Source: a virus
Strand: one strand, 5' to 3'
Virus record (IMG/VR): IMGVR_UViG_3300042558_002764
Location: 1 to 64,000 of that record
DNA length: 64,000 nucleotides
A model generated the notes under the pieces. The model saw only the letters and a program-made list of their open reading frames with translations, was not told where the DNA came from and ran no database searches. Positions 1-64,000 of the stretch are shown one piece after another (the stretch's first letter is position 1; every line of letters begins with the position of its first letter). The translations under genes and the position numbers were made by a program.

Positions 1-135
1 GACTTAGCTAAAAAATACGGGATAAGTACAAAAAACCTTGGTGAAAAAAGTTCTAAACTTGGATTTAAATTCTCTTGGGAGGATGGTGATTACGACATTG
101 GAGATATTACAAAAGAAGTTAATAAATTAAATTAA
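1..135 (+). CDS. 3' end of an unidentified gene
   Basis: An open frame runs from the first base to a TAA at 133-135 and gives the last 44 residues of a protein whose start lies outside the window. The fragment is hydrophilic (Lys, Gly and Asp rich, with SWEDGDYDIGDI near the end) and carries no motif I recognise. It is followed at once by a strong bidirectional terminator and faces the minus-strand virion genes, so it ends a plus-strand transcription unit. Coding is supported by the uninterrupted frame and by the terminator placement. The function is unknown. Confidence 0.6.
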   Translation, partial: DLAKKYGISTKNLGEKSSKLGFKFSWEDGDYDIGDITKEVNKLN

Positions 136-137
136 TA

Positions 138-172
138 AAAAAAAGGTCTGATTTCTCAGACCTTTTTTATTT
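138..172. terminator. Bidirectional intrinsic terminator
   Basis: The arms GGTCTGA (145-151) and TCAGACC (156-162) enclose a TTTC loop. They are flanked by an A run on the left and a T run on the right, so the hairpin can work on both strands. It separates two convergent genes. Confidence 0.85.
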
Positions 173-1673
173 AACACCAATCTTTTTCAGAAACAATTTC
201 AAATTGTATGATATCGTGGTAAGTTCTAATTTCACTACCTGATTCTAATTTAAACTCTAAATAATAATCATTAGGTATAAACCAAGAAGTATCAATTAAA
301 AAGAAGTTACTATCTTCAGTTCTATTTAATTCACCCCAAGGAAGATATTCTATTTGTGTTTCACCTTCTTTAATGTATATTCTATAATACATTTTATCAA
401 CAGGTTTATAATCAGATGTATAAGGTATTGTAGCCTGAACCTCAACTCTTCTAGTATCACCACGTTTTATTTTTTCTTTACGTTGTATTCCATTAAAAGA
501 AAAATGATAGTCATATATTGATATGTTTTTACCATTACCAACGCCTCTACCACTTCTATCATTAGAACCAATATTATAATAAGAATTTTTTTCTTGAATA
601 ATGAAGTCTAACTCAATATCACCTACGTTATTACCGTTTATAGTTACATTTTCCCAAACATCTCTAAACTGAACATTACCACAGTAACCATTAACAGGGT
701 CACTAGATACGTTTAATTCAACATAATAAACACCTGTAGTTGTTTGTTTTATATCTATAGCCGGTATTATCTGATATACGTTATCATTTTGGTCGTATAT
801 ACTAACAGAATCTATGGTAGCGTTAACTCTTTCACCACCAGCATTAACAAATAGATAAAGTCTGTTTGTTTTATCTAAATAAAATTCACATCTATCATCT
901 TTTATTAAATCATTATATACACTCTCCATAAAAGGTTCATAAACTGTTTGGGTTTCTCTAGAGAAAAATCCTACATAACAAAAAGATTCTTGTGGAGCTG
1001 ATTCTAAACCTGGTGAAAAAGCTACACCCATTGTACAAGCAGTAACACTATTTAAAATTAAACCATTAACATAGTTAGTAACGTCTACACAAAAGTTTTC
1101 ATTTCCCTTATCAAAGTGTTGTTCACCTTTAACTAAGTTGGTTGTTGTTCCTGTGTATCCTGTTGATGAACCTGGCCACCACATAGTAGGGTCTATATAA
1201 ACACCTTGTTGGTACCAAGATGTAAACCCTACACGTTCAACCCAGTTTGCTGGTGATTCACAATATACTTGGTCACCCGTATCACAAGTTAGGTAAGTTG
1301 TTGGTACATAATCATATCCATTACCCTCATCCCAAAATTCAGGTACTTCAAAAAGTATTAAATCAAAACTTGTAGCTCTAGATACTTCACCACAAGAACT
1401 TGAAACTGTTTTACAATACAATTCCCTGTCAAAACAAGATGTATTTGTTAAATTAATTTTATGTGTTAGATTAGATAAATTATACTCACCACTCGCAACT
1501 TTAGATATTAATTCAGTCAAATCCAAATTAAAAATATATCTAGTATAAATTAAGTCATTTACATTATTAGACCCCCCATGAAATAACTCTACTATTGGGT
1601 TTCTGCCTGTATTGACACAAGAATTTCTTATAATTACAGTATCTTTATCAAAGTAAGTTCTGTATATACTCAT
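171..1673 (-). CDS. Putative tail/baseplate-associated virion protein
   Basis: A 500-residue protein rich in Tyr, Asn, Thr and aromatic residues with beta-rich character, typical of phage structural or fibre proteins. I see no catalytic motif. The N-terminal third (FDKDTVIIR, then a DLTELI segment) looks like a globular domain. The middle is Cys/Trp rich around residues 95-180, and the last 250 residues look like repeated beta domains. It lies downstream of the OB-fold spike gene on the same strand and has its own ATATTTAT element 17 bases before its ATG. Function is inferred from context only; a tail or baseplate accessory role is most likely. Confidence 0.5.
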   Translation of the reverse strand: MSIYRTYFDKDTVIIRNSCVNTGRNPIVELFHGGSNNVNDLIYTRYIFNLDLTELISKVASGEYNLSNLTHKINLTNTSCFDRELYCKTVSSSCGEVSRATSFDLILFEVPEFWDEGNGYDYVPTTYLTCDTGDQVYCESPANWVERVGFTSWYQQGVYIDPTMWWPGSSTGYTGTTTNLVKGEQHFDKGNENFCVDVTNYVNGLILNSVTACTMGVAFSPGLESAPQESFCYVGFFSRETQTVYEPFMESVYNDLIKDDRCEFYLDKTNRLYLFVNAGGERVNATIDSVSIYDQNDNVYQIIPAIDIKQTTTGVYYVELNVSSDPVNGYCGNVQFRDVWENVTINGNNVGDIELDFIIQEKNSYYNIGSNDRSGRGVGNGKNISIYDYHFSFNGIQRKEKIKRGDTRRVEVQATIPYTSDYKPVDKMYYRIYIKEGETQIEYLPWGELNRTEDSNFFLIDTSWFIPNDYYLEFKLESGSEIRTYHDIIQFEIVSEKDWC

Positions 1674-1689
1674 TAGTTTTTATTTACTA

Positions 1690-1697
1690 ATAAATAT
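1690..1697 (-). promoter_or_regulatory. ATATTTAT element before the 171-1673 gene
   Basis: Read on the minus strand this is ATATTTAT, ending 16 bases before the start codon. It belongs to the recurrent set of candidate late promoters in this window. Confidence 0.45.
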
Positions 1698-1716
1698 CTA
1701 AAAAAAAGATATAATT

Positions 1717-3066
1717 TTAGAAAACTTTTATTTTGTTAATAGGAGGTATTTCAACATCACTATTATTAATACCATTAGCAACAAGATAAGATAATAATGC
1801 TGTCACAACTTGTTGATAAGCTAATAATTGATTTCCTCCCCTACCTTCTAGTTTAGTTATTATTTCACCAGACGCATTATTAATAATATCAAATTCAACT
1901 AAACATTCATTATCATCACAATTCCTGACTGCATTTATACTAATTAAAGGTGAATTAATTTCGTCAACCCTTTGTATTTCAGAATTAACCCTAACTTCAG
2001 CTTCATTAGGTAATATGGTTGCTTGTTTATTTACCGTTGATTTTGTTTTATTATTTTCAAAATCACCACCAGCAAAAATATTTCTACTATTTAATCTAGG
2101 TAATTCTTCGGTCATCCATCTTTGTAATTCAATATAAGCGGGTTCTTCTGGATATTGCGGTAATTTATGATAAGAGTGGGTGTGTGATTTAGCCCAATTA
2201 AATAACTTTTCAATAAAATCTTTTAATATATCACCATAAACTAATGGGTGTAATTTATCTTCTAAAGAAAATTCTTCTTCATCAGTAAAATAAGGATTAA
2301 CAATTGATGAGTTATTGTCTCTACCAATTAAATAAATCTTATTACTAACCATATTAATATCAGTCCTAGTCTCTGAAAATTTTTCTTGTTGTAATATTTT
2401 TTTAAAAAAAGTATCAGTAGTAGCATTTATATCTATATTAGTACTGTATTTACCCGGATTTATTGTTTTTAATTGTATATAGGCAGGGTTCACTTCATTT
2501 CTAACCGTAGGTTGGTCTGGTAGGAACTTTGCTGCTCTAATCAAAACTTCTGAAGGTTTAAAAATTATATCAGAGTTGTCACGTCCTTGTATTGCAATCT
2601 CATCTACATTAGGGTAAACACCTTGAGCGGTAACAATTTTTTTTATTGATTTCTCATAAGTTAATGGAAAATCAGGTCTACCTCTTTTAGCATCGGGAAA
2701 ATCTAATGATTCTTTTAACTTATCACCTAATTGTGGTATTAAAGGTCCGACATATTCTCTGACAGCTTGGTCATTTTTACTATCGTATAAAATTATTTTA
2801 GCCGTTTCACCTACTTTTGGGATTATGTTTATATGTAAAGGTAAAAAAGGAAAACAGACTAAAGGGTCAAACTTTGACCATGGTGTGGGTGGGGTATCTT
2901 CAGGTTTATCATCAAAACCTTTTATCTTCACCCTAATTCTACCCGCAGCTACAGGGTCATTAACATCAATAACAATACCTAAGTGTATTATTTTCTGTTG
3001 ATTTCTTGATTTTATCGAACCGTCACCACGTGCCCCTTCTCCTAGGGATTCATTTCTTTCAGACAT
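1717..3066 (-). CDS. Baseplate central spike protein with gp5-type OB-fold
   Basis: A 449-residue protein. After a polar N-terminus, residues about 25-115 carry the gp5/VgrG OB-fold pattern: HLGIVIDVNDP, then GRIRVKIKGFDD, a proline-rich loop ending in PWSKFDPL, and PKVGETAKIILYD. In T4, gp5 is the central spike that pierces the outer membrane beneath the tail tube. No lysozyme domain is present here, unlike T4 gp5, so this phage splits spike and lysozyme functions. Later sequence includes WAKSHTHSYHKLP near residue 290 and an acidic, Asn-rich C-terminus. The neighbours are small proteins and other baseplate candidates. Confidence 0.75.
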   Translation of the reverse strand: MSERNESLGEGARGDGSIKSRNQQKIIHLGIVIDVNDPVAAGRIRVKIKGFDDKPEDTPPTPWSKFDPLVCFPFLPLHINIIPKVGETAKIILYDSKNDQAVREYVGPLIPQLGDKLKESLDFPDAKRGRPDFPLTYEKSIKKIVTAQGVYPNVDEIAIQGRDNSDIIFKPSEVLIRAAKFLPDQPTVRNEVNPAYIQLKTINPGKYSTNIDINATTDTFFKKILQQEKFSETRTDINMVSNKIYLIGRDNNSSIVNPYFTDEEEFSLEDKLHPLVYGDILKDFIEKLFNWAKSHTHSYHKLPQYPEEPAYIELQRWMTEELPRLNSRNIFAGGDFENNKTKSTVNKQATILPNEAEVRVNSEIQRVDEINSPLISINAVRNCDDNECLVEFDIINNASGEIITKLEGRGGNQLLAYQQVVTALLSYLVANGINNSDVEIPPINKIKVF

Positions 3067-3235
3067 CTACACCTCTATTTTTTAATTCCTCATTAATTGA
3101 GTTATAAACCTTTTCTATATTTTTCATATGGTCATATTTTTTTATAGTTTCTTCCTTAACTCTATAAAAATCCTGACCCAATTTAAATCTAAGTTCCAAT
3201 AGTTGTGTATTACTCTTTTTATCCAACCCCTTCAT
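3059..3235 (-). CDS. Small hypothetical protein in the spike cluster
   Basis: About 58 residues, highly charged and predicted helical, with two blocks of the type TQLLELRFKLGQDF and KVYNSINEELKNRG. I chose the ATG at 3235 because the neighbouring upstream gene ends at 3238. An ATG nine codons further upstream would overlap that gene. The 3' end overlaps the spike gene start by eight bases, which suggests translational coupling. Function unknown; a chaperone or small structural role is possible. Confidence 0.6.
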   Translation of the reverse strand: MKGLDKKSNTQLLELRFKLGQDFYRVKEETIKKYDHMKNIEKVYNSINEELKNRGVDV

Positions 3236-3237
3236 AA

Positions 3238-3684
3238 TTAAAACATTTGCCCATGACCACATGAAGTGTTTATTGTAGTACCAAAAACTTGTATAGGACC
3301 TCCCGCATTACCACCAGTAGCCTGTAATTGTGTACCAGCTTTTGTACACACATCAATTCTAGCGTCTTCAGTTAAAGCTTTAACAATTTCTTCCATCCTT
3401 ATTTTTTCCATTACCTCATCAGGTGATACTTGACCCCCAGGTAATGGACCAACAGGTAAACCTGCTTCAGATTTTCTTTGGATGATTCTTGCCGCAATTT
3501 TATCGGGACTCATGCCAGGTTTTAAACTACCCGTGTACGCTAATATATTTGAATCAATTAAATTTGTTGTTGGTATATTCGGTACTTTAAATAAATTTTT
3601 TATTGCATTTAAAACAGAACGTGAACTTTTAAAATTTATTTGACCAATTTTTTCTGATTCCCTACATTTATTTTTATTACTCAT
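3238..3684 (-). CDS. Hypothetical spike-cluster protein with Cys/His C-terminus
   Basis: A 148-residue protein. The basic N-terminus (SNKNKCRESEKIG) leads into a Pro/Gly-rich middle and a Gly-rich C-terminal end, GGPIQVFGTTINTSCGHGQMF without its first residue. The terminal Cys and His could bind a metal. A metal-binding spike-tip (PAAR-like) role came to mind because it sits two genes from the OB-fold spike, but I cannot see a PAAR repeat, so this is only a possibility. It begins five bases from the end of the gene upstream (3690), consistent with one operon. Confidence 0.6.
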   Translation of the reverse strand: MSNKNKCRESEKIGQINFKSSRSVLNAIKNLFKVPNIPTTNLIDSNILAYTGSLKPGMSPDKIAARIIQRKSEAGLPVGPLPGGQVSPDEVMEKIRMEEIVKALTEDARIDVCTKAGTQLQATGGNAGGPIQVFGTTINTSCGHGQMF

Positions 3685-3689
3685 ACAAT

Positions 3690-5285
3690 TTAAACGTTAT
3701 TAGCACCACTTATTTGTGGTTCAGGTACACCACTTATTAACCCTGAGTCTTCTGAAGCAGCTAATTTAGCTTTAGCGTAACTTTTGATTATTTTTATTTT
3801 CTTTTCTGCTATTTTCTTAAGTATTTTTTTAACCATTTTAGCAATAAGTTTTAATATTTCAGGTTTTAACCATACCTGAAAAGTTATTTTTACTAAAACA
3901 GCTAAAGATTCTCTAGCTATGTATTCAACAAATACTCTATTATTTATAACAAAATCAAAACTAGTATTTTGTGTAGTATTTACCGCTGTTGTTATATACC
4001 CCGAAAGGTTATAAATCCCCACAACGGTTGGTTTCATAACAGAATTTTTTACAAGAATTTTTGGTAATTCTAATAAGATGTCCCAATTAAATTTTTTCTT
4101 AATTGCTTCACTATTTCTTGGTGAATTCTTTGCAGCAATATCTTCTATTGAATTTAATAATTGTATTGTTTTTCTTTCTTGTAATTGTGCGTTGTTGTTG
4201 TTATTTTTTATATCGTCTAAAAAACCCACTAATAAAGGTGTGTTGTCATTTAAATCAAATTCAAAAATACCACAACCTAAATCTATGTTCGTTACACCCA
4301 ATTTTCTTTCTCTTGCTCTTCTTTCTATTTCTTCTAAATCTTCATTATTAAAACTAAAAAAAGAATTATCGTAAACTATTTCATCATAACATGGGTCTGT
4401 ATCTAAAATTTTGTCTATAATTTTATTAGTTTTTTCTTCATTAATTAATTGTTCTACAGTTGTGTCTGTTTGTGAAGAAATAAGACCAAAAAAGAAATCT
4501 AATAATGTTGCCATAAATTTTTCTTTACTAAATAATTCTACACTTGCAAAAAAATCTAATAAAAAATCACCAAAATTTTTATCATCATAATTTTGATTTA
4601 CTTTAAAATCTATTTGATTGTTTTGTGTACCCCCAGAAAAATATGTTAAATCTATTAATGGACCATTAGGTCCTTGCCAAACATTAAGGGTGTTTGGTGT
4701 TCTTACTGTATCGTATATAAACTTATCAAAATCTTTTGATGAATCACCCAATAAAAATGATGCCATACCACCAGCGTTGGGGTCCATTTTAAATAGATTA
4801 TTATAATCTATATCAGCTAAATTCATTAACATATTAGCTCCTGATGGCATCACAAAATCAGAACCACAATTAAACGTGGCTTTAATACCCAAAATCAAAG
4901 CTTCTTTTAATATTTTAATAAATTCAGGTAAAAATTTAATTAATATTTTTTTTACAATTGTTTTCCATTTTGGTTCTTCTTCGGGTTCTTCTTCGGGTTT
5001 TTCTTCCTTTTTTTTTTGTAAAAGTTTTCCGTTACCTGGGAGTTTAAAATCAAAACCACGTTCCACGTTTTTTTCTTTTTCCTTTTCCTCTTTTTCGGCT
5101 TCTCTTTTTTCTTTTTTATCATTAGAAACAATAGTCAACAACTCTAATAAAAAAGGTAATATGTTTTTTGAATTGCTATTAGCAGAGTCAAAAGAAGAGG
5201 TACTTTTTGAATCGGGTATATCATTAAGCGTCTTAATGATACCAACCTCTTCAAATACACTTTTTTTATCATTTTTGTAACTCAT
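3690..5285 (-). CDS. Hypothetical baseplate-cluster protein
   Basis: A 531-residue protein with clear segments. The polar N-terminus holds a Lys/Glu tract (residues about 60-105, repeated KEEKPEEEPEEEP-type runs). Hydrophobic helices follow (ILIKFLPEFIKILKEALIL), then a central globular part with several Asp/Asn turns, and a basic helical C-terminus (LKLIAKMVKKILKKIAEK). The hydrophobic stretches are amphipathic rather than clear membrane spans. It lies directly between the spike genes and two small genes on the minus strand. I recognise no family; its position suggests a virion protein near the baseplate or tail. Confidence 0.6.
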   Translation of the reverse strand: MSYKNDKKSVFEEVGIIKTLNDIPDSKSTSSFDSANSNSKNILPFLLELLTIVSNDKKEKREAEKEEKEKEKNVERGFDFKLPGNGKLLQKKKEEKPEEEPEEEPKWKTIVKKILIKFLPEFIKILKEALILGIKATFNCGSDFVMPSGANMLMNLADIDYNNLFKMDPNAGGMASFLLGDSSKDFDKFIYDTVRTPNTLNVWQGPNGPLIDLTYFSGGTQNNQIDFKVNQNYDDKNFGDFLLDFFASVELFSKEKFMATLLDFFFGLISSQTDTTVEQLINEEKTNKIIDKILDTDPCYDEIVYDNSFFSFNNEDLEEIERRARERKLGVTNIDLGCGIFEFDLNDNTPLLVGFLDDIKNNNNNAQLQERKTIQLLNSIEDIAAKNSPRNSEAIKKKFNWDILLELPKILVKNSVMKPTVVGIYNLSGYITTAVNTTQNTSFDFVINNRVFVEYIARESLAVLVKITFQVWLKPEILKLIAKMVKKILKKIAEKKIKIIKSYAKAKLAASEDSGLISGVPEPQISGANNV

Positions 5286-5286
5286 A

Positions 5287-5637
5287 TTATTCTTTTTCTT
5301 TTGTAAACATATCTCTTAATAACTCCATGTCTTCGGGAGTTAATGAACCATCTGATTTAGATTCAGTTCCCTCACCTTTAAAAATTAAAGTACCCATTAA
5401 TTTAACTATTGAAAGTTTTTTATCTATGGTACTATCAACTAATTTTAATAAGTCAGTGTTTGCTTTGTTTAGATTAACTAAATCATGCATATCCTCAACT
5501 TCAACTTTCTTTTTGTTTTCGTTGATTTGTCTTATAGCGGTACTACGTTGTTCAACAAGTTCGTTATATGCTTCTTGTGCCACACCTAAAAAACTATCTG
5601 TACTTAACTTAATTTCTTTTTTCTTTGGCCTACTCAT
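5287..5637 (-). CDS. Small coiled-coil hypothetical protein
   Basis: A 116-residue protein, charged and mostly helical. The middle (AYNELVEQRSTAIRQINEN through LKLVDSTIDKKL) is predicted to form a coiled coil, and the last 30 residues are acidic. A Lys-rich N-terminus (SRPKKKEIKLS) precedes the helices. Its stop lies immediately before the next gene, so the two are probably co-transcribed. An ATATTTAT element lies 12 bases before the start, marking this as the head of a unit that runs into the baseplate cluster. The function is unknown; a small virion scaffold or adaptor would fit. Confidence 0.6.
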   Translation of the reverse strand: MSRPKKKEIKLSTDSFLGVAQEAYNELVEQRSTAIRQINENKKKVEVEDMHDLVNLNKANTDLLKLVDSTIDKKLSIVKLMGTLIFKGEGTESKSDGSLTPEDMELLRDMFTKEKE

Positions 5638-5649
5638 AATCTTTTTTTT

Positions 5650-5657
5650 ATAAATAT
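5650..5657 (-). promoter_or_regulatory. ATATTTAT element before the 5287-5637 gene
   Basis: On the minus strand the sequence reads GGATATTTATAA. It ends 12 bases upstream of the ATG and would drive the spike/baseplate unit. Confidence 0.5.
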
Positions 5658-5672
5658 CCTTTTTATATAATT

Positions 5673-6455
5673 TTAAAAAGAATCATCTCTTAAAACATTG
5701 TAAATGACCCTATATCTTTTCATGCCATTTCTAATGTCTTTAGTATTAAGAGATGTCATTTCTCTCATATAATATAAAATAAGGTTTTTATTGAATTTAT
5801 TTTTACCAGGAACATTATCATCATCAAAAAGATTTTCCCATTCATCTAAAATAGAAGTTAGGGCCTTACCGACTTTAATTTCATTTTCGTTTAAAACTTT
5901 ATTTTCCATTTCTTTTTTAATGCTAGTAGAAATGCTTCCGATTAAATCACCCAAATTTGGTTTTGGGTCATCGATATAATAAGCCATGTTTTCGTCCTCC
6001 TCAATCATAGGAGCAACGTCATCGTAACTTAAATTTTGTTTAAGTCTTTTATCCCCCTTTATCATTTGACCTAAGAGGTAGTGTTTACACACAGTCCCAT
6101 AATAAGAGTAAGATTTTTTATTTCTTGACGGCTTAAATTTATGAAACTTAATGTGTAAAAAACTAAGTGTATCGGCATGAAGGTCATCAAACTCCATTGT
6201 TTTAGAATAGAGTTTGTACCTTCTAATAATGCTTTCAACCATTTTATCTAACGGGGCCTTGAGCTGTTTACTGTAGATTCTATTTCTAAGTGTGTCTTCT
6301 TCCGTTGTGCCAGTCCATCTATACCCGTCTTGTGTAGTCGGGTCTTTAATTAATTCTCCAAGTTCAAGATAATTCTTTACTGCTTCTTCTTCTTCCGGAC
6401 CAAAGTAAGGTTTCTTTTTAGGTTTCCTACCCCTTTTCTTTGGTTCTTCTATCAT
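5673..6455 (-). CDS. Late-transcription sigma factor, T4 gp55-like
   Basis: A 260-residue protein. A basic tail (PKKRGRKPKKKPYFG) leads to helices with sigma-70 region 2 character: MEFDDLHADTLSFLHIKF followed by a Lys/Arg-rich turn and KSYSYYGTVCKHYLLGQM. The last part corresponds to the core-binding helices seen in T4 gp55 and SigF-like late factors. An acidic stretch (MIEEDENMAYYIDD) and a C-terminal helical domain follow. In T4, gp55 directs host RNA polymerase to late promoters with only a -10 element. Here it would be the natural partner of the ATATTTAT elements before the virion genes. Family assignment is from motif recognition and is fairly secure. Confidence 0.72.
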   Translation of the reverse strand: MIEEPKKRGRKPKKKPYFGPEEEEAVKNYLELGELIKDPTTQDGYRWTGTTEEDTLRNRIYSKQLKAPLDKMVESIIRRYKLYSKTMEFDDLHADTLSFLHIKFHKFKPSRNKKSYSYYGTVCKHYLLGQMIKGDKRLKQNLSYDDVAPMIEEDENMAYYIDDPKPNLGDLIGSISTSIKKEMENKVLNENEIKVGKALTSILDEWENLFDDDNVPGKNKFNKNLILYYMREMTSLNTKDIRNGMKRYRVIYNVLRDDSF

Positions 6456-7268
6456 TTAGACTGTTTGTTCTTCTGCGTTATAAGTTAGACCTCTGTCTTG
6501 TTTAAAATAACATTCCTTTTTAGCAGTATTAAACCACCATCTAGCTTCAAGAGGGTCAATTTTATTTACACCATTATAGTATTCAAAAAACAAAGAAGAA
6601 GGTCTCATATTTGTTTTTTTGTAACCAATCTTAGGGATAGTCATAATTTTTTTATCGTAGTAAGTCATTCTTAAGAAGAACTCATACACAAATTGTAGTC
6701 TAATACTAGATTTCAATTTACCTACAGATTCAAAAGATTCTTTTCTGTAAACTCCACCAGAGATTTGGAAACTTGGGTAGTTCAATAAAGCGTCATTATC
6801 TAAGAAACCAATCTTGTCTGAAAAATCTTTTGCCCATACAGGTTCATTTGTAAAATGTAAAAATCTACCTTCAACATTAGCGTCTAAAACAATAGGTAAA
6901 AATGCGTCTACATCATCATAATAGTTTGCGTATTGGTAAAAATTACTAAACCAAATTTTAGAATATTCATCATCCATTTCTAGAATACTAAACCACTCTG
7001 TTTCTACTTGTGAAACACCGTAGTTAATTTGTGAACAAAAATCAGTTTCACCATCATTTTCAACAATAGTTAAAATATCTTTAATTTTTTCATCATAAGA
7101 ATATTCTTCCACTGTTGTTTTTGCTTCACTACCTTTTGGTACTACAATAATAACTTTTGTAGGTAATTCTTTTTGTTCTCTAAGACTAGCCATAGCTTTA
7201 GCAAAGTAGTCTTTCTCCTCTTCATTAATTTTATGTACAGGTACAATAACTGTTACTTTATTATCCAT
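6456..7268 (-). CDS. Glycosyltransferase family 2 (GT-A)
   Basis: A 270-residue enzyme. The N-terminus KVTVIVPVHKINEEE is the first beta strand and nucleotide-sugar loop of GT2. An acidic ILEMDDEYS motif near residue 97 takes the place of the metal-binding DxD. The rest (GGVYRKESFESVGKL and later aromatic residues) fits the acceptor half. It would transfer a sugar from an NDP-sugar to an unknown acceptor. The stop codon abuts the sigma factor start, and the 5' end overlaps the next glycosyltransferase gene by eight bases, so the three form one unit. Confidence 0.8.
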   Translation of the reverse strand: MDNKVTVIVPVHKINEEEKDYFAKAMASLREQKELPTKVIIVVPKGSEAKTTVEEYSYDEKIKDILTIVENDGETDFCSQINYGVSQVETEWFSILEMDDEYSKIWFSNFYQYANYYDDVDAFLPIVLDANVEGRFLHFTNEPVWAKDFSDKIGFLDNDALLNYPSFQISGGVYRKESFESVGKLKSSIRLQFVYEFFLRMTYYDKKIMTIPKIGYKKTNMRPSSLFFEYYNGVNKIDPLEARWWFNTAKKECYFKQDRGLTYNAEEQTV

Positions 7269-8361
7269 TTGTTTCTTCTGTTTTAGTTTCTGTTATTACT
7301 TCTGGTTCAACAAATTGTGTCAAACTAGATTTAAATTCCTCAATAGCTTTATTAGTTAACTTTTCAAAATAATTTTTGATTGTTTCTTTTTGTTCTTCAG
7401 GAGTATATTTTTTGTTAGTTTCTTCCATTTCAGTGTACAATTCTTGTGGTTCTAAATCTTCCAACCAAGCTTGAACGTAGTTACCTAAAATATCTACAAT
7501 ATTGTTAACATTGTTAGTCCACATTCCGTTTCTATCTGTCATCCATTCAGGTACCATGTTAGGAACTTTACCAATAACAGGTACACCACATCTCATAGAT
7601 TCTAATGGGAAAGTACCAAAGCCTGAAATATCGTCAACCCAAATAGATACACAAGATTCAGCTAAATTTTCAGCAAATTTTTCTCTAGACATACCTCTTA
7701 AATCTCTAAAAGAAACCCATTTTAAGTGTGGGTATTTAATGTAAAAAGCCTTAAAGATTTTTAGAGTATCTCTTTGGTCTCTAGTGTTAATCGTTACAAT
7801 AGGTTTTCTAGGTTCTTCCGATTTTTTAAAGTAACTTGGGATTGAAATTGATGTTGAATCAACTTCGATTGTTGGGTTATTGAACAGGGTGTTAATGTAT
7901 TCTTTTTGGTTTGCTGATGTTGTAATAACATCTCTTACTTTATAGTCAGCCCAAGTTTTACCTGGTTCTAACATCTCAAAAATATAATCATATGCCTGTG
8001 ACATAATCATTTTTCTACATGGTAATCCTTTAATTTGTTCTAATACATTAGCAAAAATTTCAGGGATGATTACAAAATCACTACCACCAACTTTTAATTC
8101 GTTTCTTTCGATAGAAAGGTGTGGTAAATTACCATACTCTTCACCTAACCAAGAATTAACACTAGTATAATCATTTTTTTCATGTAAGATATAAGCTCTA
8201 TATCCTAGTTCAGTTAAAACTTTTACGTGTTCATAAACGTTTGCTACTCCAGCCGTAGGAGCTCCTTTTGTGTCCATCGTAAAGAAATAAATACCAAAAT
8301 CTTTTTTTGATAGTTTTTCGATGTTAGACTCAATTTGTTTTACAATTTCTAATTTTTCCAT
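7261..8361 (-). CDS. Glycosyltransferase of GT-B fold (family 1/4-like)
   Basis: A 366-residue protein. The N-terminal half contains KGAPTAGVANVYEHVKVLTELG, abbreviated GVANVYEHV, resembling the glycine loop and first helix of GT-B enzymes. The C-terminal half has PIVTINTRDQRDT and the donor-site region GFGTFPLESMRCGVPVIG, which matches the E-x7-E-type loop of GT4 enzymes (FGxxxxExMxxGxPVI). The C-terminus is acidic (EPEVITETKTEE). It is coupled to the GT2 gene by an eight-base overlap. The substrate is unknown. It probably contributes to the phage glycan or to modification of a host surface glycan. Confidence 0.8.
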   Translation of the reverse strand: MEKLEIVKQIESNIEKLSKKDFGIYFFTMDTKGAPTAGVANVYEHVKVLTELGYRAYILHEKNDYTSVNSWLGEEYGNLPHLSIERNELKVGGSDFVIIPEIFANVLEQIKGLPCRKMIMSQAYDYIFEMLEPGKTWADYKVRDVITTSANQKEYINTLFNNPTIEVDSTSISIPSYFKKSEEPRKPIVTINTRDQRDTLKIFKAFYIKYPHLKWVSFRDLRGMSREKFAENLAESCVSIWVDDISGFGTFPLESMRCGVPVIGKVPNMVPEWMTDRNGMWTNNVNNIVDILGNYVQAWLEDLEPQELYTEMEETNKKYTPEEQKETIKNYFEKLTNKAIEEFKSSLTQFVEPEVITETKTEETNG

Positions 8362-8362
8362 A

Positions 8363-8710
8363 TTAGCTTCTGTTTTTTTTTATTAATTTATATTTTATTA
8401 GTGTATTAAATGAAAGTCTGAACGGTATTGATAGTTGTTCACCTAATTTGGTGATTCCCATACCCTCATCAACAATCCCATTTTCGTTTAATATTGATTC
8501 AATCATTGCTTTAGTTAAATCCCATTTAGTCATATCGACCATTGGACCTTGTAAATCAATGGGTTCTTCTTCCCCTTCACCTTTTGGGTTTTTTTCTTTA
8601 GTCAACAAGTCCTCAAAACTTTTAGACTCTTCTTCGTCTATTTTTACAAAATCAGAAATTGATTTTAAATCAAAATAGTACTCTTCTCCAGCTATGTCAA
8701 ATAATTCCAT
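8363..8710 (-). CDS. Hypothetical acidic protein
   Basis: A 115-residue protein with an acidic, flexible middle (residues about 25-55, KNPKGEGEEEPIDLQG) between an aromatic N-terminus (ELFDIAGEEYYFDLKS) and a helical C-terminal half (KWDLTKAMIESILNENGI). No known family is recognised. It ends one base from the glycosyltransferase start and begins about 40 bases after the upstream gene. The layout suggests co-transcription. Confidence 0.55.
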   Translation of the reverse strand: MELFDIAGEEYYFDLKSISDFVKIDEEESKSFEDLLTKEKNPKGEGEEEPIDLQGPMVDMTKWDLTKAMIESILNENGIVDEGMGITKLGEQLSIPFRLSFNTLIKYKLIKKNRS

Positions 8711-8747
8711 AGTTAATTATTAATAATAAAATTTTAGATGTAAACCA

Positions 8748-9443
8748 TTATAAGGACCATTCTCCCTCACCACCCAATAAAATATTTTGAATATCTTTTA
8801 GTGTGGTAGAATCAATTTCTTTAATTGACTTAATATTAATATTAGATTGTACTAATAGTGTATTAAATTCTTTCTCTATTTTAACACAAACTTTTTTACT
8901 TGGTTTTGAATTGATTATTTCTGGGTGGTCCGTAATCATCACGTCAACGTAATCCCATACTTTATTATATTCTGTAACAAATTTTATGTTAGGACAAGTG
9001 CATCTTGTTTTTGATAGAAAAAATAAAGTAGACGGAATAACTAACCCACCTTCTCTAGTTATGATAATAAATTCGTGTTGTGGATTATCTATAATTAATT
9101 TATTTAATGTCTCTACAGCAGAATTAACAACCTCATTTGCGTACCCAAAAATCTCTAATGTACATTTTTCATACATAAATTCTTCTAATGTAACTTGTTT
9201 TTTGACCGTAACTAATTTTGTATCTTCCTCTGATTCAAGAAAAGAATCTTCATTAAAGTCAGGATTAAATTCTAATTCAGCTTGTTTAACTTCTTCTTCA
9301 GGAAACTTAATCCAATTTTCTAAATCATAGTCTTTAACCTCAATCGGTTCATTGTCTTCGTCAGCAAAATATTTTTGGAATGTGTTTTCTATTTGCCCAA
9401 AATAATCTCTTAATACATTATCTATTGATACCCCTATCTTCAT
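8748..9443 (-). CDS. HAD-fold protein lacking the usual nucleophile
   Basis: A 231-residue protein resembling phage HAD-type nucleotidases. The N-terminus KIGVSIDNVLRDYF aligns with motif I (DxDGVLxD), but the first Asp, the nucleophile, is Ser6; Asp8 is kept. Motif II would be FIIITREGG, with Thr in the usual Thr/Ser position, and VMITDHPEI resembles motif IV. An acidic insertion occupies residues about 50-75. The missing nucleophile argues against phosphatase activity. It may be a binding or regulatory protein, or may use a different chemistry. The 5' end overlaps a 56-residue gene by 26 bases. Confidence 0.65.
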   Translation of the reverse strand: MKIGVSIDNVLRDYFGQIENTFQKYFADEDNEPIEVKDYDLENWIKFPEEEVKQAELEFNPDFNEDSFLESEEDTKLVTVKKQVTLEEFMYEKCTLEIFGYANEVVNSAVETLNKLIIDNPQHEFIIITREGGLVIPSTLFFLSKTRCTCPNIKFVTEYNKVWDYVDVMITDHPEIINSKPSKKVCVKIEKEFNTLLVQSNINIKSIKEIDSTTLKDIQNILLGGEGEWSL

Positions 9444-9588
9444 CTTCTACAACTTTATAAATTTTTAGTAATTCTTTTTTTGTTAATTTTTTTACTTCAC
9501 TAAAATATTCTATAGATTCTTCCAGTGAGTCAGATTTAAATTTATTTATGGCTTCACCATTTTTATTTATTAATTTAAAAGTTTTCAT
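9418..9588 (-). CDS. Small phage protein, 56 residues
   Basis: A short frame from ATG at 9588 to TAA at 9418. The protein begins KTFKLINKNGEAINKFKSDS and continues SLEESIEYFSEVKKL, then ELLKIYKVVEDED. The alternating pattern (beta hairpin with Asn-Gly turn, then Glu/Ser-initiated helix with a Phe) is typical of small conserved phage proteins, and every codon fits coding use in this window. It starts three bases from the end of the phoH gene and overlaps the HAD-like gene by 26 bases. The function is unknown. Confidence 0.65.
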   Translation of the reverse strand: MKTFKLINKNGEAINKFKSDSLEESIEYFSEVKKLTKKELLKIYKVVEDEDRGINR

Positions 9589-9590
9589 AA

Positions 9591-10346
9591 TTAATTTTTT
9601 CTTTTGGTGTTTGGTATTCTTCCCTCGGCAAGAGCCTTTTCGTAGTTATCAATAATCTTAATAAGTAATGGGTCTCTAACAATATCATTTCTATCAAACT
9701 TAAAGTGAAACATTTGGTCATCTTCACCTAAAATTTCTTTAACAAAAAAGTCTAAAGCCACATACTTTTCATTGATGTCGTTTTGTCTTGAATCTCCAAT
9801 AATAGTAATTTTAGAACCTTCACCAAAACGAGTAATTGTTGTCATTAATTGTTTAATGTCAGCGTTTTGCATTTCATCACAGATAATATATGAGTGTTTA
9901 AAAGTACGACCCCTCATGTAAGCAATGGGTTCAAATTTAATAGTGCCGTTGTCAATTAACATTTTAAGTGTTCTACCGTCCATCATCTCAATTAAATTAT
10001 CTAAAAAAGATTCCATAAATGGTTGTACTTTATCTTTTTCAGAACCAGGTAAAAACCCTAAGTCTTCACCAGAAGTCTCAAGAGGCTTCACTAAAACTAT
10101 TCTTTTAACTTCACCCTTTTGTAATGCTTTAACTGCTGCCCAACAAGCGGTAAATGTTTTAGATGTTCCTGGAGGGCCGACAATTGTAGAGATTCTAGAA
10201 TCTTTTATACCATTAAAAAGTTCGTATTGTTTTTCTGATAATTTAACATTTTTATAGGAACCAAATTCTTTATTAATTGATTCGTTGTTTAAATACTCAT
10301 CATAAACCTCTTGTGTATTAATTTTACGTTTTTTTTGATTTGTCAT
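9591..10346 (-). CDS. phoH: PhoH-like P-loop ATPase
   Basis: A 251-residue protein with the full PhoH core. Walker A GPPGTSKT lies at residues 57-64, VKPLETSGEDLGFLPG follows, and Walker B YIICDEMQNA lies near residue 155. ITRFGEGSKITIIGD corresponds to the conserved motif after it. PhoH proteins are ATPases related to RNA helicases, common in T4-like phages, with a role that is poorly defined (RNA processing or phosphate stress have been proposed). The N-terminal extension of about 35 residues is basic. It sits between the sugar-nucleotide enzymes and a 56-residue gene. Confidence 0.9.
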   Translation of the reverse strand: MTNQKKRKINTQEVYDEYLNNESINKEFGSYKNVKLSEKQYELFNGIKDSRISTIVGPPGTSKTFTACWAAVKALQKGEVKRIVLVKPLETSGEDLGFLPGSEKDKVQPFMESFLDNLIEMMDGRTLKMLIDNGTIKFEPIAYMRGRTFKHSYIICDEMQNADIKQLMTTITRFGEGSKITIIGDSRQNDINEKYVALDFFVKEILGEDDQMFHFKFDRNDIVRDPLLIKIIDNYEKALAEGRIPNTKRKN

Positions 10347-10382
10347 AAAAAATTATATTAAATTTTTGGAAAAAGTATATGA

Positions 10383-11318
10383 TTACTTCCTAATTTTATT
10401 ATAGTTACCCTCAAACCATTCTATAGTTTCTTTTAAACCTTCATATAAAGGTGTGAATTTAAAATTTGGTAAATAATTTTTAATTTTACTATTGTCGCTT
10501 GGTTTTCTAAATTGTCCGTCTGGTTTTGAGGTATCCCATATAACCTCACCCTTAAAATTCATAATTTCAACAATTACGTCAACAATTTCTTTAATCGATA
10601 TTTCTTCGGATGTCGATAAAATTATTGGTTCGTTTTCAGTGTAATTATTTAAAACCCATTCAGATAAAATGGCAACATCTTTATTGTATATAAATTCCCT
10701 TAATGGTTTACCTGAACCCCATATAGTTAAAGGTGTTTTAGTTTCTCTAGCAATATAACATTTATGTATTATGGAAGGAATTACATGTCCGTTTTCAATA
10801 TCAAAATTATCATTTATACCATATATGTTTGTTGGTATAACTGATTTATAATTTAATCCATATTGTTCTTTGTAAGCTCTTATTTGAATGTCAGCCATTC
10901 TTTTAGAGTAAGCGTAAGCATCATTAGAAAAATGTGGTGGACCTAAATGTATTTTATTCTCTGTTAAGGGATACTCAACGTTGTCAGGAAAAACACATGT
11001 TGAAAGGAAAACAACTAAATCTTTTATGTTGTGTTTTCTACATGATTCAATAACATTTGTATTTATCATGATGTTATCATAAAAAAATTCTCCCTTATAT
11101 CTCATGTTTCCACCAACGCCACCTACTTTAGCTGCGGTATGGATAACCTTATCAACAACAAATTCTTTTTGTATTTCTTTATTTGTATAAAAAGAAAAAA
11201 TTTCGTCAACAGATTTTTGGTCTCTTAAATCACAAACTTTAGAATTTAAGGCAATTAAATTACCTTTAAACTGTGAACCCACCAAGCCACTTTGTCCTGT
11301 AACTAATAATCTACCCAT
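10383..11318 (-). CDS. fcl: GDP-L-fucose synthase
   Basis: A 311-residue short-chain dehydrogenase of the epimerase/reductase type. Gly8, Gly11 and Gly14 in LLVTGQSGLVGSQ form the NADP-binding loop. STCVFPDNVEYPLTE carries the Ser/Cys catalytic region, and YAYSKRMADIQ holds the Tyr-x3-Lys pair. GSGKPLREFIY is the family signature of GDP-fucose synthase. It converts GDP-4-keto-6-deoxy-mannose to GDP-L-fucose by 3,5-epimerisation and 4-reduction. The preceding gene makes its substrate, and the two genes share one base (ATG/TAA junction at 11318), implying tight coupling. Confidence 0.93.
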   Translation of the reverse strand: MGRLLVTGQSGLVGSQFKGNLIALNSKVCDLRDQKSVDEIFSFYTNKEIQKEFVVDKVIHTAAKVGGVGGNMRYKGEFFYDNIMINTNVIESCRKHNIKDLVVFLSTCVFPDNVEYPLTENKIHLGPPHFSNDAYAYSKRMADIQIRAYKEQYGLNYKSVIPTNIYGINDNFDIENGHVIPSIIHKCYIARETKTPLTIWGSGKPLREFIYNKDVAILSEWVLNNYTENEPIILSTSEEISIKEIVDVIVEIMNFKGEVIWDTSKPDGQFRKPSDNSKIKNYLPNFKFTPLYEGLKETIEWFEGNYNKIRK

Positions 11319-12373
11319 TAAACATTTCTATTTCTCATAATACCTAGCATTACCTCTGATGGTATGTCTAATATATTTTGTTCTATTTCATTCTCTTCTA
11401 CTTTATAATGTTCTAACCAATATTCAATCATTTCATCTAACATTGTCTCAAAAGTATATTTTGGGTCCCAATTTAACTCATCTCTTAACTTACTTGAATC
11501 CCCCTTTAAATCATGTAATTCTTCAGGTCTAAAATGTTTATCATCAATAACAACATATTTTCTAAAATCCAAGTTTAATTTGGAAAATGTGTATTCACAT
11601 AATTCTTTTACTGAATGTGAAACACCTGTAGAACATACATAATCATCTGGTTTATCAGATTGTAACATTAACCACATAGCTTCTACATAATCTTTTGCGT
11701 GACCCCAATCTCTGGTAGCATCAAGATTACCTAAATGTAAATTATTTTGTAATCCTAATTTAATTCTAACTGCAGCTTTAACAACTTTATTAGTTACAAA
11801 ATTAGTTCCTCTTCTAGGGGACTCGTGATTAAATAATATACCGTTCCATATTTTCATACCATATGAATTTCTATAATTCTTACAAATGTTGTAAGAAAAA
11901 ACTTTAGCACAACCATATGGTGATACAGGATTCAATGGTGTCGTTTCTCTTTGATACCCATCATCGTCTATTGAATTACCAAACATTTCTGAAGATGATG
12001 CTTGATAAATTTTTGAATGTGGTGAAACCATCCTTACAGCTTCAAGTAAATTTAATGTACCTAAACCAGTAGCGTTAGCCGTGTATATTGGTTGGTCAAA
12101 ACTAACTCTAACATGGGATTGTGCTGCTAGATTATATATTTCATCAGGTTGTACTTTTTGTAAAACTCTAACTAAAGATGCCATATCAGTTAAATCAGCG
12201 TACTCTAAATTAATTTTACCTTCTGAGAGTAGGTGTTCTATTCTAGTAGATTGTGTTTCAGATACAGAATTTCTTTTTACGGTACCCCATATCTCATAAT
12301 CTTTATTCAACAAAAATTCTGCTAAATAAGAACCGTCTTGTCCGTTAATACCCGTTATTAAAACTTTTTTCAT
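11318..12373 (-). CDS. gmd: GDP-mannose 4,6-dehydratase
   Basis: A 351-residue protein of the usual length. Gly8, Gly11 and Gly14 in ITGINGQDGSYLAEF bind NADP. LAAQSHVRVSFDQP and SSSEMFG are hallmark segments (catalytic Ser/Glu), and PYGCAKVFSY contains Tyr-x3-Lys. HESPRRGTNFVTNKV is the Gmd signature. It dehydrates GDP-D-mannose to GDP-4-keto-6-deoxymannose. With the adjacent synthase it provides GDP-L-fucose, feeding the GT10 and GT11 fucosyltransferases in this window. It is the second gene of a run that starts with fucosyl and methyl transferases upstream. Confidence 0.95.
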   Translation of the reverse strand: MKKVLITGINGQDGSYLAEFLLNKDYEIWGTVKRNSVSETQSTRIEHLLSEGKINLEYADLTDMASLVRVLQKVQPDEIYNLAAQSHVRVSFDQPIYTANATGLGTLNLLEAVRMVSPHSKIYQASSSEMFGNSIDDDGYQRETTPLNPVSPYGCAKVFSYNICKNYRNSYGMKIWNGILFNHESPRRGTNFVTNKVVKAAVRIKLGLQNNLHLGNLDATRDWGHAKDYVEAMWLMLQSDKPDDYVCSTGVSHSVKELCEYTFSKLNLDFRKYVVIDDKHFRPEELHDLKGDSSKLRDELNWDPKYTFETMLDEMIEYWLEHYKVEENEIEQNILDIPSEVMLGIMRNRNV

Positions 12374-12406
12374 TATTAATTTTTTGTGTTAATATATTTA
12401 TTATTT

Positions 12407-13165
12407 TTAAAAATTCATTTTATTGTTTATTACGGATGTTAACCTATCCCAAAAACTCGTATAAATTAACGATAACTCAAAATTATTTTTAATAAAAGGT
12501 AACATGTTATTATATGTCTCAAGATTTAATTTTTCAATTATTCCCTTAAATTCATCGACACTGTTAAACTCTAAAAAACCCCTCTTATCAAAATAATTAC
12601 CAATATTACCACACCCCCAATATATTGGTACGGTTCCAGTAACTAAACAATCGATTATTTTTTCTGTAAACAAATTATCTATTTTTTCATTTTCTATAAT
12701 TAAAGAAAACATATAATCTTTAAATGCGGTAATTTTATTCTCAACTGGATTATATCCATGACCATAAGTGTCCATAGGGGTTAACTTACTATCAATTATT
12801 TTATGTCGAAGTTGATGTCCCTCAGTTTGACGTTTGTTGGAAGCTACAATTGATAAAATTTTTGTTTTATCATGAATACCCCTATCAGATTCATTTATCC
12901 AACAAGAACCAAAAGGAAATAATTTACTATTTTCACATTCTTCTAATACTTTTGTATTCCAACTTAAAATTAAATCAAAATTATTTTTAAATGAGGGTAT
13001 TTGGTTTACTATCCCCATGATAGAGGGTGGTTCTATTTGGACCATGACTTTATAATCAGCATTTTCATCGTAATTAAAACTATCAAAAGAAATACTAACT
13101 TTTTTATTAAAATATAAATCGTTATGTAGAGTACCAAAAGTAGAAGCTTTTATATTATTTTCCAT
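12407..13165 (-). CDS. Fucosyltransferase family 10 (alpha-1,3-type)
   Basis: A 252-residue protein. The donor-binding signature of GT10 is clear: FSLIIENEKIDNLFTEKIID followed by GTVPIYWGCGNIGNYFD, which in known enzymes binds GDP-fucose. The N-terminal half (FDLILSWNTKVLEECENS, then FGSCWI) fits the acceptor domain. It is shorter than bacterial FucT enzymes (about 400 residues) because the C-terminal repeat tail is absent. It lies next to gmd and fcl, so the donor is likely GDP-L-fucose; the acceptor is not known. Confidence 0.82.
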   Translation of the reverse strand: MENNIKASTFGTLHNDLYFNKKVSISFDSFNYDENADYKVMVQIEPPSIMGIVNQIPSFKNNFDLILSWNTKVLEECENSKLFPFGSCWINESDRGIHDKTKILSIVASNKRQTEGHQLRHKIIDSKLTPMDTYGHGYNPVENKITAFKDYMFSLIIENEKIDNLFTEKIIDCLVTGTVPIYWGCGNIGNYFDKRGFLEFNSVDEFKGIIEKLNLETYNNMLPFIKNNFELSLIYTSFWDRLTSVINNKMNF

Positions 13166-13180
13166 TTTTTTTACAAATGC

Positions 13181-13711
13181 CTATTTTATTGCTTGAATGT
13201 TTAAACTCATTAAAATACCATTCTCTTTATCCATATGAGGCATATATGCCTGTGAAAAATCATCAATATTAGAATGTTCCGATTCTCTCCAATCCCATAT
13301 TTTGACATCAGTAAAACCAATTTGTTCTAAGTCTTCTTTTAAAGTGTTGTAATCAAACCCAACATAATGATAATTGTGTTCATAACTTTGTCCACCATAT
13401 AAAAACCCCATTAATTCTCTTAAAGAAGTACCATTTTTATATTGTAAAAAAACTTTTTCTAAATCAGGTACAGATAGTTTTATAATTCCACCTTTTTTTA
13501 ATATTTCATACCATCTTTTTAATACTGTGATATATTCATGTCTACTAAAATGTTCTAACACATGACAAGCATAGATTTCATCTGCACTAGATGGATTGAA
13601 TTGTGAAAGTGTTTTTATATCATCAACTACGTCACAATCTAAATTTTCTCGTATATCTATGTTTATATAATTTTTTATAATTTTTGTCCCGCAACCTAAG
13701 TGTAATTTCAT
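13181..13711 (-). CDS. SAM-dependent methyltransferase (type 11)
   Basis: A 176-residue class I methyltransferase. KLHLGCGTKIIKNYINIDI is motif I, with the acidic IDIRE end of beta 2 binding the SAM ribose. CHVLEHFSRHEY is the post-II motif common to type 11 enzymes, and LKKGGIIKLSVPD is motif III. It is compact and lacks an extra domain. Placement between a fucosyltransferase and a GT-A-like gene suggests that it methylates a sugar or lipid intermediate. The first residues start directly at the fold, so no leader is present. Confidence 0.8.
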   Translation of the reverse strand: MKLHLGCGTKIIKNYINIDIRENLDCDVVDDIKTLSQFNPSSADEIYACHVLEHFSRHEYITVLKRWYEILKKGGIIKLSVPDLEKVFLQYKNGTSLRELMGFLYGGQSYEHNYHYVGFDYNTLKEDLEQIGFTDVKIWDWRESEHSNIDDFSQAYMPHMDKENGILMSLNIQAIK

Positions 13712-13715
13712 ATTT

Positions 13716-14393
13716 TTAAGTATAATAATTGTGTGATTTTAATTGTCTATGTATAGTTTCGTTTTCTTTAACTTCATACTGAATGTCGTTTAATAAGCAA
13801 TACACGGTTAGATACCTTTCAAAATGGTGTGCAAAATAATTAGAATCATTATTATCCAAATAAACAGGGTAAAACCATTCCATAAAATTTCTAAATGTTT
13901 CAGTTTTTATTAAGACATCCCCAATACTAAACCATTTGTCTTGTATAAATTTATTATAATGTTTTTCTATTAAAAATTGTAGATTAAAACCTAATTTATT
14001 TTTTATATAATCATTAAATTTATGATGTTCTGGAAAACCAGTGTTAAAATAAAAATTAAAATTAAAACCCATAGATGATTTAATATCGTAACTAGTTTGA
14101 TTATTAGGTGTTAAAATGTCAACATCGTAATCAATTAATCTAATGTAATCTGAATTTAAAGATGTGTTTTTAAATATGGAATACCACCCACAGTATTGTA
14201 AACAATGCTTATTGTTTTCTATATTATCAGATAAATTTCTAGATATAATTACATTCTCTAGACCTTCAATTTTGTCAACCTCATTAAAACCTAAAAAAAC
14301 AAAATAATGTTTACCTAAACAGTCATACCTAGTATTTTCAATACTATTCAAAATAAAGTTTTGGTCGTGGCAAAATATGTATGTAGTAACCAT
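13716..14393 (-). CDS. Putative GT-A-like glycosyltransferase
   Basis: A 225-residue protein. It starts with a beta strand (TTYIFCHDQNFIL) and has a DYIRLIDYDVDILTP segment near residue 82 in which DYDVD resembles a DxD metal site. A later FAHHFERYLTVYCLLNDI fits the acceptor-binding end of small GT-A proteins. I recognise no exact family. It is one base from the next gene upstream (14394) and four bases from the methyltransferase, so it is part of the same operon. A glycosyltransferase role is inferred from the DxD-like site and the neighbours. Confidence 0.55.
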   Translation of the reverse strand: MVTTYIFCHDQNFILNSIENTRYDCLGKHYFVFLGFNEVDKIEGLENVIISRNLSDNIENNKHCLQYCGWYSIFKNTSLNSDYIRLIDYDVDILTPNNQTSYDIKSSMGFNFNFYFNTGFPEHHKFNDYIKNKLGFNLQFLIEKHYNKFIQDKWFSIGDVLIKTETFRNFMEWFYPVYLDNNDSNYFAHHFERYLTVYCLLNDIQYEVKENETIHRQLKSHNYYT

Positions 14394-15020
14394 TTAAATA
14401 TTAATAAATTTTTTATTATTTAATTTTTGTGTGTGAACATTATGTGGTAGTTTAACGTTATTAGCATCAAAAACCGATGGTAATACATTAATGTACTTAT
14501 TATCCACAAATATTAAATTTGTAAAATCAGTTTCAGCGTATAAATAATAACCTTTTTCTTCTCCTAAATTTTTTAAACATGTTAAAGATGCACTATAAGC
14601 ATAAGTTTCATCCCAAACATGGTTTTCATCATATTCCAACGCTACAGATTCTTCGTGTGAAAAATTTGAGTTATACTCTATAATGACTACGGATGGTTTA
14701 TATGTCAATTCTTTCCAAACCCAATAATCATTACCATCGATATCTATAGATAGTAAATCTAAATTTTCAGGTACTTCATATTTTTTTAATAAAAAGTTTA
14801 TATTGTCTTTTGTTATAAACTCATTTTTTACATTACCTTGTGGGTTTGATATACCTTCCATTTGTAACCCATTCCACCCAATGTCTAAAAACATTCTAAT
14901 ATTAGATAACCAATAACCGTCACCTGCACCAAATTCTACAGCGTACTTGCTATTGACACCTATTTTTTCAAAAATACTATGTAGTATTTTACTTTCCCCA
15001 TTTTGTGAATAATCTGTCAT
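14394..15020 (-). CDS. FkbM-like methyltransferase
   Basis: A 208-residue protein. YAVEFGAGDGYWLSNIRMFL is motif I for SAM binding, DLLSIDIDGNDYWVWKEL is the FkbM-type core (Asp-Ile-Asp-Gly), and PSVVIIEYNSNF closes the sheet. FkbM enzymes O-methylate sugars or polyketides. The family is common in glycan clusters. The N-terminus DYSQNGESKILHSIF is a known start of this subfamily. It sits next to a second FkbM gene and a GT-A-like gene, supporting sugar O-methylation. Substrate unknown. Confidence 0.75.
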   Translation of the reverse strand: MTDYSQNGESKILHSIFEKIGVNSKYAVEFGAGDGYWLSNIRMFLDIGWNGLQMEGISNPQGNVKNEFITKDNINFLLKKYEVPENLDLLSIDIDGNDYWVWKELTYKPSVVIIEYNSNFSHEESVALEYDENHVWDETYAYSASLTCLKNLGEEKGYYLYAETDFTNLIFVDNKYINVLPSVFDANNVKLPHNVHTQKLNNKKFINI

Positions 15021-15050
15021 ATTTAATTTTTTAATTGTTTATTATTATTA

Positions 15051-15647
15051 TTATTTTTTATTATTAATAAAAAGAGCGTTACCCCAATTACTGTTTTCGG
15101 GGTATATTGAATCAAGTTCAAAAGAGTATTGTTTAACATAATTCTCTATTTTATCTAAATTACTACAATCTTCATATAATTCTGAATTTATATATTCGAC
15201 ATATATGTAATCTAATTTTTTTAAAAAATCACCAAAGCCTTTTAATACTTGAATTTCATAACCTTGTGTATCTGAAACTAACACATTAAAATTATTAATA
15301 TCAATACCCAAAGAATCAAATCTTTTTATTTCAACACTTTCAGTATGATTAAATTGTATAGAAGTAAATTGTGATAAATGATTTAAAGGTTTAAGAAAAG
15401 ATGATGACTCACCGTTATTTGAGGCGATATTTATATTTTTTATCTCATCCCTATCACCTAAAGCAAAATTATAACAAATAAAATCTGGGTTATTTTTTGT
15501 TAATAAATTGAACACATCTTTTATGGGTTCAAAACACATAACATTATTTGTATATTTTCTAAATAAACTAGACTCTTGGCCTGTATTAGCACCTACCTGT
15601 ATTATACCCCTTATTTCTTTAATTTTCTCCAATACTTCGATTTCCAT
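15051..15647 (-). CDS. FkbM family methyltransferase
   Basis: A 198-residue protein. GIIQVGANTGQESSLFRKY is motif I, VMCFEPIKDVFNLL holds the acidic ribose-binding end, and FNVLVSDTQGYEIQVLKGF is the FkbM hallmark (Asp-x-Gln-Gly-x-Glu). The length is typical of the FkbM domain alone. It is probably a SAM-dependent O-methyltransferase acting on a sugar. It is not closely similar to the adjacent FkbM-like gene at 14394, so the two probably act on different positions. Confidence 0.82.
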   Translation of the reverse strand: MEIEVLEKIKEIRGIIQVGANTGQESSLFRKYTNNVMCFEPIKDVFNLLTKNNPDFICYNFALGDRDEIKNINIASNNGESSSFLKPLNHLSQFTSIQFNHTESVEIKRFDSLGIDINNFNVLVSDTQGYEIQVLKGFGDFLKKLDYIYVEYINSELYEDCSNLDKIENYVKQYSFELDSIYPENSNWGNALFINNKK

Positions 15648-15660
15648 TTTTATAATATAT

Positions 15661-15700
15661 AAAAATTTTAGTTAAATTAAAGTCTAACTAATTTTTATTT
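15661..15700 (-). terminator. Weak hairpin after the GT11 gene
   Basis: The arms TTAGTTA (15668-15674) and TAACTAA (15685-15691) can pair across a ten-base loop, with T-rich sequence on both sides. It lies between two minus-strand genes and may attenuate transcription. AT-only pairing makes this doubtful. Confidence 0.3.
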
Positions 15701-15709
15701 TTTACATTT

Positions 15710-16468
15710 CTAACACCATTCATTCGGTATTAAATCATGAGTATTGTGGTTTATTGCCTTACCGAACCAATTTTTTGGTGTTATAACCATTTTGTTAGGG
15801 TTTGTGTTTAACCATGCACCCCACCATGAAAAAGATGAATTAGCTATTATATTATTTTTACATAGACTCATTAACCATAAATCGATATAGTCTTTTTCGC
15901 CCTCAATAAAAATAAATTGTGGTCCTTTAAAATTTTTTTTACACCATTCTATGTCGTTTGAAAAAACTAAAAAAATTGTTTTTTTATCAAAATTAGAAAT
16001 AGCTTGATTATAATATTCGATACTACAAATTGGGTGGTGTTCTGGTAATCCTAAATAATCACCTCTTCTAATATGAATTGAACAGGTTTTTTCGTTTAAA
16101 AATTTACCATATTTTTCATATATTTCTTCTTTAGATTTTTCATCTATCGCATATAAATTTAATATTTGTTCACGATTATGTAAAAAATATTTTTCACTTT
16201 GAAAGTATCCGTACAACTTTAAATTTGTTGTGTACGGTATTTTAGAATAATGAAAAAAAGGTTCTTGATAAGTTTTATTACAATTTGTAATACCGAATTT
16301 TACGAATCTAAAAATATTTTCAGTGTAAGAATTTATTGGTTGGTGAGCATTTGAAGCTTGGGTTACTTCGAATACGGATTCGTCATTATTATCTAAAGAC
16401 AATGAATAAGTTGTAGCTATTTGGAACATCTTGTTACCTAACCCACCTATTAAGTTACACGTTATCAT
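15710..16468 (-). CDS. Alpha-1,2-fucosyltransferase (GT11)
   Basis: A 252-residue protein with all GT11 motifs. IGGLGNKMFQIATTYSL stands at the start, CSIHIRRGDYLGLPEHHP (residues about 128-145) is the donor-binding HxRRGDY motif, and ANSSFSWWGAWLN near residue 213 is the family's C-terminal signature. GT11 enzymes transfer L-fucose from GDP-fucose in alpha-1,2 linkage. With gmd and fcl 3-5 kb downstream, donor supply is encoded in the same region. The length is normal for bacterial GT11 proteins. It overlaps the next glycosyltransferase gene by 14 bases. Confidence 0.9.
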   Translation of the reverse strand: MITCNLIGGLGNKMFQIATTYSLSLDNNDESVFEVTQASNAHQPINSYTENIFRFVKFGITNCNKTYQEPFFHYSKIPYTTNLKLYGYFQSEKYFLHNREQILNLYAIDEKSKEEIYEKYGKFLNEKTCSIHIRRGDYLGLPEHHPICSIEYYNQAISNFDKKTIFLVFSNDIEWCKKNFKGPQFIFIEGEKDYIDLWLMSLCKNNIIANSSFSWWGAWLNTNPNKMVITPKNWFGKAINHNTHDLIPNEWC

Positions 16469-17147
16469 TATATTTTTGTTTTACGTAATCTATTTCTTCA
16501 TTTATATTTTTATTGTATCTACTACTAATTTGAAATTGGTGTATTCTATTACTTATTAAAATATCACTAACTACCTGTGGTAAACCATATTTTTTATATA
16601 AATGGTAATAATACTCACAATCCATTAACATTGTTAAATTCTCATCAAAAAAAACAATTTCTTCATTAATAAAGGAAAGTACTGAAGGTGAACTAATTGT
16701 GTTAACACCATACAATATTTGGTCATTCCAAGAAGGTACCATTTCCCTGTTAAAAGTAAGACCATCATTTGTGTGATTACAACCATTAACTAACCATTTA
16801 CAGTTGGTTTCTTTAAATGTATTGTGTATTATTTGTAATGCGTTATCGTCCACAAATAGGTCATCCTGGAACATTACTTTTATAATTTCCCCATCAGCAT
16901 TTTTTATGGCTATATTTGTATTAGCAGGACCATTGCCTCGGTCATACTCATTTTTAATATAAACAATATCAAAAAATATATTATAAGATTCTACAAGTTT
17001 TTTGATTCCATCATCTACACTATGGTCAGAAATAATAACGTTAAAATTTTTAAAACTTTGTGTTTTTATAGAATTTAATAAAGCCTTTAAATAATGCAGA
17101 CCATTACCATACTGTTCCCAAGTGGGTATGCAAATACTTATTTTCAT
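16455..17147 (-). CDS. Glycosyltransferase family 2
   Basis: About 230 residues. KISICIPTWEQYGNGLHYL is the opening strand and loop of GT2. NVIISDHSVDDGIKKL continues the donor half, and KVMFQDDLFVDDNAL carries the Asp-Asp metal site near residue 90. I place the start at ATG 17147 because it forms an ATGA overlap with the stop of the upstream gene. An ATG four codons further upstream would extend deeper into that gene. The donor and acceptor are unknown. Stop-start coupling on both sides indicates a single operon. Confidence 0.82.
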   Translation of the reverse strand: MKISICIPTWEQYGNGLHYLKALLNSIKTQSFKNFNVIISDHSVDDGIKKLVESYNIFFDIVYIKNEYDRGNGPANTNIAIKNADGEIIKVMFQDDLFVDDNALQIIHNTFKETNCKWLVNGCNHTNDGLTFNREMVPSWNDQILYGVNTISSPSVLSFINEEIVFFDENLTMLMDCEYYYHLYKKYGLPQVVSDILISNRIHQFQISSRYNKNINEEIDYVKQKYNDNV

Positions 17148-17902
17148 ACCCAACGCCAAGTTTTAATATGATTAGTTAATTGTTCTCTATTCATATTTCT
17201 TATTTTATGGAATTCTTGCCCATTAGAATGAAAAAGTGGGTTACTATCAGAACTATTGTGTGTCCTACTATGGGTTAAATGATAAAGAGGACCCTCAACT
17301 CTACATAAACTATAACCCATAATTTCTATACGTACAACTCTTTCCCAATCTTCATGACCCCATGAAACAAAATTTTCATTTTCTAAACCAATTTGTGAGT
17401 ATCTTTCTTTGTTAAAGAAAAAAGCTCCACCAACAGAATTAGGGTTAAATAGAGTACACTGACTTAAATCAATGTCTTGAATATTATCAGAATCAACTAA
17501 ATGGAATTGATTTTTTTGTACGTCATAGAATTTTCCTGAGTAAGGGAATACCATATCACAACCTTCTAAAATTTTATTTCTAGATTCTAGGTATTGGTCA
17601 ACTGTGAAAATAACATCAACATCATAGTTAACAACAATGTTTGTTTCACACATTTTAGTCATATCATTCAACAATCTTGTTCTATGAAAAAGTCTTTCAT
17701 CGTTTTTTTCAAAAACATATTTTATTTTATCTGAAACTGATTTTACAAATTCTTCATTAGAATTTTCATCACTTTCTAATACTATAATATTAGTATCAAA
17801 GTTCCTTAATAAAAAACTTATTGAAGTTTTAAAATTATCTCTTCTATCCTGTGAATCAAATCTAACAGGAACAATAAATGTAACGTCTTTAAAATCTATC
17901 AT
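17144..17902 (-). CDS. Galactosyltransferase-type glycosyltransferase (GT2/GT7-like)
   Basis: A 252-residue protein. DVTFIVPVRFDSQDRRDN opens a GT-A fold, VNYDVDVIFTVDQYL gives the DxD motif, and GGAFFFNKERYSQIG followed by FVSWGHEDWERVVRIEIMGY (split here) is the C-terminal GT7-type signature that binds acceptor and metal. The His near the end (PLYHLTHSRTHNS) also fits. It probably adds a hexose. It has an ATGA overlap with the gene upstream at 17899-17902 and another with the gene downstream. Confidence 0.83.
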   Translation of the reverse strand: MIDFKDVTFIVPVRFDSQDRRDNFKTSISFLLRNFDTNIIVLESDENSNEEFVKSVSDKIKYVFEKNDERLFHRTRLLNDMTKMCETNIVVNYDVDVIFTVDQYLESRNKILEGCDMVFPYSGKFYDVQKNQFHLVDSDNIQDIDLSQCTLFNPNSVGGAFFFNKERYSQIGLENENFVSWGHEDWERVVRIEIMGYSLCRVEGPLYHLTHSRTHNSSDSNPLFHSNGQEFHKIRNMNREQLTNHIKTWRWV

Positions 17903-19440
17903 CCTCTATTTTGATATATTGCTTGTAATTGTTGTTGTACCTGTTCTGGTGTTGCTAAAGGTGTTTCTGTGGGTGTAATCCCATGTTTATTTTTGTACCA
18001 CATAGTACCTTTTCTAAAATTCTCATTCCATGTTGGTGTTCTAGCAATAGTACTTTCAGCTATTGAGTTCGGTATATCAGTTAAGTAATTCCAACTTTCA
18101 TGAATATCGGCAAAATACCAAAAAGCTGGGTGATACATTTTTTTAATAGCTTGGTATGTGTGTTCAACATGTTCCCACGCGTTTTTAAACATTGGGTCAA
18201 AACCACCGATATCTTCTAATACTTTTCTTTGGTAATAAGAAAATGCCCCAACACAATTAGGGTACAATGCTATTTTTACACCCGTATTTAATACATCACC
18301 ATTTTCATAAGGGATAATCATCCTAGGGTTAGGTTTACCATCTACATCCTCTCTTTCAGATAAATCTGTAAATCCCTTACTACCAATCTTATTAGCTGGT
18401 CCGTGTAAAGCAAAATTTAAATGTTTAATACCAGAAATTAATGAGTGTTTAATATATTCTTTAAAAACATTTTCATCTTTAATTAAGATATCATCTTCCA
18501 TAATAAAAATATGTTCACAACCTTTTTCCATTAGATAATTAATAGCTGTTGTTTTTGCTGCACCTACAGACATATTTGTTTTATGCTGTATGATATGTGC
18601 ATCTTCAGGGTAAGCGTCTTCAGGGTAAGGTGTACCGTCATTTACAATAACAAAATTCTTAACCCATTTTGGAACTGTAAAAGCACTTTGCCTAATTCTA
18701 TGTTCAGCATTATAAGTAACCATACCAAAACCAATAGAATCAGGGTCAAACTCTAACTTTTCTTCAAAAGTTTTATTATTTGATAGTCTTACAGGTAAGT
18801 TATCTTTATATCTTTCTTCAAATTTAATTTTATTATCTTCCCATTGTTGATTGGTCATACCTACTGATAAATGGGTTACTCTAATTAAAGTCGTTAAACC
18901 AATTTTAACACCATCTAAATAATTAGGGAAACAAAAAGCTAAATCATAAAAATGGAATCCATCAAAAGATTCGTCAAAAGTATGTTTAATTTTTGTTTTA
19001 TCTATAGCAAAAAACAAACCATCTAAAACAACCATTTCAGTAATTTTATTACCCTGGTCTTTAGAATAATAGTTAGTCCATTTTTTACCTTCGTGTTGGT
19101 GTGATACAATACCATTCATAGATTCTTTCAAAGTCCACCATCTACCGTCTAATAAATCTGTTGTACCAGCTATCCCTAAAATTCCATATTCAGGATTTTT
19201 ATTAAATAGTTTTTGTAGTTTTTGGCCCCAACCCTTAGTTTCAAAAATTAAATCATCGTGACAAAAAACAACTATATTATTTTTAGCCATATCTAATCCT
19301 TTATTATAAGCTTGTGGTAATGACATTTCACCATCATTAACAATTTGTATAACATCTACGTTATGAATACCACAAGTTTTTTTAATTTGTTCGATATACT
19401 CAGGGTTATCTTTTCTTGTTGAATATACTACTGTAATCAT
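17899..19440 (-). CDS. Two-domain glycosyltransferase
   Basis: A 513-residue protein with two GT-A domains. The N-terminal domain (residues about 1-215) begins MITVVYSTRKDNPEYIEQI and has IVVFCHDDLIFETKGW (Asp-Asp metal site) and DGFHFYDLAFC. The C-terminal domain (about 230-500) has GFGMVTYNAEHRIRQS, HIFIMEDDILIKDENVF with a Glu-Asp-Asp site, and NAWEHVEHTYQAIK. The same N-terminal domain occurs in the protein at 33878-35452, so the two are paralogues there. It ends in a Gln-rich tail. It probably makes two successive linkages. Confidence 0.8.
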   Translation of the reverse strand: MITVVYSTRKDNPEYIEQIKKTCGIHNVDVIQIVNDGEMSLPQAYNKGLDMAKNNIVVFCHDDLIFETKGWGQKLQKLFNKNPEYGILGIAGTTDLLDGRWWTLKESMNGIVSHQHEGKKWTNYYSKDQGNKITEMVVLDGLFFAIDKTKIKHTFDESFDGFHFYDLAFCFPNYLDGVKIGLTTLIRVTHLSVGMTNQQWEDNKIKFEERYKDNLPVRLSNNKTFEEKLEFDPDSIGFGMVTYNAEHRIRQSAFTVPKWVKNFVIVNDGTPYPEDAYPEDAHIIQHKTNMSVGAAKTTAINYLMEKGCEHIFIMEDDILIKDENVFKEYIKHSLISGIKHLNFALHGPANKIGSKGFTDLSEREDVDGKPNPRMIIPYENGDVLNTGVKIALYPNCVGAFSYYQRKVLEDIGGFDPMFKNAWEHVEHTYQAIKKMYHPAFWYFADIHESWNYLTDIPNSIAESTIARTPTWNENFRKGTMWYKNKHGITPTETPLATPEQVQQQLQAIYQNRG

Positions 19441-19616
19441 AGTTCAAAATTATCTTTAGTATTTTCTTTTATTGAAACAAATTCTCTAATAGTCTTACCT
19501 AACTCTGTATCATCAGAATAAGTTTTAACTAATAATTCTACAACCTCCATTCTTAAAGCCTCATGTCTTTCATTAATGGGGTTATTTTCCAAATCCGTAT
19601 ATACTTGATTTTTCAT
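19437..19616 (-). CDS. Small hypothetical protein
   Basis: About 59 residues, acidic and helical (NPINERHEALRMEVVELLVK, then DDTELGKTIREF). I chose ATG 19616, two bases after the end of the HslV-like gene at 19618, rather than an ATG 13 codons upstream that would lie within that gene. Its end overlaps the next glycosyltransferase start by four bases. The function is unknown. Confidence 0.55.
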   Translation of the reverse strand: MKNQVYTDLENNPINERHEALRMEVVELLVKTYSDDTELGKTIREFVSIKENTKDNFEL

Positions 19617-19617
19617 A

Positions 19618-20109
19618 TTACTTCTCAATTTCAATAATATTAATTGGTTCCTCACAATAAACTGATAAGTGACATGAAGCCTTAATAGCTTCTTTTACTG
19701 AATTACCCAAGTATAATGCTGCTAAAGCAAAATCCATACCAGCACCAATAGCTGTATAATCAGTTACTTCTTTACACCAAAAACCTTCCATTACAAAAGC
19801 TTTTTTCTCAAAAACAATAACATATTGGTTAGTTAATTTTGTTTCTTCTGTTTTATTTCTATACCAATCTTGGAACTCTGACATAAACTCTACCATTCCC
19901 TCCACAGAAGCTTCTCTAGGCTTTCTTGTTTTAGAATAAATTAGAAATAATCCACCTTCTTGTGCATCACCACAATCACCGATAACCATTCCGTTTACTT
20001 CATTAAGTTTTGCTAATTTATCTTTTTCTTGTGTCCAACCAGATACTAGGATACTATCCGCTCCAATTGTAATTTTTTTATTTGTTACTCTTACTGCTAC
20101 TACTGACAT
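19618..20109 (-). CDS. HslV/proteasome beta-like Ntn hydrolase
   Basis: A 163-residue protein of HslV size (about 175). After removal of Met1 the chain starts SVVAVRVTNKKITIGADS, matching TTIVAVRR of HslV but with Ser in place of Thr1. Counting from that Ser, Asp17 (GADS) and Lys33 (LAKLN) fall exactly at the catalytic positions of proteasome beta and HslV subunits. Later segments VIGDCGDAQEGGLFLIY and TAIGAGMDFALAALYLG match HslV's glycine turn and AIGSGGPYA helix. It may form a self-compartmentalising peptidase ring using a host or phage unfoldase. No HslU gene is in the window. Confidence 0.75.
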   Translation of the reverse strand: MSVVAVRVTNKKITIGADSILVSGWTQEKDKLAKLNEVNGMVIGDCGDAQEGGLFLIYSKTRKPREASVEGMVEFMSEFQDWYRNKTEETKLTNQYVIVFEKKAFVMEGFWCKEVTDYTAIGAGMDFALAALYLGNSVKEAIKASCHLSVYCEEPINIIEIEK

Positions 20110-20111
20110 GT

Positions 20112-20444
20112 TTAAGCTTTTGTTGTTATGTTATAAATCCCACTATTTAAAGTTACACTATCCGTCCCTGATGTGGTATACCATACTTGTGGGTAAAAGG
20201 GTGGCTGAGGACTTGTATATGGGTTAACCTCATTTGGTACCCCAGTTGGTATAAACGGATTTATTGGTGTGTGTGGTGTGATTGTTATAGGGTTTCTCCA
20301 TTCAGTAATTTTAGTTACCTTTAATGTAAATTCTCTCCACAAACCACTTGGTAATAAAGAATTTAGTTCTTCATAAAAATCATGAAGGTTAACATCTTCC
20401 TCTATTGTAATTGTTTTATTAATTGTATCTAATTGAATTTTCAT
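20112..20444 (-). CDS. Hypothetical protein with proline-rich tail
   Basis: A 110-residue protein. The first half is a compact beta-alpha unit (KIQLDTINKTITIEEDVNL, then HDFYEELNSLLPSGLW). The second half is Pro/Thr rich (NPITITPHTPINPFIPTG and PYTSPQPPFYPQVW) and probably extended, ending in a beta-type segment. This resembles small virion accessory or decoration proteins but no family is recognised. It shares one base with the dUTPase stop. Confidence 0.5.
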   Translation of the reverse strand: MKIQLDTINKTITIEEDVNLHDFYEELNSLLPSGLWREFTLKVTKITEWRNPITITPHTPINPFIPTGVPNEVNPYTSPQPPFYPQVWYTTSGTDSVTLNSGIYNITTKA

Positions 20445-21040
20445 TACTTTGTACCTGTAGAACCAAATCCACCCTCACCACGTTCAGATTCGTTTATTTC
20501 CATAACTTCGATTAAATCACCGTAGTCTGAACTAATTCTATGTGCCACAACACCTTGTGCGATTCTTTCACCTCTTTCCCAAGTAAATTCCTCATTACTA
20601 ATGTTAACCAAAAGAACTTTAATTTCACCACGGTATCCTGTATCTACAGTTCCAGGTGAGTTTAATACGGTAATACCGTTTTTATAAGCCAACCCACTTC
20701 TAGGTCTAATTTGTAATTCATAACCATCAGGTAATTCAAAATACAAACCTGTACCAACAAGTTTTCTTTCTAATGGTTTTAAAGAACCACCTTCATTTGC
20801 TCTTAAATCAAAACCTGAATCTCCCTCTTTTGCATAGACAGGATTTTTATTTTCGGATTTATTAATATAATTAATTTTTACTTTTGTTTTAACTGGTTCA
20901 TTAACTTTTTTATTATCGTATTCTTGTACTGATTCAGCTAATTTAATCGCCATTAAAATTTCTTGTCTAGTTGCTTCAGGTAACATATCCATTTCAGCTA
21001 GAGCTTTTAATTCTTCTATTTGTTGTGTAATTTCTCCCAT
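20444..21040 (-). CDS. dut: dUTP diphosphatase
   Basis: A 198-residue trimeric-type dUTPase with all five motifs: AKEGDSGFDLRA (I), PRSGLAYKNG (II), NSPGTVDTGYRGEIKV (III), GERIAQGV (IV) and RGEGGFGSTG (V). It hydrolyses dUTP to dUMP and pyrophosphate, keeping uracil out of DNA and feeding dTMP synthesis. An extra N-terminal helical segment of about 50 residues precedes the core, compared with a typical length of about 150. It shares its first base with the stop of the exonuclease gene. Confidence 0.95.
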   Translation of the reverse strand: MGEITQQIEELKALAEMDMLPEATRQEILMAIKLAESVQEYDNKKVNEPVKTKVKINYINKSENKNPVYAKEGDSGFDLRANEGGSLKPLERKLVGTGLYFELPDGYELQIRPRSGLAYKNGITVLNSPGTVDTGYRGEIKVLLVNISNEEFTWERGERIAQGVVAHRISSDYGDLIEVMEINESERGEGGFGSTGTK

Positions 21041-21753
21041 TATTTAAGATTATTTAATTTTGTTATTATATCTACAAGAGCCTTAACGTCTCTTTCACAA
21101 TATTCTTTAATTTCTTCATGATTACCCTCCCAATAATTGGTAGTAACGCTATCCCCTTTAACATCACCGTTTTTAGGTGATTCAATATCTAATGATGAAC
21201 AGATTAAATCTAAAGAACCCAAAGACCAATTGTTACCAAATTGCCAAACTTCTTTAGTATCAACAACTCTTAAATCCCATGGTTTAGTTTCATGTGTTGG
21301 GAACAGTTTAGGTGGTTTCATTCCATTAATAAAAAATCTTTTACCTAAAAATGGGATATCAAATATTTTAATACTTTGACCACAAAGGTCAAACCCAAGA
21401 GGTTCAATTTTATTAAAGATTTTTCTAACTTCAGTTAAAATATGTAATTCATCTTCACCGTAAAAAGATTCAAATCTAACCTCACCTTCTTTAGTTACAA
21501 ATGCCATAGAAACACAAGCTACCTTACCATATTCAGGGAAGAATGCCGCAGTTTGTCTATAAACTTCTTGGTGAATTTCTTTTAATGACATAGATTCAGA
21601 GTCTATTCTAGTTTCATCGGTAACTTTTTTTCTAAACGAGTCATAGTAAGATTCCCACATCTTTAATTTATCTTCAGGCATGTCGTATAAATCTTCATAC
21701 TGACTTACTGATTCGATATCAAAAAATAATAATTTGTCTAATTTAAATTGCAT
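21040..21753 (-). CDS. DEDD-type 3'-5' exonuclease
   Basis: A 237-residue protein of the PolB-like predicted exonuclease group. Exo I is LLFFDIESVSQYEDL (Asp/Glu), Exo II is FDLCGQSIKIFDIPFLG with Asp in FDIPF, and Exo III is IKEYCERDVKALVDI (Tyr-x3-Asp). The FDIPFLGKRFF segment is typical of PF10108-type stand-alone exonucleases. It probably trims 3' ends in repair or recombination, alongside the DNA polymerase, which has its own exonuclease domain. Overlap with the next gene is 11 bases. Confidence 0.82.
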   Translation of the reverse strand: MQFKLDKLLFFDIESVSQYEDLYDMPEDKLKMWESYYDSFRKKVTDETRIDSESMSLKEIHQEVYRQTAAFFPEYGKVACVSMAFVTKEGEVRFESFYGEDELHILTEVRKIFNKIEPLGFDLCGQSIKIFDIPFLGKRFFINGMKPPKLFPTHETKPWDLRVVDTKEVWQFGNNWSLGSLDLICSSLDIESPKNGDVKGDSVTTNYWEGNHEEIKEYCERDVKALVDIITKLNNLK

Positions 21754-23059
21754 TTGTATGTTCGATTAATTGTCCAACTTCTTTTTTATCATCTTTCAAT
21801 ATTGTTTTATAGAAAGATGCTCTTGTATGTGTAACTGTATCAATATGGTATTTATCCTTAACCGTTTCATGTAAGTTATGTGACAATAACTCTACTAAAC
21901 TCGGATTATCCTTTAATTTTTTGAGTGCTTTATACCAATCCTTATGATTTTTACCTGTATCTACTAAAATTGCGTTACCCTTTTCATTAATACCACCACC
22001 ATACTCTAACAAGTTTACACAATCTATTTGATAAGGTCCATAATTTTGTGCGATTAAAGCTTTTTTATGGAAACCAGATTCAATAACTTTTAATTGTGAT
22101 TTAACCTTATTAAATGTATGTTCTTTAAGTGGGGCCATTGATACATCAAATAGATTGTAGTTTGATGCATAAGTGGTAATAGGTTTGGTCCAAACTCTTC
22201 TATATAATTCATTTAAATCGTTGTATTTTTTATCACTACTTTCATCATATTTTTTTATTTGATTCAAATAGTCACCTTCAAGTAATTTGTAATTTTTAGT
22301 AAACATTTCTTCATAACGAGCCCAAACACTTTCATGTGGTTCAATTTTTCTTGTTCTTTGTTGTCCTGTATTTCTATCAATTTCAGTAATACTACCTCTA
22401 GTATCAAAACCACAAAGTACCATTTGTGAATCCATTTTATTTTCACCTAAAAATCTACTCACACCCTCTTCAATAATTTTTAAGTCATGTAAGTGAGATG
22501 AACCACCTAACCAACCTAATCTAATAAGTTTATCTGTTTTTTCGAGGTTTGGTGTAAATTGTTTTTCTGAAGGGTCAATTGCATTTGGTAATACAATTAC
22601 ATTTTTATTTAATTGGCTAATTTCTTTAGCAAAAATATCTGTAGTTGTAATTACATAATTAACTCTCTTAATATTTTCTTTGATTTTTTTAGGTAATTCA
22701 TCACTAACAATCATATGATATGCTGGGTGTTCTTTAGAAGGTAACCAGTAATCATCTAAATCCATAACTGTTATAATACCCAATGAATGGATTTTGTCCA
22801 ATATTTGAAACATATCTTCCATATATACTTGTCTTAACATACCGTCTTTAATCATTGGTAACGTTCTATGGAAATGGACAATATCAAATTTTCGTAAAAA
22901 ACTTTCGTCCCAACTAAAATTATCTGTACCTGCTGTAATAATTTCTACATAAAAATCGTCATTATACAATTCTTGTAGTTTCATATGTGGTTCTACTGAA
23001 CGAAATTTAGATACCCCTGTTCTATCTGATGGGAATACTAAAACATTTATTTTACTCAT
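21743..23059 (-). CDS. Glycosyltransferase of GT-B fold (family 4-like)
   Basis: A 438-residue protein. The N-terminus KINVLVFPSDRTGVSKFR resembles the first strand and glycine loop of GT4 enzymes, DIVHFHRTLP and VMDLDDYWLP follow, and VIVLPNAIDP marks the linker. The C-terminal half starts IRLGWLGGSSHLHDLKII, matching the GT4 donor domain. An insertion of about 60 residues (around 210-270) is highly charged. It is separated from the small gene upstream by a terminator. The acceptor is unknown; it lies outside the main glycan islands. Confidence 0.78.
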   Translation of the reverse strand: MSKINVLVFPSDRTGVSKFRSVEPHMKLQELYNDDFYVEIITAGTDNFSWDESFLRKFDIVHFHRTLPMIKDGMLRQVYMEDMFQILDKIHSLGIITVMDLDDYWLPSKEHPAYHMIVSDELPKKIKENIKRVNYVITTTDIFAKEISQLNKNVIVLPNAIDPSEKQFTPNLEKTDKLIRLGWLGGSSHLHDLKIIEEGVSRFLGENKMDSQMVLCGFDTRGSITEIDRNTGQQRTRKIEPHESVWARYEEMFTKNYKLLEGDYLNQIKKYDESSDKKYNDLNELYRRVWTKPITTYASNYNLFDVSMAPLKEHTFNKVKSQLKVIESGFHKKALIAQNYGPYQIDCVNLLEYGGGINEKGNAILVDTGKNHKDWYKALKKLKDNPSLVELLSHNLHETVKDKYHIDTVTHTRASFYKTILKDDKKEVGQLIEHTNAI

Positions 23060-23104
23060 AATCTATATTTTATACCAATATAAACTATTAGAAAAGTTTA
23101 GTAA

Positions 23105-23136
23105 ATAAAAAACCCGACTTAATGTCGGGTTTAGTA
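23105..23136 (-). terminator. Intrinsic terminator
   Basis: The arms AACCCGAC (23111-23118) and GTCGGGTT (23124-23131) enclose a five-base loop. On the minus strand the hairpin is followed by a T run, so it ends the transcript that covers the genes upstream from 25564 down to 23137. Confidence 0.85.
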
Positions 23137-23190
23137 TTACTTTTTTGGTGTTCCTTTGTTACCTTTGCAACTACATCCTTTTGTTCTCAT
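23137..23190 (-). CDS. Candidate 17-residue Cys-x-Cys microprotein
   Basis: A frame from ATG 23190 to TAA 23137 encodes MRTKGCSCKGNKGTPKK, basic and Gly/Lys rich with a Cys-Ser-Cys motif. It is flanked by an A-rich leader and by the terminator only a few bases after its stop. That placement suggests a real final gene of the transcript rather than chance. The Cys pair could bind metal or form a disulphide. At this length the call is tentative. Confidence 0.4.
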   Translation of the reverse strand: MRTKGCSCKGNKGTPKK

Positions 23191-23213
23191 GTTTTCTTTT
23201 TTTTAGTTGTTTG

Positions 23214-23795
23214 TTATTGTACCCTTTTAACTTTACTATTTAAAGTTTTTAAGATTTTTACGTTTTCTTGAATCATTTTTTTATCAAAATATTTTTCAAC
23301 AATACTAGGTAATGCTTTTGATATTTCCTCAGCAATCATTTGTCTAATTACATTTTCATTTAGTGTACTAGAATTTTTTGCTACAGGTTTTTTTTGTTCT
23401 ACTATATGTCTTTTTTGTTCCATATAATCAAACTCGTCTTCTTCAGAATAGTATTCTTCTTTTACACTACCGTATTTTGGGTTTATTTCTTTGATGTCCT
23501 CATCATCCAAAGAAAATGTCCCAACAGCATCTGGTTGTGGAATTGGGTTTTCTAACATCGCCCTCTGAATTTCAGGTGGTAATTTAGATTCTTTAACTCT
23601 TTGTTTATACATATCACTTCCTATTGCTACTTTAGGTACAGAATTTCTAACAGGTTCACTAATTTCTTCACTTAAAGAAGCTTGTCTACTTGTAACATTA
23701 GATTCTAAAATTGCCATGTCAGTTTTATCAAACTGTCTAGCTCTTTCATCGATAACTTTCGCTTTTTGTAGTATTGCTTTTAATCTTGGGTCCAT
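23214..23795 (-). CDS. Hypothetical virion-type protein
   Basis: A 193-residue protein, charged and mostly helical. An N-terminal basic helix (DPRLKAILQKAKVIDERARQ) is followed by a flexible region with Pro/Ser, an acidic stretch (SVKEEYYSEEDEFDYMEQK) and a C-terminal helix (IRQMIAEEISKALPSIVEKY, then DKKMIQENVKILKTL). No family is recognised. It shares its start base with the end of the WYL-like gene upstream, suggesting co-translation. A structural role is inferred from the neighbouring small proteins. Confidence 0.6.
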   Translation of the reverse strand: MDPRLKAILQKAKVIDERARQFDKTDMAILESNVTSRQASLSEEISEPVRNSVPKVAIGSDMYKQRVKESKLPPEIQRAMLENPIPQPDAVGTFSLDDEDIKEINPKYGSVKEEYYSEEDEFDYMEQKRHIVEQKKPVAKNSSTLNENVIRQMIAEEISKALPSIVEKYFDKKMIQENVKILKTLNSKVKRVQ

Positions 23796-24181
23796 TATTC
23801 AAATGTTGCTTGTTTATAAATTTTTATCATACTCCTATCTCCGTTAGGATTATATTTTGGTACGCCTGATTTTCTATCAGAAATAGGTTCATAAAACGTT
23901 TGACCCGTTTTAATCCAATTGCTAATTCTATCTACCCTAAAAGTTTTCCAACCTTCAGGTTCGGTATCAGTAACCCCTTGAGTTTGATAGACTCTAATTA
24001 TTGGGTTATTGGCTAAAGATTCTCCATAAACATAAGGTTCAATCCATCTCCAACCTCTTACTTCTGTTTCATCACCCTCATAATAAATTCTAGCAACCTT
24101 ATGTTTTTCAATAGAATCTTCTATTTCATTTGGTCGTACTTCTTCTAATATAATATTGCTTAATAGAGAGTAAAGTTTCAT
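23795..24181 (-). CDS. Small protein with WYL-like fold
   Basis: About 128 residues. After the leader MKLYSLLSNIILEEVRP the sequence KVARIYYEGDETEVRGWRWI, PYVYGESL, IIRVYQTQGVT and GWKTFRVDRISNWI follows the order of WYL domains (beta strands, Arg-containing strand, then TFRVDRI). WYL domains sense ligands in transcription regulators and defence systems; here no DNA-binding domain is attached. I use ATG 24181, just past the upstream stop; an ATG three codons earlier is possible. The similarity is by eye and moderate. Confidence 0.5.
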   Translation of the reverse strand: MKLYSLLSNIILEEVRPNEIEDSIEKHKVARIYYEGDETEVRGWRWIEPYVYGESLANNPIIRVYQTQGVTDTEPEGWKTFRVDRISNWIKTGQTFYEPISDRKSGVPKYNPNGDRSMIKIYKQATFE

Positions 24182-24183
24182 TA

Positions 24184-24552
24184 TTACCAATATTGTTCCC
24201 CGTAACTATAATTATAATAATTACTACCAGCTGTTCCAGGTTTGTATTTATTACCAGAAGTATACAACAACACATTTTTACGTTGTATATCTATCAAAGT
24301 ACCAACACCTGAATTAGGTGCGGTTTCTCCTCTACCATAGTTATCACCAGTGCTTTGTGCGTTAGGGTGTTGAGCGTCGTATCTCTGTCCATTAACATTC
24401 TTATAATCGTTAATTACAGTTTGTTGTGCTCTACTAATATCACCTTGTGCTTTTAATGATGGTAATTGATTAGTAACTGCCCCACCATTAGGGTTTAGTT
24501 CTTGTACTGAGTCTGCGTCCGTTAATATAGGAGCTATTGATTGTCCAGGCAT
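24184..24552 (-). CDS. Hypothetical Gly/Asn-rich protein
   Basis: A 122-residue protein, low in hydrophobic residues, with many Gly, Asn, Gln and Tyr. It begins PGQSIAPILTDADSVQELN and ends in a Tyr-rich tail (GTAGSNYYNYSYGEQYW). It is probably disordered and may be a virion linker or decoration. It overlaps the upstream gene by 19 bases and abuts the WYL-like gene. No function is recognised. Confidence 0.5.
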   Translation of the reverse strand: MPGQSIAPILTDADSVQELNPNGGAVTNQLPSLKAQGDISRAQQTVINDYKNVNGQRYDAQHPNAQSTGDNYGRGETAPNSGVGTLIDIQRKNVLLYTSGNKYKPGTAGSNYYNYSYGEQYW

Positions 24553-25031
24553 AATTTTCTGTTTTTATCAATTGTTGTTATTAGGTTTTCCATTAACCTC
24601 ATATTATAAATACCTTCTTGTCTTAAAATTTTATTTGTATCTGAGTCATGTTTTTCTGTGTCTATTCTAACATTACCACCAATTTTTTCTTTTTGGTATT
24701 GGTTTTTCATACCCACGTCACTCATAGCATCTTGTTTACCTTTAATACTTTGTCTAGCTTTATTCAAGGTATGTTCTATCCAATTCTTCATTAAGGTTCC
24801 ACCATTTAATAGGTAAGATGTATGTTTATTACCCTCATTATGACCATCAAAAAAATTCTTAATTAATTTTAATTGTTCATAGGTGATAGAATCTTTATCT
24901 ACCAATTCTTCCAACCTTTGATATCCCTCAACATCTTTAGCACCTTTATATGCATTAAAAATTTTTTTTAAATGATTTTTTATTTCCTCATCAATATCAA
25001 AAGATTGTCCCTGTAGTTTGGAATTGGCCAT
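24534..25031 (-). CDS. Hypothetical helical protein
   Basis: A 165-residue protein, helical and charged. An N-terminal acidic helix (DIDEEIKNHLKKIFNAYKGA) is followed by YEQLKLIKNFFDGHNEGNK, a polar basic middle (ARQSIKGKQDAMSDVGM) and a C-terminal helix with IYNMRLMENLITTIDKNRK. I recognise no family. It shares its start base with the stop of the upstream gene and overlaps the next gene by 19 bases, so the cluster 23214-25564 is a compact operon. A virion assembly role is plausible but unproven. Confidence 0.55.
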   Translation of the reverse strand: MANSKLQGQSFDIDEEIKNHLKKIFNAYKGAKDVEGYQRLEELVDKDSITYEQLKLIKNFFDGHNEGNKHTSYLLNGGTLMKNWIEHTLNKARQSIKGKQDAMSDVGMKNQYQKEKIGGNVRIDTEKHDSDTNKILRQEGIYNMRLMENLITTIDKNRKLCLDNQ

Positions 25032-25564
25032 TATCTAATTTTCTTTTTAAGTTCATTCTTATATTCAACAGGGATGTCTGTCATATCCATGTCTAAAAGA
25101 TAATTTATTATAATAGCCTTTTCTTCACCAGTGGCATCATTTTTACCAATTAAATCTCTAAGTGTTTCTACTTTTCTAATTAAAATAGGATTAGAGTCTT
25201 TAATAGTATCTAAATTTTGGATTCCGTTTAATCTTAAATCAGGTTGTTTAGTAACAAAATCCCTATCAAAATCTTTTTTAGTAAAGATATCCTCAATAAG
25301 TTCATCCATTTTTTTTGCTGAACCCTCTTCTACTCTTTTTTTTAAAGATTTTTTATTTTTCTTTTTTGTTAAATTCGGTTTTTTATCGGACATATATCTC
25401 CATCTGCCGTAATTATTATACCTACTAAGTCCCTGCATTTGATTTTGCTTATCGTCAGTAGTTAGTTTAGAAGCTGTAACATCATCGTTACTATTAATAG
25501 GCATATCACCCTTAATTTTAGCTCCCCCTTTGGTTATAAATTCACGTAATAATAAAATAGCCAT
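25031..25564 (-). CDS. Hypothetical basic virion-type protein with leader
   Basis: A 177-residue protein. It starts MAILLLREFITKGGA, an amphipathic leader of the kind shared by several other proteins here, with LLRE as a possible processing site. A Lys-rich segment (residues about 62-75, KKPNLTKKKNKKSLKKR) could bind DNA. The remainder is helical and acidic. It heads the operon reading through to 23137 and has an ATATTTAT element 14 bases before its ATG, indicating late expression. An internal head or virion protein is likely. Confidence 0.55.
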   Translation of the reverse strand: MAILLLREFITKGGAKIKGDMPINSNDDVTASKLTTDDKQNQMQGLSRYNNYGRWRYMSDKKPNLTKKKNKKSLKKRVEEGSAKKMDELIEDIFTKKDFDRDFVTKQPDLRLNGIQNLDTIKDSNPILIRKVETLRDLIGKNDATGEEKAIIINYLLDMDMTDIPVEYKNELKKKIR

Positions 25565-25578
25565 AAATTACTTTCTAT

Positions 25579-25586
25579 ATAAATAT
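25579..25586 (-). promoter_or_regulatory. ATATTTAT element before the 25031-25564 gene
   Basis: The minus strand reads GATATTTATATAG, ending 14 bases before the start codon. It would drive the five-gene operon down to the terminator near 23120. Confidence 0.5.
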
Positions 25587-25632
25587 CAGGTAATTATTAT
25601 AATTCTACTTTATTTTTTCTTATTTTAAGGGT

Positions 25633-28533
25633 TTAATCAACTAAGGCTATGTTTTTAGAATCTAAATTTTCTTTTTTATCGGATAATCTATCATTAACCA
25701 TATAATCGGGTGAAATACCTTTTTTCTGCCAAAACTTTAATTCATCATCACTCATTGTCATAAGTTCTTCTAAACTATCTTGGTCTCCAGGTTCAGATGG
25801 TATGCCCGATACTAATCCCAACTCACTTCTAGTAAAAAATTGTTTATCAGCCGGGTCAGTTATCAATAAACTTTCTCTAATATGTAAATTAAAAACTACC
25901 AATAAAGGTTCTACTTTTTTATTAAAAGAATCTATATATTTTGGGACATTATAATTTCCTTTCATATTTGGATTTTTTTCCATTTCGTCAGAAGTAATCA
26001 AATAAGAGTTAAAAACTAAAGTACCTTCAGGTGGGTCATTTTTAGTTTTTTTAACTTGGATGTCTCCATGTGATTTTTTTGTACCGTTATTAACATAGTA
26101 AACTTGGTCCCCCAATTGAGGTTCAATTCCTTCTTTAATTAAAAGTTCCATGTGAGCTTGTCTAGGTAAATCAGCTCCATTTTTATTTGAACCTCTATTC
26201 TTATATTGTTTAAAAGTTTTTTTAACTTTTGATTTATTAGCAATATCGGCTAAAGGAATATCCATATTATAAATCTTTTCAAGGTATTCATTATAATAAT
26301 CTACAAAAGATTTTCCATCACCATTTAATAACATTTTAATACCATTGTTCAAAAATGTTTTAATATATTTTTGAATCATTTTACCTTTAATAGTATTACC
26401 TGTTAATTTAATTTTACCATTTGGTTTAAGAGTGGCATAATTTTTACGTGATAAATTAATTGTTGCCGGCCATACCTCATCAATATCAAGACCCATAGCT
26501 TCATACATATAACGGTCATTATATTCCATTACATCAGCATCAATACCTTTATATTCTTTCCCCTCCTCAACAAATCTATGGAGACCTTTACCAATGTAAG
26601 TATGTGATAATACTTTATCATCATAAGAAAAGTTTACACCATCAGTATCTAATACCAAAGGGTCGTAACCTCTTTCCATAAAAAATTTAATCATGTGTCT
26701 TAGGTATTGTCTACCTGTACAAGTAATAGTTTCACCAATATCAATATCACCCCAAGGAAAAATATAAGGTGCTGAAATAGAACCAAAAGCAGAGTTATTG
26801 AAAATTTTAATCGGTAATTGTTTTTTATCAAATTTACCGGCTAATTTGTCATCACCCTCAGCTCTATATTTGTTCATTAAATTTTTATATAAATTACGAG
26901 TATCAGACAAGTATTTTATCATTGCTTTTAAAGCACCAGATACATCTACATCAGGAAAAACATTATGTGTTAATTGGATTGATGGGTAAAGTGAAGCGTA
27001 GTCAAATTTAGCAATATTCTTACTATACCCCAAGTTTAATAATCTAGATAACCCCCCAACAAAATCTCTTTTTGGTGATACGTCTGGTAAAGCTAAATTA
27101 TTTTCATAAGACCATGCCATCATTAAAGTTTTCCACATTGTTGCGGTACCCATTGTAATTGAACGAACAAAGTTAGTCGGAACTAAAGCTGCGGTTAAGA
27201 ATCCTGCTTGTGCATAAATGTCATCAACTTGTTCAGTTTCCCAAAGGTCATCATGAAGATATTCTTTAATTAAAAATTGACCGTCAACTATATTCCAAGT
27301 GTCTTCATAGGCATCAATAATTTCACCTTCAATTTCTTTCGGGTTTGGTTTATTTCCGTCTAATGAATACCACTGACCACTAGTCGGGTTATAATGATAT
27401 TTTTTATTTTCTTTCCAAATCTTACCTAATTGAGCTCCATCAATATAAACACGGTTGGGTCTTTCGATATTAGCCTCCTTAGCAATATATTTCAAACCAC
27501 CTTCTTGTAAATTTGAATTTAAAGCCATCGCCTGTCTAACTCTGTGGTAAGTGTCCATCACATTATAACCCCATAGTTGGGTTTGTTCATATTCCTCAGT
27601 TTCAGCACCCAATTTTAAACTAGCTTTTTTTCTAGATGCTTTAATCATTGGATGTTTTGTTTTAATAATGTCGTCAGTATTTAAACCTAAAAGTTGAGCA
27701 CGTCCAGGAATTAATGTTTTCTTAACTTCAATCTTTCTTGTTTTTGGGTGTGTGTATTTTTGTTCTTCTGTTCTGCCTATAAGGTAAGTCCAGTCAAAGT
27801 TTTCTGAGTTGTAACCAATAATAACTGTTGGTTCTAGTTCATGTATAATTTCAAAAAATTCTTTTAACATTTTTTTTTCACCCTCTTTAGTATACTCACC
27901 GTCATTGTCGTAAGCAGTTAAAAGTTTTTGGAACCCACGATTATCTTTAATCCCAATCATAAAAGCATGCCCTTCTGCTGGGTCAAGACTTGTGGTCTCA
28001 ATATCGAATGTTAATTTGTGAACTTCTGTGTAATCCTCATAACCTTTAAATAATCTTTTACCTGTTTGAATCATGAATTGTTCTACAGGGGGTAAAATTT
28101 GTATTAATCTTTTATCTCTATCCCAAGGATTGATTCCACCTTTTTTAAAGAAATTAATTAGGTCACGGTAAGTACCTGTTGTTTTAACCAAAAAACTAAA
28201 ACCATCTTCAAGTCTTTCGTTATCATCAGTATTTAATTTTTGTGTACTTATACCATATTTTTTGGCCTCACGTCTAATGACATCTAGGTCATCACCGTAA
28301 AAACCACTTCCTCTTAATGATTTGGTCCAACAAAAAGGTGTAAATTTTTGGACTTTAATTTTTTTACCCTTATTAGGGTCATCGATAATTAAATAAACTT
28401 TGTTGGTTTCGTCAATTGACCAATCGTCTGTTTGGTCTAATTCAATTGAGACAATATATTTTTCAGGGTCATGTCCTTCTAAAAATAATTTAATGTCTTC
28501 AGGGGTTGCCTGTTTGATTTTTTCTTTTTTCAT
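25633..28533 (-). CDS. polB: DNA polymerase, family B
   Basis: A 966-residue replicative polymerase. The 3'-5' exonuclease domain shows LTFDIETTSLD (Exo I, near residue 176), IIGYNSENFDWTYL (Exo II) and YNVMDTYHRV (Exo III). The polymerase core has motif A KFDYASLYPSIQL near 510, motif B KIFNNSAFGSI, and motif C LVLDTDGVNFSYDD near 629. Motif C has Gly where T4 and most family members have Ser (DTDS). It is somewhat longer than T4 gp43 (898). It is preceded by an intergenic stretch shared with the divergent sulfotransferase-like gene. Confidence 0.95.
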   Translation of the reverse strand: MKKEKIKQATPEDIKLFLEGHDPEKYIVSIELDQTDDWSIDETNKVYLIIDDPNKGKKIKVQKFTPFCWTKSLRGSGFYGDDLDVIRREAKKYGISTQKLNTDDNERLEDGFSFLVKTTGTYRDLINFFKKGGINPWDRDKRLIQILPPVEQFMIQTGKRLFKGYEDYTEVHKLTFDIETTSLDPAEGHAFMIGIKDNRGFQKLLTAYDNDGEYTKEGEKKMLKEFFEIIHELEPTVIIGYNSENFDWTYLIGRTEEQKYTHPKTRKIEVKKTLIPGRAQLLGLNTDDIIKTKHPMIKASRKKASLKLGAETEEYEQTQLWGYNVMDTYHRVRQAMALNSNLQEGGLKYIAKEANIERPNRVYIDGAQLGKIWKENKKYHYNPTSGQWYSLDGNKPNPKEIEGEIIDAYEDTWNIVDGQFLIKEYLHDDLWETEQVDDIYAQAGFLTAALVPTNFVRSITMGTATMWKTLMMAWSYENNLALPDVSPKRDFVGGLSRLLNLGYSKNIAKFDYASLYPSIQLTHNVFPDVDVSGALKAMIKYLSDTRNLYKNLMNKYRAEGDDKLAGKFDKKQLPIKIFNNSAFGSISAPYIFPWGDIDIGETITCTGRQYLRHMIKFFMERGYDPLVLDTDGVNFSYDDKVLSHTYIGKGLHRFVEEGKEYKGIDADVMEYNDRYMYEAMGLDIDEVWPATINLSRKNYATLKPNGKIKLTGNTIKGKMIQKYIKTFLNNGIKMLLNGDGKSFVDYYNEYLEKIYNMDIPLADIANKSKVKKTFKQYKNRGSNKNGADLPRQAHMELLIKEGIEPQLGDQVYYVNNGTKKSHGDIQVKKTKNDPPEGTLVFNSYLITSDEMEKNPNMKGNYNVPKYIDSFNKKVEPLLVVFNLHIRESLLITDPADKQFFTRSELGLVSGIPSEPGDQDSLEELMTMSDDELKFWQKKGISPDYMVNDRLSDKKENLDSKNIALVD

Positions 28534-28617
28534 AAACTTTTTTGATTTTTGGTACGGGGTAAATCTTAACCTCTCGTTATTTTATTAATTATACTACATT
28601 TATAAATAAAAACAAAT

Positions 28618-28625
28618 ATATTTAT
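28618..28625 (+). promoter_or_regulatory. ATATTTAT element before the sulfotransferase-like gene
   Basis: AATATATTTATGATAAAA precedes the ATG by 14 bases on the plus strand. It gives this isolated plus-strand gene its own late-type element. Confidence 0.45.
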
Positions 28626-28639
28626 GATAAAAATAAGTT

Positions 28640-29419
28640 ATGTTTTTAAATAAAATAAATGTAAATAAATTAGATAATATAAAATATTTTGTTTTTTGTA
28701 GTGGAAAAACAGGGTCTAGAACTTTATTTGGTGGTATGAAAAATAAGTTTGGTTCTAACTCTGTCATACATTTACACAGTACGGCTCATTTTAAAGGTGG
28801 TCACCCAAGACACGGTGATGTAAAAAAATTAATTACTGACAGCTCAAAAAAATTTGATAAAATCTATATTATAGATTCTTACAGGGAACCTTTTGAAAGG
28901 GGTATTTCCTCTTTTTTTCAGAACATAGACAAACATTGTCCTAATTGGCGCTCAATGTCAGTTGACGAGATTATCATTTTTTTTAATGAAAATAAATTAT
29001 ACCTTTTGGATATATATCATTCTTATCACGAATCGTGGGGTTATTTTAACATCCCTGTTGACGTAAGCTTTGATTTTGAAAAAGGTTATATTATTAGGGA
29101 ACATGAAAATATGGTTTTTGTTAAAACCAGATTAAAAGAATCTCACAGATGGAATCAGATATTTTCGGAAGTATTTGGGTCAGATATTAACTTTAATTAT
29201 GAAAATGATTCTAGTGACAAAGATTATTTTACACTATATTCCGAATTTAAACAAAAATATAAATTACCACAAGAAATTAAAAATAATTTTTTATCTATTT
29301 TAAAGTCTGATTTAAATGACTTAAATAGAACTACCCCTTTTTATTTGACTTGGTCTGAGATGAAAAAGTTTATGACTAAAACAGAGATAAGTAATTACTT
29401 AAAAAAGTGGATTTATTAA
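28640..29419 (+). CDS. Sulfotransferase-like protein (capsular polysaccharide type)
   Basis: A 259-residue protein of the putative capsular polysaccharide synthesis (sulfotransferase-like) group. FVFCSGKTGSRTLFGGM (residues 17-33) is the 5'-phosphosulfate loop. IIDSYREPFERGISSFF, with Arg82 and Ser90, matches the 3'-phosphate-binding Arg/Ser of PAPS-dependent sulfotransferases. It would transfer sulfate from PAPS to a sugar hydroxyl. It stands alone on the plus strand between polymerase and the second glycan island, which also encodes an APS kinase that makes PAPS. Family fit is moderate; the substrate is unknown. Confidence 0.68.
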   Translation: MFLNKINVNKLDNIKYFVFCSGKTGSRTLFGGMKNKFGSNSVIHLHSTAHFKGGHPRHGDVKKLITDSSKKFDKIYIIDSYREPFERGISSFFQNIDKHCPNWRSMSVDEIIIFFNENKLYLLDIYHSYHESWGYFNIPVDVSFDFEKGYIIREHENMVFVKTRLKESHRWNQIFSEVFGSDINFNYENDSSDKDYFTLYSEFKQKYKLPQEIKNNFLSILKSDLNDLNRTTPFYLTWSEMKKFMTKTEISNYLKKWIY

Positions 29420-29449
29420 AATTCATTATTAAATATTGGCATTATAAAA

Positions 29450-30313
29450 TTATGTGTTTAAAATTATTTTTTTTAAGAATCCTTTAATACTTTCTTTTGA
29501 ATACGAATTTTTTATTTTATCACCAATTAACCAAGGTTCTTTAAATTTTTTTAAATATTCCTCATTGTTATTATCCAAATAAATAATATATTCAATCATT
29601 TCGTTTTCATTTTTAAAATCATAATAATTTATAAAACTATTTGTGTTAAAGTCTTCATGTACTAATGGATTTCCCCAATATATAGGAATTGTATTTGCCA
29701 ACATAGCGTTAGTTAATTTTTCAGAAGTATATCCTAGATATTCAACATTCTCAAAAGCTAAGGAAAATTTGTATTTTTTTTGGAAATCTAACTTATCAAT
29801 AACACCTTCATTACCTATGTTATTGAGGAATCTACCACCTGAGTCGACTTTTTTATATTTACTTAATTTAAGAAAAAAATCATTTCTAAAAGAACATAAT
29901 GGGTTAGATACAACAAAATTACAAAAATCCCTATTACACGAATCATCAATAATATTTTTATTTTCTAATTGGTAATAACTGTCACCCCATATAACATATA
30001 ATGGTAACCTAAAATGATTATCACGTTCAATCCAATCATAACTCATCGAATAATCACATTCATTATAGTTTGGGTGAACTGGTTCTCCAGAATAAAAAAT
30101 TTTCTTACAATTATAATCTCTGTGTTTGACACCTCTTTTGTTATTAAAATAACAACCGTTTTCATCAAAAACTGAAAAAAATAAAATGTCTGGATTTTCA
30201 CTTATTGTAACATCAAAATCTTCTTTTAGTAAATTAAAAAATGGATTATTTAATTTATCAAATCCTGACCAAAAATCAGAAAAATTTATTTTTAATTTAT
30301 TGGAATTTGTCAT
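29450..30313 (-). CDS. Fucosyltransferase family 10, second copy
   Basis: A 287-residue protein. The GT10 donor motif is clear: FSLAFENVEYLGYTSEKLTN, then NTIPIYWGNPLVHEDFN. FVVSNPLCSFRNDFFLKL and GGRFLNNIG precede it, as in alpha-1,3-fucosyltransferases of bacteria and their DUF relatives. It differs strongly from the first GT10 protein at 12407-13165, so it is not a recent duplicate. Donor supply would come from the gmd/fcl genes 17 kb away. The gene end overlaps the next by 17 bases. Confidence 0.85.
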   Translation of the reverse strand: MTNSNKLKINFSDFWSGFDKLNNPFFNLLKEDFDVTISENPDILFFSVFDENGCYFNNKRGVKHRDYNCKKIFYSGEPVHPNYNECDYSMSYDWIERDNHFRLPLYVIWGDSYYQLENKNIIDDSCNRDFCNFVVSNPLCSFRNDFFLKLSKYKKVDSGGRFLNNIGNEGVIDKLDFQKKYKFSLAFENVEYLGYTSEKLTNAMLANTIPIYWGNPLVHEDFNTNSFINYYDFKNENEMIEYIIYLDNNNEEYLKKFKEPWLIGDKIKNSYSKESIKGFLKKIILNT

Positions 30314-32006
30314 TTAAATACGTTTTTATTTCATTTTCAAAATATTTAGAGTTACCATTTATTCCATGACTTTTAACTAAATATCTAGATAATGATTCAT
30401 CTATGAATCCTATTTTTTTATTATTGTAACCCAACCTTAACCAAAGTTCCCAATCGTCTAAACAATCGCCTAGTTCAAGAATTTTATTGTCATAACACCC
30501 TAATTCTATTAAAGTTTTTTTATTAAACATTGCCATAGCATCTATATAGTTATTTTTTTTTAAATCATGGTAATTAAATACTTTGTTAGATATATGATAT
30601 ATAAAATTATTTAATTCATCAAAACAATCTATTTTAGAATAAACAGCATCTAAATCGTTTGATTTTAAATAATTTAGGTGTTTGATTAGGCAATCTTCAT
30701 ATATCTCATTATCAGCATCTAACATAAAAACATAATCACCTAATGATTCTCTTATCGCTATATTTCTAGTATCTACTGTACCAGTATTTTTTTCTTTCTT
30801 TATTATAGTAAGGTTTATATCTTTGTTTAAAAAATTTATTATTTTTTTTAATGAATTGTCCGATGAATTATCATCAATAACTAAAACCTCAATATTTTTT
30901 AATTTATTTTTAATTACGGATTTTATTGATTTCTCAATGTATTTCTCATAGTTATATGAAGTTATTATTACAGTTATTTCTGACTTTGTTAAATTATGAT
31001 TTTTTATTATCTCATATTTATTTGTTAACAAGGATATATTTTTAATTTTTTTAGAAATTAATAATTTTTTTTCATATTTTTTTATAAAAAACTCACCATC
31101 AACAAAGTTATAAATTTTATGAAATCCAAATGGGTCGTCATAAAAATTTAAATTATCTTTAAAATTGTATGAAGGTTCTATACTAAATTTTTTGGTGTCA
31201 CCCATATCTTTATAGTAAAGATGGTTATATATTGAATAATAAACATCTTCTGGTATTTTTTCTAAGTCGTCAAATCCATTGGTAATTATTTTTTTAAAAT
31301 TTTTATCGTTTAGTGCTTTTTTTATTAAACTAATACTTCTTAGTGATAACCCACCGTTTCCTTGTGTCATATTAATAAATGTAATATTTGTTATCATTTT
31401 TTGAATTCCTTTAGTATGGTCCAATCCCCAGTTAGCCCCTAAATAGTCAAATTCTAAAAAGTAATCATCAAAATTTTTATAAATAAAAGTATCTGTTTGG
31501 TAAATTAAAACTTTTTCACAATCAATCTCATCCCAAAAGTTAATATCTAGTAATAAGTTGTTATAATCGTTTCTATTTAATTCTCTTTTAATTAATCTAA
31601 TTTCTATTTCTAAACTAATTTGGTTACAAATAGATTTAATTTGTTTGTAATTATTTTGGTGACAATAAATAATGTGACCCCAACCGTCACCCAATTTTTG
31701 AATGGTGTTTTTTATAACAAATTCATTATGGTCTAAATTTCTGGTTTCAATTATTAATGATTTCTTTTTTGATGATTTATCTATTTTTGGAAATTCTTTT
31801 GGTAGATGATTTGTTATATTTTTACAAATTTCTATGAATTTGGTAAAATCTATTTTATTGCCATAAATAATTCTATTCTCAAATTGTCCATGATTTAAAT
31901 AATGTGTATTAGCATCATTTTTTGTTTTAAGACCAGCGTTTCTTAAATCTTCATAATACCCCAAATAGAATTCCCAATCAAAATCTTCAGGTAATTTATT
32001 TTTCAT
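30297..32006 (-). CDS. Three-module glycosyltransferase (YL-repeat, DUF5672-like, GT2)
   Basis: A 569-residue protein with three parts. Residues 1-50 hold DFDWEFYLGYYEDLRNAG followed by HYLNHGQFENR, a short module common at the start of glycan-synthesis proteins. Residues about 80-250 carry VLIYQTDTFIYKNF, DYLGANWG and GNGGLSLRS, the DUF5672 (GT-like) signature. Residues about 330-569 are a GT2 domain: EITVIITSYNYEKYIEK, VLVIDDNSSDNSLK, YVFMLDADNEIYED. It probably makes more than one glycosidic bond. Gene overlap with the next is 11 bases. Confidence 0.8.
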   Translation of the reverse strand: MKNKLPEDFDWEFYLGYYEDLRNAGLKTKNDANTHYLNHGQFENRIIYGNKIDFTKFIEICKNITNHLPKEFPKIDKSSKKKSLIIETRNLDHNEFVIKNTIQKLGDGWGHIIYCHQNNYKQIKSICNQISLEIEIRLIKRELNRNDYNNLLLDINFWDEIDCEKVLIYQTDTFIYKNFDDYFLEFDYLGANWGLDHTKGIQKMITNITFINMTQGNGGLSLRSISLIKKALNDKNFKKIITNGFDDLEKIPEDVYYSIYNHLYYKDMGDTKKFSIEPSYNFKDNLNFYDDPFGFHKIYNFVDGEFFIKKYEKKLLISKKIKNISLLTNKYEIIKNHNLTKSEITVIITSYNYEKYIEKSIKSVIKNKLKNIEVLVIDDNSSDNSLKKIINFLNKDINLTIIKKEKNTGTVDTRNIAIRESLGDYVFMLDADNEIYEDCLIKHLNYLKSNDLDAVYSKIDCFDELNNFIYHISNKVFNYHDLKKNNYIDAMAMFNKKTLIELGCYDNKILELGDCLDDWELWLRLGYNNKKIGFIDESLSRYLVKSHGINGNSKYFENEIKTYLNDKFQ

Positions 32007-32463
32007 TTGTTTTATTTTTAATATCTTTTTTAATTCTTATATATTTATACCACAATCTTTCATGACCAAAATATATAAATGGCTTCATAATAAGTTCACC
32101 AACACCAAGCAATGTCGAAACCTCAATTGTCACACCTAACGAATATGCAACGACAACTGTAGTTAAGGTTCCTAAAAATCTATAACTAACTGTTTTTAAA
32201 ATATGTCTAATTAAAACAGATTCTTCTTTTATAGTTTTTATATATGCGACATTATTTTCGACACTACAATAACCAACACAACTAACATGCCATTTATAAT
32301 CATTAATTTCCGGTAACCAATCTTTAGTTGTTTGAGTGTGTCCATCAATAATGATGTCTGAAACTAATGTCTCGTTACCGTTTTCAATTAATCTCCATCT
32401 TCCATCATCAGTTTTTGAATCTGTGTTAAATCTGATTTGATAAGTTTTACTTTGTATTTGCAT
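31996..32463 (-). CDS. DUF2061 membrane protein
   Basis: A 155-residue protein. The N-terminal half is soluble and beta-rich, and the C-terminal half is the DUF2061 domain: SVLIRHILKTVSYRFLGT, then VVVAYSLGVTIEVSTLLG, then PFIYFGHERLWYKY, with two membrane segments. DUF2061 proteins often neighbour sulfate-assimilation genes in Bacteroidota (from memory, not checked), and an APS kinase gene lies just upstream here. The N-terminal addition is not part of the usual domain. It may have a role in sulfate transport or modification, or in anchoring glycan enzymes. Confidence 0.75.
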   Translation of the reverse strand: MQIQSKTYQIRFNTDSKTDDGRWRLIENGNETLVSDIIIDGHTQTTKDWLPEINDYKWHVSCVGYCSVENNVAYIKTIKEESVLIRHILKTVSYRFLGTLTTVVVAYSLGVTIEVSTLLGVGELIMKPFIYFGHERLWYKYIRIKKDIKNKTNEK

Positions 32464-32911
32464 ATGTTAAAAAATTAATTATATAATCTTGTATCGATTC
32501 GTCCACCATATCCTTCCATTTGTCGTCTCCTTTAGCGATTGAGTTTCTTATTCCTGTTGCAGATATGAATCCGATATTATCTGGCGGTGTAAATTCATTT
32601 ATTTCATACCCAACACCTCTACCGTAATTAACGGATTCAATATCAGGAATAATGATAACTTTAACATCATCACCTTTTGAGTTATGATATTCTTCAATCA
32701 TCTTTACCGTTTGTTTAGTGGTAAATGGATTTTTATCATCAGGTTCAATATCCCTAACCATTATTAAAGCTGGTATTCCCTCATTTAACTTTTGTTGTAT
32801 TAGGTTAACATGTCCGTAGTGGTATGGTTGATATCGACCTATAAAAATAGCGTATTTTTTATCTTTATTTGTGGTGGGTTGTCCACCGTGGTTTTTCTTT
32901 TCCCAACTCAT
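32447..32911 (-). CDS. NadM-like nucleotidyltransferase (adenylyltransferase)
   Basis: A 154-residue protein. GRYQPYHYGHVNLI is the HxGH ATP-binding motif, NPFTTKQTVKMIEEYH follows, and ISATGIRNSIAKGD is the ISxTxxR motif, all in the order of archaeal-type NMN adenylyltransferase (NadM). The direct reading is NAD synthesis or salvage, seen in other large phages. Next to an APS kinase, an alternative is activation of another substrate such as sulfate; the NadM-type C-terminus (DESIQDYIINF) favours the NMN enzyme. It overlaps the DUF2061 gene by 17 bases. Confidence 0.75.
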   Translation of the reverse strand: MSWEKKNHGGQPTTNKDKKYAIFIGRYQPYHYGHVNLIQQKLNEGIPALIMVRDIEPDDKNPFTTKQTVKMIEEYHNSKGDDVKVIIIPDIESVNYGRGVGYEINEFTPPDNIGFISATGIRNSIAKGDDKWKDMVDESIQDYIINFLTYANTK

Positions 32912-32915
32912 AGTT

Positions 32916-33881
32916 TTATTTTTTTATTTTAGGGTGTAATTGTAATTCATTTAAACACTTTTCCCAATTTTCAAACAACATACCTCTATCATCGATATAG
33001 ACAGTTGCCGGGAATTTATGGTTAGAAACCTCAGTTATGTATTTAGATAAACCATATTTTTCTAACCAAGGGTTGATAACCTCTTTTGGTCTTGATGAGA
33101 GAATTTTAAGGATATAACCCTCTTCATGTAATTTCTTAAGAGATTCTTCAGTACCTTCCATGGGAGGGTCGTAAGCATTGCCTAAACCTTTAAATCCTTT
33201 AGAATATTTATGAATAACACCATCAAAATCAATTGCGATGGTATTTCTTTTATCTAAGTTGTTTACTTCCTTCAAATTAGATTCAATGATACCTAAGTCT
33301 TTTAAGTCTACTATAATCACGTCAGTACATTGTTCTATCGACCATTTATCAGTGTCTAGTGTTCTAAATGGTTTAATTGGTTCTTCGTATGGTGAGTCTA
33401 TTCCAGTAAATTGTTTAATTTCACCTGCTCTCGCTTTTTTATATAACCCTTTAGGGTCACGTTGTTCACAAATATCTAAATCTGCTTTTACATAAACCTC
33501 TAAAAAGTTATCTCTACCAATAATATCTTTTGCTTTTTCTCTTTCTTCTCTAAATGGTGAAATAAATGCTGTAATAACAATTACACCAGAATCAGATAAA
33601 AGTTTAGCTACCTCAGCAATTCTCCTAATATTTTCTTTTCTGTCATCATCAGAAAAACCTAAATCTTTGTTAAGGCCCATTCTAATATTATCACCATCTA
33701 AGATATAAGCTAATTTACCTTCTTTTTGGAGTCTAAGTGCTAATTCATTTGCTATTGTTGATTTACCTGACGCTGATAACCCAGTTAACCAAATAACTGG
33801 CGATTTTTGTTTAATAAGTTTTTGCCTATCTTCTTTTGTTACCACATGTTTGTGTTCTATTAAATTTGTATTCATTTTCAT
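32916..33881 (-). CDS. cysC: APS kinase fused to a HAD-type phosphatase domain
   Basis: A 321-residue fusion. Residues 1-200 are a full adenylyl-sulfate kinase: P-loop GLSASGKST (34-42), DGDNIRMGLNKDLGFS, RIAEVAKLL, TAFISPFREER and QFTGIDSPYEEP. It phosphorylates APS to PAPS. Residues about 209-321 form a HAD domain with DFDG (Asp218, Asp220), LSSRP near 262 and IDDRG near 297, all catalytic positions kept. The kinase-phosphatase layout recalls T4 polynucleotide kinase, but the kinase half is clearly CysC. It overlaps the upstream glycosyltransferase gene by an ATGA. Confidence 0.88.
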   Translation of the reverse strand: MKMNTNLIEHKHVVTKEDRQKLIKQKSPVIWLTGLSASGKSTIANELALRLQKEGKLAYILDGDNIRMGLNKDLGFSDDDRKENIRRIAEVAKLLSDSGVIVITAFISPFREEREKAKDIIGRDNFLEVYVKADLDICEQRDPKGLYKKARAGEIKQFTGIDSPYEEPIKPFRTLDTDKWSIEQCTDVIIVDLKDLGIIESNLKEVNNLDKRNTIAIDFDGVIHKYSKGFKGLGNAYDPPMEGTEESLKKLHEEGYILKILSSRPKEVINPWLEKYGLSKYITEVSNHKFPATVYIDDRGMLFENWEKCLNELQLHPKIKK

Positions 33882-35452
33882 ATTTTAATAAATTTATCAT
33901 TTTTATATATAAAAGTATTTATAACTTTAATCCATTTACTAACCAAATTTTTATTTTCCAATATAAAAGGGTGAAGTGTTTCTTTAAAATCTTTTTTAGA
34001 TTCATCTAAATATTTTTCATCATTTTTTCTGGTATAACTTTCTTTATGGTAAGCAACAGAATAACCATCGTTATAGTTTTTAAACCCATTAGATAATACT
34101 TTTATACCTAACTCAACGTCTTCAAAACAATTATTATAATTTTCATTAAAAAGTCCCATTTTAATAAATAAATCTTTATTTATTAATAGTAATGCGGCTG
34201 TATTACAAAAAACTTCTCTAACAGTGTTATTAAAATTATAGTAGTTATTTAATTTTTCGTGGGTTAGATTTATGGATGGATAAAGTTCTTCAAAATTGTT
34301 AGCATTTAAAACTTTATCGGAATGAACTATAACTCCATTATGTTGTATGGTGTTATTTGGGTAATGTAACCTACACCCAACAGAACCACAATCTTTATTT
34401 GTTAAAAAAACGTTTAACATAGAACTAAGAACATCATTTTTGATTTCAATATCATTATTACAAAATAATAAAAAATCGTGACCGTTACCTACATAGTTTT
34501 TAACAACATCGTTATTTATTTTAGCGAAATTATAATAATCATACTCAATTATTTTTAAATTCTTATAATCTTCAAAACTAATTTTTATTTGGTCCAATTC
34601 TTCTTTTGTAGACCCAGTATCAGCAATAAAAATACTAAATATGTCATGGTCACAATTACTGTAAAATGAATTAACACAATTTATTAAAAGTTCTAAATTT
34701 CCTTTTGTTGGTATTATTATTGCTACTTTTTTTAATTTTTTAAAATTTTTTCTTTTTATTTTTTCGTAAAATATATTTTTAGGTTTTAAATCTAATGGTA
34801 AATATTTTTTATATTTTTCTAAAAAAATTTCTTTTATTTTAAAAAATTCTTCATTAGGTTTACCCTCTGAATTGTGTGTAATGTCGAAAGAAAATGTAAC
34901 ACCTAATTTTACACCCTCAATAAAATTACTAACACAAAAAGAATGGTCATAAAAATGAAACCCATTTATATCCTCGTCAAATAGTTTTTTAATTTTATTT
35001 TTATCAACAGAAATAAAGAGTCCATCTAGGGTGACTACTTCAATTAAATCATTAAATTTAGGTGAGTATTTGGTTAACGTTTTTTTGTTATTATTTCTGT
35101 GGTAAACTTGTCCCACCATAGTTTGGTCCCTTTTGCTCCAAAAAATACCTGATTCAGACATGAAACAAGAACCGGCTTTACCTATAACACCAAACTCAGG
35201 ATTTTTTAAAAAATCATTTAACAATTTTACACCCCAATTCTGTGATAAAAAAATATCATCATGACAAAAAACTAGAATATCGTATTTAGATTCTTTTAAT
35301 CCTCTATTGTAAATTTCTGATAAGGAAAACTCATTTTGATTATTATATAATAATATTTCATATTCCTTTAAACCAATAGTTTTTTTTATGTGATTTTTAA
35401 ACTTATCAACACATAAATTGTCTTTATTAGAAGAAACAATAACACTAATCAT
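33878..35452 (-). CDS. Two-domain glycosyltransferase, paralogue of the 17899 gene
   Basis: A 524-residue protein. The N-terminal domain (MISVIVSSNKDNLCVDKF, then LVFCHDDIFLSQNWGV, and NGFHFYDHSFCVSN) matches the N-terminal domain of the protein at 17899-19440. The C-terminal domain is a different GT2, rhamnosyltransferase-like: VAIIIPTKGNLELLINC, FLLFCNNDIEIKNDVL and RLHYPNNTIQHNGVIVH. A shared first module with swapped second modules suggests domain shuffling between glycan islands. It probably catalyses two transfers. A partial ATATTTAT-like element (ATTTATAA) lies upstream. Confidence 0.82.
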   Translation of the reverse strand: MISVIVSSNKDNLCVDKFKNHIKKTIGLKEYEILLYNNQNEFSLSEIYNRGLKESKYDILVFCHDDIFLSQNWGVKLLNDFLKNPEFGVIGKAGSCFMSESGIFWSKRDQTMVGQVYHRNNNKKTLTKYSPKFNDLIEVVTLDGLFISVDKNKIKKLFDEDINGFHFYDHSFCVSNFIEGVKLGVTFSFDITHNSEGKPNEEFFKIKEIFLEKYKKYLPLDLKPKNIFYEKIKRKNFKKLKKVAIIIPTKGNLELLINCVNSFYSNCDHDIFSIFIADTGSTKEELDQIKISFEDYKNLKIIEYDYYNFAKINNDVVKNYVGNGHDFLLFCNNDIEIKNDVLSSMLNVFLTNKDCGSVGCRLHYPNNTIQHNGVIVHSDKVLNANNFEELYPSINLTHEKLNNYYNFNNTVREVFCNTAALLLINKDLFIKMGLFNENYNNCFEDVELGIKVLSNGFKNYNDGYSVAYHKESYTRKNDEKYLDESKKDFKETLHPFILENKNLVSKWIKVINTFIYKNDKFIKI

Positions 35453-35491
35453 TATATAACTTTTTATAAATAAAACCTTATTTTTTAAAAT

Positions 35492-36529
35492 TTAAACCCT
35501 AGAAATTTTAAACATTTCAGATTCTCGTTCTCTTCTAGTTTTTAAACCTGGATATTCGTCAAACATATTACTTGAGATATTTTTTATCTCTTCTTTAGCT
35601 TCTTGGAACTCACTTCGTTTAACGTATTGAATAAATTTGCTTGTCCTTAAATTACCCACACCATGATTATAGGTTATAGAAACCATAGCATCATACATAC
35701 CTTGTGTAATTTCAGGTTCTATACCTTTTTTATTCCACCCATCTAATATATTATTAACACCTTCAGAAGCTTTTAACATATCATCTTGTAATAATTGTTC
35801 AGCCTGTTCTCTAGTAATTCTTGTAATTTTTTTACCAGGGTTACGTTTATTGTAAGGTATAATATCTTCATGATTTGGTACAAAACTATAATCACCCCCC
35901 GTACTACCTCTTTCGGGGTTAGAAAAGACAGCGTGACCATAACCTGTGGTATAAGCACCATCACCTAAATTATAGAAATATAAAACAGGTTTACCACCAA
36001 TACCCTCTTCTTTTTTCAAATGTTTAAATAATCTTTGGCTAGGTTTTCTAATTTTTTGTGTTTTAACTACAGGTGTTTCTTTTTTAAATGAAGGCATTTC
36101 AAATCTAATACCACTCTGATAATCATTGCCTTCAATGGTGTTGGTGATACTAGTTATTTGGTTTACGGTTAAAATACCTAAAAAAGATGCCAAAACATAT
36201 TTTATTATTTTTTTCCTAAGTTGGTTGGGTAAAGATTTTATTTTTTTCAATAAAAGATTTAGATACCCAATAACATCTTCTTTTGTTTTAACCCATTTTT
36301 TAGATAAATCTAATTCTTTTTTAGTTTCTTGTGGAAAATCCCACACATACTCTGGACTAGTTTTGTCATTAGAAATAACGTCCCATTCAAATTCGGGGCT
36401 GAGAACATCTTTAACTTCATTTAATAATAAAAGTTTATGTAAAAATTTATCTAAATATTTATTAGATTCTTCTATTTTATTAGAACTTAGACTTTGGATT
36501 TCTTCTCTAATAATTTTTCTGATATTCAT
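35492..36529 (-). CDS. Lysozyme (GH24) with N-terminal leader and membrane-like segment
   Basis: A 345-residue protein. Residues about 163-345 are a GH24 lysozyme: KKEEG with catalytic Glu175, GAYTTGYGH with Thr194, and later TRITREQAEQLL, MYDAMVSITYNHGVGNL and FDEYPGLKTRRERES. The Asp that should follow is less clear: Asn187 occupies roughly its place and Asp190 is nearby. The first 150 residues are extra: an amphipathic leader (MNIRKIIREEIQSLSS), an acidic region, and a hydrophobic stretch (KYVLASFLGILTV, about 110-122). The phage spike lacks a lysozyme domain, so this may be the virion lysozyme or an endolysin. Confidence 0.82.
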   Translation of the reverse strand: MNIRKIIREEIQSLSSNKIEESNKYLDKFLHKLLLLNEVKDVLSPEFEWDVISNDKTSPEYVWDFPQETKKELDLSKKWVKTKEDVIGYLNLLLKKIKSLPNQLRKKIIKYVLASFLGILTVNQITSITNTIEGNDYQSGIRFEMPSFKKETPVVKTQKIRKPSQRLFKHLKKEEGIGGKPVLYFYNLGDGAYTTGYGHAVFSNPERGSTGGDYSFVPNHEDIIPYNKRNPGKKITRITREQAEQLLQDDMLKASEGVNNILDGWNKKGIEPEITQGMYDAMVSITYNHGVGNLRTSKFIQYVKRSEFQEAKEEIKNISSNMFDEYPGLKTRRERESEMFKISRV

Positions 36530-37950
36530 AAAGATTCTGTATCTATTTTAAATTTTAATTGTTTAACAAATTCTTCAGAAAATCTCTTTAAAAATGGAAC
36601 ACCGTCTTTACCAAAATACATTAATCCTGATATATTAGTTATACATTTATGGCCACCAGAATTAGCCTGAACCATATCCCAACCAGTAATTTTTAACATC
36701 TTTAAAGCTTTAATTTCTCTATCAGAAAGTGATGTGTAAGGTTTATCCATTATTTTTTTAATGGCGTTTTGCCATCTTTCTAATGTATAATCTGGTGAAC
36801 CACCATTAGGTATTTCATCTAATCCCATAATACCATTCTCAGTATCACCTAAAATAGCTACCATATCATTAAAACTAAAACCAACAGATTCTTCCGAAAA
36901 TTCTTTATTTTTTTCAGCAAAATACTTTACAGTATCAATAGATATAATTTTGTTTTCTAGTTCAGATTTAAATATACTTAAAACGTCTTGTGCTATTTCA
37001 CCTAAATTAACACCTTTAAGTTCCCTACCCTTTTTATAAGGATTACAAGAAGCTTGTAATAAACCTAATGGCCATGTTATAACCAAAAAATTGGCGTTAG
37101 GGTATAATTTAAAAGGTACGTATCTATCATAAGAACCTGGTTTAAACATAGAACCCCCACCGTATTGTTTTACAATCCCATACTCTTCATCGTATTCTAC
37201 ATTACCACTTTTTGATTGGACCTCAATATAATTGGAAAGGTTAACTTTCATTTCTTGAGCTGTGGCGTAACCATATTCTTTTGCTAATCTAACTATATTT
37301 TGGTAAATGTTTAAAAGTGATGGTGTACATTCCATCACAAGAGTTTCTAAAAATTTTGGTTTATTTTTGTAAGCTAATAATAATTTATTAGTTACAAGTG
37401 CCATACTAATTTTATTACGTTCTAAATCTTTTCCTTTATCTAGGGTAAAAACATAGTTCATAACATCATCTGGTGTAATATCTAATCTAGCATAATCAGC
37501 ACTATCTACAGTAGATATCATCATAATATCTTTTGATGGGAAAATGTCTGATGGTGAAAGAACGTTAGAGATAGTCTCAACGTTTGACCTTGAGTGTCTA
37601 AAACTTGTTGACGTACTTTTTTCAACACCAACTTGTGAATCGTGGTGGTCAGTATGTATAACAAACATTGGTTTACCGTGAGCAAAATCTACCAATACAG
37701 GCATTATTTCACCACTAGCGTCAGGTTTTTTAATTGAGAATTCTTTATCACCGTATTGAATTACTTCAACATCAACAACTTCAATACCGTTGTTTTCTAA
37801 ATAATTTTTCATGGCAATTGCCGTAGTAACTCCATCTAAATCCTGATGAAAATAAATTTTAGCTTTTTGATATCTTTTAGCTAATGTATTTATATTTTGT
37901 ATACCAGTTTCGACTAACAAAGCCTGTAGTATGTTTTCACTAATAATCAT
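36526..37950 (-). CDS. DHH-family phosphoesterase with N-terminal leader
   Basis: A 474-residue protein. IYFHQDLDGVTTAIAM (His-x-Asp-x-Asp-Gly), VIHTDHHDSQVG (the DHH motif) and TVDSADYARLD give the three metal-binding motifs. GGHKCITNISG near the end matches the DHHA1 GGGH-type motif. DHH enzymes are exonucleases (RecJ) or nano-RNases/c-di-NMP phosphodiesterases. About 28 residues precede the fold (MIISENILQALLVETGI) and look like the shared leader. The stop overlaps the lysozyme start by four bases, so both are coupled. Confidence 0.82.
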   Translation of the reverse strand: MIISENILQALLVETGIQNINTLAKRYQKAKIYFHQDLDGVTTAIAMKNYLENNGIEVVDVEVIQYGDKEFSIKKPDASGEIMPVLVDFAHGKPMFVIHTDHHDSQVGVEKSTSTSFRHSRSNVETISNVLSPSDIFPSKDIMMISTVDSADYARLDITPDDVMNYVFTLDKGKDLERNKISMALVTNKLLLAYKNKPKFLETLVMECTPSLLNIYQNIVRLAKEYGYATAQEMKVNLSNYIEVQSKSGNVEYDEEYGIVKQYGGGSMFKPGSYDRYVPFKLYPNANFLVITWPLGLLQASCNPYKKGRELKGVNLGEIAQDVLSIFKSELENKIISIDTVKYFAEKNKEFSEESVGFSFNDMVAILGDTENGIMGLDEIPNGGSPDYTLERWQNAIKKIMDKPYTSLSDREIKALKMLKITGWDMVQANSGGHKCITNISGLMYFGKDGVPFLKRFSEEFVKQLKFKIDTESL

Positions 37951-37968
37951 TATACTTATTGTTTTTCA

Positions 37969-37976
37969 ATAAATAT
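37969..37976 (-). promoter_or_regulatory. ATATTTAT element before the DHH gene
   Basis: The minus strand reads TGATATTTATTGAA and ends 18 bases upstream of the ATG. It would drive the DHH phosphoesterase and lysozyme genes together. Confidence 0.5.
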
Positions 37977-38188
37977 CACGACTTTTGGTTCAGTTCAATT
38001 AACTTATTTAGATACTGGAGGCATTTTTCTAAATCTTGTAAACCGTTTTTATGTCTCCATCTAGTAACATACTTAACAATATTGCCTTCAAAAAAGTCTA
38101 ATTTTTGTGAGTGTGCGTAATCCCACATCTCAATTCCTTGGTTATAATGTGAGGGATGTTCTATTTGTTCTTTATTTTTATCTTCCAT
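37976..38188 (-). CDS. DUF3310 protein
   Basis: A 70-residue protein matching DUF3310: IEHPSHYNQGIEMWDYA, then LDFFEGNIVKYVTRWRHKNG and LEKCLQYLNKLIELN. The family covers the nucleotide kinase T7 gp1.7 and many small phage proteins; the core motif is HPSHYN-x-G with a later GN-x-KY. The complete length matches a stand-alone domain. Its function in T4-like phages is uncertain. It is divergent from the gene at 38241. Confidence 0.85.
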   Translation of the reverse strand: MEDKNKEQIEHPSHYNQGIEMWDYAHSQKLDFFEGNIVKYVTRWRHKNGLQDLEKCLQYLNKLIELNQKS

Positions 38189-38192
38189 TATT

Positions 38193-38222
38193 TTTGTTTT
38201 TAATTAAAAATAGTTATATTTG
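38193..38222 (+). promoter_or_regulatory. Bacteroidota-type promoter before the 38241 gene
   Basis: TTTG (38193-38196) and TATATTTG (38215-38222) are separated by 18 bases, close to the TTTG-N19-TAnnTTTG consensus of host sigma factors in Bacteroidota. The ATG follows 18 bases later. This suggests early expression by host polymerase. Confidence 0.5.
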
Positions 38223-38240
38223 TAAAAATAAAAAAGTTTT

Positions 38241-38831
38241 ATGGAAAGAAAAAAATTAAATATATTTGAAAAAGTTGGTCTTTGGTGGAAATTTGAGGGT
38301 AGGTATTACCATAAAGATTTTATTAAAGGTGTTAAAAACCTTTGGTCATGGTTCCCTGTTATATGGAAAGACCGTGATTATGATGACCATTATATATTTG
38401 AAGTTTTAAAATTTAAATTAAATAAGCAAGCTGATTATATTGGTGGTAATGATAGACATTTAAGTGCTAAAAGAAATACTGAAATAATGCGTCTTGTAAC
38501 TAAACTAATTAAGTTACAACAAGATGATTTTTACGGTATGGAGTTTATGGATTACCATAAAACTAAATATGACTTTATCCCAACAGACGAAAGTAAAAAA
38601 TGGTATTCCATGGAAGATACTTTAGTGTCTGAAACTTTTGATGAGTATTTTAAAAAATACCCACGTCAATATAAAAAAGTGGTAAGTGGTGAAATAAATC
38701 TATATCAAAGACCTTTTGAAGAAAAAGATAAAAAATTAATTGCTATGGAGATTGCACATGAAAATCAAGATAGATGTAATAAACTTATTTTTAAACTTCT
38801 TGAAAAGAATATACAAAAATGGTGGGATTAA
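38241..38831 (+). CDS. Conserved-looking hypothetical phage protein
   Basis: A 196-residue protein, rich in Lys, Trp and Tyr, probably helical. The N-terminal part has WWKFEGRYYHKDFIKG and NLWSWFPVIWKDRDYDDH, an aromatic motif region. RHLSAKRNTEIMRLVTKLIK is a helix, and the C-terminus ends NIQKWWD. I know no function for it. It is transcribed from a host-type promoter toward the SNF2 gene and their stops overlap at 38828-38831, so the two genes converge. A small early protein interacting with host factors is possible. Confidence 0.65.
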   Translation: MERKKLNIFEKVGLWWKFEGRYYHKDFIKGVKNLWSWFPVIWKDRDYDDHYIFEVLKFKLNKQADYIGGNDRHLSAKRNTEIMRLVTKLIKLQQDDFYGMEFMDYHKTKYDFIPTDESKKWYSMEDTLVSETFDEYFKKYPRQYKKVVSGEINLYQRPFEEKDKKLIAMEIAHENQDRCNKLIFKLLEKNIQKWWD

Positions 38832-40648
38832 TAACCCACCATTAATTTTTTAAAGAAATCGGTTGAGATGTCAAATTCTTCTTGTTCATCACCGACAACT
38901 GTATTAATAACACGTTTTTTCTTTTGTAACATTTCATACATCATTTCATCAATAGTACCTTGAGCTATTGGGTAATAAACATTAACAGTTTTTGACTGAC
39001 CGATGCGAAAGGCCCTATCTTCCGCCTGTGCGTGATTAGCTGGTACAAAATCTAAATCATTCATAATAACTACCTGTGCCGCTGTAAGTGTAATTGCGGT
39101 ACCAGCAGATACAAGATTGCCAACAAAGACTTTAATATTTTCATTCTCTTGGAACCCGTCAATAGACTTTTGTTTTTGTGTACCACTCAGTTTACCGTTA
39201 TGACCCACAGCTATTCTACCAAAATGATTCATTAATGCATCAAATGAGTGGGTGAAGTTTGTAAATATAATTACCTTTTGACCGTTCTCAATTGCTTGTT
39301 CAGCTAATTCAATCGTGTGTTTAACTTTTTCTTGTGCTAAATATTTTCTAAGAACAACTAATTCAACCATGTGTCTACCTGAACCAAGACGTTTACCTTC
39401 ACTTTTGGCCCATTCAAGATATTCCTCAAATACATTACCATACCCTTTCATATCATCAATCTCAATATAATAAGGTGCCACAATTTTTGGTGGTAGGTCT
39501 AGGTGGTCTTCTTTTTTTCTTCTTAAGATAAGTGATTTAGTTCTTTCATGTAACTCTTCTAAGTTAGAAGCTCCATCAGTTAACCATATATCTTTGTATT
39601 GTCCACTATTTAATTTCTTTTTAAATTTTTTACCATCACAATATCTAAATGCAAAGTATTTCCAACTAGAAGTTACTGGTGATTCACAGAGATTAAGTAG
39701 GTTAAAATAATCCATTGGTCTGTTTGCGATAGGTGTACCCGTTAATAACCACCTTTTACCAATACTTTCAGCAATCTGGTTAACTATTTTAGTCCTATCA
39801 GCTTTAGGATTTTTAACCATGTGAGCTTCATCTAATATAATAATGTCGTAACCTTCATTAACCAAATGTCTATTTATTTCCCACTCTTCATAATTTTTTC
39901 TGTTATCTATTAAAGTATGGAAATTTTTAAGTATGTCATAATTAATGATAGTAAATTTTTTGGGATTCCAATGACCAGTTTTTAAAATACTAATATCTTC
40001 TTCAGGAACAAAATTTGATATCTCACGGTACCAATTAATTTTGGCGTTAGCCGGACAAACTACTAAAACTTTTTCCGCTCCCGTTTCTAAAGCTGAAACA
40101 ATGGATTGAAATGTTTTGCCAAGACCCATGTCATCAGCAAGAATACAATTTTTTTTACTTAAAAGAAATTTAATACCCTTTTCTTGGTGGGGGAAAGCTT
40201 TCCACCCTCTTCTATCTAATTTTTGGTATTTTTCAAAATCAACCTCAACATTAATTTCGGTATCATATAAGTTCTCAAATACCTGTGTTTTTGGTACATA
40301 AAAAAGTGGTGAGTATTTTTGATTTTTAAAAACCTTACCCCTAACATGATAACTTTTTTCTGTATCACCTAAAACAGTTTCAACAAATATTTTTTCAGGT
40401 ACATGATTAAGTTCAAACTTTTCTTGTAACTGTTTACCCAAAAACTCTGTTATGGTAATAACTTTATTAACATCAACAGGGTCCTTATCAAAATTATTTT
40501 CTACATACTCAGATACACTGGGTGATATAGGAAAAGAACCTTCCTTATCTAATCTTTCTTTTAACGATATTAAATACTCATTTTTACCTTCATAGGTCTC
40601 TAGTTTTAATAAAGTTTTTCTATTCTTTAATTTACCAATATCTAGCAT
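38828..40648 (-). CDS. SNF2-family helicase/ATPase
   Basis: A 606-residue protein. FPHQEKGIKFLLSKKNC precedes Walker A DDMGLGKT (residues 172-179). DEAH is motif II (ILDEAHMVKNPKAD), LLTGTPIANRPM is motif III, and QAEDRAFRIGQ is motif VI, all in SNF2 form. An N-terminal region of about 130 residues precedes the motor. SNF2 enzymes translocate on double-stranded DNA to remodel protein-DNA or branched structures. Large phages carry them for recombination or replication restart. It may also help displace host proteins. The start is divergent from the neck/tail genes. Confidence 0.9.
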   Translation of the reverse strand: MLDIGKLKNRKTLLKLETYEGKNEYLISLKERLDKEGSFPISPSVSEYVENNFDKDPVDVNKVITITEFLGKQLQEKFELNHVPEKIFVETVLGDTEKSYHVRGKVFKNQKYSPLFYVPKTQVFENLYDTEINVEVDFEKYQKLDRRGWKAFPHQEKGIKFLLSKKNCILADDMGLGKTFQSIVSALETGAEKVLVVCPANAKINWYREISNFVPEEDISILKTGHWNPKKFTIINYDILKNFHTLIDNRKNYEEWEINRHLVNEGYDIIILDEAHMVKNPKADRTKIVNQIAESIGKRWLLTGTPIANRPMDYFNLLNLCESPVTSSWKYFAFRYCDGKKFKKKLNSGQYKDIWLTDGASNLEELHERTKSLILRRKKEDHLDLPPKIVAPYYIEIDDMKGYGNVFEEYLEWAKSEGKRLGSGRHMVELVVLRKYLAQEKVKHTIELAEQAIENGQKVIIFTNFTHSFDALMNHFGRIAVGHNGKLSGTQKQKSIDGFQENENIKVFVGNLVSAGTAITLTAAQVVIMNDLDFVPANHAQAEDRAFRIGQSKTVNVYYPIAQGTIDEMMYEMLQKKKRVINTVVGDEQEEFDISTDFFKKLMVGY

Positions 40649-40704
40649 AACTTATTAAATATAGAAACAAATAGAAAAAAATAAATGAAATACGATTCTT
40701 CTAA

Positions 40705-40712
40705 ATATTTAT
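40705..40712 (+). promoter_or_regulatory. ATATTTAT element before the 40729 gene
   Basis: CTAAATATTTATAAGAAAA precedes the ATG by 16 bases. It starts the plus-strand neck/tail run. Confidence 0.5.
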
Positions 40713-40728
40713 AAGAAAATATACTTAA

Positions 40729-41244
40729 ATGTCAGATAAAAGAAGATTTCCAATAACTCGTGTTCATAAATTTTATGATGAGACTGATTTTGGTTTTGAT
40801 AATGAGTTAGCCAGAGAATTTGTAGAAGGTGATTTAAATTTTGTTGTAATTCTTTTTAGGGTTGATAGGATTAAAAGTCAAACAGATAGTGTATACGGTG
40901 AGTCTGATGTAGAAGAAATTAAATTTCATCCTCCTGTAGAAATTAAAGTTCGACCAAATTTGGAAGAATCACAGTCTAAAGCATATTCAGAAGGTTATAT
41001 GAGATATGAGGATTATGGTAATTTAACTTTTACAGTTTTTACCGACCATTTAAAAGAGTTAGGTGTTGATATAACATACGGTGATTATATCGGTTACCCT
41101 GATAAAGAAGATAATATTAAATATTTTACTGTCACAAATGACGGTAAAATTAATTCTGATAACACTAAAACTAGATTAGGTTACAAATCTTACTATAGAA
41201 AAGTAGTTTGTACAACGGCTGACCCAGAAGAGTTTATGGGTTAA
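40729..41244 (+). CDS. Putative neck/head-completion protein
   Basis: A 171-residue protein. It has an N-terminal aromatic stretch FPITRVHKFYDETDFGFD, DLNFVVILFRVDRI, a long beta region around KFHPPVEIKVRPNLEES, and ELGVDITYGDYIGYPDKED then YYRKVVCTTADPEEF. I recall this arrangement from T4-like phages as a virion protein near the neck, but cannot verify the family name. It is the first of a co-directional series reaching the adhesin, ahead of the tail sheath gene, matching T4 neck/tail order (gp13-gp15 before gp18). Role assigned by position and resemblance. Confidence 0.55.
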   Translation: MSDKRRFPITRVHKFYDETDFGFDNELAREFVEGDLNFVVILFRVDRIKSQTDSVYGESDVEEIKFHPPVEIKVRPNLEESQSKAYSEGYMRYEDYGNLTFTVFTDHLKELGVDITYGDYIGYPDKEDNIKYFTVTNDGKINSDNTKTRLGYKSYYRKVVCTTADPEEFMG

Positions 41245-41257
41245 TATAAATAAAATT

Positions 41258-42301
41258 ATGGCATTACCAAAAAAAAGAAAAACTGATTTACAAATTAAAA
41301 GTATAGACCCACAAGGTGGTCCTGCTCATTGGGTTGAACAGTTTTTAGAACAAAATAAACAATTTTTACCTAGGTCAGTTGATTTTGCTGATTTAGATGA
41401 GGGTTTTGTTGAATTTGTTGAAAACGACTTAGGTATAGTTTTAAAGGGTGAAAAAGTACCTGTTAATTTTTTAACATTACAAAGATGGAATGAATTTACA
41501 AAAATTTGGCCAAATACAGATAAATATAAAAATGTTAAAATACCTTTTGTTTCTGTTGTTAGAAAACCTAATCCCGAAAAAGGTACTAACCCAGCCGACT
41601 TTAAAATACCCGTAAGAAAAAATTTCCCTTATATGCAAATACCCGTTTGGGATGGTAATCGTAAAGGTGCTGACATTTACGGAATACCAAATCCCGTAGG
41701 TGTCGACATGATGTATACCGTTAGATTGTTTTGTTACAAAATGAGGGATTTAAACAAATTAAATCAAAAAGTATTACAGGCATTTGCTTCAGCTCAAGCT
41801 TACGTTAATATTAAAGGACACTACTTCCCAATCATGTTAGAAACCATTGGTGATGAAAGTCAAATTGATGATTTAGAAGGAAAAAGATTTTATGTACAAA
41901 CTTATGAAATGAGGTTAATGGGTTATTTGGTTGATTCGGAAGAATTTGATGTTAAACCAGCAATCAGTAGAGCTTTAGTTACTTTTGAAACTAGTAGTAG
42001 GATACCAAAACCTTTAGCTAGATTTATTAAAGATAATGCTAAAGATGATAAAACATTAAAATGTATTATACAGTTTTTACCTGGTTCATCAACTTCTATA
42101 AGATTTTCTACCGAAGTTAAAACTAGTTTTAGTTCTGTAGATTTAGATAACATAACATCTTATACAATTTATGTAAATGGGGTTTTAACAACCATACCTT
42201 TTGTAGTCGAACCTTCTGACGTTATAATTATAAACATAGTAAAGGACGATTCAACCATGATTGGTGAAATAACACTTAGAGGATTAATTATTACAGAATG
42301 A
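41258..42301 (+). CDS. Putative tail-completion/neck structural protein
   Basis: A 347-residue protein with a basic N-terminus (ALPKKRKTDLQIKSI), beta-rich middle (KIPFVSVVRKPNPEKG, PYMQIPVWDGNRKGADIYG) and KRFYVQTYEMRLMGYLVDSE. The C-terminal third is a small beta domain. The length resembles the T4 gp15-like tail terminator (272) with an extra domain, but I am not sure of the family. Its last four bases overlap the ATG of the adhesin gene, so they are translationally coupled. Confidence 0.55.
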   Translation: MALPKKRKTDLQIKSIDPQGGPAHWVEQFLEQNKQFLPRSVDFADLDEGFVEFVENDLGIVLKGEKVPVNFLTLQRWNEFTKIWPNTDKYKNVKIPFVSVVRKPNPEKGTNPADFKIPVRKNFPYMQIPVWDGNRKGADIYGIPNPVGVDMMYTVRLFCYKMRDLNKLNQKVLQAFASAQAYVNIKGHYFPIMLETIGDESQIDDLEGKRFYVQTYEMRLMGYLVDSEEFDVKPAISRALVTFETSSRIPKPLARFIKDNAKDDKTLKCIIQFLPGSSTSIRFSTEVKTSFSSVDLDNITSYTIYVNGVLTTIPFVVEPSDVIIINIVKDDSTMIGEITLRGLIITE

Positions 42302-44292
42302 GTAATTGTGGACCAGATATAGTAAAATATTTTATAGTAACACCATTAACAGGAGATACGTATGTAATTGGGGGGGTAAATACTCCTGCTACAAATAACA
42401 CAAATAGTGCTTTAATAAACTTAATATACAATCAAGGGATACCTTTTGGGACTTATTCTTTGCCTTATACGGATGTTTATGTGACTGGTGGTACTTTTTC
42501 AAATGATATTTTATCTTTAAGAAGAAATGATGGTATTTCAATACCTATTACAGGATTTTCTTCATCACCAACAACCGATGTTTATGTAACTGGAGGAACT
42601 TTTTCAATTAATACTTTAACTTTAAGAAGAAATGACGGCATTTCAATACCTATTACAGGGTTTTCTTCGGTTATACCACCAGATGTTTATGTGACTGGTG
42701 GTACTTACTCAAGTGGTAATTTAACTCTTGGTAGAAATGATGGTGTTTTAATTTCAGTTTCAGGATTTTTTACGGGGTCTACTGATACATACGTAACTGG
42801 GGGTACTTATTCAAGTGGTAATTTAACTTTAAATAGTCAAGATAATACTATAACAATTACAGGTTTCACTGATTATTATACAACAGGTGTTACTTTAAAT
42901 GGTAATGTATTAGAGTTTGATAGGAATGATACAAATAATGCTTACTCCGTAGACCTATCCTCAATTAAATTCAGTGGTAATACATCGGGTGATTGTATTA
43001 CCGATATTTATGTGTCTAATTTAAATTCTTGTTCACCATTACATATTCAAAATATAAGTTCAGGTGATGTTTTAATACTTGAGAACGGTAATGGTTTTGT
43101 AGGTATAGGTACTTTAACACCAACTGAAAGATTAGATGTTAATGGTAAAACAAAAACTACAAGATTACAAGTAACTAACGGAGCTGTATCTAATTATGTT
43201 TTGACATCAGATTCTTTTGGTAATGCCTCTTGGTCACAGGGTTTAGACAATTATGTTACAGGTGGAACCTATTCTAATGGTTCTATTACCCTTAATAGAC
43301 AAAACGGTTTAGTTACTATTAATGGTTTATCAACAGGTTACACATTAACTTCATCAGCTATTAACACAGCCTTAGGTTATACACCACTTTCAGCATCTAC
43401 AGATACATTTGTCACAGGTGGTACATACTCTAACGGAACTTTAACATTTAACAGACAAAATGGTACATTTAATGTAACTGGGTTATCTACAGGATACACC
43501 TTAACATCTTCAGCTATTAATACGGCTTTAGGTTATACTCCTTTATCAGCATTTACCGATACTTTTATTACTGGGATTACTTATTCTAATAATAATATTA
43601 TAGTTGGTAGAAACCAAGGTCAATCATCTTTAACTACAAATATTTCTACAATGACAGGTTTAACTGTTAATGGAAATTTAACTGTAACAGGTAACACATC
43701 AATGGAAGGTGTAACCGCATCAACATTAAACCTATCAACAACACCAGCAAACGACTCAACAAACAATAATGTTTTAGTAAGGGATGTCTTAACAGGTGTT
43801 GTTAAACAAAGAGATATTACAAATGCTTTAAATAAAAATTACGCATCTTTTTATGATACTGGTAATCAAACAGGTCTTGCTAATACAGTATTAACTATGT
43901 CGGCAAACACATCAGATTCTTGGAATACTGGAATTACTTTAAGTGCAAATACAAGATTTGTAATACAAAATCCTGGTGTTTATAATTTAGCATTTAGCGC
44001 TCAAATGGTAAAAACTGGTGGTAATAGTTCTACACACGCACACATATGGCTTTATCAAAACGGTCTTGATGTATTATATAGTGCTAGTCAGATTGGATTT
44101 CCTTCAAATAGTGTATATGTTGTTCCTGCTTGGAATTTCTTTTTTAGTACTACAACACCAAATGAATATGTTGAATTAAAATGGGAAATAAATAGTAATG
44201 TAGATAACCAATTGTCAATAAAACATCAACCAGCCGCTGGAAGTGTACCCGCAATCCCATCTCTTATTGTTACTATCAACCAAGTAAATTAG
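42298..44292 (+). CDS. Tail fibre/adhesin with VTGGTYS repeats and TNF-like end
   Basis: A 664-residue protein. About eight repeats of the type D-x-[YF]-[VI]-TGGT-[YF]-S cover residues about 58-440. They include the phage fibre motif GLSTGYTLTSSAINTALGYT (split) twice and a GIGTLTPTERLDVNGKTKTT segment near residue 275, known from tail fibres. The last 145 residues (YASFYDTGNQTGLANTVLT, then VYNLAFSAQMVKTGGNSS) resemble TNF/C1q-like jelly rolls at phage fibre tips. It probably recognises the host cell surface. It starts in the stop of the upstream gene (ATGA). Confidence 0.78.
   Translation: MSNCGPDIVKYFIVTPLTGDTYVIGGVNTPATNNTNSALINLIYNQGIPFGTYSLPYTDVYVTGGTFSNDILSLRRNDGISIPITGFSSSPTTDVYVTGGTFSINTLTLRRNDGISIPITGFSSVIPPDVYVTGGTYSSGNLTLGRNDGVLISVSGFFTGSTDTYVTGGTYSSGNLTLNSQDNTITITGFTDYYTTGVTLNGNVLEFDRNDTNNAYSVDLSSIKFSGNTSGDCITDIYVSNLNSCSPLHIQNISSGDVLILENGNGFVGIGTLTPTERLDVNGKTKTTRLQVTNGAVSNYVLTSDSFGNASWSQGLDNYVTGGTYSNGSITLNRQNGLVTINGLSTGYTLTSSAINTALGYTPLSASTDTFVTGGTYSNGTLTFNRQNGTFNVTGLSTGYTLTSSAINTALGYTPLSAFTDTFITGITYSNNNIIVGRNQGQSSLTTNISTMTGLTVNGNLTVTGNTSMEGVTASTLNLSTTPANDSTNNNVLVRDVLTGVVKQRDITNALNKNYASFYDTGNQTGLANTVLTMSANTSDSWNTGITLSANTRFVIQNPGVYNLAFSAQMVKTGGNSSTHAHIWLYQNGLDVLYSASQIGFPSNSVYVVPAWNFFFSTTTPNEYVELKWEINSNVDNQLSIKHQPAAGSVPAIPSLIVTINQVN
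42472..43620 (+). repeat. Coding repeats in the adhesin gene
   Basis: About eight degenerate copies of a unit with core [YF][VI]TGGT[YF]S occur. Two consecutive units around 43330-43550 encode nearly identical peptides with different synonymous codons, so the protein sequence is conserved beyond DNA identity. This argues for selection on structure rather than recent duplication. Confidence 0.75.
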
Positions 44293-44350
44293 TTCACTTT
44301 AAAGATTTTAACAATATATTTTCAAGAAACTTAACCCTTACTAAAATATT

Positions 44351-44509
44351 TTAATTTAAATCTTCACCGTATATATCTGTTTTTGGTCTACATTTTTCTT
44401 TGATGAGTTTTTCAACAAAAGCAAACATCTTTAAACCATTTTTTTCACAATACTCTTTTAATAGTTTATGTGTTTGTGGTGTAATTTTTAAGTTTTTATC
44501 TCTTTTCAT
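44351..44509 (-). CDS. Small ribbon-helix-helix-type DNA-binding protein
   Basis: A 52-residue protein encoded from ATG 44509 to TAA 44351, entirely within the gap before the sheath gene. KRDKNLKITPQTHKLLKEY is the N-terminal ribbon and first helix, and GLKMFAFVEKLIKEKC is the second helix, as in Arc/MetJ-type regulators. It is divergent from the sheath gene and lies beside two inverted repeats that could be its operators. It probably represses its own promoter and possibly the sheath promoter. The assignment is from pattern recognition. Confidence 0.65.
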   Translation of the reverse strand: MKRDKNLKITPQTHKLLKEYCEKNGLKMFAFVEKLIKEKCRPKTDIYGEDLN

Positions 44510-44529
44510 CTACTATTTATTGATAAGTA

Positions 44530-44580
44530 TGACAAAAGTATCTTTTTTGTCACACTCATTTTGTTGTTATAACAACAAAA
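44530..44580. promoter_or_regulatory. Two inverted repeats between RHH gene and sheath gene
   Basis: TGACAAAA (44530-44537) pairs with TTTTGTCA (44545-44552). A 22-base perfect palindrome TTTTGTTGTTATAACAACAAA plus final A spans 44559-44580. Both sit just upstream of the small RHH gene, so they are candidate operators. Confidence 0.5.
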
Positions 44581-44603
44581 TAAAATTTTTGGTAAAGTCA
44601 CCA

Positions 44604-44611
44604 ATATTTAT
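44604..44611 (+). promoter_or_regulatory. ATATTTAT element before the tail sheath gene
   Basis: CCAATATTTATTAATAAAA ends 38 bases before the sheath ATG, with an A-rich leader following. It directs the most strongly expressed type of virion gene. Confidence 0.5.
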
Positions 44612-44649
44612 TAATAAAATAACGAAAGAAAAAAAAATAAAATTAAAAA

Positions 44650-47442
44650 ATGGCATCAGACAAAATATTTGTATCACCAGGTGTATTTACATCAGAAAAA
44701 GATTTAAGTTTCGTAGCGCAACAAGTAGGTGTTACAACTTTGGGTGTTGTTGGTGAAACGACTAAAGGACCAGCTTTTGAACCAATCTTCATTACAAACT
44801 ATGAAGAGTTCTTAGCTATTTTCGGTGGTCTAAACTCTAAGAAATTTGGGGGAGAAGATAAAAAACCAATGTATGAATTACCTTACATTGCTAAAAGTTA
44901 TCTACAACAATCAAACCAAATGTTTGTTACAAGAATTCTTGGTTTAACTGGTTATGACGCAGGAGCGGCTTGGTTAATTACAGCAAGTGCTAACTACGAC
45001 CCAACAACAATTGTATCGGTAACAACTACAGGGTGGACAGCATCTTTTACAGGAAACACTTTTGGTTCAATTTCTAACGCTAACGTACAAGCGTTATACA
45101 ATTTAGGATTGTTCCCTAACGGACCAACATTAACAACAACAGAACCAATACCAAATGATATAGCAACTTACCCTGAAGGTATTGTATTCACAAAAACAGG
45201 TCTTTCTTTTATAGGGACATCAGCAAATATAACCCAAACTAGTTATATATCTAGTGCGAATACTGGTTCTGTTTCTGGTACAGTTACAACTTATTCAGCA
45301 TCTTCTTATTCTGAATATGAAGGTATGGCATTAGCAATGTTACGTTCTAGAGGTGATTATGGTGATGTAAATACAGTAACCGATACACTTACATTTAGAA
45401 CTTTACAAACTTCAAATGGTGTGGTTATGAACCCACTTACAACAGCTACTAACGCGGAAGCTAACTTTGTTCTTTCAGCTACAAACGCCACAACAAGTGC
45501 AGTAACTGCTTACGAAGTTTCTTTAAACACATCCTCAAGAGATTATATGCCAAGAGTACTTGGTACTGATTGTTTTGATAGAGACCCTTATATTTTTGTT
45601 GAGGAAATTTATCCAAACAAATTAGCTGATTTAGTTTCAGCTGGATATATCTTAGGATTAAATTCTACCGTAACATACACAAACGATTTTAACAATTATA
45701 AACAACAATGGCAAACTCCTGAAACTCCTTGGGTTGTTTCTGAATTACGTGGTAACCTTGTTGAAAAATTATTCAAATTTATTTCTATCTCTGACGGTAG
45801 TTCGGGTAACAAAGAGATTAAAATCTCAATAGCTAACATCAAACCTGATACAAAACAATTTGATATCCTTGTTAGAGAATTTTATGACAACGATACAAGA
45901 CCAACAATTATTGAGTCTTTCCGTAAAGTTGTTATGAATCCTGCTGATGATAACTATATTGCTAGAAGAATAGGTACCGCTGACGGTGAATTCTCTTTAA
46001 AGAGTAGATACATTATGATGGTTATGAACGCTGAAGCACCAATTGACTCATTCGCAGCGGGTTATGAAGGTTATGTTGTTAGAGATTATCCTGTAGGTGT
46101 ATTAGCACCACAATTAAACTACAAAACACAATACGATATTGTTAATGATACAATTAGAAAAGTTTACTTAGGTATTTCTGATACAGTTGGTATTGACCAA
46201 AACATGTTTAATTGGAAAGGTTATACTAATGACGCATCACCTAATCAATGGACAGCTACAACAAAAGGTTTCCACATGGATAGTGGAGCTACAGTAGCAG
46301 GTACTTTTGAAGTAGGATGTTGTCCGTTTAGAACAATCGCTGGTATTGAAGGTACTTCTTATCAGTCTATTCAAGCTAGAAAATTCACATTCGCACCTTA
46401 TTTAGGATTTGACGGATGGAACTGTTATAGAAATACAAGAACAAATACTGATAGATATAGAGTTGGTAGAGCTGGTTTTGACGCAGGTTTACTTAACGGT
46501 GAATTTGAAAACATTACCGCTACTCAAGGTACTTCTGATTACTACGCATACCAAGAAGGTATCTACACATTTAGAAATCCTGAAGCAGTAAACATTAACG
46601 TATTAGCAACACCTGGTATTGATTACTCAGAAAATAATTCATTGGTTGGTTTAACAATTGACATGGTTGAAGAAGAAAGAGCTGATTCAGTTTATATCTT
46701 AACTTCTCCTGAAGGTGTTACTTACAACAATGTTGTTCAATTAACTAGTATTGGGTTCGCAACAATTAGTAATTATACAGCTGATGACATGGTAGGTTTA
46801 CTTGAAGCAGCAGATATTGACTCTAACTACACAGCCACTTATTGGCCATGGATTCAATCAAAAGATACTGAAAATAATGTTAACGTTTGGTTACCACCTA
46901 CATATGAAGTAGTACGTAACATCGCTTTAACTGATAACGTATCATTCCCTTGGTTCGCTTCAGCTGGTTACACAAGGGGTCTTACTTCAGCTATTCAAGC
47001 TAGAGTTAAATTGACTGAAGCTGATAGAGATACTTTATATGAAGGAAGAATTAACCCAATGGCTACATTCTCTGACCAAGGAGTTGTAATTTGGGGTAAC
47101 AAAAACTTACAAATAGCTGATTCAGCTCTTGATAGATTGAACATCAGAAGATTGTTACTACAAACAAGAAAGTTGATTTCAGCAGTAGCAGTAAGATTGT
47201 TGTTCGAACAAAACGACCAAATCGTAAGAAATCAATTCTTATCACTTGTTAACCCAATCTTGGAAAACATTAAGAGAGAAAGAGGTTTGGCTGACTTTAG
47301 AGTTCAATTATCAAGTGACCCTGAAGAAATTGACAGAAATGAATTAAGAGGTAAAATCTTTTTAAAACCTGTACCAGCTTTAGAATTCATAATCTTAGAG
47401 TTCAACGTAACTTCAACAGGAGCGTCATTCGACAATCTATAA
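44650..47442 (+). CDS. 18: Tail sheath protein
   Basis: A 930-residue protein of the T4 gp18 family (T4 gp18 is 659; this one is longer). ASDKIFVSPGVFTSEKDLSF and GVTTLGVVGETTKGPAFEPI are the conserved N-terminal start. GYTRGLTSAIQARVKLTEAD, INPMATFSDQGVVIWGNKNL and LNIRRLLLQTRKLISAVAVR are the conserved C-terminal sheath domain, ending in DFRVQLSSDPEEID. It forms the contractile sheath around the tube. Extra length lies in the middle, where additional surface domains are likely. A terminator follows the stop within 20 bases. Confidence 0.95.
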   Translation: MASDKIFVSPGVFTSEKDLSFVAQQVGVTTLGVVGETTKGPAFEPIFITNYEEFLAIFGGLNSKKFGGEDKKPMYELPYIAKSYLQQSNQMFVTRILGLTGYDAGAAWLITASANYDPTTIVSVTTTGWTASFTGNTFGSISNANVQALYNLGLFPNGPTLTTTEPIPNDIATYPEGIVFTKTGLSFIGTSANITQTSYISSANTGSVSGTVTTYSASSYSEYEGMALAMLRSRGDYGDVNTVTDTLTFRTLQTSNGVVMNPLTTATNAEANFVLSATNATTSAVTAYEVSLNTSSRDYMPRVLGTDCFDRDPYIFVEEIYPNKLADLVSAGYILGLNSTVTYTNDFNNYKQQWQTPETPWVVSELRGNLVEKLFKFISISDGSSGNKEIKISIANIKPDTKQFDILVREFYDNDTRPTIIESFRKVVMNPADDNYIARRIGTADGEFSLKSRYIMMVMNAEAPIDSFAAGYEGYVVRDYPVGVLAPQLNYKTQYDIVNDTIRKVYLGISDTVGIDQNMFNWKGYTNDASPNQWTATTKGFHMDSGATVAGTFEVGCCPFRTIAGIEGTSYQSIQARKFTFAPYLGFDGWNCYRNTRTNTDRYRVGRAGFDAGLLNGEFENITATQGTSDYYAYQEGIYTFRNPEAVNINVLATPGIDYSENNSLVGLTIDMVEEERADSVYILTSPEGVTYNNVVQLTSIGFATISNYTADDMVGLLEAADIDSNYTATYWPWIQSKDTENNVNVWLPPTYEVVRNIALTDNVSFPWFASAGYTRGLTSAIQARVKLTEADRDTLYEGRINPMATFSDQGVVIWGNKNLQIADSALDRLNIRRLLLQTRKLISAVAVRLLFEQNDQIVRNQFLSLVNPILENIKRERGLADFRVQLSSDPEEIDRNELRGKIFLKPVPALEFIILEFNVTSTGASFDNL

Positions 47443-47449
47443 AAAATAA

Positions 47450-47487
47450 AAAAGAAAAGGCTTTCGGGCCTTTTCTCTTTTTTTTAA
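47450..47487 (+). terminator. Intrinsic terminator after tail sheath
   Basis: The stem AGAAAAGGC/GCCTTTTCT with a six-base loop (47453-47476) is followed by a run of eight or more T. It ends the sheath transcript. Confidence 0.88.
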
Positions 47488-47494
47488 TATTTAT
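47487..47494 (+). promoter_or_regulatory. ATATTTAT element before the 47510 gene
   Basis: TTTAATATTTATAATAAAA ends 15 bases before the ATG and begins directly at the sheath terminator, a separate late unit. Confidence 0.5.
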
Positions 47495-47509
47495 AATAAA
47501 AAAGAAACT

Positions 47510-48064
47510 ATGTCAAAAATTATAACAAAAAGACAATTAAATACCTTAATCGAATCTACATTAAAAGAGTATGTTCGAGACGAAGACGCTATTTACGCAA
47601 TGCCAGGTGGTGAGGAATTTATGAACAAAATGGACCAAGAATACAATCCAAATTCACCTTCTGAGTATCATAGAGATATTGATAAAAAGAATCAAGAAGC
47701 AGAAAAAAACAAGGCTAATACTAATGAAGACTATATGGAAGATAAAACTTGTTCTGAGTGTGGTGGAGTAATTAAAGAAGGTCTTTGTGAGTCTGGGTGT
47801 GGGTCACAAATGGAAGAAGGTAGTTACATGAAAGAAGACGAACTTGAGGAGGGTAACGCTTTTTCAGGAGCATTAGAAACAGCTAGAAAAGAAGGTAAAA
47901 CTGAGTTTGAATTTAATGGTAAAACTTATCCTGTTGAGGGTGAGGATAAGGTTAAAGAATCAGTTAAAGATTTAGCCGAATCAGTTACAAAAACTTTTAA
48001 CCCTTCATTCTTAACTGAAAATATGGATAACTTTAATAAGTTAATTAATTACAGAAACAAATAA
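47510..48064 (+). CDS. Hypothetical virion protein with leader and Cys-rich zinc-ribbon
   Basis: A 184-residue protein. It begins with the shared leader (MSKIITKRQLNTLIESTLKE), followed by an acidic region. Then comes a Cys cluster: TCSECGGVIKEGLCESGCGS (residues about 82-101), suggesting a zinc ribbon or knuckle. A later unit, FEFNGKTYPVEGEDKV, is a small beta domain. The C-terminus is helical. It is not similar to known families. With its late-type promoter and leader, a packaged internal protein is the best guess. Co-transcribed with the next gene. Confidence 0.6.
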   Translation: MSKIITKRQLNTLIESTLKEYVRDEDAIYAMPGGEEFMNKMDQEYNPNSPSEYHRDIDKKNQEAEKNKANTNEDYMEDKTCSECGGVIKEGLCESGCGSQMEEGSYMKEDELEEGNAFSGALETARKEGKTEFEFNGKTYPVEGEDKVKESVKDLAESVTKTFNPSFLTENMDNFNKLINYRNK

Positions 48065-48075
48065 AAAAAAATAAA

Positions 48076-48675
48076 ATGAGTAAGATTAGATATAAAATCA
48101 GAAAAGAACAACTAGAAAGAGTTGTGGAATCTTTTGTAATGGAATCTACAGAAGGTAAGATGATAGTTAAAGACGCTGCCAAAAAACATAAAATGAATAT
48201 GGGAGCTGAACAAAATGATGATATGGGTGATGGAATGAAAAAAGCTCCTGTATCTAAAAAACACAAAATGAAACAAGCTCCTGAAGTTAAGAAAAACATT
48301 CATGGAAAAGTTTCTGAATCTAGAATGGCAGAAATTAAAAACATAATGGAAACTTATGGAATTACTGAAGACGAACTAGAAGAAGGTATGATTTTTAAAA
48401 CACCAGAAGAACTTATGGCTAGAGGACAAAAAATAATTTCTATGGACTCAAACGCTGAAAGAATTTACAACACTATTAAAAGAGATGAAAGTAAGTATGG
48501 TGAAAACTCAGCTAATAAATATTTAATATTTATTGGAAAAAGTAAGGGTAGAATGCTTTACGCTACTTGGGATAAAGGTCTTATGGCTCCAGATAAAACA
48601 ATGGGTTATTGGATTGAAAGAGGTAAACCTAGAAGTGGTTATGACAAATCTACTGGTAGTGGAACCGAACTATAA
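48076..48675 (+). CDS. Hypothetical internal virion protein with leader
   Basis: A 199-residue protein. The leader is MSKIRYKIRKEQLERVVESF, followed by a Lys/Met-rich region with a repeat-like pattern (VKDAAKKHKMNMG, KKAPVSKKHKMKQAPE), basic enough to bind DNA. The C-terminal 75 residues form a compact domain (SMDSNAERIYNTIKRD, SANKYLIFIGKSKGRMLYAT). The function is unknown. It follows the previous gene by 11 bases and is closed by a terminator. The leader and Lys-rich stretch suggest a packaged protein. Confidence 0.58.
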   Translation: MSKIRYKIRKEQLERVVESFVMESTEGKMIVKDAAKKHKMNMGAEQNDDMGDGMKKAPVSKKHKMKQAPEVKKNIHGKVSESRMAEIKNIMETYGITEDELEEGMIFKTPEELMARGQKIISMDSNAERIYNTIKRDESKYGENSANKYLIFIGKSKGRMLYATWDKGLMAPDKTMGYWIERGKPRSGYDKSTGSGTEL

Positions 48676-48681
48676 AATTAT

Positions 48682-48714
48682 AAAAACCCCTTTTAAAGGG
48701 GTTTTTTTATTTAT
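48682..48714. terminator. Bidirectional terminator between convergent genes
   Basis: The arms AAAAACCCCTTT and AAAGGGGTTTTT (48682-48706) form a hairpin flanked by A and T tracts. It can end the plus-strand unit (48076 gene) and the minus-strand unit (48707 gene). Confidence 0.8.
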
Positions 48715-49027
48715 CACCGTTAAGTCCCTCAAAAAATTTATAATGGTCTTCCAATGACATGTTATTTACATGTACAATATCTGAGTACAATTGGTACTTG
48801 TTATTGAAAAATAAACCTGACAATAAAAAAACAATAAAAAAAGGTAGTGTGACGTTCATTGGTGTCATAGTTAACATAGTTAAGGTGACAAAAGACAAAC
48901 CAAAAGAATGTTTTGTAATTAAACCAAGAATATTTTTTTTACGCAAATTACTTTCTTTTTGCTTTTTGTACTCAATCTCCTGTTCAGGGGTTAGTCTAAA
49001 TTGTTCTTTAAAATCTTCTAGTGTCAT
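48707..49027 (-). CDS. Small membrane protein
   Basis: A 106-residue protein. A charged N-terminal helix (TLEDFKEQFRLTPEQEIEYK) is followed by two hydrophobic stretches (LITKHSFGLSFVTLTMLTM and VTLPFFIVFLLSGLFF) that probably form two membrane segments with a short loop. The acidic C-terminus (SLEDHYKFFEGLNGDK) is cytoplasmic if the N-terminus is inside. No family is recognised. It may function as a holin-like or envelope protein, but nothing near it confirms this. Confidence 0.6.
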   Translation of the reverse strand: MTLEDFKEQFRLTPEQEIEYKKQKESNLRKKNILGLITKHSFGLSFVTLTMLTMTPMNVTLPFFIVFLLSGLFFNNKYQLYSDIVHVNNMSLEDHYKFFEGLNGDK

Positions 49028-49057
49028 AACTTTATCTATTTTTTATCAAATATAACA

Positions 49058-49065
49058 ATATTTAT
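49058..49065 (+). promoter_or_regulatory. ATATTTAT element before the HAD phosphatase gene
   Basis: CAATATTTATCTATATATC lies 27 bases before the ATG. It controls the HAD, lipoprotein and zinc-ribbon genes. Confidence 0.45.
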
Positions 49066-49092
49066 CTATATATCATAAATATTTTAAAAAAT

Positions 49093-49953
49093 ATGAAAAA
49101 AATTATTTTAACAGAATCACAAAAAATAAAACTACAACAATATCTTAAAGAAGAAAAAAATATTCGTATGTATGTTTTTGATTGGGATGACAACATTTTA
49201 AGGATGCCTACAGAGGTTAAAATGGAGAAGAATGAAAACGGTAAGTGGGTCCCATTAAGAGTTTCCACAGAAGATTTTGCTCATTTTAGAACTGACCCTA
49301 ATTATAGAACAACCCCTGATTCATTTTCCGATTTTACAAATAATGAGGCTTTTTTAATTGACGCAAAAAAAGCTATTAATAATAAAAGTTTTGCACCAAG
49401 TTACAAAAAATTTATTGAATCATTAATATACGCAAACCCATTCGCAATTAATACTGCTAGGGGTCATAGTCCAAACACATTAAAAGAGGGGGTAAAACTT
49501 TTCATTCAAACGGTATTAAGTGATGATGAAAAAATGATGATGATTAATAATATCAAAAAAGAATTACCACAAAGTTTAGTAAAAGGATTAAACAATAAAC
49601 AATTAATAGATTTATATTTAGATGAGATGGGTGAGTTTTACCCTGTTACTTCTGAAGAGTTTGGTGATAGGTTTGGCCTTAATGTAAAAGGTGGGGCTTC
49701 AAATCCTGAAAATTCTAAAAAAGTGGCTATTGCTCACTTTGTAGAAAAGGTGTTTAAAAACGTAGAAAAATTAATCCAAAGTGGTGAATATACAAAAGTA
49801 TCTTTTGGTTTTTCTGATGATGATGTTAGAAATGTTAAAGCTACGGTTGAGTTACTGGAAGATGAATTATCTAAAATGTATCCTGAAATACACTTTGTTA
49901 TATATGATACATCTGACGGTGGGAATAAAAAAATAGTTATTGAGAAAGAATGA
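49093..49953 (+). CDS. HAD-family phosphatase with N-terminal leader
   Basis: A 286-residue protein. The leader is KKIILTESQKIKLQQYLKEE (residues 2-21). The HAD fold follows directly: MYVFDWDDNILRMP with Asp30 and Asp32 (motif I), FAINTARGHSPNTL (motif II Thr), a Lys region, and VSFGFSDDDVRNVKA (motif IV). A helical cap insertion occupies residues about 75-170. Substrate unknown, perhaps nucleotide or phosphosugar. The leader is outside the fold and hints at packaging into the head. Its stop overlaps the ATG of the small lipoprotein gene. Confidence 0.75.
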   Translation: MKKIILTESQKIKLQQYLKEEKNIRMYVFDWDDNILRMPTEVKMEKNENGKWVPLRVSTEDFAHFRTDPNYRTTPDSFSDFTNNEAFLIDAKKAINNKSFAPSYKKFIESLIYANPFAINTARGHSPNTLKEGVKLFIQTVLSDDEKMMMINNIKKELPQSLVKGLNNKQLIDLYLDEMGEFYPVTSEEFGDRFGLNVKGGASNPENSKKVAIAHFVEKVFKNVEKLIQSGEYTKVSFGFSDDDVRNVKATVELLEDELSKMYPEIHFVIYDTSDGGNKKIVIEKE

Positions 49954-50069
49954 GGTTAATTTTAATAATATTAGGTGTCACTATTTTATTTTCTTGTAAA
50001 AGTACAAGAAATGGTGATTGTGATGCTTACAGTAAAAATGAAGTAAAAAGTGAAGTTAATCAGATGTAA
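49950..50069 (+). CDS. Small lipoprotein
   Basis: A 39-residue protein from an ATG that overlaps the stop of the HAD gene (ATGA). It has MRLILIILGVTILFSC as signal and lipobox, with Cys16 as the lipid-bearing residue, followed by KSTRNGDCDAYSKNEVKSE. This matches the short lipoproteins of Bacteroidota that carry Cys-Asp-Ala-Tyr. It probably sits in the host inner or outer membrane. A superinfection-exclusion or lysis role is possible but not shown. It was found by hand in the three-gene overlap. Confidence 0.7.
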   Translation: MRLILIILGVTILFSCKSTRNGDCDAYSKNEVKSEVNQM

Positions 50070-50994
50070 TACTTGTGAAGATGTTGTTAGATTAGTACAT
50101 ACTAAGTGGAAGACTTGTGAATGTGGTAAATCTGGTGGTCAATACAATGACGATTTAATTAGTGCTACTATCGGTGGTGACTGTGAAGTTATAGGTTTAA
50201 GAAATGATTTTTTTAAAGAACAACCATTTTCTAAAAAAAGAAATGGTAAAGACGTAATCATACAAGGTGAATACTTGGGTGATAATCAGATACACAGAAT
50301 CAAATCAGGAAAAGGACCAAAATTAAAAATGGAAATTAAAGATAATGGTGATGGAACACATGATATTATCTTTAAAGATAAACGAGATTATACTGTAAAT
50401 GTAAAAGGTAGTGATAAAAAGCCCAAAGAACTAAAGGGGGTAACATCTAATACCGAACCAAGTTTTAAAGATAAAAAGGTTAAAAAAGAATCTTTTATTT
50501 CTATTAAAAAAATAATTAAAGAAGAGATGGAAGATTTTGAATGGACAAATCAAATAGACCCATTAGAAAACTTTAAGGAATTCTTTTACGGTACTGGTGA
50601 ATACGAATCTAATAGAAAAAATTCTCCAGGTATTTATATTGCTCGTGATATTAAATGGTGGTACAATTGGATTCATGAGATTGAAATGTCTCACGCCAGT
50701 TTTTTAGAAGATATTGAAGACTTAAATAACATGGTACATGACTTAGTTAATCCAATAGATGGTTCAGAAAAATATCGAATCTTAGCTATAGACGTATATT
50801 CTTACCTTTCACCCACAAGACATTTAGGTGGTAAAAATTATTTACAAGATTCAGCTAGAACAATAGTTGATGGTTATGAAACATTAGGTCTTTTTGCTAA
50901 AAAAAATAATTTAACTCTTTTAGAAACTTTATTTATTTTTGAACAGTTCTTGGATAAAATGCGTCATGAAGGTAAACCTTTACACAAAAATTAA
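50050..50994 (+). CDS. Zinc-ribbon protein with internal leader-like junction
   Basis: A 314-residue protein. The start appears to be GTG at 50050, giving VKLIRCNTCEDVVRLVHTKW (first residue read as Met). CNTC and CECG at the N-terminus form a zinc ribbon. Residues about 75-145 are polar, then FISIKKIIKEEMEDFEWTNQ resembles the leaders of other virion proteins but sits inside the chain. The C-terminal half is helical and aromatic (WWYNWIHEIEMSHASFLED). It is co-translated with the lipoprotein by a 20-base overlap. It may be two proteins fused. Confidence 0.55.
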   Translation: MKLIRCNTCEDVVRLVHTKWKTCECGKSGGQYNDDLISATIGGDCEVIGLRNDFFKEQPFSKKRNGKDVIIQGEYLGDNQIHRIKSGKGPKLKMEIKDNGDGTHDIIFKDKRDYTVNVKGSDKKPKELKGVTSNTEPSFKDKKVKKESFISIKKIIKEEMEDFEWTNQIDPLENFKEFFYGTGEYESNRKNSPGIYIARDIKWWYNWIHEIEMSHASFLEDIEDLNNMVHDLVNPIDGSEKYRILAIDVYSYLSPTRHLGGKNYLQDSARTIVDGYETLGLFAKKNNLTLLETLFIFEQFLDKMRHEGKPLHKN

Positions 50995-51001
50995 TAGAAT
51001 A

Positions 51002-51035
51002 TAAAAAAAGGGTCCGAAGACCCTTTTTTATTTTT
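51002..51035. terminator. Bidirectional intrinsic terminator
   Basis: GGGTC (51010-51014) pairs with GACCC (51019-51023), loop CGAA, with A tract before and T tract after. It lies between convergent genes ending at 50994 and 51028. Confidence 0.82.
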
Positions 51036-51717
51036 TCTTGACTTTACCAATTACCTCATCAATAATACCATATTCCAAAGCTTCATCAGAGCTTAACCAT
51101 AAATCACGTTGAGCGTCTTTTTCAACTTGTGAAGGTTTTTTACCACAATACTCACCCAAAAGTTCAAACAACAATTTGTTTGTTTTTTCCCATTCAATCA
51201 TAGTAATACGTGCGTCTTGGATATTACCCCCAGCACCACCACTAGATTGGTGTAACATTGTTTTTGAAAAACGTAGAGAACTTCTCATACCTTTTGTACC
51301 CGCTCCTAAAAGGACTGAACCCATTGAAGCTGCCATACCCGTGTTAATTGTTTGGATTTTTGTGTCAATATAGTTCATTACGTCAACCATAGAGAGACCT
51401 GATTTAACAGAACCACCTGGACTATCAATGTGCATTGTGATTGTTTTCTTTGGGTCTTGTTGTGACAAGAAAAGAAGTTGTGCCTGTACCGTGATAGCCA
51501 TTCTATCATCAACAGGACCAGCACACCAAATAATTCTATCCATCATCAATCTATCGAATACTGACATTGCTGCAACGTTCATCTGACGTTCTTCAATAAT
51601 TGTTGGGGTAACTGAACCAATCACGTTTGGTATTGCTGATTGAAAATTTTGGTAGTCGTGTAGGGTTTGTGAGCCAATACCCATATGCTTTATTGCATAT
51701 TTATCAAATTCTGTCAT
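51028..51717 (-). CDS. clpP: ClpP-type serine protease
   Basis: A 229-residue ClpP with the catalytic triad intact: Ser131 in NTGMAASMGS, His156 in SKTMLHQSS and Asp205 in AQRDLWLSSDEA. ITMHIDSPGGSVKSGLSM is the conserved strand and oxyanion loop. It is slightly longer than bacterial ClpP (about 200). ClpP forms a barrel peptidase with an ATPase such as ClpX or ClpA, probably from the host. In a phage it could adapt host proteolysis or act as head-maturation protease, since related enzymes serve as prohead proteases. It lies within a virion gene region on the opposite strand. A near-consensus host-type promoter precedes it. Confidence 0.92.
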   Translation of the reverse strand: MTEFDKYAIKHMGIGSQTLHDYQNFQSAIPNVIGSVTPTIIEERQMNVAAMSVFDRLMMDRIIWCAGPVDDRMAITVQAQLLFLSQQDPKKTITMHIDSPGGSVKSGLSMVDVMNYIDTKIQTINTGMAASMGSVLLGAGTKGMRSSLRFSKTMLHQSSGGAGGNIQDARITMIEWEKTNKLLFELLGEYCGKKPSQVEKDAQRDLWLSSDEALEYGIIDEVIGKVKKK

Positions 51718-51747
51718 ATTTTATCTTTTATTATTTTTTTCTTAAAA

Positions 51748-51779
51748 CAAGAATATTTATAATAAAACAATTTGTCAAA
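51748..51779 (-). promoter_or_regulatory. Possible host-type promoter before clpP
   Basis: On the minus strand TTTG (51776-51779) and TATTCTTG (51748-51755) lie 20 bases apart. This fits TTTG-N19-TAnnTTTG with one mismatch. It overlaps the plus-strand ATATTTAT element at 51753-51760. Confidence 0.35.
51753..51760 (+). promoter_or_regulatory. ATATTTAT element before the 51779 gene
   Basis: GAATATTTATAATAAAACA ends 18 bases before the ATG and drives the 806-residue virion protein. Confidence 0.5.
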
Positions 51780-54199
51780 TGAAAAAACCTAATTACGATA
51801 ATGCTTTAACTCTTTTGTTTGAAAATAAAGAAAGCAATGAATTAGAATACAACATACTTACCCTTGAGGGTGAAGACTTATATAGAGAACTAGCTTTTAT
51901 TTTAACAGAACTTTCATTAATTGATAGGAATAGTGGTAAAAAAATTATTTCTGAAGGTGAAAGAAGATTAATGGAAGAAAGTTTCATGTCTAGTTTAAGA
52001 GATTCATGGAAAAATTTATGGGGAACTGCTAATAAACAAGCTCAACAAAATACAGGGAAAAATTTAACAGCACAACAACAACAAGCAATACAACAATCTC
52101 AAAAAGCTGTAGCTGATGCTACTCAAATATGTATCGAAAGAAAAGAAGCTGATTGGGAAGTTTATGGTACCGATAAAACCGACAAGAGTGAGGAAGCTAA
52201 AAAGGTTTGGATGCAGAAACAAATTAAATCTTGTGTTGAGGAAGTTCTTAGAGGTAGTAAAGGACAATCTATTATTGGTAAATTGGGAGATTTTTTACGT
52301 GATACTGTAGTTGGTAAAGTTTTAGTTGGTGTTATTGCTATAGGTGCTATGGCTTATGTAACAGGAGCTATTGGTTCACATACTAAAACTACTACAAAAC
52401 AAGTTGATGACGGTAATGTAGATGTTTCTGATAGTGTAGTTAAAAACGCTTCTGATAGTACTTTAGATAATCAAGTACATGTTAAGGTTAATCCTGATGG
52501 TGGTATAGTTAAAGTTAAGGTTGGTTCCGATGGTAGTACCGTTGGTGTAATAGAAAGGGACCACGGAGTTACCGATTTAAAACCTGACCAAGTACAACAA
52601 GTTGCTGACAATATTATTAAAACAATAAAAGATGTTAACAAAGACCCAGACTTAGGTGGGAAACAAGTTAAATCTATCACATTAAAATTCCATTCTGATA
52701 AATCTAATACTGATGGTAATGCTGATTCTGACAATGATGGTGTTCCTGACAGTAATGATTGTAAGGGAGGACCTTGTGCTGAAACACATAATCAGAAAAC
52801 TATTGACTCTGTTTTGAAATTAGTAAAACAAGGTTTAGAAAAAGATGGTATTACAACAAAAGTTAAAGTTAAATCAGAAATTGGTGGTTTAGCTAAAGAC
52901 CAAGTAAGTAAAAATAGTACTGACGCGAAAGCGGAACAAGGAACTACTGTAAGTGTCGATGGTATAGATGCCCCTATTAAAACTGTTAAAGATACTAGTT
53001 TTCAACAAGGACCTTATGGACCATTAGTGGATAACCCACCAGCACCAGTTCCTAAAGCTTGTTATTTAGTTTTAAATGGTAAAAAAGTTACTTTAGGTAA
53101 TGGTGATTACATTTATTTCTACGGTAAGTTAGTAAATAAAAAAATACAAACAAAAAAAGACGGTCAGACATTTGAAGGTATGATTATTAAAGGTAGTGAA
53201 GCTGCTGGAGATACTGATTATGATTTAAAAGTATTGGGTGGATTCACACTTGAGGAAAATGCTTCTGGAATAAATAAAGGTAGATATCTATCTGTACAAG
53301 TTAATAAACCTGAAGGTATTAAAGGTATGTATTTAATTGCATGTGGTACTGAAGGTGAAGGTGGTCAAGGTGGAGAAGACGTTGGCAGAGGTGAGGACAA
53401 ACCTATTAAAGGTGGTGATGAACCAATACAAGGTGACGAACCAATTGTAGAACCTATGGTACCAACTGATTTCTTACAAGGTAACAGAAATATGCAATTA
53501 GCTTATTTGGCTAGTAACTTCTTACCTGAAGGAAAAGATTTTTGGTCAAACATGTACATTAAAAAAGGAACAGTAATCCCTAGTGGGTTTTTAGATGCCG
53601 CTCTAAACCAAGGTAAATATGACCCTGAAAAATATTTAACAGCTTTTTATAATAAACTTAAAAAAGATAATTCACTTACTAGAGATATTAATCTTGGTGC
53701 GTGGTTAGCTAAAGTACGTAGTACAGAAAATTTAGGTTTAATAAAATGGGTTAGGAATACAAGAAAAGGTATTGGTAGTTTTATTAAAAATTTACAAAAA
53801 TCATTCCCTGAGTTTGGTATTGGTAAAAGACAAAAAGCTAAATCTGTTAGACCAGGTGCTGAAGGACAAGCTATGGGATTGGCAGGTGAATCTTTAAATG
53901 GTAGAGTTGATTTAATTAATGAATTAAGTGGTTCCGCTGAACAAGCTGGTTTTGACCAAAATCAGTTTATGAAAAATTTACCACAATTTATGGCTATGTT
54001 AAGTGCAATGTATTACAGCGTTGGGGGTACTAAATTACCGTACGACAAGGAAGCTGTATTACAAAAATGTAAAAAATATGGATGTAAAACAGGTGGTGGT
54101 ACCAAATATAAGAAAACAAAGTCAGATGACTATAAATTTTTAGAATCTAATTCACCTTTAAAAGAAGAATTAAATAGAATAAAAAAGTTGATGAAATAA
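51779..54199 (+). CDS. Large virion protein with leader, membrane helix and calcium-type repeat
   Basis: An 806-residue protein in several parts. The leader is MKKPNYDNALTLLFENKESN. A helical charged region follows, then a hydrophobic segment (VGKVLVGVIAIGAMAYVTGA, near residues 177-196) that could cross a membrane. Residues about 315-330 hold DSDNDGVPDSNDCKGGPC, a thrombospondin type 3 calcium-binding motif. A proline-rich and acidic hinge near 540-560 leads to a C-terminal helical domain, ending LKEELNRIKKLMK. The N-terminal half is Gln/Asp rich. The layout suggests an ejected or envelope-interacting protein. No family is recognised. Confidence 0.62.
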   Translation: MKKPNYDNALTLLFENKESNELEYNILTLEGEDLYRELAFILTELSLIDRNSGKKIISEGERRLMEESFMSSLRDSWKNLWGTANKQAQQNTGKNLTAQQQQAIQQSQKAVADATQICIERKEADWEVYGTDKTDKSEEAKKVWMQKQIKSCVEEVLRGSKGQSIIGKLGDFLRDTVVGKVLVGVIAIGAMAYVTGAIGSHTKTTTKQVDDGNVDVSDSVVKNASDSTLDNQVHVKVNPDGGIVKVKVGSDGSTVGVIERDHGVTDLKPDQVQQVADNIIKTIKDVNKDPDLGGKQVKSITLKFHSDKSNTDGNADSDNDGVPDSNDCKGGPCAETHNQKTIDSVLKLVKQGLEKDGITTKVKVKSEIGGLAKDQVSKNSTDAKAEQGTTVSVDGIDAPIKTVKDTSFQQGPYGPLVDNPPAPVPKACYLVLNGKKVTLGNGDYIYFYGKLVNKKIQTKKDGQTFEGMIIKGSEAAGDTDYDLKVLGGFTLEENASGINKGRYLSVQVNKPEGIKGMYLIACGTEGEGGQGGEDVGRGEDKPIKGGDEPIQGDEPIVEPMVPTDFLQGNRNMQLAYLASNFLPEGKDFWSNMYIKKGTVIPSGFLDAALNQGKYDPEKYLTAFYNKLKKDNSLTRDINLGAWLAKVRSTENLGLIKWVRNTRKGIGSFIKNLQKSFPEFGIGKRQKAKSVRPGAEGQAMGLAGESLNGRVDLINELSGSAEQAGFDQNQFMKNLPQFMAMLSAMYYSVGGTKLPYDKEAVLQKCKKYGCKTGGGTKYKKTKSDDYKFLESNSPLKEELNRIKKLMK

Positions 54200-54219
54200 A
54201 AATAAAATATTTTATCAGC

Positions 54220-54227
54220 ATATTTAT
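54220..54227 (+). promoter_or_regulatory. ATATTTAT element before the tail tube gene
   Basis: GCATATTTATAATTAAACA ends 37 bases before the tube ATG. A long A-rich leader follows, as before the sheath gene. Confidence 0.5.
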
Positions 54228-54264
54228 AATTAAACATAACAAAAAATTAAAAAAAAATTAAACT

Positions 54265-54753
54265 ATGGCAGATTTGTTAATGAGAATGCCTGTTCCTTAC
54301 GAACCAAAGAAAAAGAATAGGTTTATATTTAGATTCCCTACACCATTGGGTATCCAAGAATGGTTTGTATCAACAGGTGCTAGACCGACTTATACAGCAG
54401 AAGAAACTGAGATTCAATTCTTAAATACTTCTACTTTTGTAATTGGTAGATTTACTTGGGAAACAATCGATGTTACTTTCCGTGACCCAATCGGTCCTTC
54501 AGCTACTCAAGCACTTATGGAGTGGGTTCGCCTTCACTCTGAATCTGTTACAGGTAGACAAGGTTACGCAGCTGGTTACAAGAAAGATGTAGAGTTGGAG
54601 TTGTTAGACCCAACAGGAGTTGTTATCGAAAAGTGGATTCTACAAGGTACAATGATTACTTCAGCTAACTTTGGTGATTTGGATTACTCTTCATCAGATA
54701 TCGCTGATATCTCTGTTACTTTAAGATTTGACAGAGCAATTAGTGTATTCTGA
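54265..54753 (+). CDS. 19: Tail tube protein
   Basis: A 162-residue protein of gp19 size. ADLLMRMPVPYEPKKKNRF and IFRFPTPLGIQEWFVSTG are the family start. NTSTFVIGRFTWETIDVTFR and GPSATQALMEWVRLHSES are conserved tube sheet and loop. VIEKWILQGTMITSANFGDL and SDIADISVTLRFDRAISVF complete the barrel. It assembles into the inner tube within the sheath. Codon use is more GC-rich than neighbouring hypothetical genes, as in other highly expressed genes here. A terminator follows the stop. Confidence 0.93.
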   Translation: MADLLMRMPVPYEPKKKNRFIFRFPTPLGIQEWFVSTGARPTYTAEETEIQFLNTSTFVIGRFTWETIDVTFRDPIGPSATQALMEWVRLHSESVTGRQGYAAGYKKDVELELLDPTGVVIEKWILQGTMITSANFGDLDYSSSDIADISVTLRFDRAISVF

Positions 54754-54776
54754 TATTTCTTTATTGAACATAAATT

Positions 54777-54818
54777 ATACCCCTTTTATAAATTTTTATA
54801 TGAAAGGGGTATTTTTAT
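54777..54818. terminator. Bidirectional terminator after tail tube
   Basis: The arms TACCCCTTT (54778-54786) and AAAGGGGTA (54803-54811) enclose an inner AT hairpin (TATAAA/TTTATA). T runs on either side let it act for both the tube gene and the oxygenase gene opposite. Confidence 0.82.
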
Positions 54819-55264
54819 TTACTTATTATCCTAAAACCAATTAATTTTTTATTAAAAGTATTATCTCCTACTAAAAAATTTTGACTTTTATGATATAAAC
54901 CTATATTGAATATTACTAAACGGTTTAATTTATTTTCAACTAATTGTTCATCAGCACCATCAAAGAAAATAGTACCTCCATTTGGTACTTCATTTAAATA
55001 AATAAACATTTTATATTTTTCATTACGTATTTTTTTATCTAAATGTTTATTTACCGGTTCTGAGTTATTTGTCTTTGTTACATTATTATATAGACCAATC
55101 CAATCAGAATTTATATTTTGTATTTTTTCTTTATTTTCTTCCCAAAAATTATTAACAAAATTTTTATCACCAATAATACCTTGTCCATAAAAATTATCAA
55201 TGTAGTCTTGGCAAGTTTTTAAAACTTCATCAGATAAAAAATTGTCTATATAAATAACGTCCAT
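54815..55264 (-). CDS. 2-oxoglutarate/Fe(II) oxygenase
   Basis: A 149-residue protein resembling prolyl 4-hydroxylase-like and PKHD oxygenases. KHLDKKIRNEKYKMFIYLNE holds His and Asp of the iron site (HLD), GLYHKSQNFLV contains the distal His, and KLIGFRIISK the Arg that binds 2-oxoglutarate. It would hydroxylate a protein side chain or small molecule. These enzymes occur in large marine phages but the substrate is unknown. It is a single minus-strand gene between terminators, with the ATATTTAT element only four bases before its ATG. Confidence 0.75.
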   Translation of the reverse strand: MDVIYIDNFLSDEVLKTCQDYIDNFYGQGIIGDKNFVNNFWEENKEKIQNINSDWIGLYNNVTKTNNSEPVNKHLDKKIRNEKYKMFIYLNEVPNGGTIFFDGADEQLVENKLNRLVIFNIGLYHKSQNFLVGDNTFNKKLIGFRIISK

Positions 55265-55268
55265 ATTT

Positions 55269-55276
55269 ATAAATAT
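55269..55276 (-). promoter_or_regulatory. ATATTTAT element before the oxygenase gene
   Basis: The minus strand reads AAATATTTATAAATATGG, ending four bases before the ATG. The short spacing suggests a leaderless or near-leaderless transcript, or a chance match. Confidence 0.35.
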
Positions 55277-55283
55277 TTAATGA

Positions 55284-55318
55284 TAAAAAAAAAGACCCTT
55301 TTGGGTCCCTTTTTTTTA
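55284..55318 (-). terminator. Intrinsic terminator after the peptidase gene
   Basis: GACCC (55294-55298) pairs with GGGTC (55303-55307), loop TTTT, with A and T tracts on the two sides. On the minus strand it ends the metallopeptidase transcript. Confidence 0.8.
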
Positions 55319-56332
55319 ATAATCATATCTGAAATACTCTTCATTATCTGTTCCGTAATTTACGATTGAATAACCTCCATTAAATTCATCATAATCCCAT
55401 AGGTCAGAAAAATCTTCATCATCCTTGTAATGATAATCTAAGTCATTGTCATCATTATCCTCATCGTAAAACAAGTCTTCTTTTTCTGTTAGAATAGTTT
55501 TAGTATTTTCTTTCTTCACAGGAGCCCAAGAAGTTGATACGTAACTAACAATTGGGTCTTCAACTCTTTCGTAGAAGTTTTCACCAAGAGTTTTATGAAG
55601 TTTAAGACCTAATTCAAAACCATTTTGAACCTCGTCAATAACAACATACTCATTTGCTGTGTGGTAACGGTGATAACCTGCTGCCAAGTTCAAACACGAG
55701 AAACCAAACTTCTCCATCAAAGGCCAAATATCAGTATAAGGGTGACGTTCCCAATGTGTGATACCGTGTTCAGTGATAAGACCACCTACTTTTGAGCCAA
55801 ATTCAGATTTTTTACCAAAAAGTTGTTTACCCATAAGTGTCATACTCATTGAGTCTCCTTCAGGTGAATCATACTGAATAGCGTAACCAACATTTTTAAA
55901 GAACTCAGGGTCAGCTTGGCGTGAACCAACACAACCTACTTCTTCCGATACAAAGAATGCTGCTTTAACGTTGTCCAATGTATCCAACATTTCAAGACAA
56001 AGATAAACACCACACTTATCATCACCACCAATACCGGATGGTTTCATAGTTTCTTTATCGATACCAGTAAGAATAACTCTACCGTTTTCTTCTAATTGAA
56101 CTACTTTAAAGTTTGGGTTAACTTTGTGGACAGTATCCGTGTGTGATACAAAACAAGGGTACCATTCAGCTTTACCTTTAGTAACATAGATATTACCGAT
56201 TTTATCTGTGTAATGCTCAAAACCTTTTTCTGTCAAGACATTTTGTAAGTAAGTAATCATCAACTCCTCATCACCTGAGTATGTAGGTACTGATAATACT
56301 TCTTTTAATCTTTGTAATTTTCTATCTTCCAT
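55316..56332 (-). CDS. M20/M42-type metallopeptidase
   Basis: A 338-residue protein. FVSHTDTVHK holds the first zinc His and Asp, GIGGDDKCGVYLCLEM the bridging Asp, FFVSEEVGCVGSR the catalytic Glu and zinc Glu, IQYDSPEGDSM the next acidic ligand, and AGYHRYHTANEYV the final His. The catalytic core is complete over residues 1-265. The C-terminal 70 residues form an acidic tail (DEDNDDNDLDYHYKDDED). It is an aminopeptidase or di/tripeptidase of host type. Base use is richer in GC than neighbours, as if acquired from a bacterium. A clear host-type promoter precedes it. Confidence 0.82.
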   Translation of the reverse strand: MEDRKLQRLKEVLSVPTYSGDEELMITYLQNVLTEKGFEHYTDKIGNIYVTKGKAEWYPCFVSHTDTVHKVNPNFKVVQLEENGRVILTGIDKETMKPSGIGGDDKCGVYLCLEMLDTLDNVKAAFFVSEEVGCVGSRQADPEFFKNVGYAIQYDSPEGDSMSMTLMGKQLFGKKSEFGSKVGGLITEHGITHWERHPYTDIWPLMEKFGFSCLNLAAGYHRYHTANEYVVIDEVQNGFELGLKLHKTLGENFYERVEDPIVSYVSTSWAPVKKENTKTILTEKEDLFYDEDNDDNDLDYHYKDDEDFSDLWDYDEFNGGYSIVNYGTDNEEYFRYDY

Positions 56333-56354
56333 AGTGTGTTTTTTAATTATAAAG

Positions 56355-56385
56355 CAAATATACGTTATGTTTTTACTTTGGCAAA
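56355..56385 (-). promoter_or_regulatory. Bacteroidota-type promoter before the metallopeptidase gene
   Basis: On the minus strand TTTG (56382-56385) and TATATTTG (56355-56362) are separated by exactly 19 bases, matching TTTG-N19-TAnnTTTG. The ATG follows 22 bases on. It is the cleanest host-type promoter in the window and implies early expression. Confidence 0.7.
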
Positions 56386-56510
56386 ATTTTTGTTGAAAAA
56401 AAATTAAAACTTTTTCTATTTATAGAGAAATGAATAAATCTTTACTTTGTTAATAAAGGGTTTAAGATTAAAATATAAAATAATATAAAATATAAAAAAA
56501 AGTTTTTAAA

Positions 56511-57272
56511 ATGTCAAATCAAGAAAACGAATTTAATTTTGATGCTCCATTCGATGTACTAGAGTTACCATCAAAAGGATTATTGTACCCAGGTAGACCA
56601 TCTACGGTTAGGGTAGAATATCTTACTGCTTCCGATGAGAATATTTTAACTTCACCAAACTTAATTAAAAGTGGTAAAGTTTTAGATATTCTTCTACAAA
56701 AGAAAATTAAAAGTACAGAAATCTCTTTAGACCAAATGTTAGTTGGTGATAGAAACTCCATTATGATTTGGTTAAGAGCCACAGGATATGGTGAAATGTA
56801 TCCAGTTAAAATGATGGACCCTGAAACAGGTGATGAATTTGAAACAGAAATTGATTTGTCTGCTTTAGGTACAAAAGAATTAACTGCTGAACCAGATGAA
56901 AATGGTGAGTTTGACTTTTTCTTACCTAGAAGTAAAAAGAAAATTAAATTTAAATTGTTAACTGTTTCTGATGAATCTTCTATCAGTAAAAAAACAGACC
57001 AAAGAAACAAAGCAACAAAATCTTTAATTAGTAACGCTTTAACATATAGATTACAGGCACAAATTAAAGAAATTGACGGTAACAGAGACCCTGCTTTCCT
57101 TGCTAAGTTTATTGAAGTTATGCCAGCTTTTGATTCTCTAAAGTTTAGAGAATATTCAGACGAAATTGAGCCAGGAATAGAACTGGAGGTGGACGTGGAG
57201 GGACCATCTGGTCCATTTCGTAGTCCCTTTAACATTGGACTCAACTTTTTTTGGCCTAACGCTAGAGTATAG
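56511..57272 (+). CDS. gp26-like baseplate protein/tail assembly chaperone
   Basis: A 253-residue protein of the T4 baseplate protein family (PF12322, T4 gp26 type). VLELPSKGLLYPGRPSTVRV and YLTASDENILTSPNLIKSG are the hallmark segments, with DRNSIMIWLRATGYGEMYPV and, near the end, FRSPFNIGLNFFWPNARV. Proteins of this family act as baseplate hub or tail chaperone factors next to the tape measure gene. It overlaps a +1-frame partner gene near its 3' end, which includes a run of seven T. The A-rich leader lacks an obvious ATATTTAT. Confidence 0.82.
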   Translation: MSNQENEFNFDAPFDVLELPSKGLLYPGRPSTVRVEYLTASDENILTSPNLIKSGKVLDILLQKKIKSTEISLDQMLVGDRNSIMIWLRATGYGEMYPVKMMDPETGDEFETEIDLSALGTKELTAEPDENGEFDFFLPRSKKKIKFKLLTVSDESSISKKTDQRNKATKSLISNALTYRLQAQIKEIDGNRDPAFLAKFIEVMPAFDSLKFREYSDEIEPGIELEVDVEGPSGPFRSPFNIGLNFFWPNARV

Positions 57273-57441
57273 AAAAAACCTAATAGAGGTAATCTATTAT
57301 ATGGTTAAACATATGCGTTTTAGTTATTCAGAAATTTTAAAAATGCCTGTTTGGGAAAGGAGAATCTATGTTGACCTTTGGCAAAAAGAAATGGAAGAAC
57401 AACAAAAACAGTATAAAAATGCTCAAAGCAAAAAAAGATAA
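57235..57441 (+). CDS. gp51-like partner in +1 frame, tail chaperone candidate
   Basis: A 68-residue protein that overlaps the end of the gp26-like gene by 38 bases. The reading frame has no ATG until 57301, so translation may start at TTG 57235 or follow from a ribosomal frameshift in the upstream gene. The residues GLTLEYRKNLIEVIYYMVKH before that ATG look fully coding, and SYSEILKMPVWERRIYVDLW follows. Length and the small helical type resemble T4 gp51. It may be expressed as an extension of gp26, as tail chaperones in other phages are. Confidence 0.7.
   Translation: MDSTFFGLTLEYRKNLIEVIYYMVKHMRFSYSEILKMPVWERRIYVDLWQKEMEEQQKQYKNAQSKKR
57246..57252 (+). promoter_or_regulatory. Candidate +1 frameshift site (T7 run)
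   Basis: Seven T within CAACTTTTTTTGGCC precede the point where the +1 frame becomes fully coding. In the upstream frame the codons read AAC TTT TTT TGG. A one-base forward slip gives GGC CTA ACG. Confidence 0.4.
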
Positions 57442-57455
57442 AACAAAATTAAGGC

Positions 57456-57463
57456 ATATTTAT
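57456..57463 (+). promoter_or_regulatory. ATATTTAT element before the 57482 gene
   Basis: GGCATATTTATCAATAAAA ends 18 bases before the ATG and heads the virion/tape measure unit. Confidence 0.5.
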
Positions 57464-57481
57464 CAATAAAAAGAAATCAAA

Positions 57482-59254
57482 ATGCCTAGAAGTATAAAAG
57501 AAATACTTGAAGATTATAAACAAGAGGTAAATTCAGGCTCAAAAGGCCTGAATTTTAGTGCATATAAAAATGAAATGATTACCGAAAAAAGAGTAAAGGT
57601 ACCTGGTATTGAAAAAAACGTTGCTACAAGTGCTGGTGAAGGGTACTCAAACATGGATGTTGTTAAACAAAATCTAAGGTCTTTAGGTTTTGACGTTGAT
57701 GATTTGGGTAAACAAAAAACTGTTGCTCAATTAATGGCAGCACCTTTTGGTTTTAAATTTTCACTTCTTTGGCCTAAAGAAAATAAATGGGGTGAAAAAA
57801 GTTATGTTACTCTATCAATAAATGATAAAGCAGTAGAAGCCGATAGAATTGATACTAGAGCAAAAGTTTCTAACCCAAATAGTAATGGTAAATTAATATT
57901 AGAAACAAAATTAGGTCCGGCAATTATTTTTATAGACCCTAAAGAAATAGAAAGAACTTTAGGTGGTGATGCCGGTAAGTTACCACCAGGTAAAAAAGGT
58001 GAAAACTATAAAAGAATGTTAGAAGAAGGTGTTACTTATAAAGTACAAGTAGATTCAGACGTTATTTTATCAGGAGAAGGTAATGAAGAAACAGAGGGGG
58101 AGGAAACAGAAAAAGAAATTCCAATTCCAGAAGAAATCGCTTCAGGTAAAAATAGAAATGAAATTTTTAGATTATTACTAAAAGGTTTTGGTAAATACGA
58201 TGGAGCTGTTGTTTATGGTGATGGTTTTAAAGACCCTGAAATGGCTAAAGAATATTCTAAACTACAAAGAGAAGTACAAAAGGGTAATGCTAGTAAAGAA
58301 GATTTAAAAGAGTTTAGGGAAAAGTCTGGTAGGGATTCTTACAGTATGATGGTTTCTAATTTAAGAAAGTCATTTCCAAATAACTTTTTAAAAAACTTAT
58401 CAAAAGTTTTCCCTGAATTTAATATTCAATTTACAAAACAAAATGTCGAAGAAAATTATACTTTATCTGAAGATGAAAAAAACAAAGACAAATATAAAAG
58501 ATGGAATTTAGTTTTTCCTGGTAAAGTTGTGGGGGGTCAGACCTTAGACAATTTAGATAAGAACGTTAGAGAATTTATGGTGGCAGTTAAAAAATGGTTT
58601 GCTGTACCTGTAAAGGGGCCTGATGGTAAAAAACGTTCTTATAGTATTTCTTATGATGAAGACAAGGTAAATCAGTACTGGAATAATTTTTACGGTACTA
58701 AAACTGAATCTAAGTTAACACTTTCAAATATTTTAATGGAAATGTTAAAAGAAGAAGATGATACAAATGGTGGTAAAACAGTTAAACCCGATTATCTTTT
58801 ATTAAAAATATTACCTGGTGGATTACAAACTATTGATGAAGGTCAAGAAGACGTTGAATCTCGTGAGGTGGGGGGTTCAAAAGGTTCTAAAAAACAACTT
58901 ATTGATGCTGTTTTAGTTGAAGCGTCAGCTTTCTTTAAAGAAGGGGAGGACGGTAAAATAAATCAAAATGATTTAAATGTATTACCTGGTTATTCTAACG
59001 ATAAAACTTATAGTGATAAAAAAGGTAAGTCCAATTTAAACATCGAATACACTAAGGACGGTAAAGTAACTAAAGGTGTTATAACCATTAAAAATAATAC
59101 TAAATTAACTAATTTATTAACAGAAGTTATTAGGGGTGGTGATATGAAAATCAAAAAATCTAAAACAGATAGTAAATTTATTATCTTATATTATCCTTCA
59201 CAAACAGAAGTTTCAAATAAAATTAATAACACTTGGAGTGAAATTTTAAAATAA
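57482..59254 (+). CDS. Hypothetical virion protein with leader
   Basis: A 590-residue protein. It begins MPRSIKEILEDYKQEVNSG, matching the shared leader pattern, and contains compact domains: KQNLRSLGFDVDDLGKQ, PFGFKFSLLWPKENKWG, EIERTLGGDAGKL, and an acidic linker near residue 205-220. NLRKSFPNNFLKNLSKVFPE near 300 resembles NLQKSFPEF in the 806-residue protein at 51779, so the two share a small domain. LSNILMEMLKEEDD later echoes the leader motif. No known family. Position just before the tape measure suggests a tail- or head-associated structural protein. Confidence 0.6.
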   Translation: MPRSIKEILEDYKQEVNSGSKGLNFSAYKNEMITEKRVKVPGIEKNVATSAGEGYSNMDVVKQNLRSLGFDVDDLGKQKTVAQLMAAPFGFKFSLLWPKENKWGEKSYVTLSINDKAVEADRIDTRAKVSNPNSNGKLILETKLGPAIIFIDPKEIERTLGGDAGKLPPGKKGENYKRMLEEGVTYKVQVDSDVILSGEGNEETEGEETEKEIPIPEEIASGKNRNEIFRLLLKGFGKYDGAVVYGDGFKDPEMAKEYSKLQREVQKGNASKEDLKEFREKSGRDSYSMMVSNLRKSFPNNFLKNLSKVFPEFNIQFTKQNVEENYTLSEDEKNKDKYKRWNLVFPGKVVGGQTLDNLDKNVREFMVAVKKWFAVPVKGPDGKKRSYSISYDEDKVNQYWNNFYGTKTESKLTLSNILMEMLKEEDDTNGGKTVKPDYLLLKILPGGLQTIDEGQEDVESREVGGSKGSKKQLIDAVLVEASAFFKEGEDGKINQNDLNVLPGYSNDKTYSDKKGKSNLNIEYTKDGKVTKGVITIKNNTKLTNLLTEVIRGGDMKIKKSKTDSKFIILYYPSQTEVSNKINNTWSEILK

Positions 59255-59261
59255 GTTTTAA

Positions 59262-62057
59262 ATGGCTGACGAAAATTTTGGGCAAAATAAAAAAGACGCC
59301 AAAGAATACTACGATACCCAAAGGCAAATAGCCAAGGTTATTAAACAACAAACCGAAAGTTGGTCAACATATGGTGATGCTCAAAAAACTGTTTCTGAAA
59401 ATGCTAAACAGATACGAGATACACAGAAAAGAATTAATGAGTTATTAGCTGAAGGTTCTAAGGAAGCTAAAGCTGAAGCAGCTGAACTACAAAAACAAGT
59501 TGATTATACTAGAGAATTAAACAAAGAATTAGCTAAAACTAGTGTCCTATTAAAAGCTGGTGGTAAAGCCATTGGTAAATGGGGTATGGACAAATTGTCA
59601 AAAGGTTTTGACAATATTCTAGATAGGTACAACAGAATGGATAGGTCTTCTAGAGAAGCAGCTATCAACATCGGTATGTCCACCACTAGAATGAACCAGT
59701 TTAGAATGGTTGTGGCAAAATCACAGTCTAGTTTAACCGCGATGGGTGTTGAACTTGAGAAAGCTGGTCAAATGCAAGAATCTTTTGCTGACGCTACAGG
59801 TAGACAAGTGATGTTAACCGAAAAGACATTGGTACAAATGGCTGCTTTAGCTAAGACAACTGGAATGGCTGAAGAAGAAATGGCTGGTTTAGTTGGTCAG
59901 ATGGATTCTTTCGGTATGGGGGCACAAGCCTCGTCACAAGCAATAAGTAATATTGTACAAAGAACAAATAAGTTAGGACTTAATACCAAAAACGTGATGA
60001 AAAAGATTACACAGAATGTGGGTCTTTTAAATAAACTTAGTTTTAAAAATGGTATTAATGGTTTAGCTAAAATGGCTAGATATTCAGAAAAATATAAATT
60101 GTCGTTAGAAGCTGCAGCTGGTTTCGCTGAAAAGGTAATGAGACCTGAAGGTGCTATTGATGCGGCAGCTAATTTACAGGTGTTAGGTGGTAGTATGGCT
60201 CAAATGGGTGATGCTTTTCAGTTAATGGGTCAGGCAAGAAATAACCCTGAAGAATTTATAAAGACTATCACAAAAGGTGCTGCGGAAGCTGCACAATGGG
60301 ACGATGTTTCCAAAAGTTTTAAAGTTAGTGCTTATCAAATGGATAGGTTAAGAGAGGCGTCTGAAGCAACAGGTATCTCTGTGGAAGAATTAGCTGGGAC
60401 TGCTAAACAAACAGCTAAGATGAATATGTTTGGTAACCTAATTAAAATTTCTGGTGATGATAAGGAATTCTTGTCGGGGATAATGGAACTTGACAGTAAA
60501 GGTCAGGCTTTCCTTTTTGATGAGAAGGGTCATAAACAATATTTAAAAGATTTAAGTGCAACAGACCAACAAGCTATAGCGGATAAATTAACCGCGGAAA
60601 AAGAAACTGAAAAAGAAAGAGCAATATCAAGACAAACTTCACAAGATTTATTAGTGAATAATTTAAATGCATTGTTAGATAAATTAATGCCAGCAATAGT
60701 TAAATTTGACGATAGTCTTAGACCTATGTTGGAATCTTTGTTAAAGAAACTTGGTTCATGGGTTGATTCTTTAATTAAAAACCCTTGGTTACTTAAACTA
60801 GCTTTAGGTCTATTGGTATTTGCTAAAGTGGCACCAATATTATCAGCAATTCTTTCCCCATTAGCTTGGTTGTTGAAGGGTAGAATGTTAGCTCGTGGTT
60901 TTAATGCAGGTGTTGCTAAAGGACCTTTAGGTGCCGCGGGTGCAGCTAAAAGTGGTGCACAAAGTGGTGCTGGTGGTAATATGGTTAAAGCTAAATCAGG
61001 TAAAATGTACAACGCTGATAGCCCACAAGGAAAAATGATTAGTACTAAAGGTGGGACTCAACCATTAGGTGGAGGTCAGTCTGGTCAAGCAGGTAAGGCT
61101 AGTCAAATGGGTGATTCAACGGGAAAATCGGCAACAAACATGTTAAAAGGAGCCGCAGCTATATTAATCTTATCAGCAGCTTTATTTGTATTCGCTAAAG
61201 CGTTACAGGAGTTTGAAAAGTTACAAAATGGGTGGCAAACATTAGCTTTAGCCGCAGTTAGTCTACTTGTTTTATCTGGAGCTTTATACGTTGTCGGTCA
61301 GATAATGAGTAAAGCAAGTACAAATATATTATTGGGGTCTGTAGCTATATTAGCCTTAGGTATTGCGTTGATACCGTTTGCTTACGCGATGTCATTACTC
61401 GCTGGTGTGGGTGTGGGTACTATGTTAGGTGCCGCATTAGCCCTTGGTGCTTTTGCGTTAGCAGCATTTTTAATGGGTGTGGCTCTTGTACCTATTTTAT
61501 TAGGTGCTGTAGCAATTGCCGTTTTGAGTTTAGCTTTGATGTTATTCGGGACAGCTCTACAAATGGTAGCACCTGGAATGGAAATGTTCTTATCTTCACT
61601 TTCACAATTACCTTCATTAATTGGTCCGTTATTTATGTTTGGTCCGGCCTTAATGTTAGCGTCTGTTGGTATATTTGCTTTATCAGTTTCTTTATTCGCG
61701 TTAGGTGCCGCTTGGTGGTTTGGTGGGAGTGCCTTTAAAGATTTAACACATAGTCTTGCAGCACTTAAAGGATTAGACCTTTCTGGTATGTCATCTTCCA
61801 TAAGGGCAATAAATCGTGTTGATTTGGATAAGATTGAGGCTATTAAAGATTTGGCTTCAATGCTTTCTTTAGTTAGTTTGTTTGGTGGTATTAAAATTGA
61901 ATTTGGTGATATCGATGTTAAAGGTACTATTAATCTTAAAGGAGGGAGTGGGGTTAGTAGAGGTACTGATTGGGTTAACGACCCTGTATTTGTTTCCAAA
62001 CTTAAAAACCTTATTTGGGAATCTACCGGTAAAGGTAAAAAGGGCGGCAAATCCTAA
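59262..62057 (+). CDS. Tape measure protein
   Basis: A 931-residue protein. The first 120 residues are coiled coil, including heptad-like TQKRINELLAEGSKEAKA and LQKQVDYTRELNKELAK. Residues about 150-470 are helical and Ala/Met rich, as in tape measures. The last 400 residues contain five or more hydrophobic stretches (LALGLLVFAKVAPILSAIL, AAAILILSAALFVFAKAL, ILLGSVAILALGIALIPF, and others), typical of the membrane-penetrating end. It sets tail length and is ejected with DNA. It is longer than T4 gp29 (590), predicting a longer tail. The high Ala content uses more GC-rich codons than its neighbours. Confidence 0.88.
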   Translation: MADENFGQNKKDAKEYYDTQRQIAKVIKQQTESWSTYGDAQKTVSENAKQIRDTQKRINELLAEGSKEAKAEAAELQKQVDYTRELNKELAKTSVLLKAGGKAIGKWGMDKLSKGFDNILDRYNRMDRSSREAAINIGMSTTRMNQFRMVVAKSQSSLTAMGVELEKAGQMQESFADATGRQVMLTEKTLVQMAALAKTTGMAEEEMAGLVGQMDSFGMGAQASSQAISNIVQRTNKLGLNTKNVMKKITQNVGLLNKLSFKNGINGLAKMARYSEKYKLSLEAAAGFAEKVMRPEGAIDAAANLQVLGGSMAQMGDAFQLMGQARNNPEEFIKTITKGAAEAAQWDDVSKSFKVSAYQMDRLREASEATGISVEELAGTAKQTAKMNMFGNLIKISGDDKEFLSGIMELDSKGQAFLFDEKGHKQYLKDLSATDQQAIADKLTAEKETEKERAISRQTSQDLLVNNLNALLDKLMPAIVKFDDSLRPMLESLLKKLGSWVDSLIKNPWLLKLALGLLVFAKVAPILSAILSPLAWLLKGRMLARGFNAGVAKGPLGAAGAAKSGAQSGAGGNMVKAKSGKMYNADSPQGKMISTKGGTQPLGGGQSGQAGKASQMGDSTGKSATNMLKGAAAILILSAALFVFAKALQEFEKLQNGWQTLALAAVSLLVLSGALYVVGQIMSKASTNILLGSVAILALGIALIPFAYAMSLLAGVGVGTMLGAALALGAFALAAFLMGVALVPILLGAVAIAVLSLALMLFGTALQMVAPGMEMFLSSLSQLPSLIGPLFMFGPALMLASVGIFALSVSLFALGAAWWFGGSAFKDLTHSLAALKGLDLSGMSSSIRAINRVDLDKIEAIKDLASMLSLVSLFGGIKIEFGDIDVKGTINLKGGSGVSRGTDWVNDPVFVSKLKNLIWESTGKGKKGGKS

Positions 62058-62149
62058 TTAATATATAAGCATTTATTATTTATTATTAATACTTATTTTT
62101 AATTAAAGCTGATATGCGCTAAAATTAGTAAGTAAATTTAAATATGTAA

Positions 62150-62157
62150 ATATTTAT
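62150..62157 (+). promoter_or_regulatory. ATATTTAT element before the last gene
   Basis: GTAAATATTTATATAAAAA ends 18 bases before the ATG at 62176. Confidence 0.5.
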
Positions 62158-62175
62158 ATAAAAAAGTTTAAAGGT

Positions 62176-64000
62176 ATGCCAAACGCGATAAACCCAAATG
62201 ATTATAATATAGATTTTTTCGCCACCGATTTTATTGGTGTTACGACAGCAGAAAGTTTTAGAGATTATCTTTTTAGTAAAAATTTACCTGACTTACCACC
62301 TGAATTAATTAACGGTGCGGCAGGTAACTTTAGTAGTGACTATGCTGAAAAAGGTTTGGAGAAATCCATTAATTATACAAGTATATCGAATCCCGGTGAT
62401 ATTGATGAGTGGTTGGTGGAGGGTAATTTTTCCACTTCACTTCACGAAGTTAGAGATATTAATTTATTATCAGGTAATAACTATGGGCCACCGACAATCG
62501 AGGCCTATAATGAACCAGGTTTAATACCTGAAAACACAGGTTTCTTACAATACCCTACTTCTTCAGGTGGAGACGACCTTAAATCAATTTTATTAAGTGA
62601 CCAATTAGCAGGTTTAGGACCTGGAGCGGCAATTAATTTTCCTTCAGACTTAAATGATATTGCGAAAGATAGAAGAAAAGAAGAAGCTATTAATAGACTT
62701 AAACTTAAAGCTCAAGATAATATTTTAGGTAAATTAAATTTAGACCCTTTTGGATTATTAGCGGGAGAAGATTTAATCCTTAGAGATTATAAAATCACAA
62801 CAAGACCGACAGTTTTAGGTAAGGTATTTGAATTTTTTAGTGATGCAGCAGATGTAACAATACCGAATAGTCCAATACCGTCAGGTGCCTTTGGTTCCTA
62901 CGGAGATTTAGATAACCCAGTTTCGTATTCCGATTTAATGGACTCTACTGGTTCTGGTACAAAAACTTTAATCTATAACGCTGTAGCTAGAAATAAATAC
63001 GGACCTACATTAAGTGAACCAAAAGGTTTCTTAGCAAATACTTTTGGAGCAGGACAAGCTGCACAAAAAAATAATTATTTATCACCCGCTAGTACAACAT
63101 TAGGACAAGCGTTAGGAATTCCTTTAATAGATAAAATAAATCAGGCTGTAGGAAAAGCGGTTGACGCTTTAAATGGTGGGGTTAATAACGGGGTTGGTAT
63201 AGAAGGAAATACACCACCCACAGAAACAGAAAACCCATCAATCACATTAGACAATATCCAAGAAAACGCACAGGCTGAATTTGATACATTATGGAATGGT
63301 CAAAATATAGATACTTGGCAAACACAGGGACCCATAACTAAAATAGAGATACCTGGTATTGGATTAAGTCTAACTATTCCTGATAATGGACCCGATGGAC
63401 CTATAGGTACAAAAATACCTATGAATGTTGGTGATGAATTTTACCCAGGAGAAATAAATGGTTCTAAAAATAGTGGTATATCTTATGATAGGGGAATGTA
63501 TTGGGGTAGTCACACCAACAACCCATTTAAAAAAGGTATTTTAAAATACACACAAGATTTAATTAATAATTCTAGAAATACAAAAGATTATAAAGATAAA
63601 GCAAGATTTGTCGGTGCAACAAACGACGCCTCAAATTTTGATGCAAAAAGTGGTAGACATAATAATTACTCTATGGGTAACACCGTTACTGATGCAGAAA
63701 ACAATTTTTATTGTCGTTCTTGGTCTGTAAGAAATCCATACAGAAAAGTTAGTGATTTAATTAGACACGGAGGTGGTGTTGATTCTTCTGGTAATACAAG
63801 AAGTTTAACAAGAGAAGATTTAAATTTAAGTGTATTAGATAATAATGGTTTTGTTAAAATAGCACCATATGTTGGGGATTTTAAATCTAGAAGTTTCAGC
63901 ACTGATGGTAGTGAAAATAATTTAGAATCTGGTGTATTAAAATTAGGAAATCCACAAATTCAAAAATACATGTTGTCTATTGAAAATTTAGCTTGGCAAA
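62176..64000 (+). CDS. Large structural protein, 3' end outside window
   Basis: An open frame starts at ATG 62176 and continues past the window, giving over 600 residues so far. It begins MPNAINPNDYNIDFFATDF with Asp/Asn-rich sequence, then a helical segment (DIAKDRRKEEAINRLKLKA), Pro/Gly rich regions, and near the end SWSVRNPYRKVSDLIRHGG and KYMLSIENLAW. The last motif is one I know from large structural proteins of uncultured T4-like phages, but the name is uncertain. Position after the tape measure suggests a baseplate or tail-hub protein. The frame is uninterrupted over 1.8 kb. Confidence 0.75.
   Translation, partial: MPNAINPNDYNIDFFATDFIGVTTAESFRDYLFSKNLPDLPPELINGAAGNFSSDYAEKGLEKSINYTSISNPGDIDEWLVEGNFSTSLHEVRDINLLSGNNYGPPTIEAYNEPGLIPENTGFLQYPTSSGGDDLKSILLSDQLAGLGPGAAINFPSDLNDIAKDRRKEEAINRLKLKAQDNILGKLNLDPFGLLAGEDLILRDYKITTRPTVLGKVFEFFSDAADVTIPNSPIPSGAFGSYGDLDNPVSYSDLMDSTGSGTKTLIYNAVARNKYGPTLSEPKGFLANTFGAGQAAQKNNYLSPASTTLGQALGIPLIDKINQAVGKAVDALNGGVNNGVGIEGNTPPTETENPSITLDNIQENAQAEFDTLWNGQNIDTWQTQGPITKIEIPGIGLSLTIPDNGPDGPIGTKIPMNVGDEFYPGEINGSKNSGISYDRGMYWGSHTNNPFKKGILKYTQDLINNSRNTKDYKDKARFVGATNDASNFDAKSGRHNNYSMGNTVTDAENNFYCRSWSVRNPYRKVSDLIRHGGGVDSSGNTRSLTREDLNLSVLDNNGFVKIAPYVGDFKSRSFSTDGSENNLESGVLKLGNPQIQKYMLSIENLAWQ

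Follow-up and report, generated by a model that had tools for sequence, protein, structure and literature searches.

In large phages related to the one studied here, the gmd and fcl genes form a boundary, with conserved phage genes on one side and a hypervariable sugar cassette on the other. The window, a stretch of 64,000 nucleotides, belongs to a 170,905-bp piece of an uncultured large virus of bacteria. Its gene set is of a kind already known from isolated cyanophages; the exchangeable cassette edged by gmd-fcl, which is invisible from a single genome, is more informative. Taken as a whole, a constant GDP-fucose supply combined with exchangeable glycan-building cassettes is the reading that we consider probable.

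The fcl, gmd, GT11 and both GT10 genes reported from the sequence are present as intact, ATG-started ORFs on the minus strand, each with a Pfam match to its family (Table 1). Read from right to left, the gene order is GT11 ... GT10, gmd, fcl. These four genes form one phage island as proposed, but the second GT10 lies in a separate cluster with GT2 genes and an APS kinase.

Table 1. Features of the gmd-fcl region and of the second sugar cluster (window coordinates)
Feature	Coordinates	Strand	Basis
Conserved flank: PhoH, two small conserved genes, GT1-like gene, GT2, conserved 260-aa gene	5673..10346	-	
fcl, putative FX-like GDP-L-fucose synthase, constant anchor	10383..11318	-	solved-structure scores, tree, catalytic residues
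gmd, putative GDP-mannose 4,6-dehydratase; in relatives the gene start usually bounds the variable cassette	11318..12373	-	Pfam, TIGR01472, residues
GT10 fucosyltransferase, short form, 252 aa	12407..13165	-	Pfam, motif, predicted fold
SAM methyltransferase	13181..13711	-	Methyltransf_11 above cut-off
Cassette protein without Pfam or PHROGs match	13716..14393	-	profile searches
FkbM-like methyltransferase	14394..15020	-	19.5 bits, below 22.7 cut-off; clusters with FkbM
FkbM methyltransferase	15051..15647	-	Pfam, family clustering
GT11 fucosyltransferase, HIRRGDY and SSFSWWG motifs	15710..16468	-	Pfam, motifs
GT2 glycosyltransferase	16455..17159	-	Pfam
GT7C-type (galactosyltransferase-like) glycosyltransferase	17144..17902	-	Pfam above cut-off
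GT2 glycosyltransferase, 513 aa	17899..19440	-	Pfam
Second sugar cluster	28640..35452	+ (259-aa gene), then -	
Minus-strand genes of the second cluster: GT10 with FucT_N, GT2+DUF5672, DUF2061, cytidylyltransferase-like, APS kinase with HAD part, GT2	29450-30313 (GT10)	-	

Gmd matched the Pfam GDP_Man_Dehyd family (E 1.2e-123) and, over its full length, TIGR01472 with 409 bits against a curated cut-off of 415. Its best solved matches are Gmd structures, among them 1n7g (343 bits), which we take to be the Arabidopsis enzyme. E129, Y153, K157 and the FNHES motif were conserved in 49/49, and position 127 was Ser in 40 and Thr in 9; Ser/Thr127, E129, Y153 and K157 presumably make up the active site.

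Fcl matched Pfam Epimerase (E 7e-43) and scored 304 bits with 4e5y and 174 bits with 1e6u, presumably the human and E. coli enzymes respectively. Among solved enzymes, human FX comes nearest to it (46% identity), and in an unrooted tree with a single eukaryotic row a 100/99 split sets FX-type Fcl apart from 19 bacterial, 4 cyanophage and 3 other viral rows. S106, C108, Y135, K139 and H178, which we assume to be the catalytic residues, were identical in 52/52 sequences. The protein reached 235-236 bits with the NCBIfam equivalog NF047922, below its 500-bit cut-off, which none of 24 records passed. This low score is explained by the FX type, as the FX match and the tree indicate, with catalytic residues kept; a degenerate enzyme or another epimerase was ruled out on the same evidence. 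IMG/VR contains a large phage clade of FX-type Fcl, seen among the best 80 of 153 relatives. Searches for bacterial FX-type Fcl gave top identities of 42% (118 genomes), 39% (120 genomes), 40%, and 38% in a genome scan that depends on an exact short peptide, so that bacterial FX-type enzymes could escape detection. The FX-type Fcl provides a marker for finding such phages.

The genes gmd and fcl lie within 200 bp of each other in 45 of 51 loci and within 2.5 kb in 48, and their dN/dS of 0.03-0.12 (six phage pairs) indicates purifying selection. Family, catalytic residues and selection thus agree with the prediction that gmd and fcl convert GDP-mannose to GDP-L-fucose. The sequence-only reading had called the pathway complete, which is appropriate from GDP-mannose on but not for the earlier steps. 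Phage-made GDP-mannose was rejected: no NTP_transferase (ManC-type) domain was found in the 170,905-bp record or in the sequenced parts of its 226-kb copy. The phage would thus supply its own GDP-L-fucose from host GDP-mannose through Gmd and then Fcl.

Both GT10 proteins scored above the family cut-off, the one at 12407 with PF00852 (36.5 bits vs 23.9) and the one at 29450 with FucT_N (E 1.5e-21) and GT10 (E 6.5e-20). E158, N159, E168 and K169 of the GT10 motif EN...(T/S)EK were invariant in 13 sequences. GT11 reached 108.4 bits with PF01531 (cut-off 23.9) and carries its HxRR motif as HIRRGDY; no solved relative of it was found by sequence. Hallmark motifs of all these families, including the Gmd and Fcl active-site residues, are thus present as first described. 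The predicted structure of the short GT10 (mean pLDDT 90.6) had human FUT9 as best solved match (E 2.8e-8, TM 0.57), followed by bacterial FucT. Together, family, catalytic residues, selection and the fold of one GT10 make predicted GDP-fucose synthesis and fucosyl transfer well supported. With GDP-fucose as their putative donor, GT10 would form alpha-1,3 and GT11 alpha-1,2 linkages. The GT7C-type enzyme at 17144 gave marginal matches only to solved structures (E 0.06). No solved relative was found for the 259-aa gene at 28640, which adjoins the APS kinase and might, as a guess, encode a sulfotransferase.

T4-like phage glycosyltransferases put glucose on DNA, and the cassette might in the same way put a sugar on a modified DNA base as a protection against restriction. 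Among the fold matches of the short GT10, T4 beta-glucosyltransferase is a weak one at rank 47 (E 8.5e-4); fucosyltransferases match better, and other GT-B enzymes on the list match too. PMC10611076 ascribes DNA glycosylation to phage glycosyltransferases. GT10 and GT11 are, however, families of glycan fucosyltransferases, and several glycosyltransferases plus methyltransferases exceed what DNA glucosylation needs, which makes this explanation very improbable.

In order to compare the two sides of gmd-fcl, ORFs were grouped into families in 38 loci (window included) with one threshold, both sides alike. The upstream 7.5 kb contained 365 ORFs (at least 120 aa) in 155 families, 94 of which occurred in a single locus and only one, that of the FkbM methyltransferase adjoining GT11, in at least half of the loci. 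On the conserved side, 5 kb contained 270 ORFs (at least 100 aa) in only 18 families, with 8 in at least half. When 100 of the 155 upstream family representatives were submitted to Pfam, the commonest families, among 25 listed of 82, were sugar-related (GT2, 10; epimerases, 4; methyltransferases). NAD synthase is one upstream family representative.

Cassettes differ between near-identical flanks in relatives. Two pairs with flank proteins 99-100% identical had 0/18 and 3/15 cassette families in common. With a third pair included (mean flank identity 96-100%), the values were 0/18, 3/15 and 2/15, with Gmd/Fcl at 84-94%. Read as DNA, two pairs were highly identical on both outer sides while the cassette had no collinear match, and the counterpart of the 513-aa GT2 gene formed the opposite edge. 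Among 17 pairs with mean flank identity of at least 75% and at least 6 kb upstream, which have loci in common and are hence not independent, DNA homology resumed no more than 60 bp from where gmd starts in 14; in the other three it resumed at -1911, +450 and +429. Most cassettes come from a single assembly each, and individual ones could be chimeras; one cassette, that of L047 and L048, was identical across 20.9 kb in contigs from two differently numbered data sets.

Replacement is at times incomplete or has another edge. L050 and L053 (79% flank identity) had 7/11 families in common, and one half of their upstream 6 kb still matched; between L093 and L098 the matching part was one quarter. 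L049 and L047 agreed over roughly 600 bp upstream of gmd and diverged beyond; L049 had fallen in the L047 group, as clustering at 97% Fcl masks some exchanges. No sister of the window phage with a different cassette was found among the relatives, and the limits of its cassette are taken over from them.

Such turnover could also reflect a recombination hotspot that exchanges accessory genes without a single functional product. The many single-locus upstream families, the presence of NAD synthase and the independent assortment of GT10 and GT11 favor this possibility. GT10 occurred with GT11 in 10 of 49 records (9 expected), and Fisher's test on 42 loci gave p 0.74; neither was above cut-off in 17 of the 49, which leaves GDP-fucose without a recognised user there and speaks against the favored reading. 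The 49 records represent 48 of 51 non-window clusters plus the window's record (short-contig L051, L066 and L114 left out). The pairing of GT10 with GT11 as a special feature was rejected on these counts. Against a mere hotspot stand the sugar-related character of the commonest upstream families, the purifying selection on gmd-fcl and the occurrence of GT7C with GT10 in 4/4 loci vs 10/38 (p 0.009, one of five post hoc tests), and we regard it as unlikely. We favor instead a fucose supply that would remain constant in the lineage while the adjoining cassette is swapped by recombination in conserved neighbours, with the GT2 gene on one side and gmd-fcl and PhoH on the other.

The cytoplasmic glycosyltransferases and methyltransferases of each cassette would assemble one particular fucosylated glycan, and exchange of cassettes would make related phages differ in glycan type. 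We infer that the enzymes act together, that their product is one fucosylated glycan and that it is displayed; GT7C-type, GT10 and GT11 enzymes of the window phage could together yield a Lewis-Y-like structure. That the phage builds a fucosylated glycan, as first proposed, is a fair inference from the genes, but its placement on the virion or host surface went beyond the sequence, and the suggested imitation of host glycans or masking of receptors was unsupported, the analysis having given no evidence of mimicry.

The target rated most likely, at a little less than an even chance, is a structural protein of the phage that would receive its glycan in the cytoplasm. Rated next, and more tentatively, is the host LPS core or another surface glycan. 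During infection, the surface of the host cell (LPS core or O-chain) could possibly receive the glycan, which would block adsorption by other phages. Comparable glycosyltransferase sets act on bacterial LPS cores. Hydropathy analysis yielded no plain flippase or polymerase candidate: one of the record's 190 ORFs had at least 4 hydrophobic segments (931 aa, at 59262), and one of 968 ORFs of at least 150 aa in related loci had at least 6. This crude test, which did not cover the 55 kb that the 226-kb copy adds, speaks against the host surface only indecisively and does not separate it from the virion, since LPS-core extension needs no phage flippase. For a similar hypervariable island in pelagimyophages, the authors of PMC7029224 argue for O-chain modification and coinfection avoidance.

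The closest known gene set is that of the freshwater cyanophage S-SRM01 (MW015081), where some 11 kb hold gmd, fcl, two GT11, an FkbM methyltransferase and a GT10 above the Pfam cut-off. The implied novelty of two fucosyltransferase types was thus overstated, as also follows from their independent assortment. Unlike the window phage, S-SRM01 also has NodZ and an NDP-sugar synthase, and its Fcl (473 bits with NF047922 vs 235 here) falls on the bacterial side of the tree. S-SRM01 belongs to the Kyanoviridae, whereas among phage records none is near the window phage at DNA level, and the Fcl of the window phage lies opposite the four cyanophage rows in the 100/99 split. Prochlorococcus phage P-SSM2 and Synechococcus phage S-SCSM1 also have gmd, fcl, GT11 and many glycosyltransferases in one run (PMC9602691; for P-SSM2, its genome record), but no GT10 match, and their Fcl is on the bacterial side.

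In pelagimyophages and cyanomyophages, the hypervariable host recognition cluster is likewise a variable glycosyltransferase island between conserved phage modules; according to PMC7029224, it sits in the structural region together with tail fibres, and one close pair there was interpreted as diverging gradually, not by replacement. The present locus has PhoH, dUTPase and exonuclease genes as neighbours and gmd-fcl as an edge, with no fibre gene recognised. Bacterial O-antigen clusters also combine constant neighbours with an exchangeable glycan gene set; the present locus resembles them in layout but is phage-borne and without a flippase or polymerase candidate. Chloroviruses, which infect algae, encode Gmd, Fcl and glycosyltransferases and glycosylate their capsids, a likeness drawn by description only. 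Within the literature searched, with bioRxiv and most subscription journals outside, no description of the FX-type Fcl clade or of cassette replacement was found.

No near DNA match was found for window positions 1-25000 in a search from which very near records may be left out. The best remote matches differ gene by gene and appear to indicate no host: the DNA polymerase pointed to Salinibacter and Nostoc/Anabaena phages, a baseplate protein to Microcystis and Flavobacterium phages, and a DruA-like protein to cyanophages and Pelagibacter phages. The matched Microcystis and Flavobacterium phages gave no Fcl match at E 1e-20.

Large aquatic phages repeatedly carry glycan genes, whose products are mostly obscure. 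We tentatively propose that in widespread uncultured phages of this kind an FX-type GDP-fucose module edges a cassette that is replaced more or less wholesale, giving the same backbone different fucosylated coats, possibly with a Lewis-Y-like product of GT7C, GT10 and GT11. Cassette replacement suggests diversifying selection on the phage-made sugar. Natural phage pairs differing mainly at the cassette would be ready-made experiments on the role of the glycan. If the sugar is on virions, coats would be varied through cassette exchange. If true, such glycotype switching would be the phage counterpart of bacterial serotype switching.

The parent IMG/VR record of the window is 170,905 bp long, and a second record, of 226,303 bp, encodes an Fcl and both GT10 proteins 100% identical to those of the window. 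Gene content (baseplate wedge, tape-measure-like protein, DnaB-type helicase, ribonucleotide reductase, family B DNA polymerase) shows that the virus is a tailed phage. No near DNA match to window 1-25000 was found among 50,697 phage records.

Sugar genes of the window and other features discussed
Feature	Position	Strand	Remarks
GT2	17899-19440	-	read first in cassette order
GT7C-type enzyme, then GT2	between the preceding GT2 and GT11	-	
GT11	15710-16468	-	
Two FkbM-type methyltransferases	after GT11 in reading order	-	one a weak match
Gene without family assignment, then methyltransferase	between FkbM-type genes and GT10	-	
GT10, short	12407-13165	-	precedes gmd, then fcl, in reading order
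Second GT10, FucT N-terminal domain	29450-30313		separate cluster with GT2 genes and APS kinase
Second sugar cluster	28640-35452		
GT2 ORF	33878-35452		
tRNA-Tyr call	34404-34499		same strand as GT2 ORF
HslV-type gene	19618-20109		adjoins cassette
931-aa ORF	59262-62057		
260-aa flank gene	5673-6455		

The sequence-only reading had recognised gmd, fcl, GT10 and GT11 genes, and these families are real according to family matches, catalytic residues and purifying selection, which is strong on gmd and fcl. Fcl catalytic positions were identical in 52 of 52 sequences and those of Gmd were kept in 49 of 49 (Ser or Thr at 127 both counted). The short GT10 has a confident predicted fold, with FUT9 and FucT as best structural matches. 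Gmd, fcl, the short GT10 and GT11 lie together; the second GT10 sits in another cluster. The earlier interpretation, a fucosylated glycan made for the virion or host surface, is partly supported.

Besides the GT10 with FucT_N, the second sugar cluster contains GT2+DUF5672, DUF2061 and cytidylyltransferase-like genes, as well as an APS kinase whose C-terminal part is HAD-like. A sulfated glycan is a conceivable product; no sulfotransferase was confirmed in this cluster. The ARAGORN tRNA-Tyr call falls within a GT2 ORF and is probably false. Among the 42 related loci that extend 9.5 kb upstream, blastp found no match to the HslV-type peptidase-like gene (phrog_1040). The 931-aa ORF has nine hydrophobic segments and matched no Pfam family.

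Gmd and Fcl convert GDP-mannose to GDP-L-fucose. In infected cells, host GDP-mannose would be converted by phage Gmd and then Fcl, and the cassette transferases may assemble a fucosylated glycan in the cytoplasm. A crude hydropathy test turned up no obvious candidate for a flippase or polymerase. This is in line with phage proteins being glycosylated in the cytoplasm, but also with LPS core extension. GT10 was present in 4/4 loci with a GT7C-type gene versus 10/38 without (p 0.009 in one of five post hoc tests); as a lead only, this pairing would be consistent with fucose being added to a galactose-GlcNAc unit.

The four families were surveyed in 24 records, 22 of which had been picked for having GT10. 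All four were found in six: three of this phage, the related contigs G008 and G009, whose Fcl-like protein is only ~38% identical, and isolated cyanophage S-SRM01. GT10 passed in 22/24 and GT11 in 15/24; Gmd exceeded 400 bits in 15/24 and its cut-off in 12/24, and Fcl exceeded its curated cut-off in 0/24. In S-SRM01 the set fits within ~11 kb, and an FkbM gene separates GT10 from the first GT11. S-SCSM1 and P-SSM2 carry GT11 together with gmd and fcl but no GT10 (see also PMC9602691). The gene set highlighted by the sequence-only reading is thus one more case of a known kind.

On the curated model the window Fcl scored 236 bits (cut-off 500) and nine of the other surveyed records 444-497. Its closest solved enzyme was 4e5y, human FX (304 bits); E. 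coli Fcl scored far lower (174). Identity was 46% to human FX (299 bits) versus 39% (211 bits) to the best bacterial row. An unrooted tree of 51 rows was made up of the window, 19 of the 51 related loci, a single human sequence and 30 further sequences; all 20 phage rows formed one group (support 99/96). A 100/99 split placed this group with human FX, the single eukaryotic row, two huge-phage and two IMG/VR rows, and put every bacterial (19) and cyanophage (4) row and 3 further IMG/VR rows on the other side; direct human-phage grouping was weaker (93/74), and one row is long. The window Fcl is of a different type from the cyanophage and bacterial enzymes sampled. Best identities in two bacterial genome samples were 42% and 39%, with E 1e-40 matches in 56/118 and 44/120 genomes, an incomplete sampling that bears on any inference of Fcl origin.

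A viral scan with the window Fcl gave 153 relatives; the best 80, at 65-100% identity, formed 52 clusters at 97%, window included. Among these best 80, gmd lay within 200 bp of fcl in 45/51 loci and within 2.5 kb in 48/51; the order was gmd-fcl in 42 loci and fcl-gmd in 5, while one locus had gmd on both sides and 3 showed none. One related phage cluster (L116-L122) has a gmd gene on either side of fcl, with 58% and 74% identity to the gmd of the window. Also from the best 80, GT10 and GT11 each passed in 21/49 whole records, together in 10/49 (9 expected by chance) and neither in 17/49.

Downstream of fcl, in the 45 sufficiently long loci of the best 80, GT1, GT2 and the 260-aa gene were each present in 42, PhoH in 38 and small genes 8748 and 8363 in 41 and 30. 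The 260-aa gene had no Pfam and only a marginal PHROG match; by eye we consider it to resemble a T4 gp55-type late sigma factor. Upstream, in 42 sufficiently long loci of the same 80, GT11 was found in 14, short GT10 and FkbM2 in 12 each, large GT2 in 11 (it often sits past the 10 kb covered), GT7C in 4 and the window's unassigned cassette gene in 1. Clustered identically in 38 loci, 365 upstream ORFs fell into 155 families (94 single-locus, 1 in at least half the loci) and 270 downstream ORFs into 18 (8 in at least half). When representatives of 100 upstream families were compared with Pfam, GT2 (10), nucleotide-sugar epimerases (4) and methyltransferases were the most frequent; FdtA, GT7C and sulfotransferases each had 2. 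Separately, L005 encodes a protein of 383 aa (15142-16293; record 116142-117293) that bears a DruA (Druantia defence) domain and has relatives in 31 phage records, chiefly Synechococcus and some Pelagibacter phages. L003 (3890-9067; record 66890-72067) has a 1,725-aa ORF ending in a Hint/intein-like region; the AXH model passed its cut-off, the intein and Hint models did not.

Across pairs, Gmd and Fcl identities correlated (rho 0.50) and both related weakly to flank genes (0.12-0.39), Fcl values being lowered by its selection at ≥65% identity; GT1, GT2 and the 260-aa gene intercorrelated (0.68-0.75), and PhoH with these at 0.30-0.48. Upstream family sharing was independent of flank similarity (rho 0.03, 666 pairs). 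L047 and L052, with GT1, GT2 and 260-aa proteins 99-100% identical, share 0/18 upstream families; L097/L099 (flank 99%) share 3/15 and L076/L093 (95-98%) 2/15. Conversely, L050/L053, with flanks of only 73-86%, share 7/11.

Two pairs were compared at the DNA level across both sides. Between G012 (record of L048, 100% identical to L047 across 20.9 kb) and G014 (L052), left-hand identity of 97-99% into the GT2 gene decayed to 85% in a final stretch, the cassettes were without match across 8.2 and 12.8 kb, and gmd-fcl resumed at 77-87%, climbing to 98-100% within PhoH. G042 (L097) and G044 (L099) were 81-88% identical on the left; only two short matches (70-72%) broke the following unmatched 7.8 and 8.5 kb, after which identity was 82-94% in gmd-fcl and 95-99% past them. 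The changed tract takes in gmd-fcl in both pairs, and the conservation of these genes could let them act as a homology arm. In 14/17 pairs homology resumed no more than 60 bp from where gmd starts (exceptions -1911, +450, +429). Partial exchanges were seen in L049, L050/L053 and L093/L098. L049 shares gmd-fcl and ~600 bp upstream with L047 at 98.6%, without match beyond; over L049:1-4657 the backbone is like L047, yet with a further exchange whose edge lies elsewhere, ~600 bp before gmd.

The literature searched yielded no description of an FX-type fucose module edging an exchangeable phage glycan cassette, the nearest parallel found being the pelagimyophage island of PMC7029224. What appears new here is that such a module forms the edge of the cassette.
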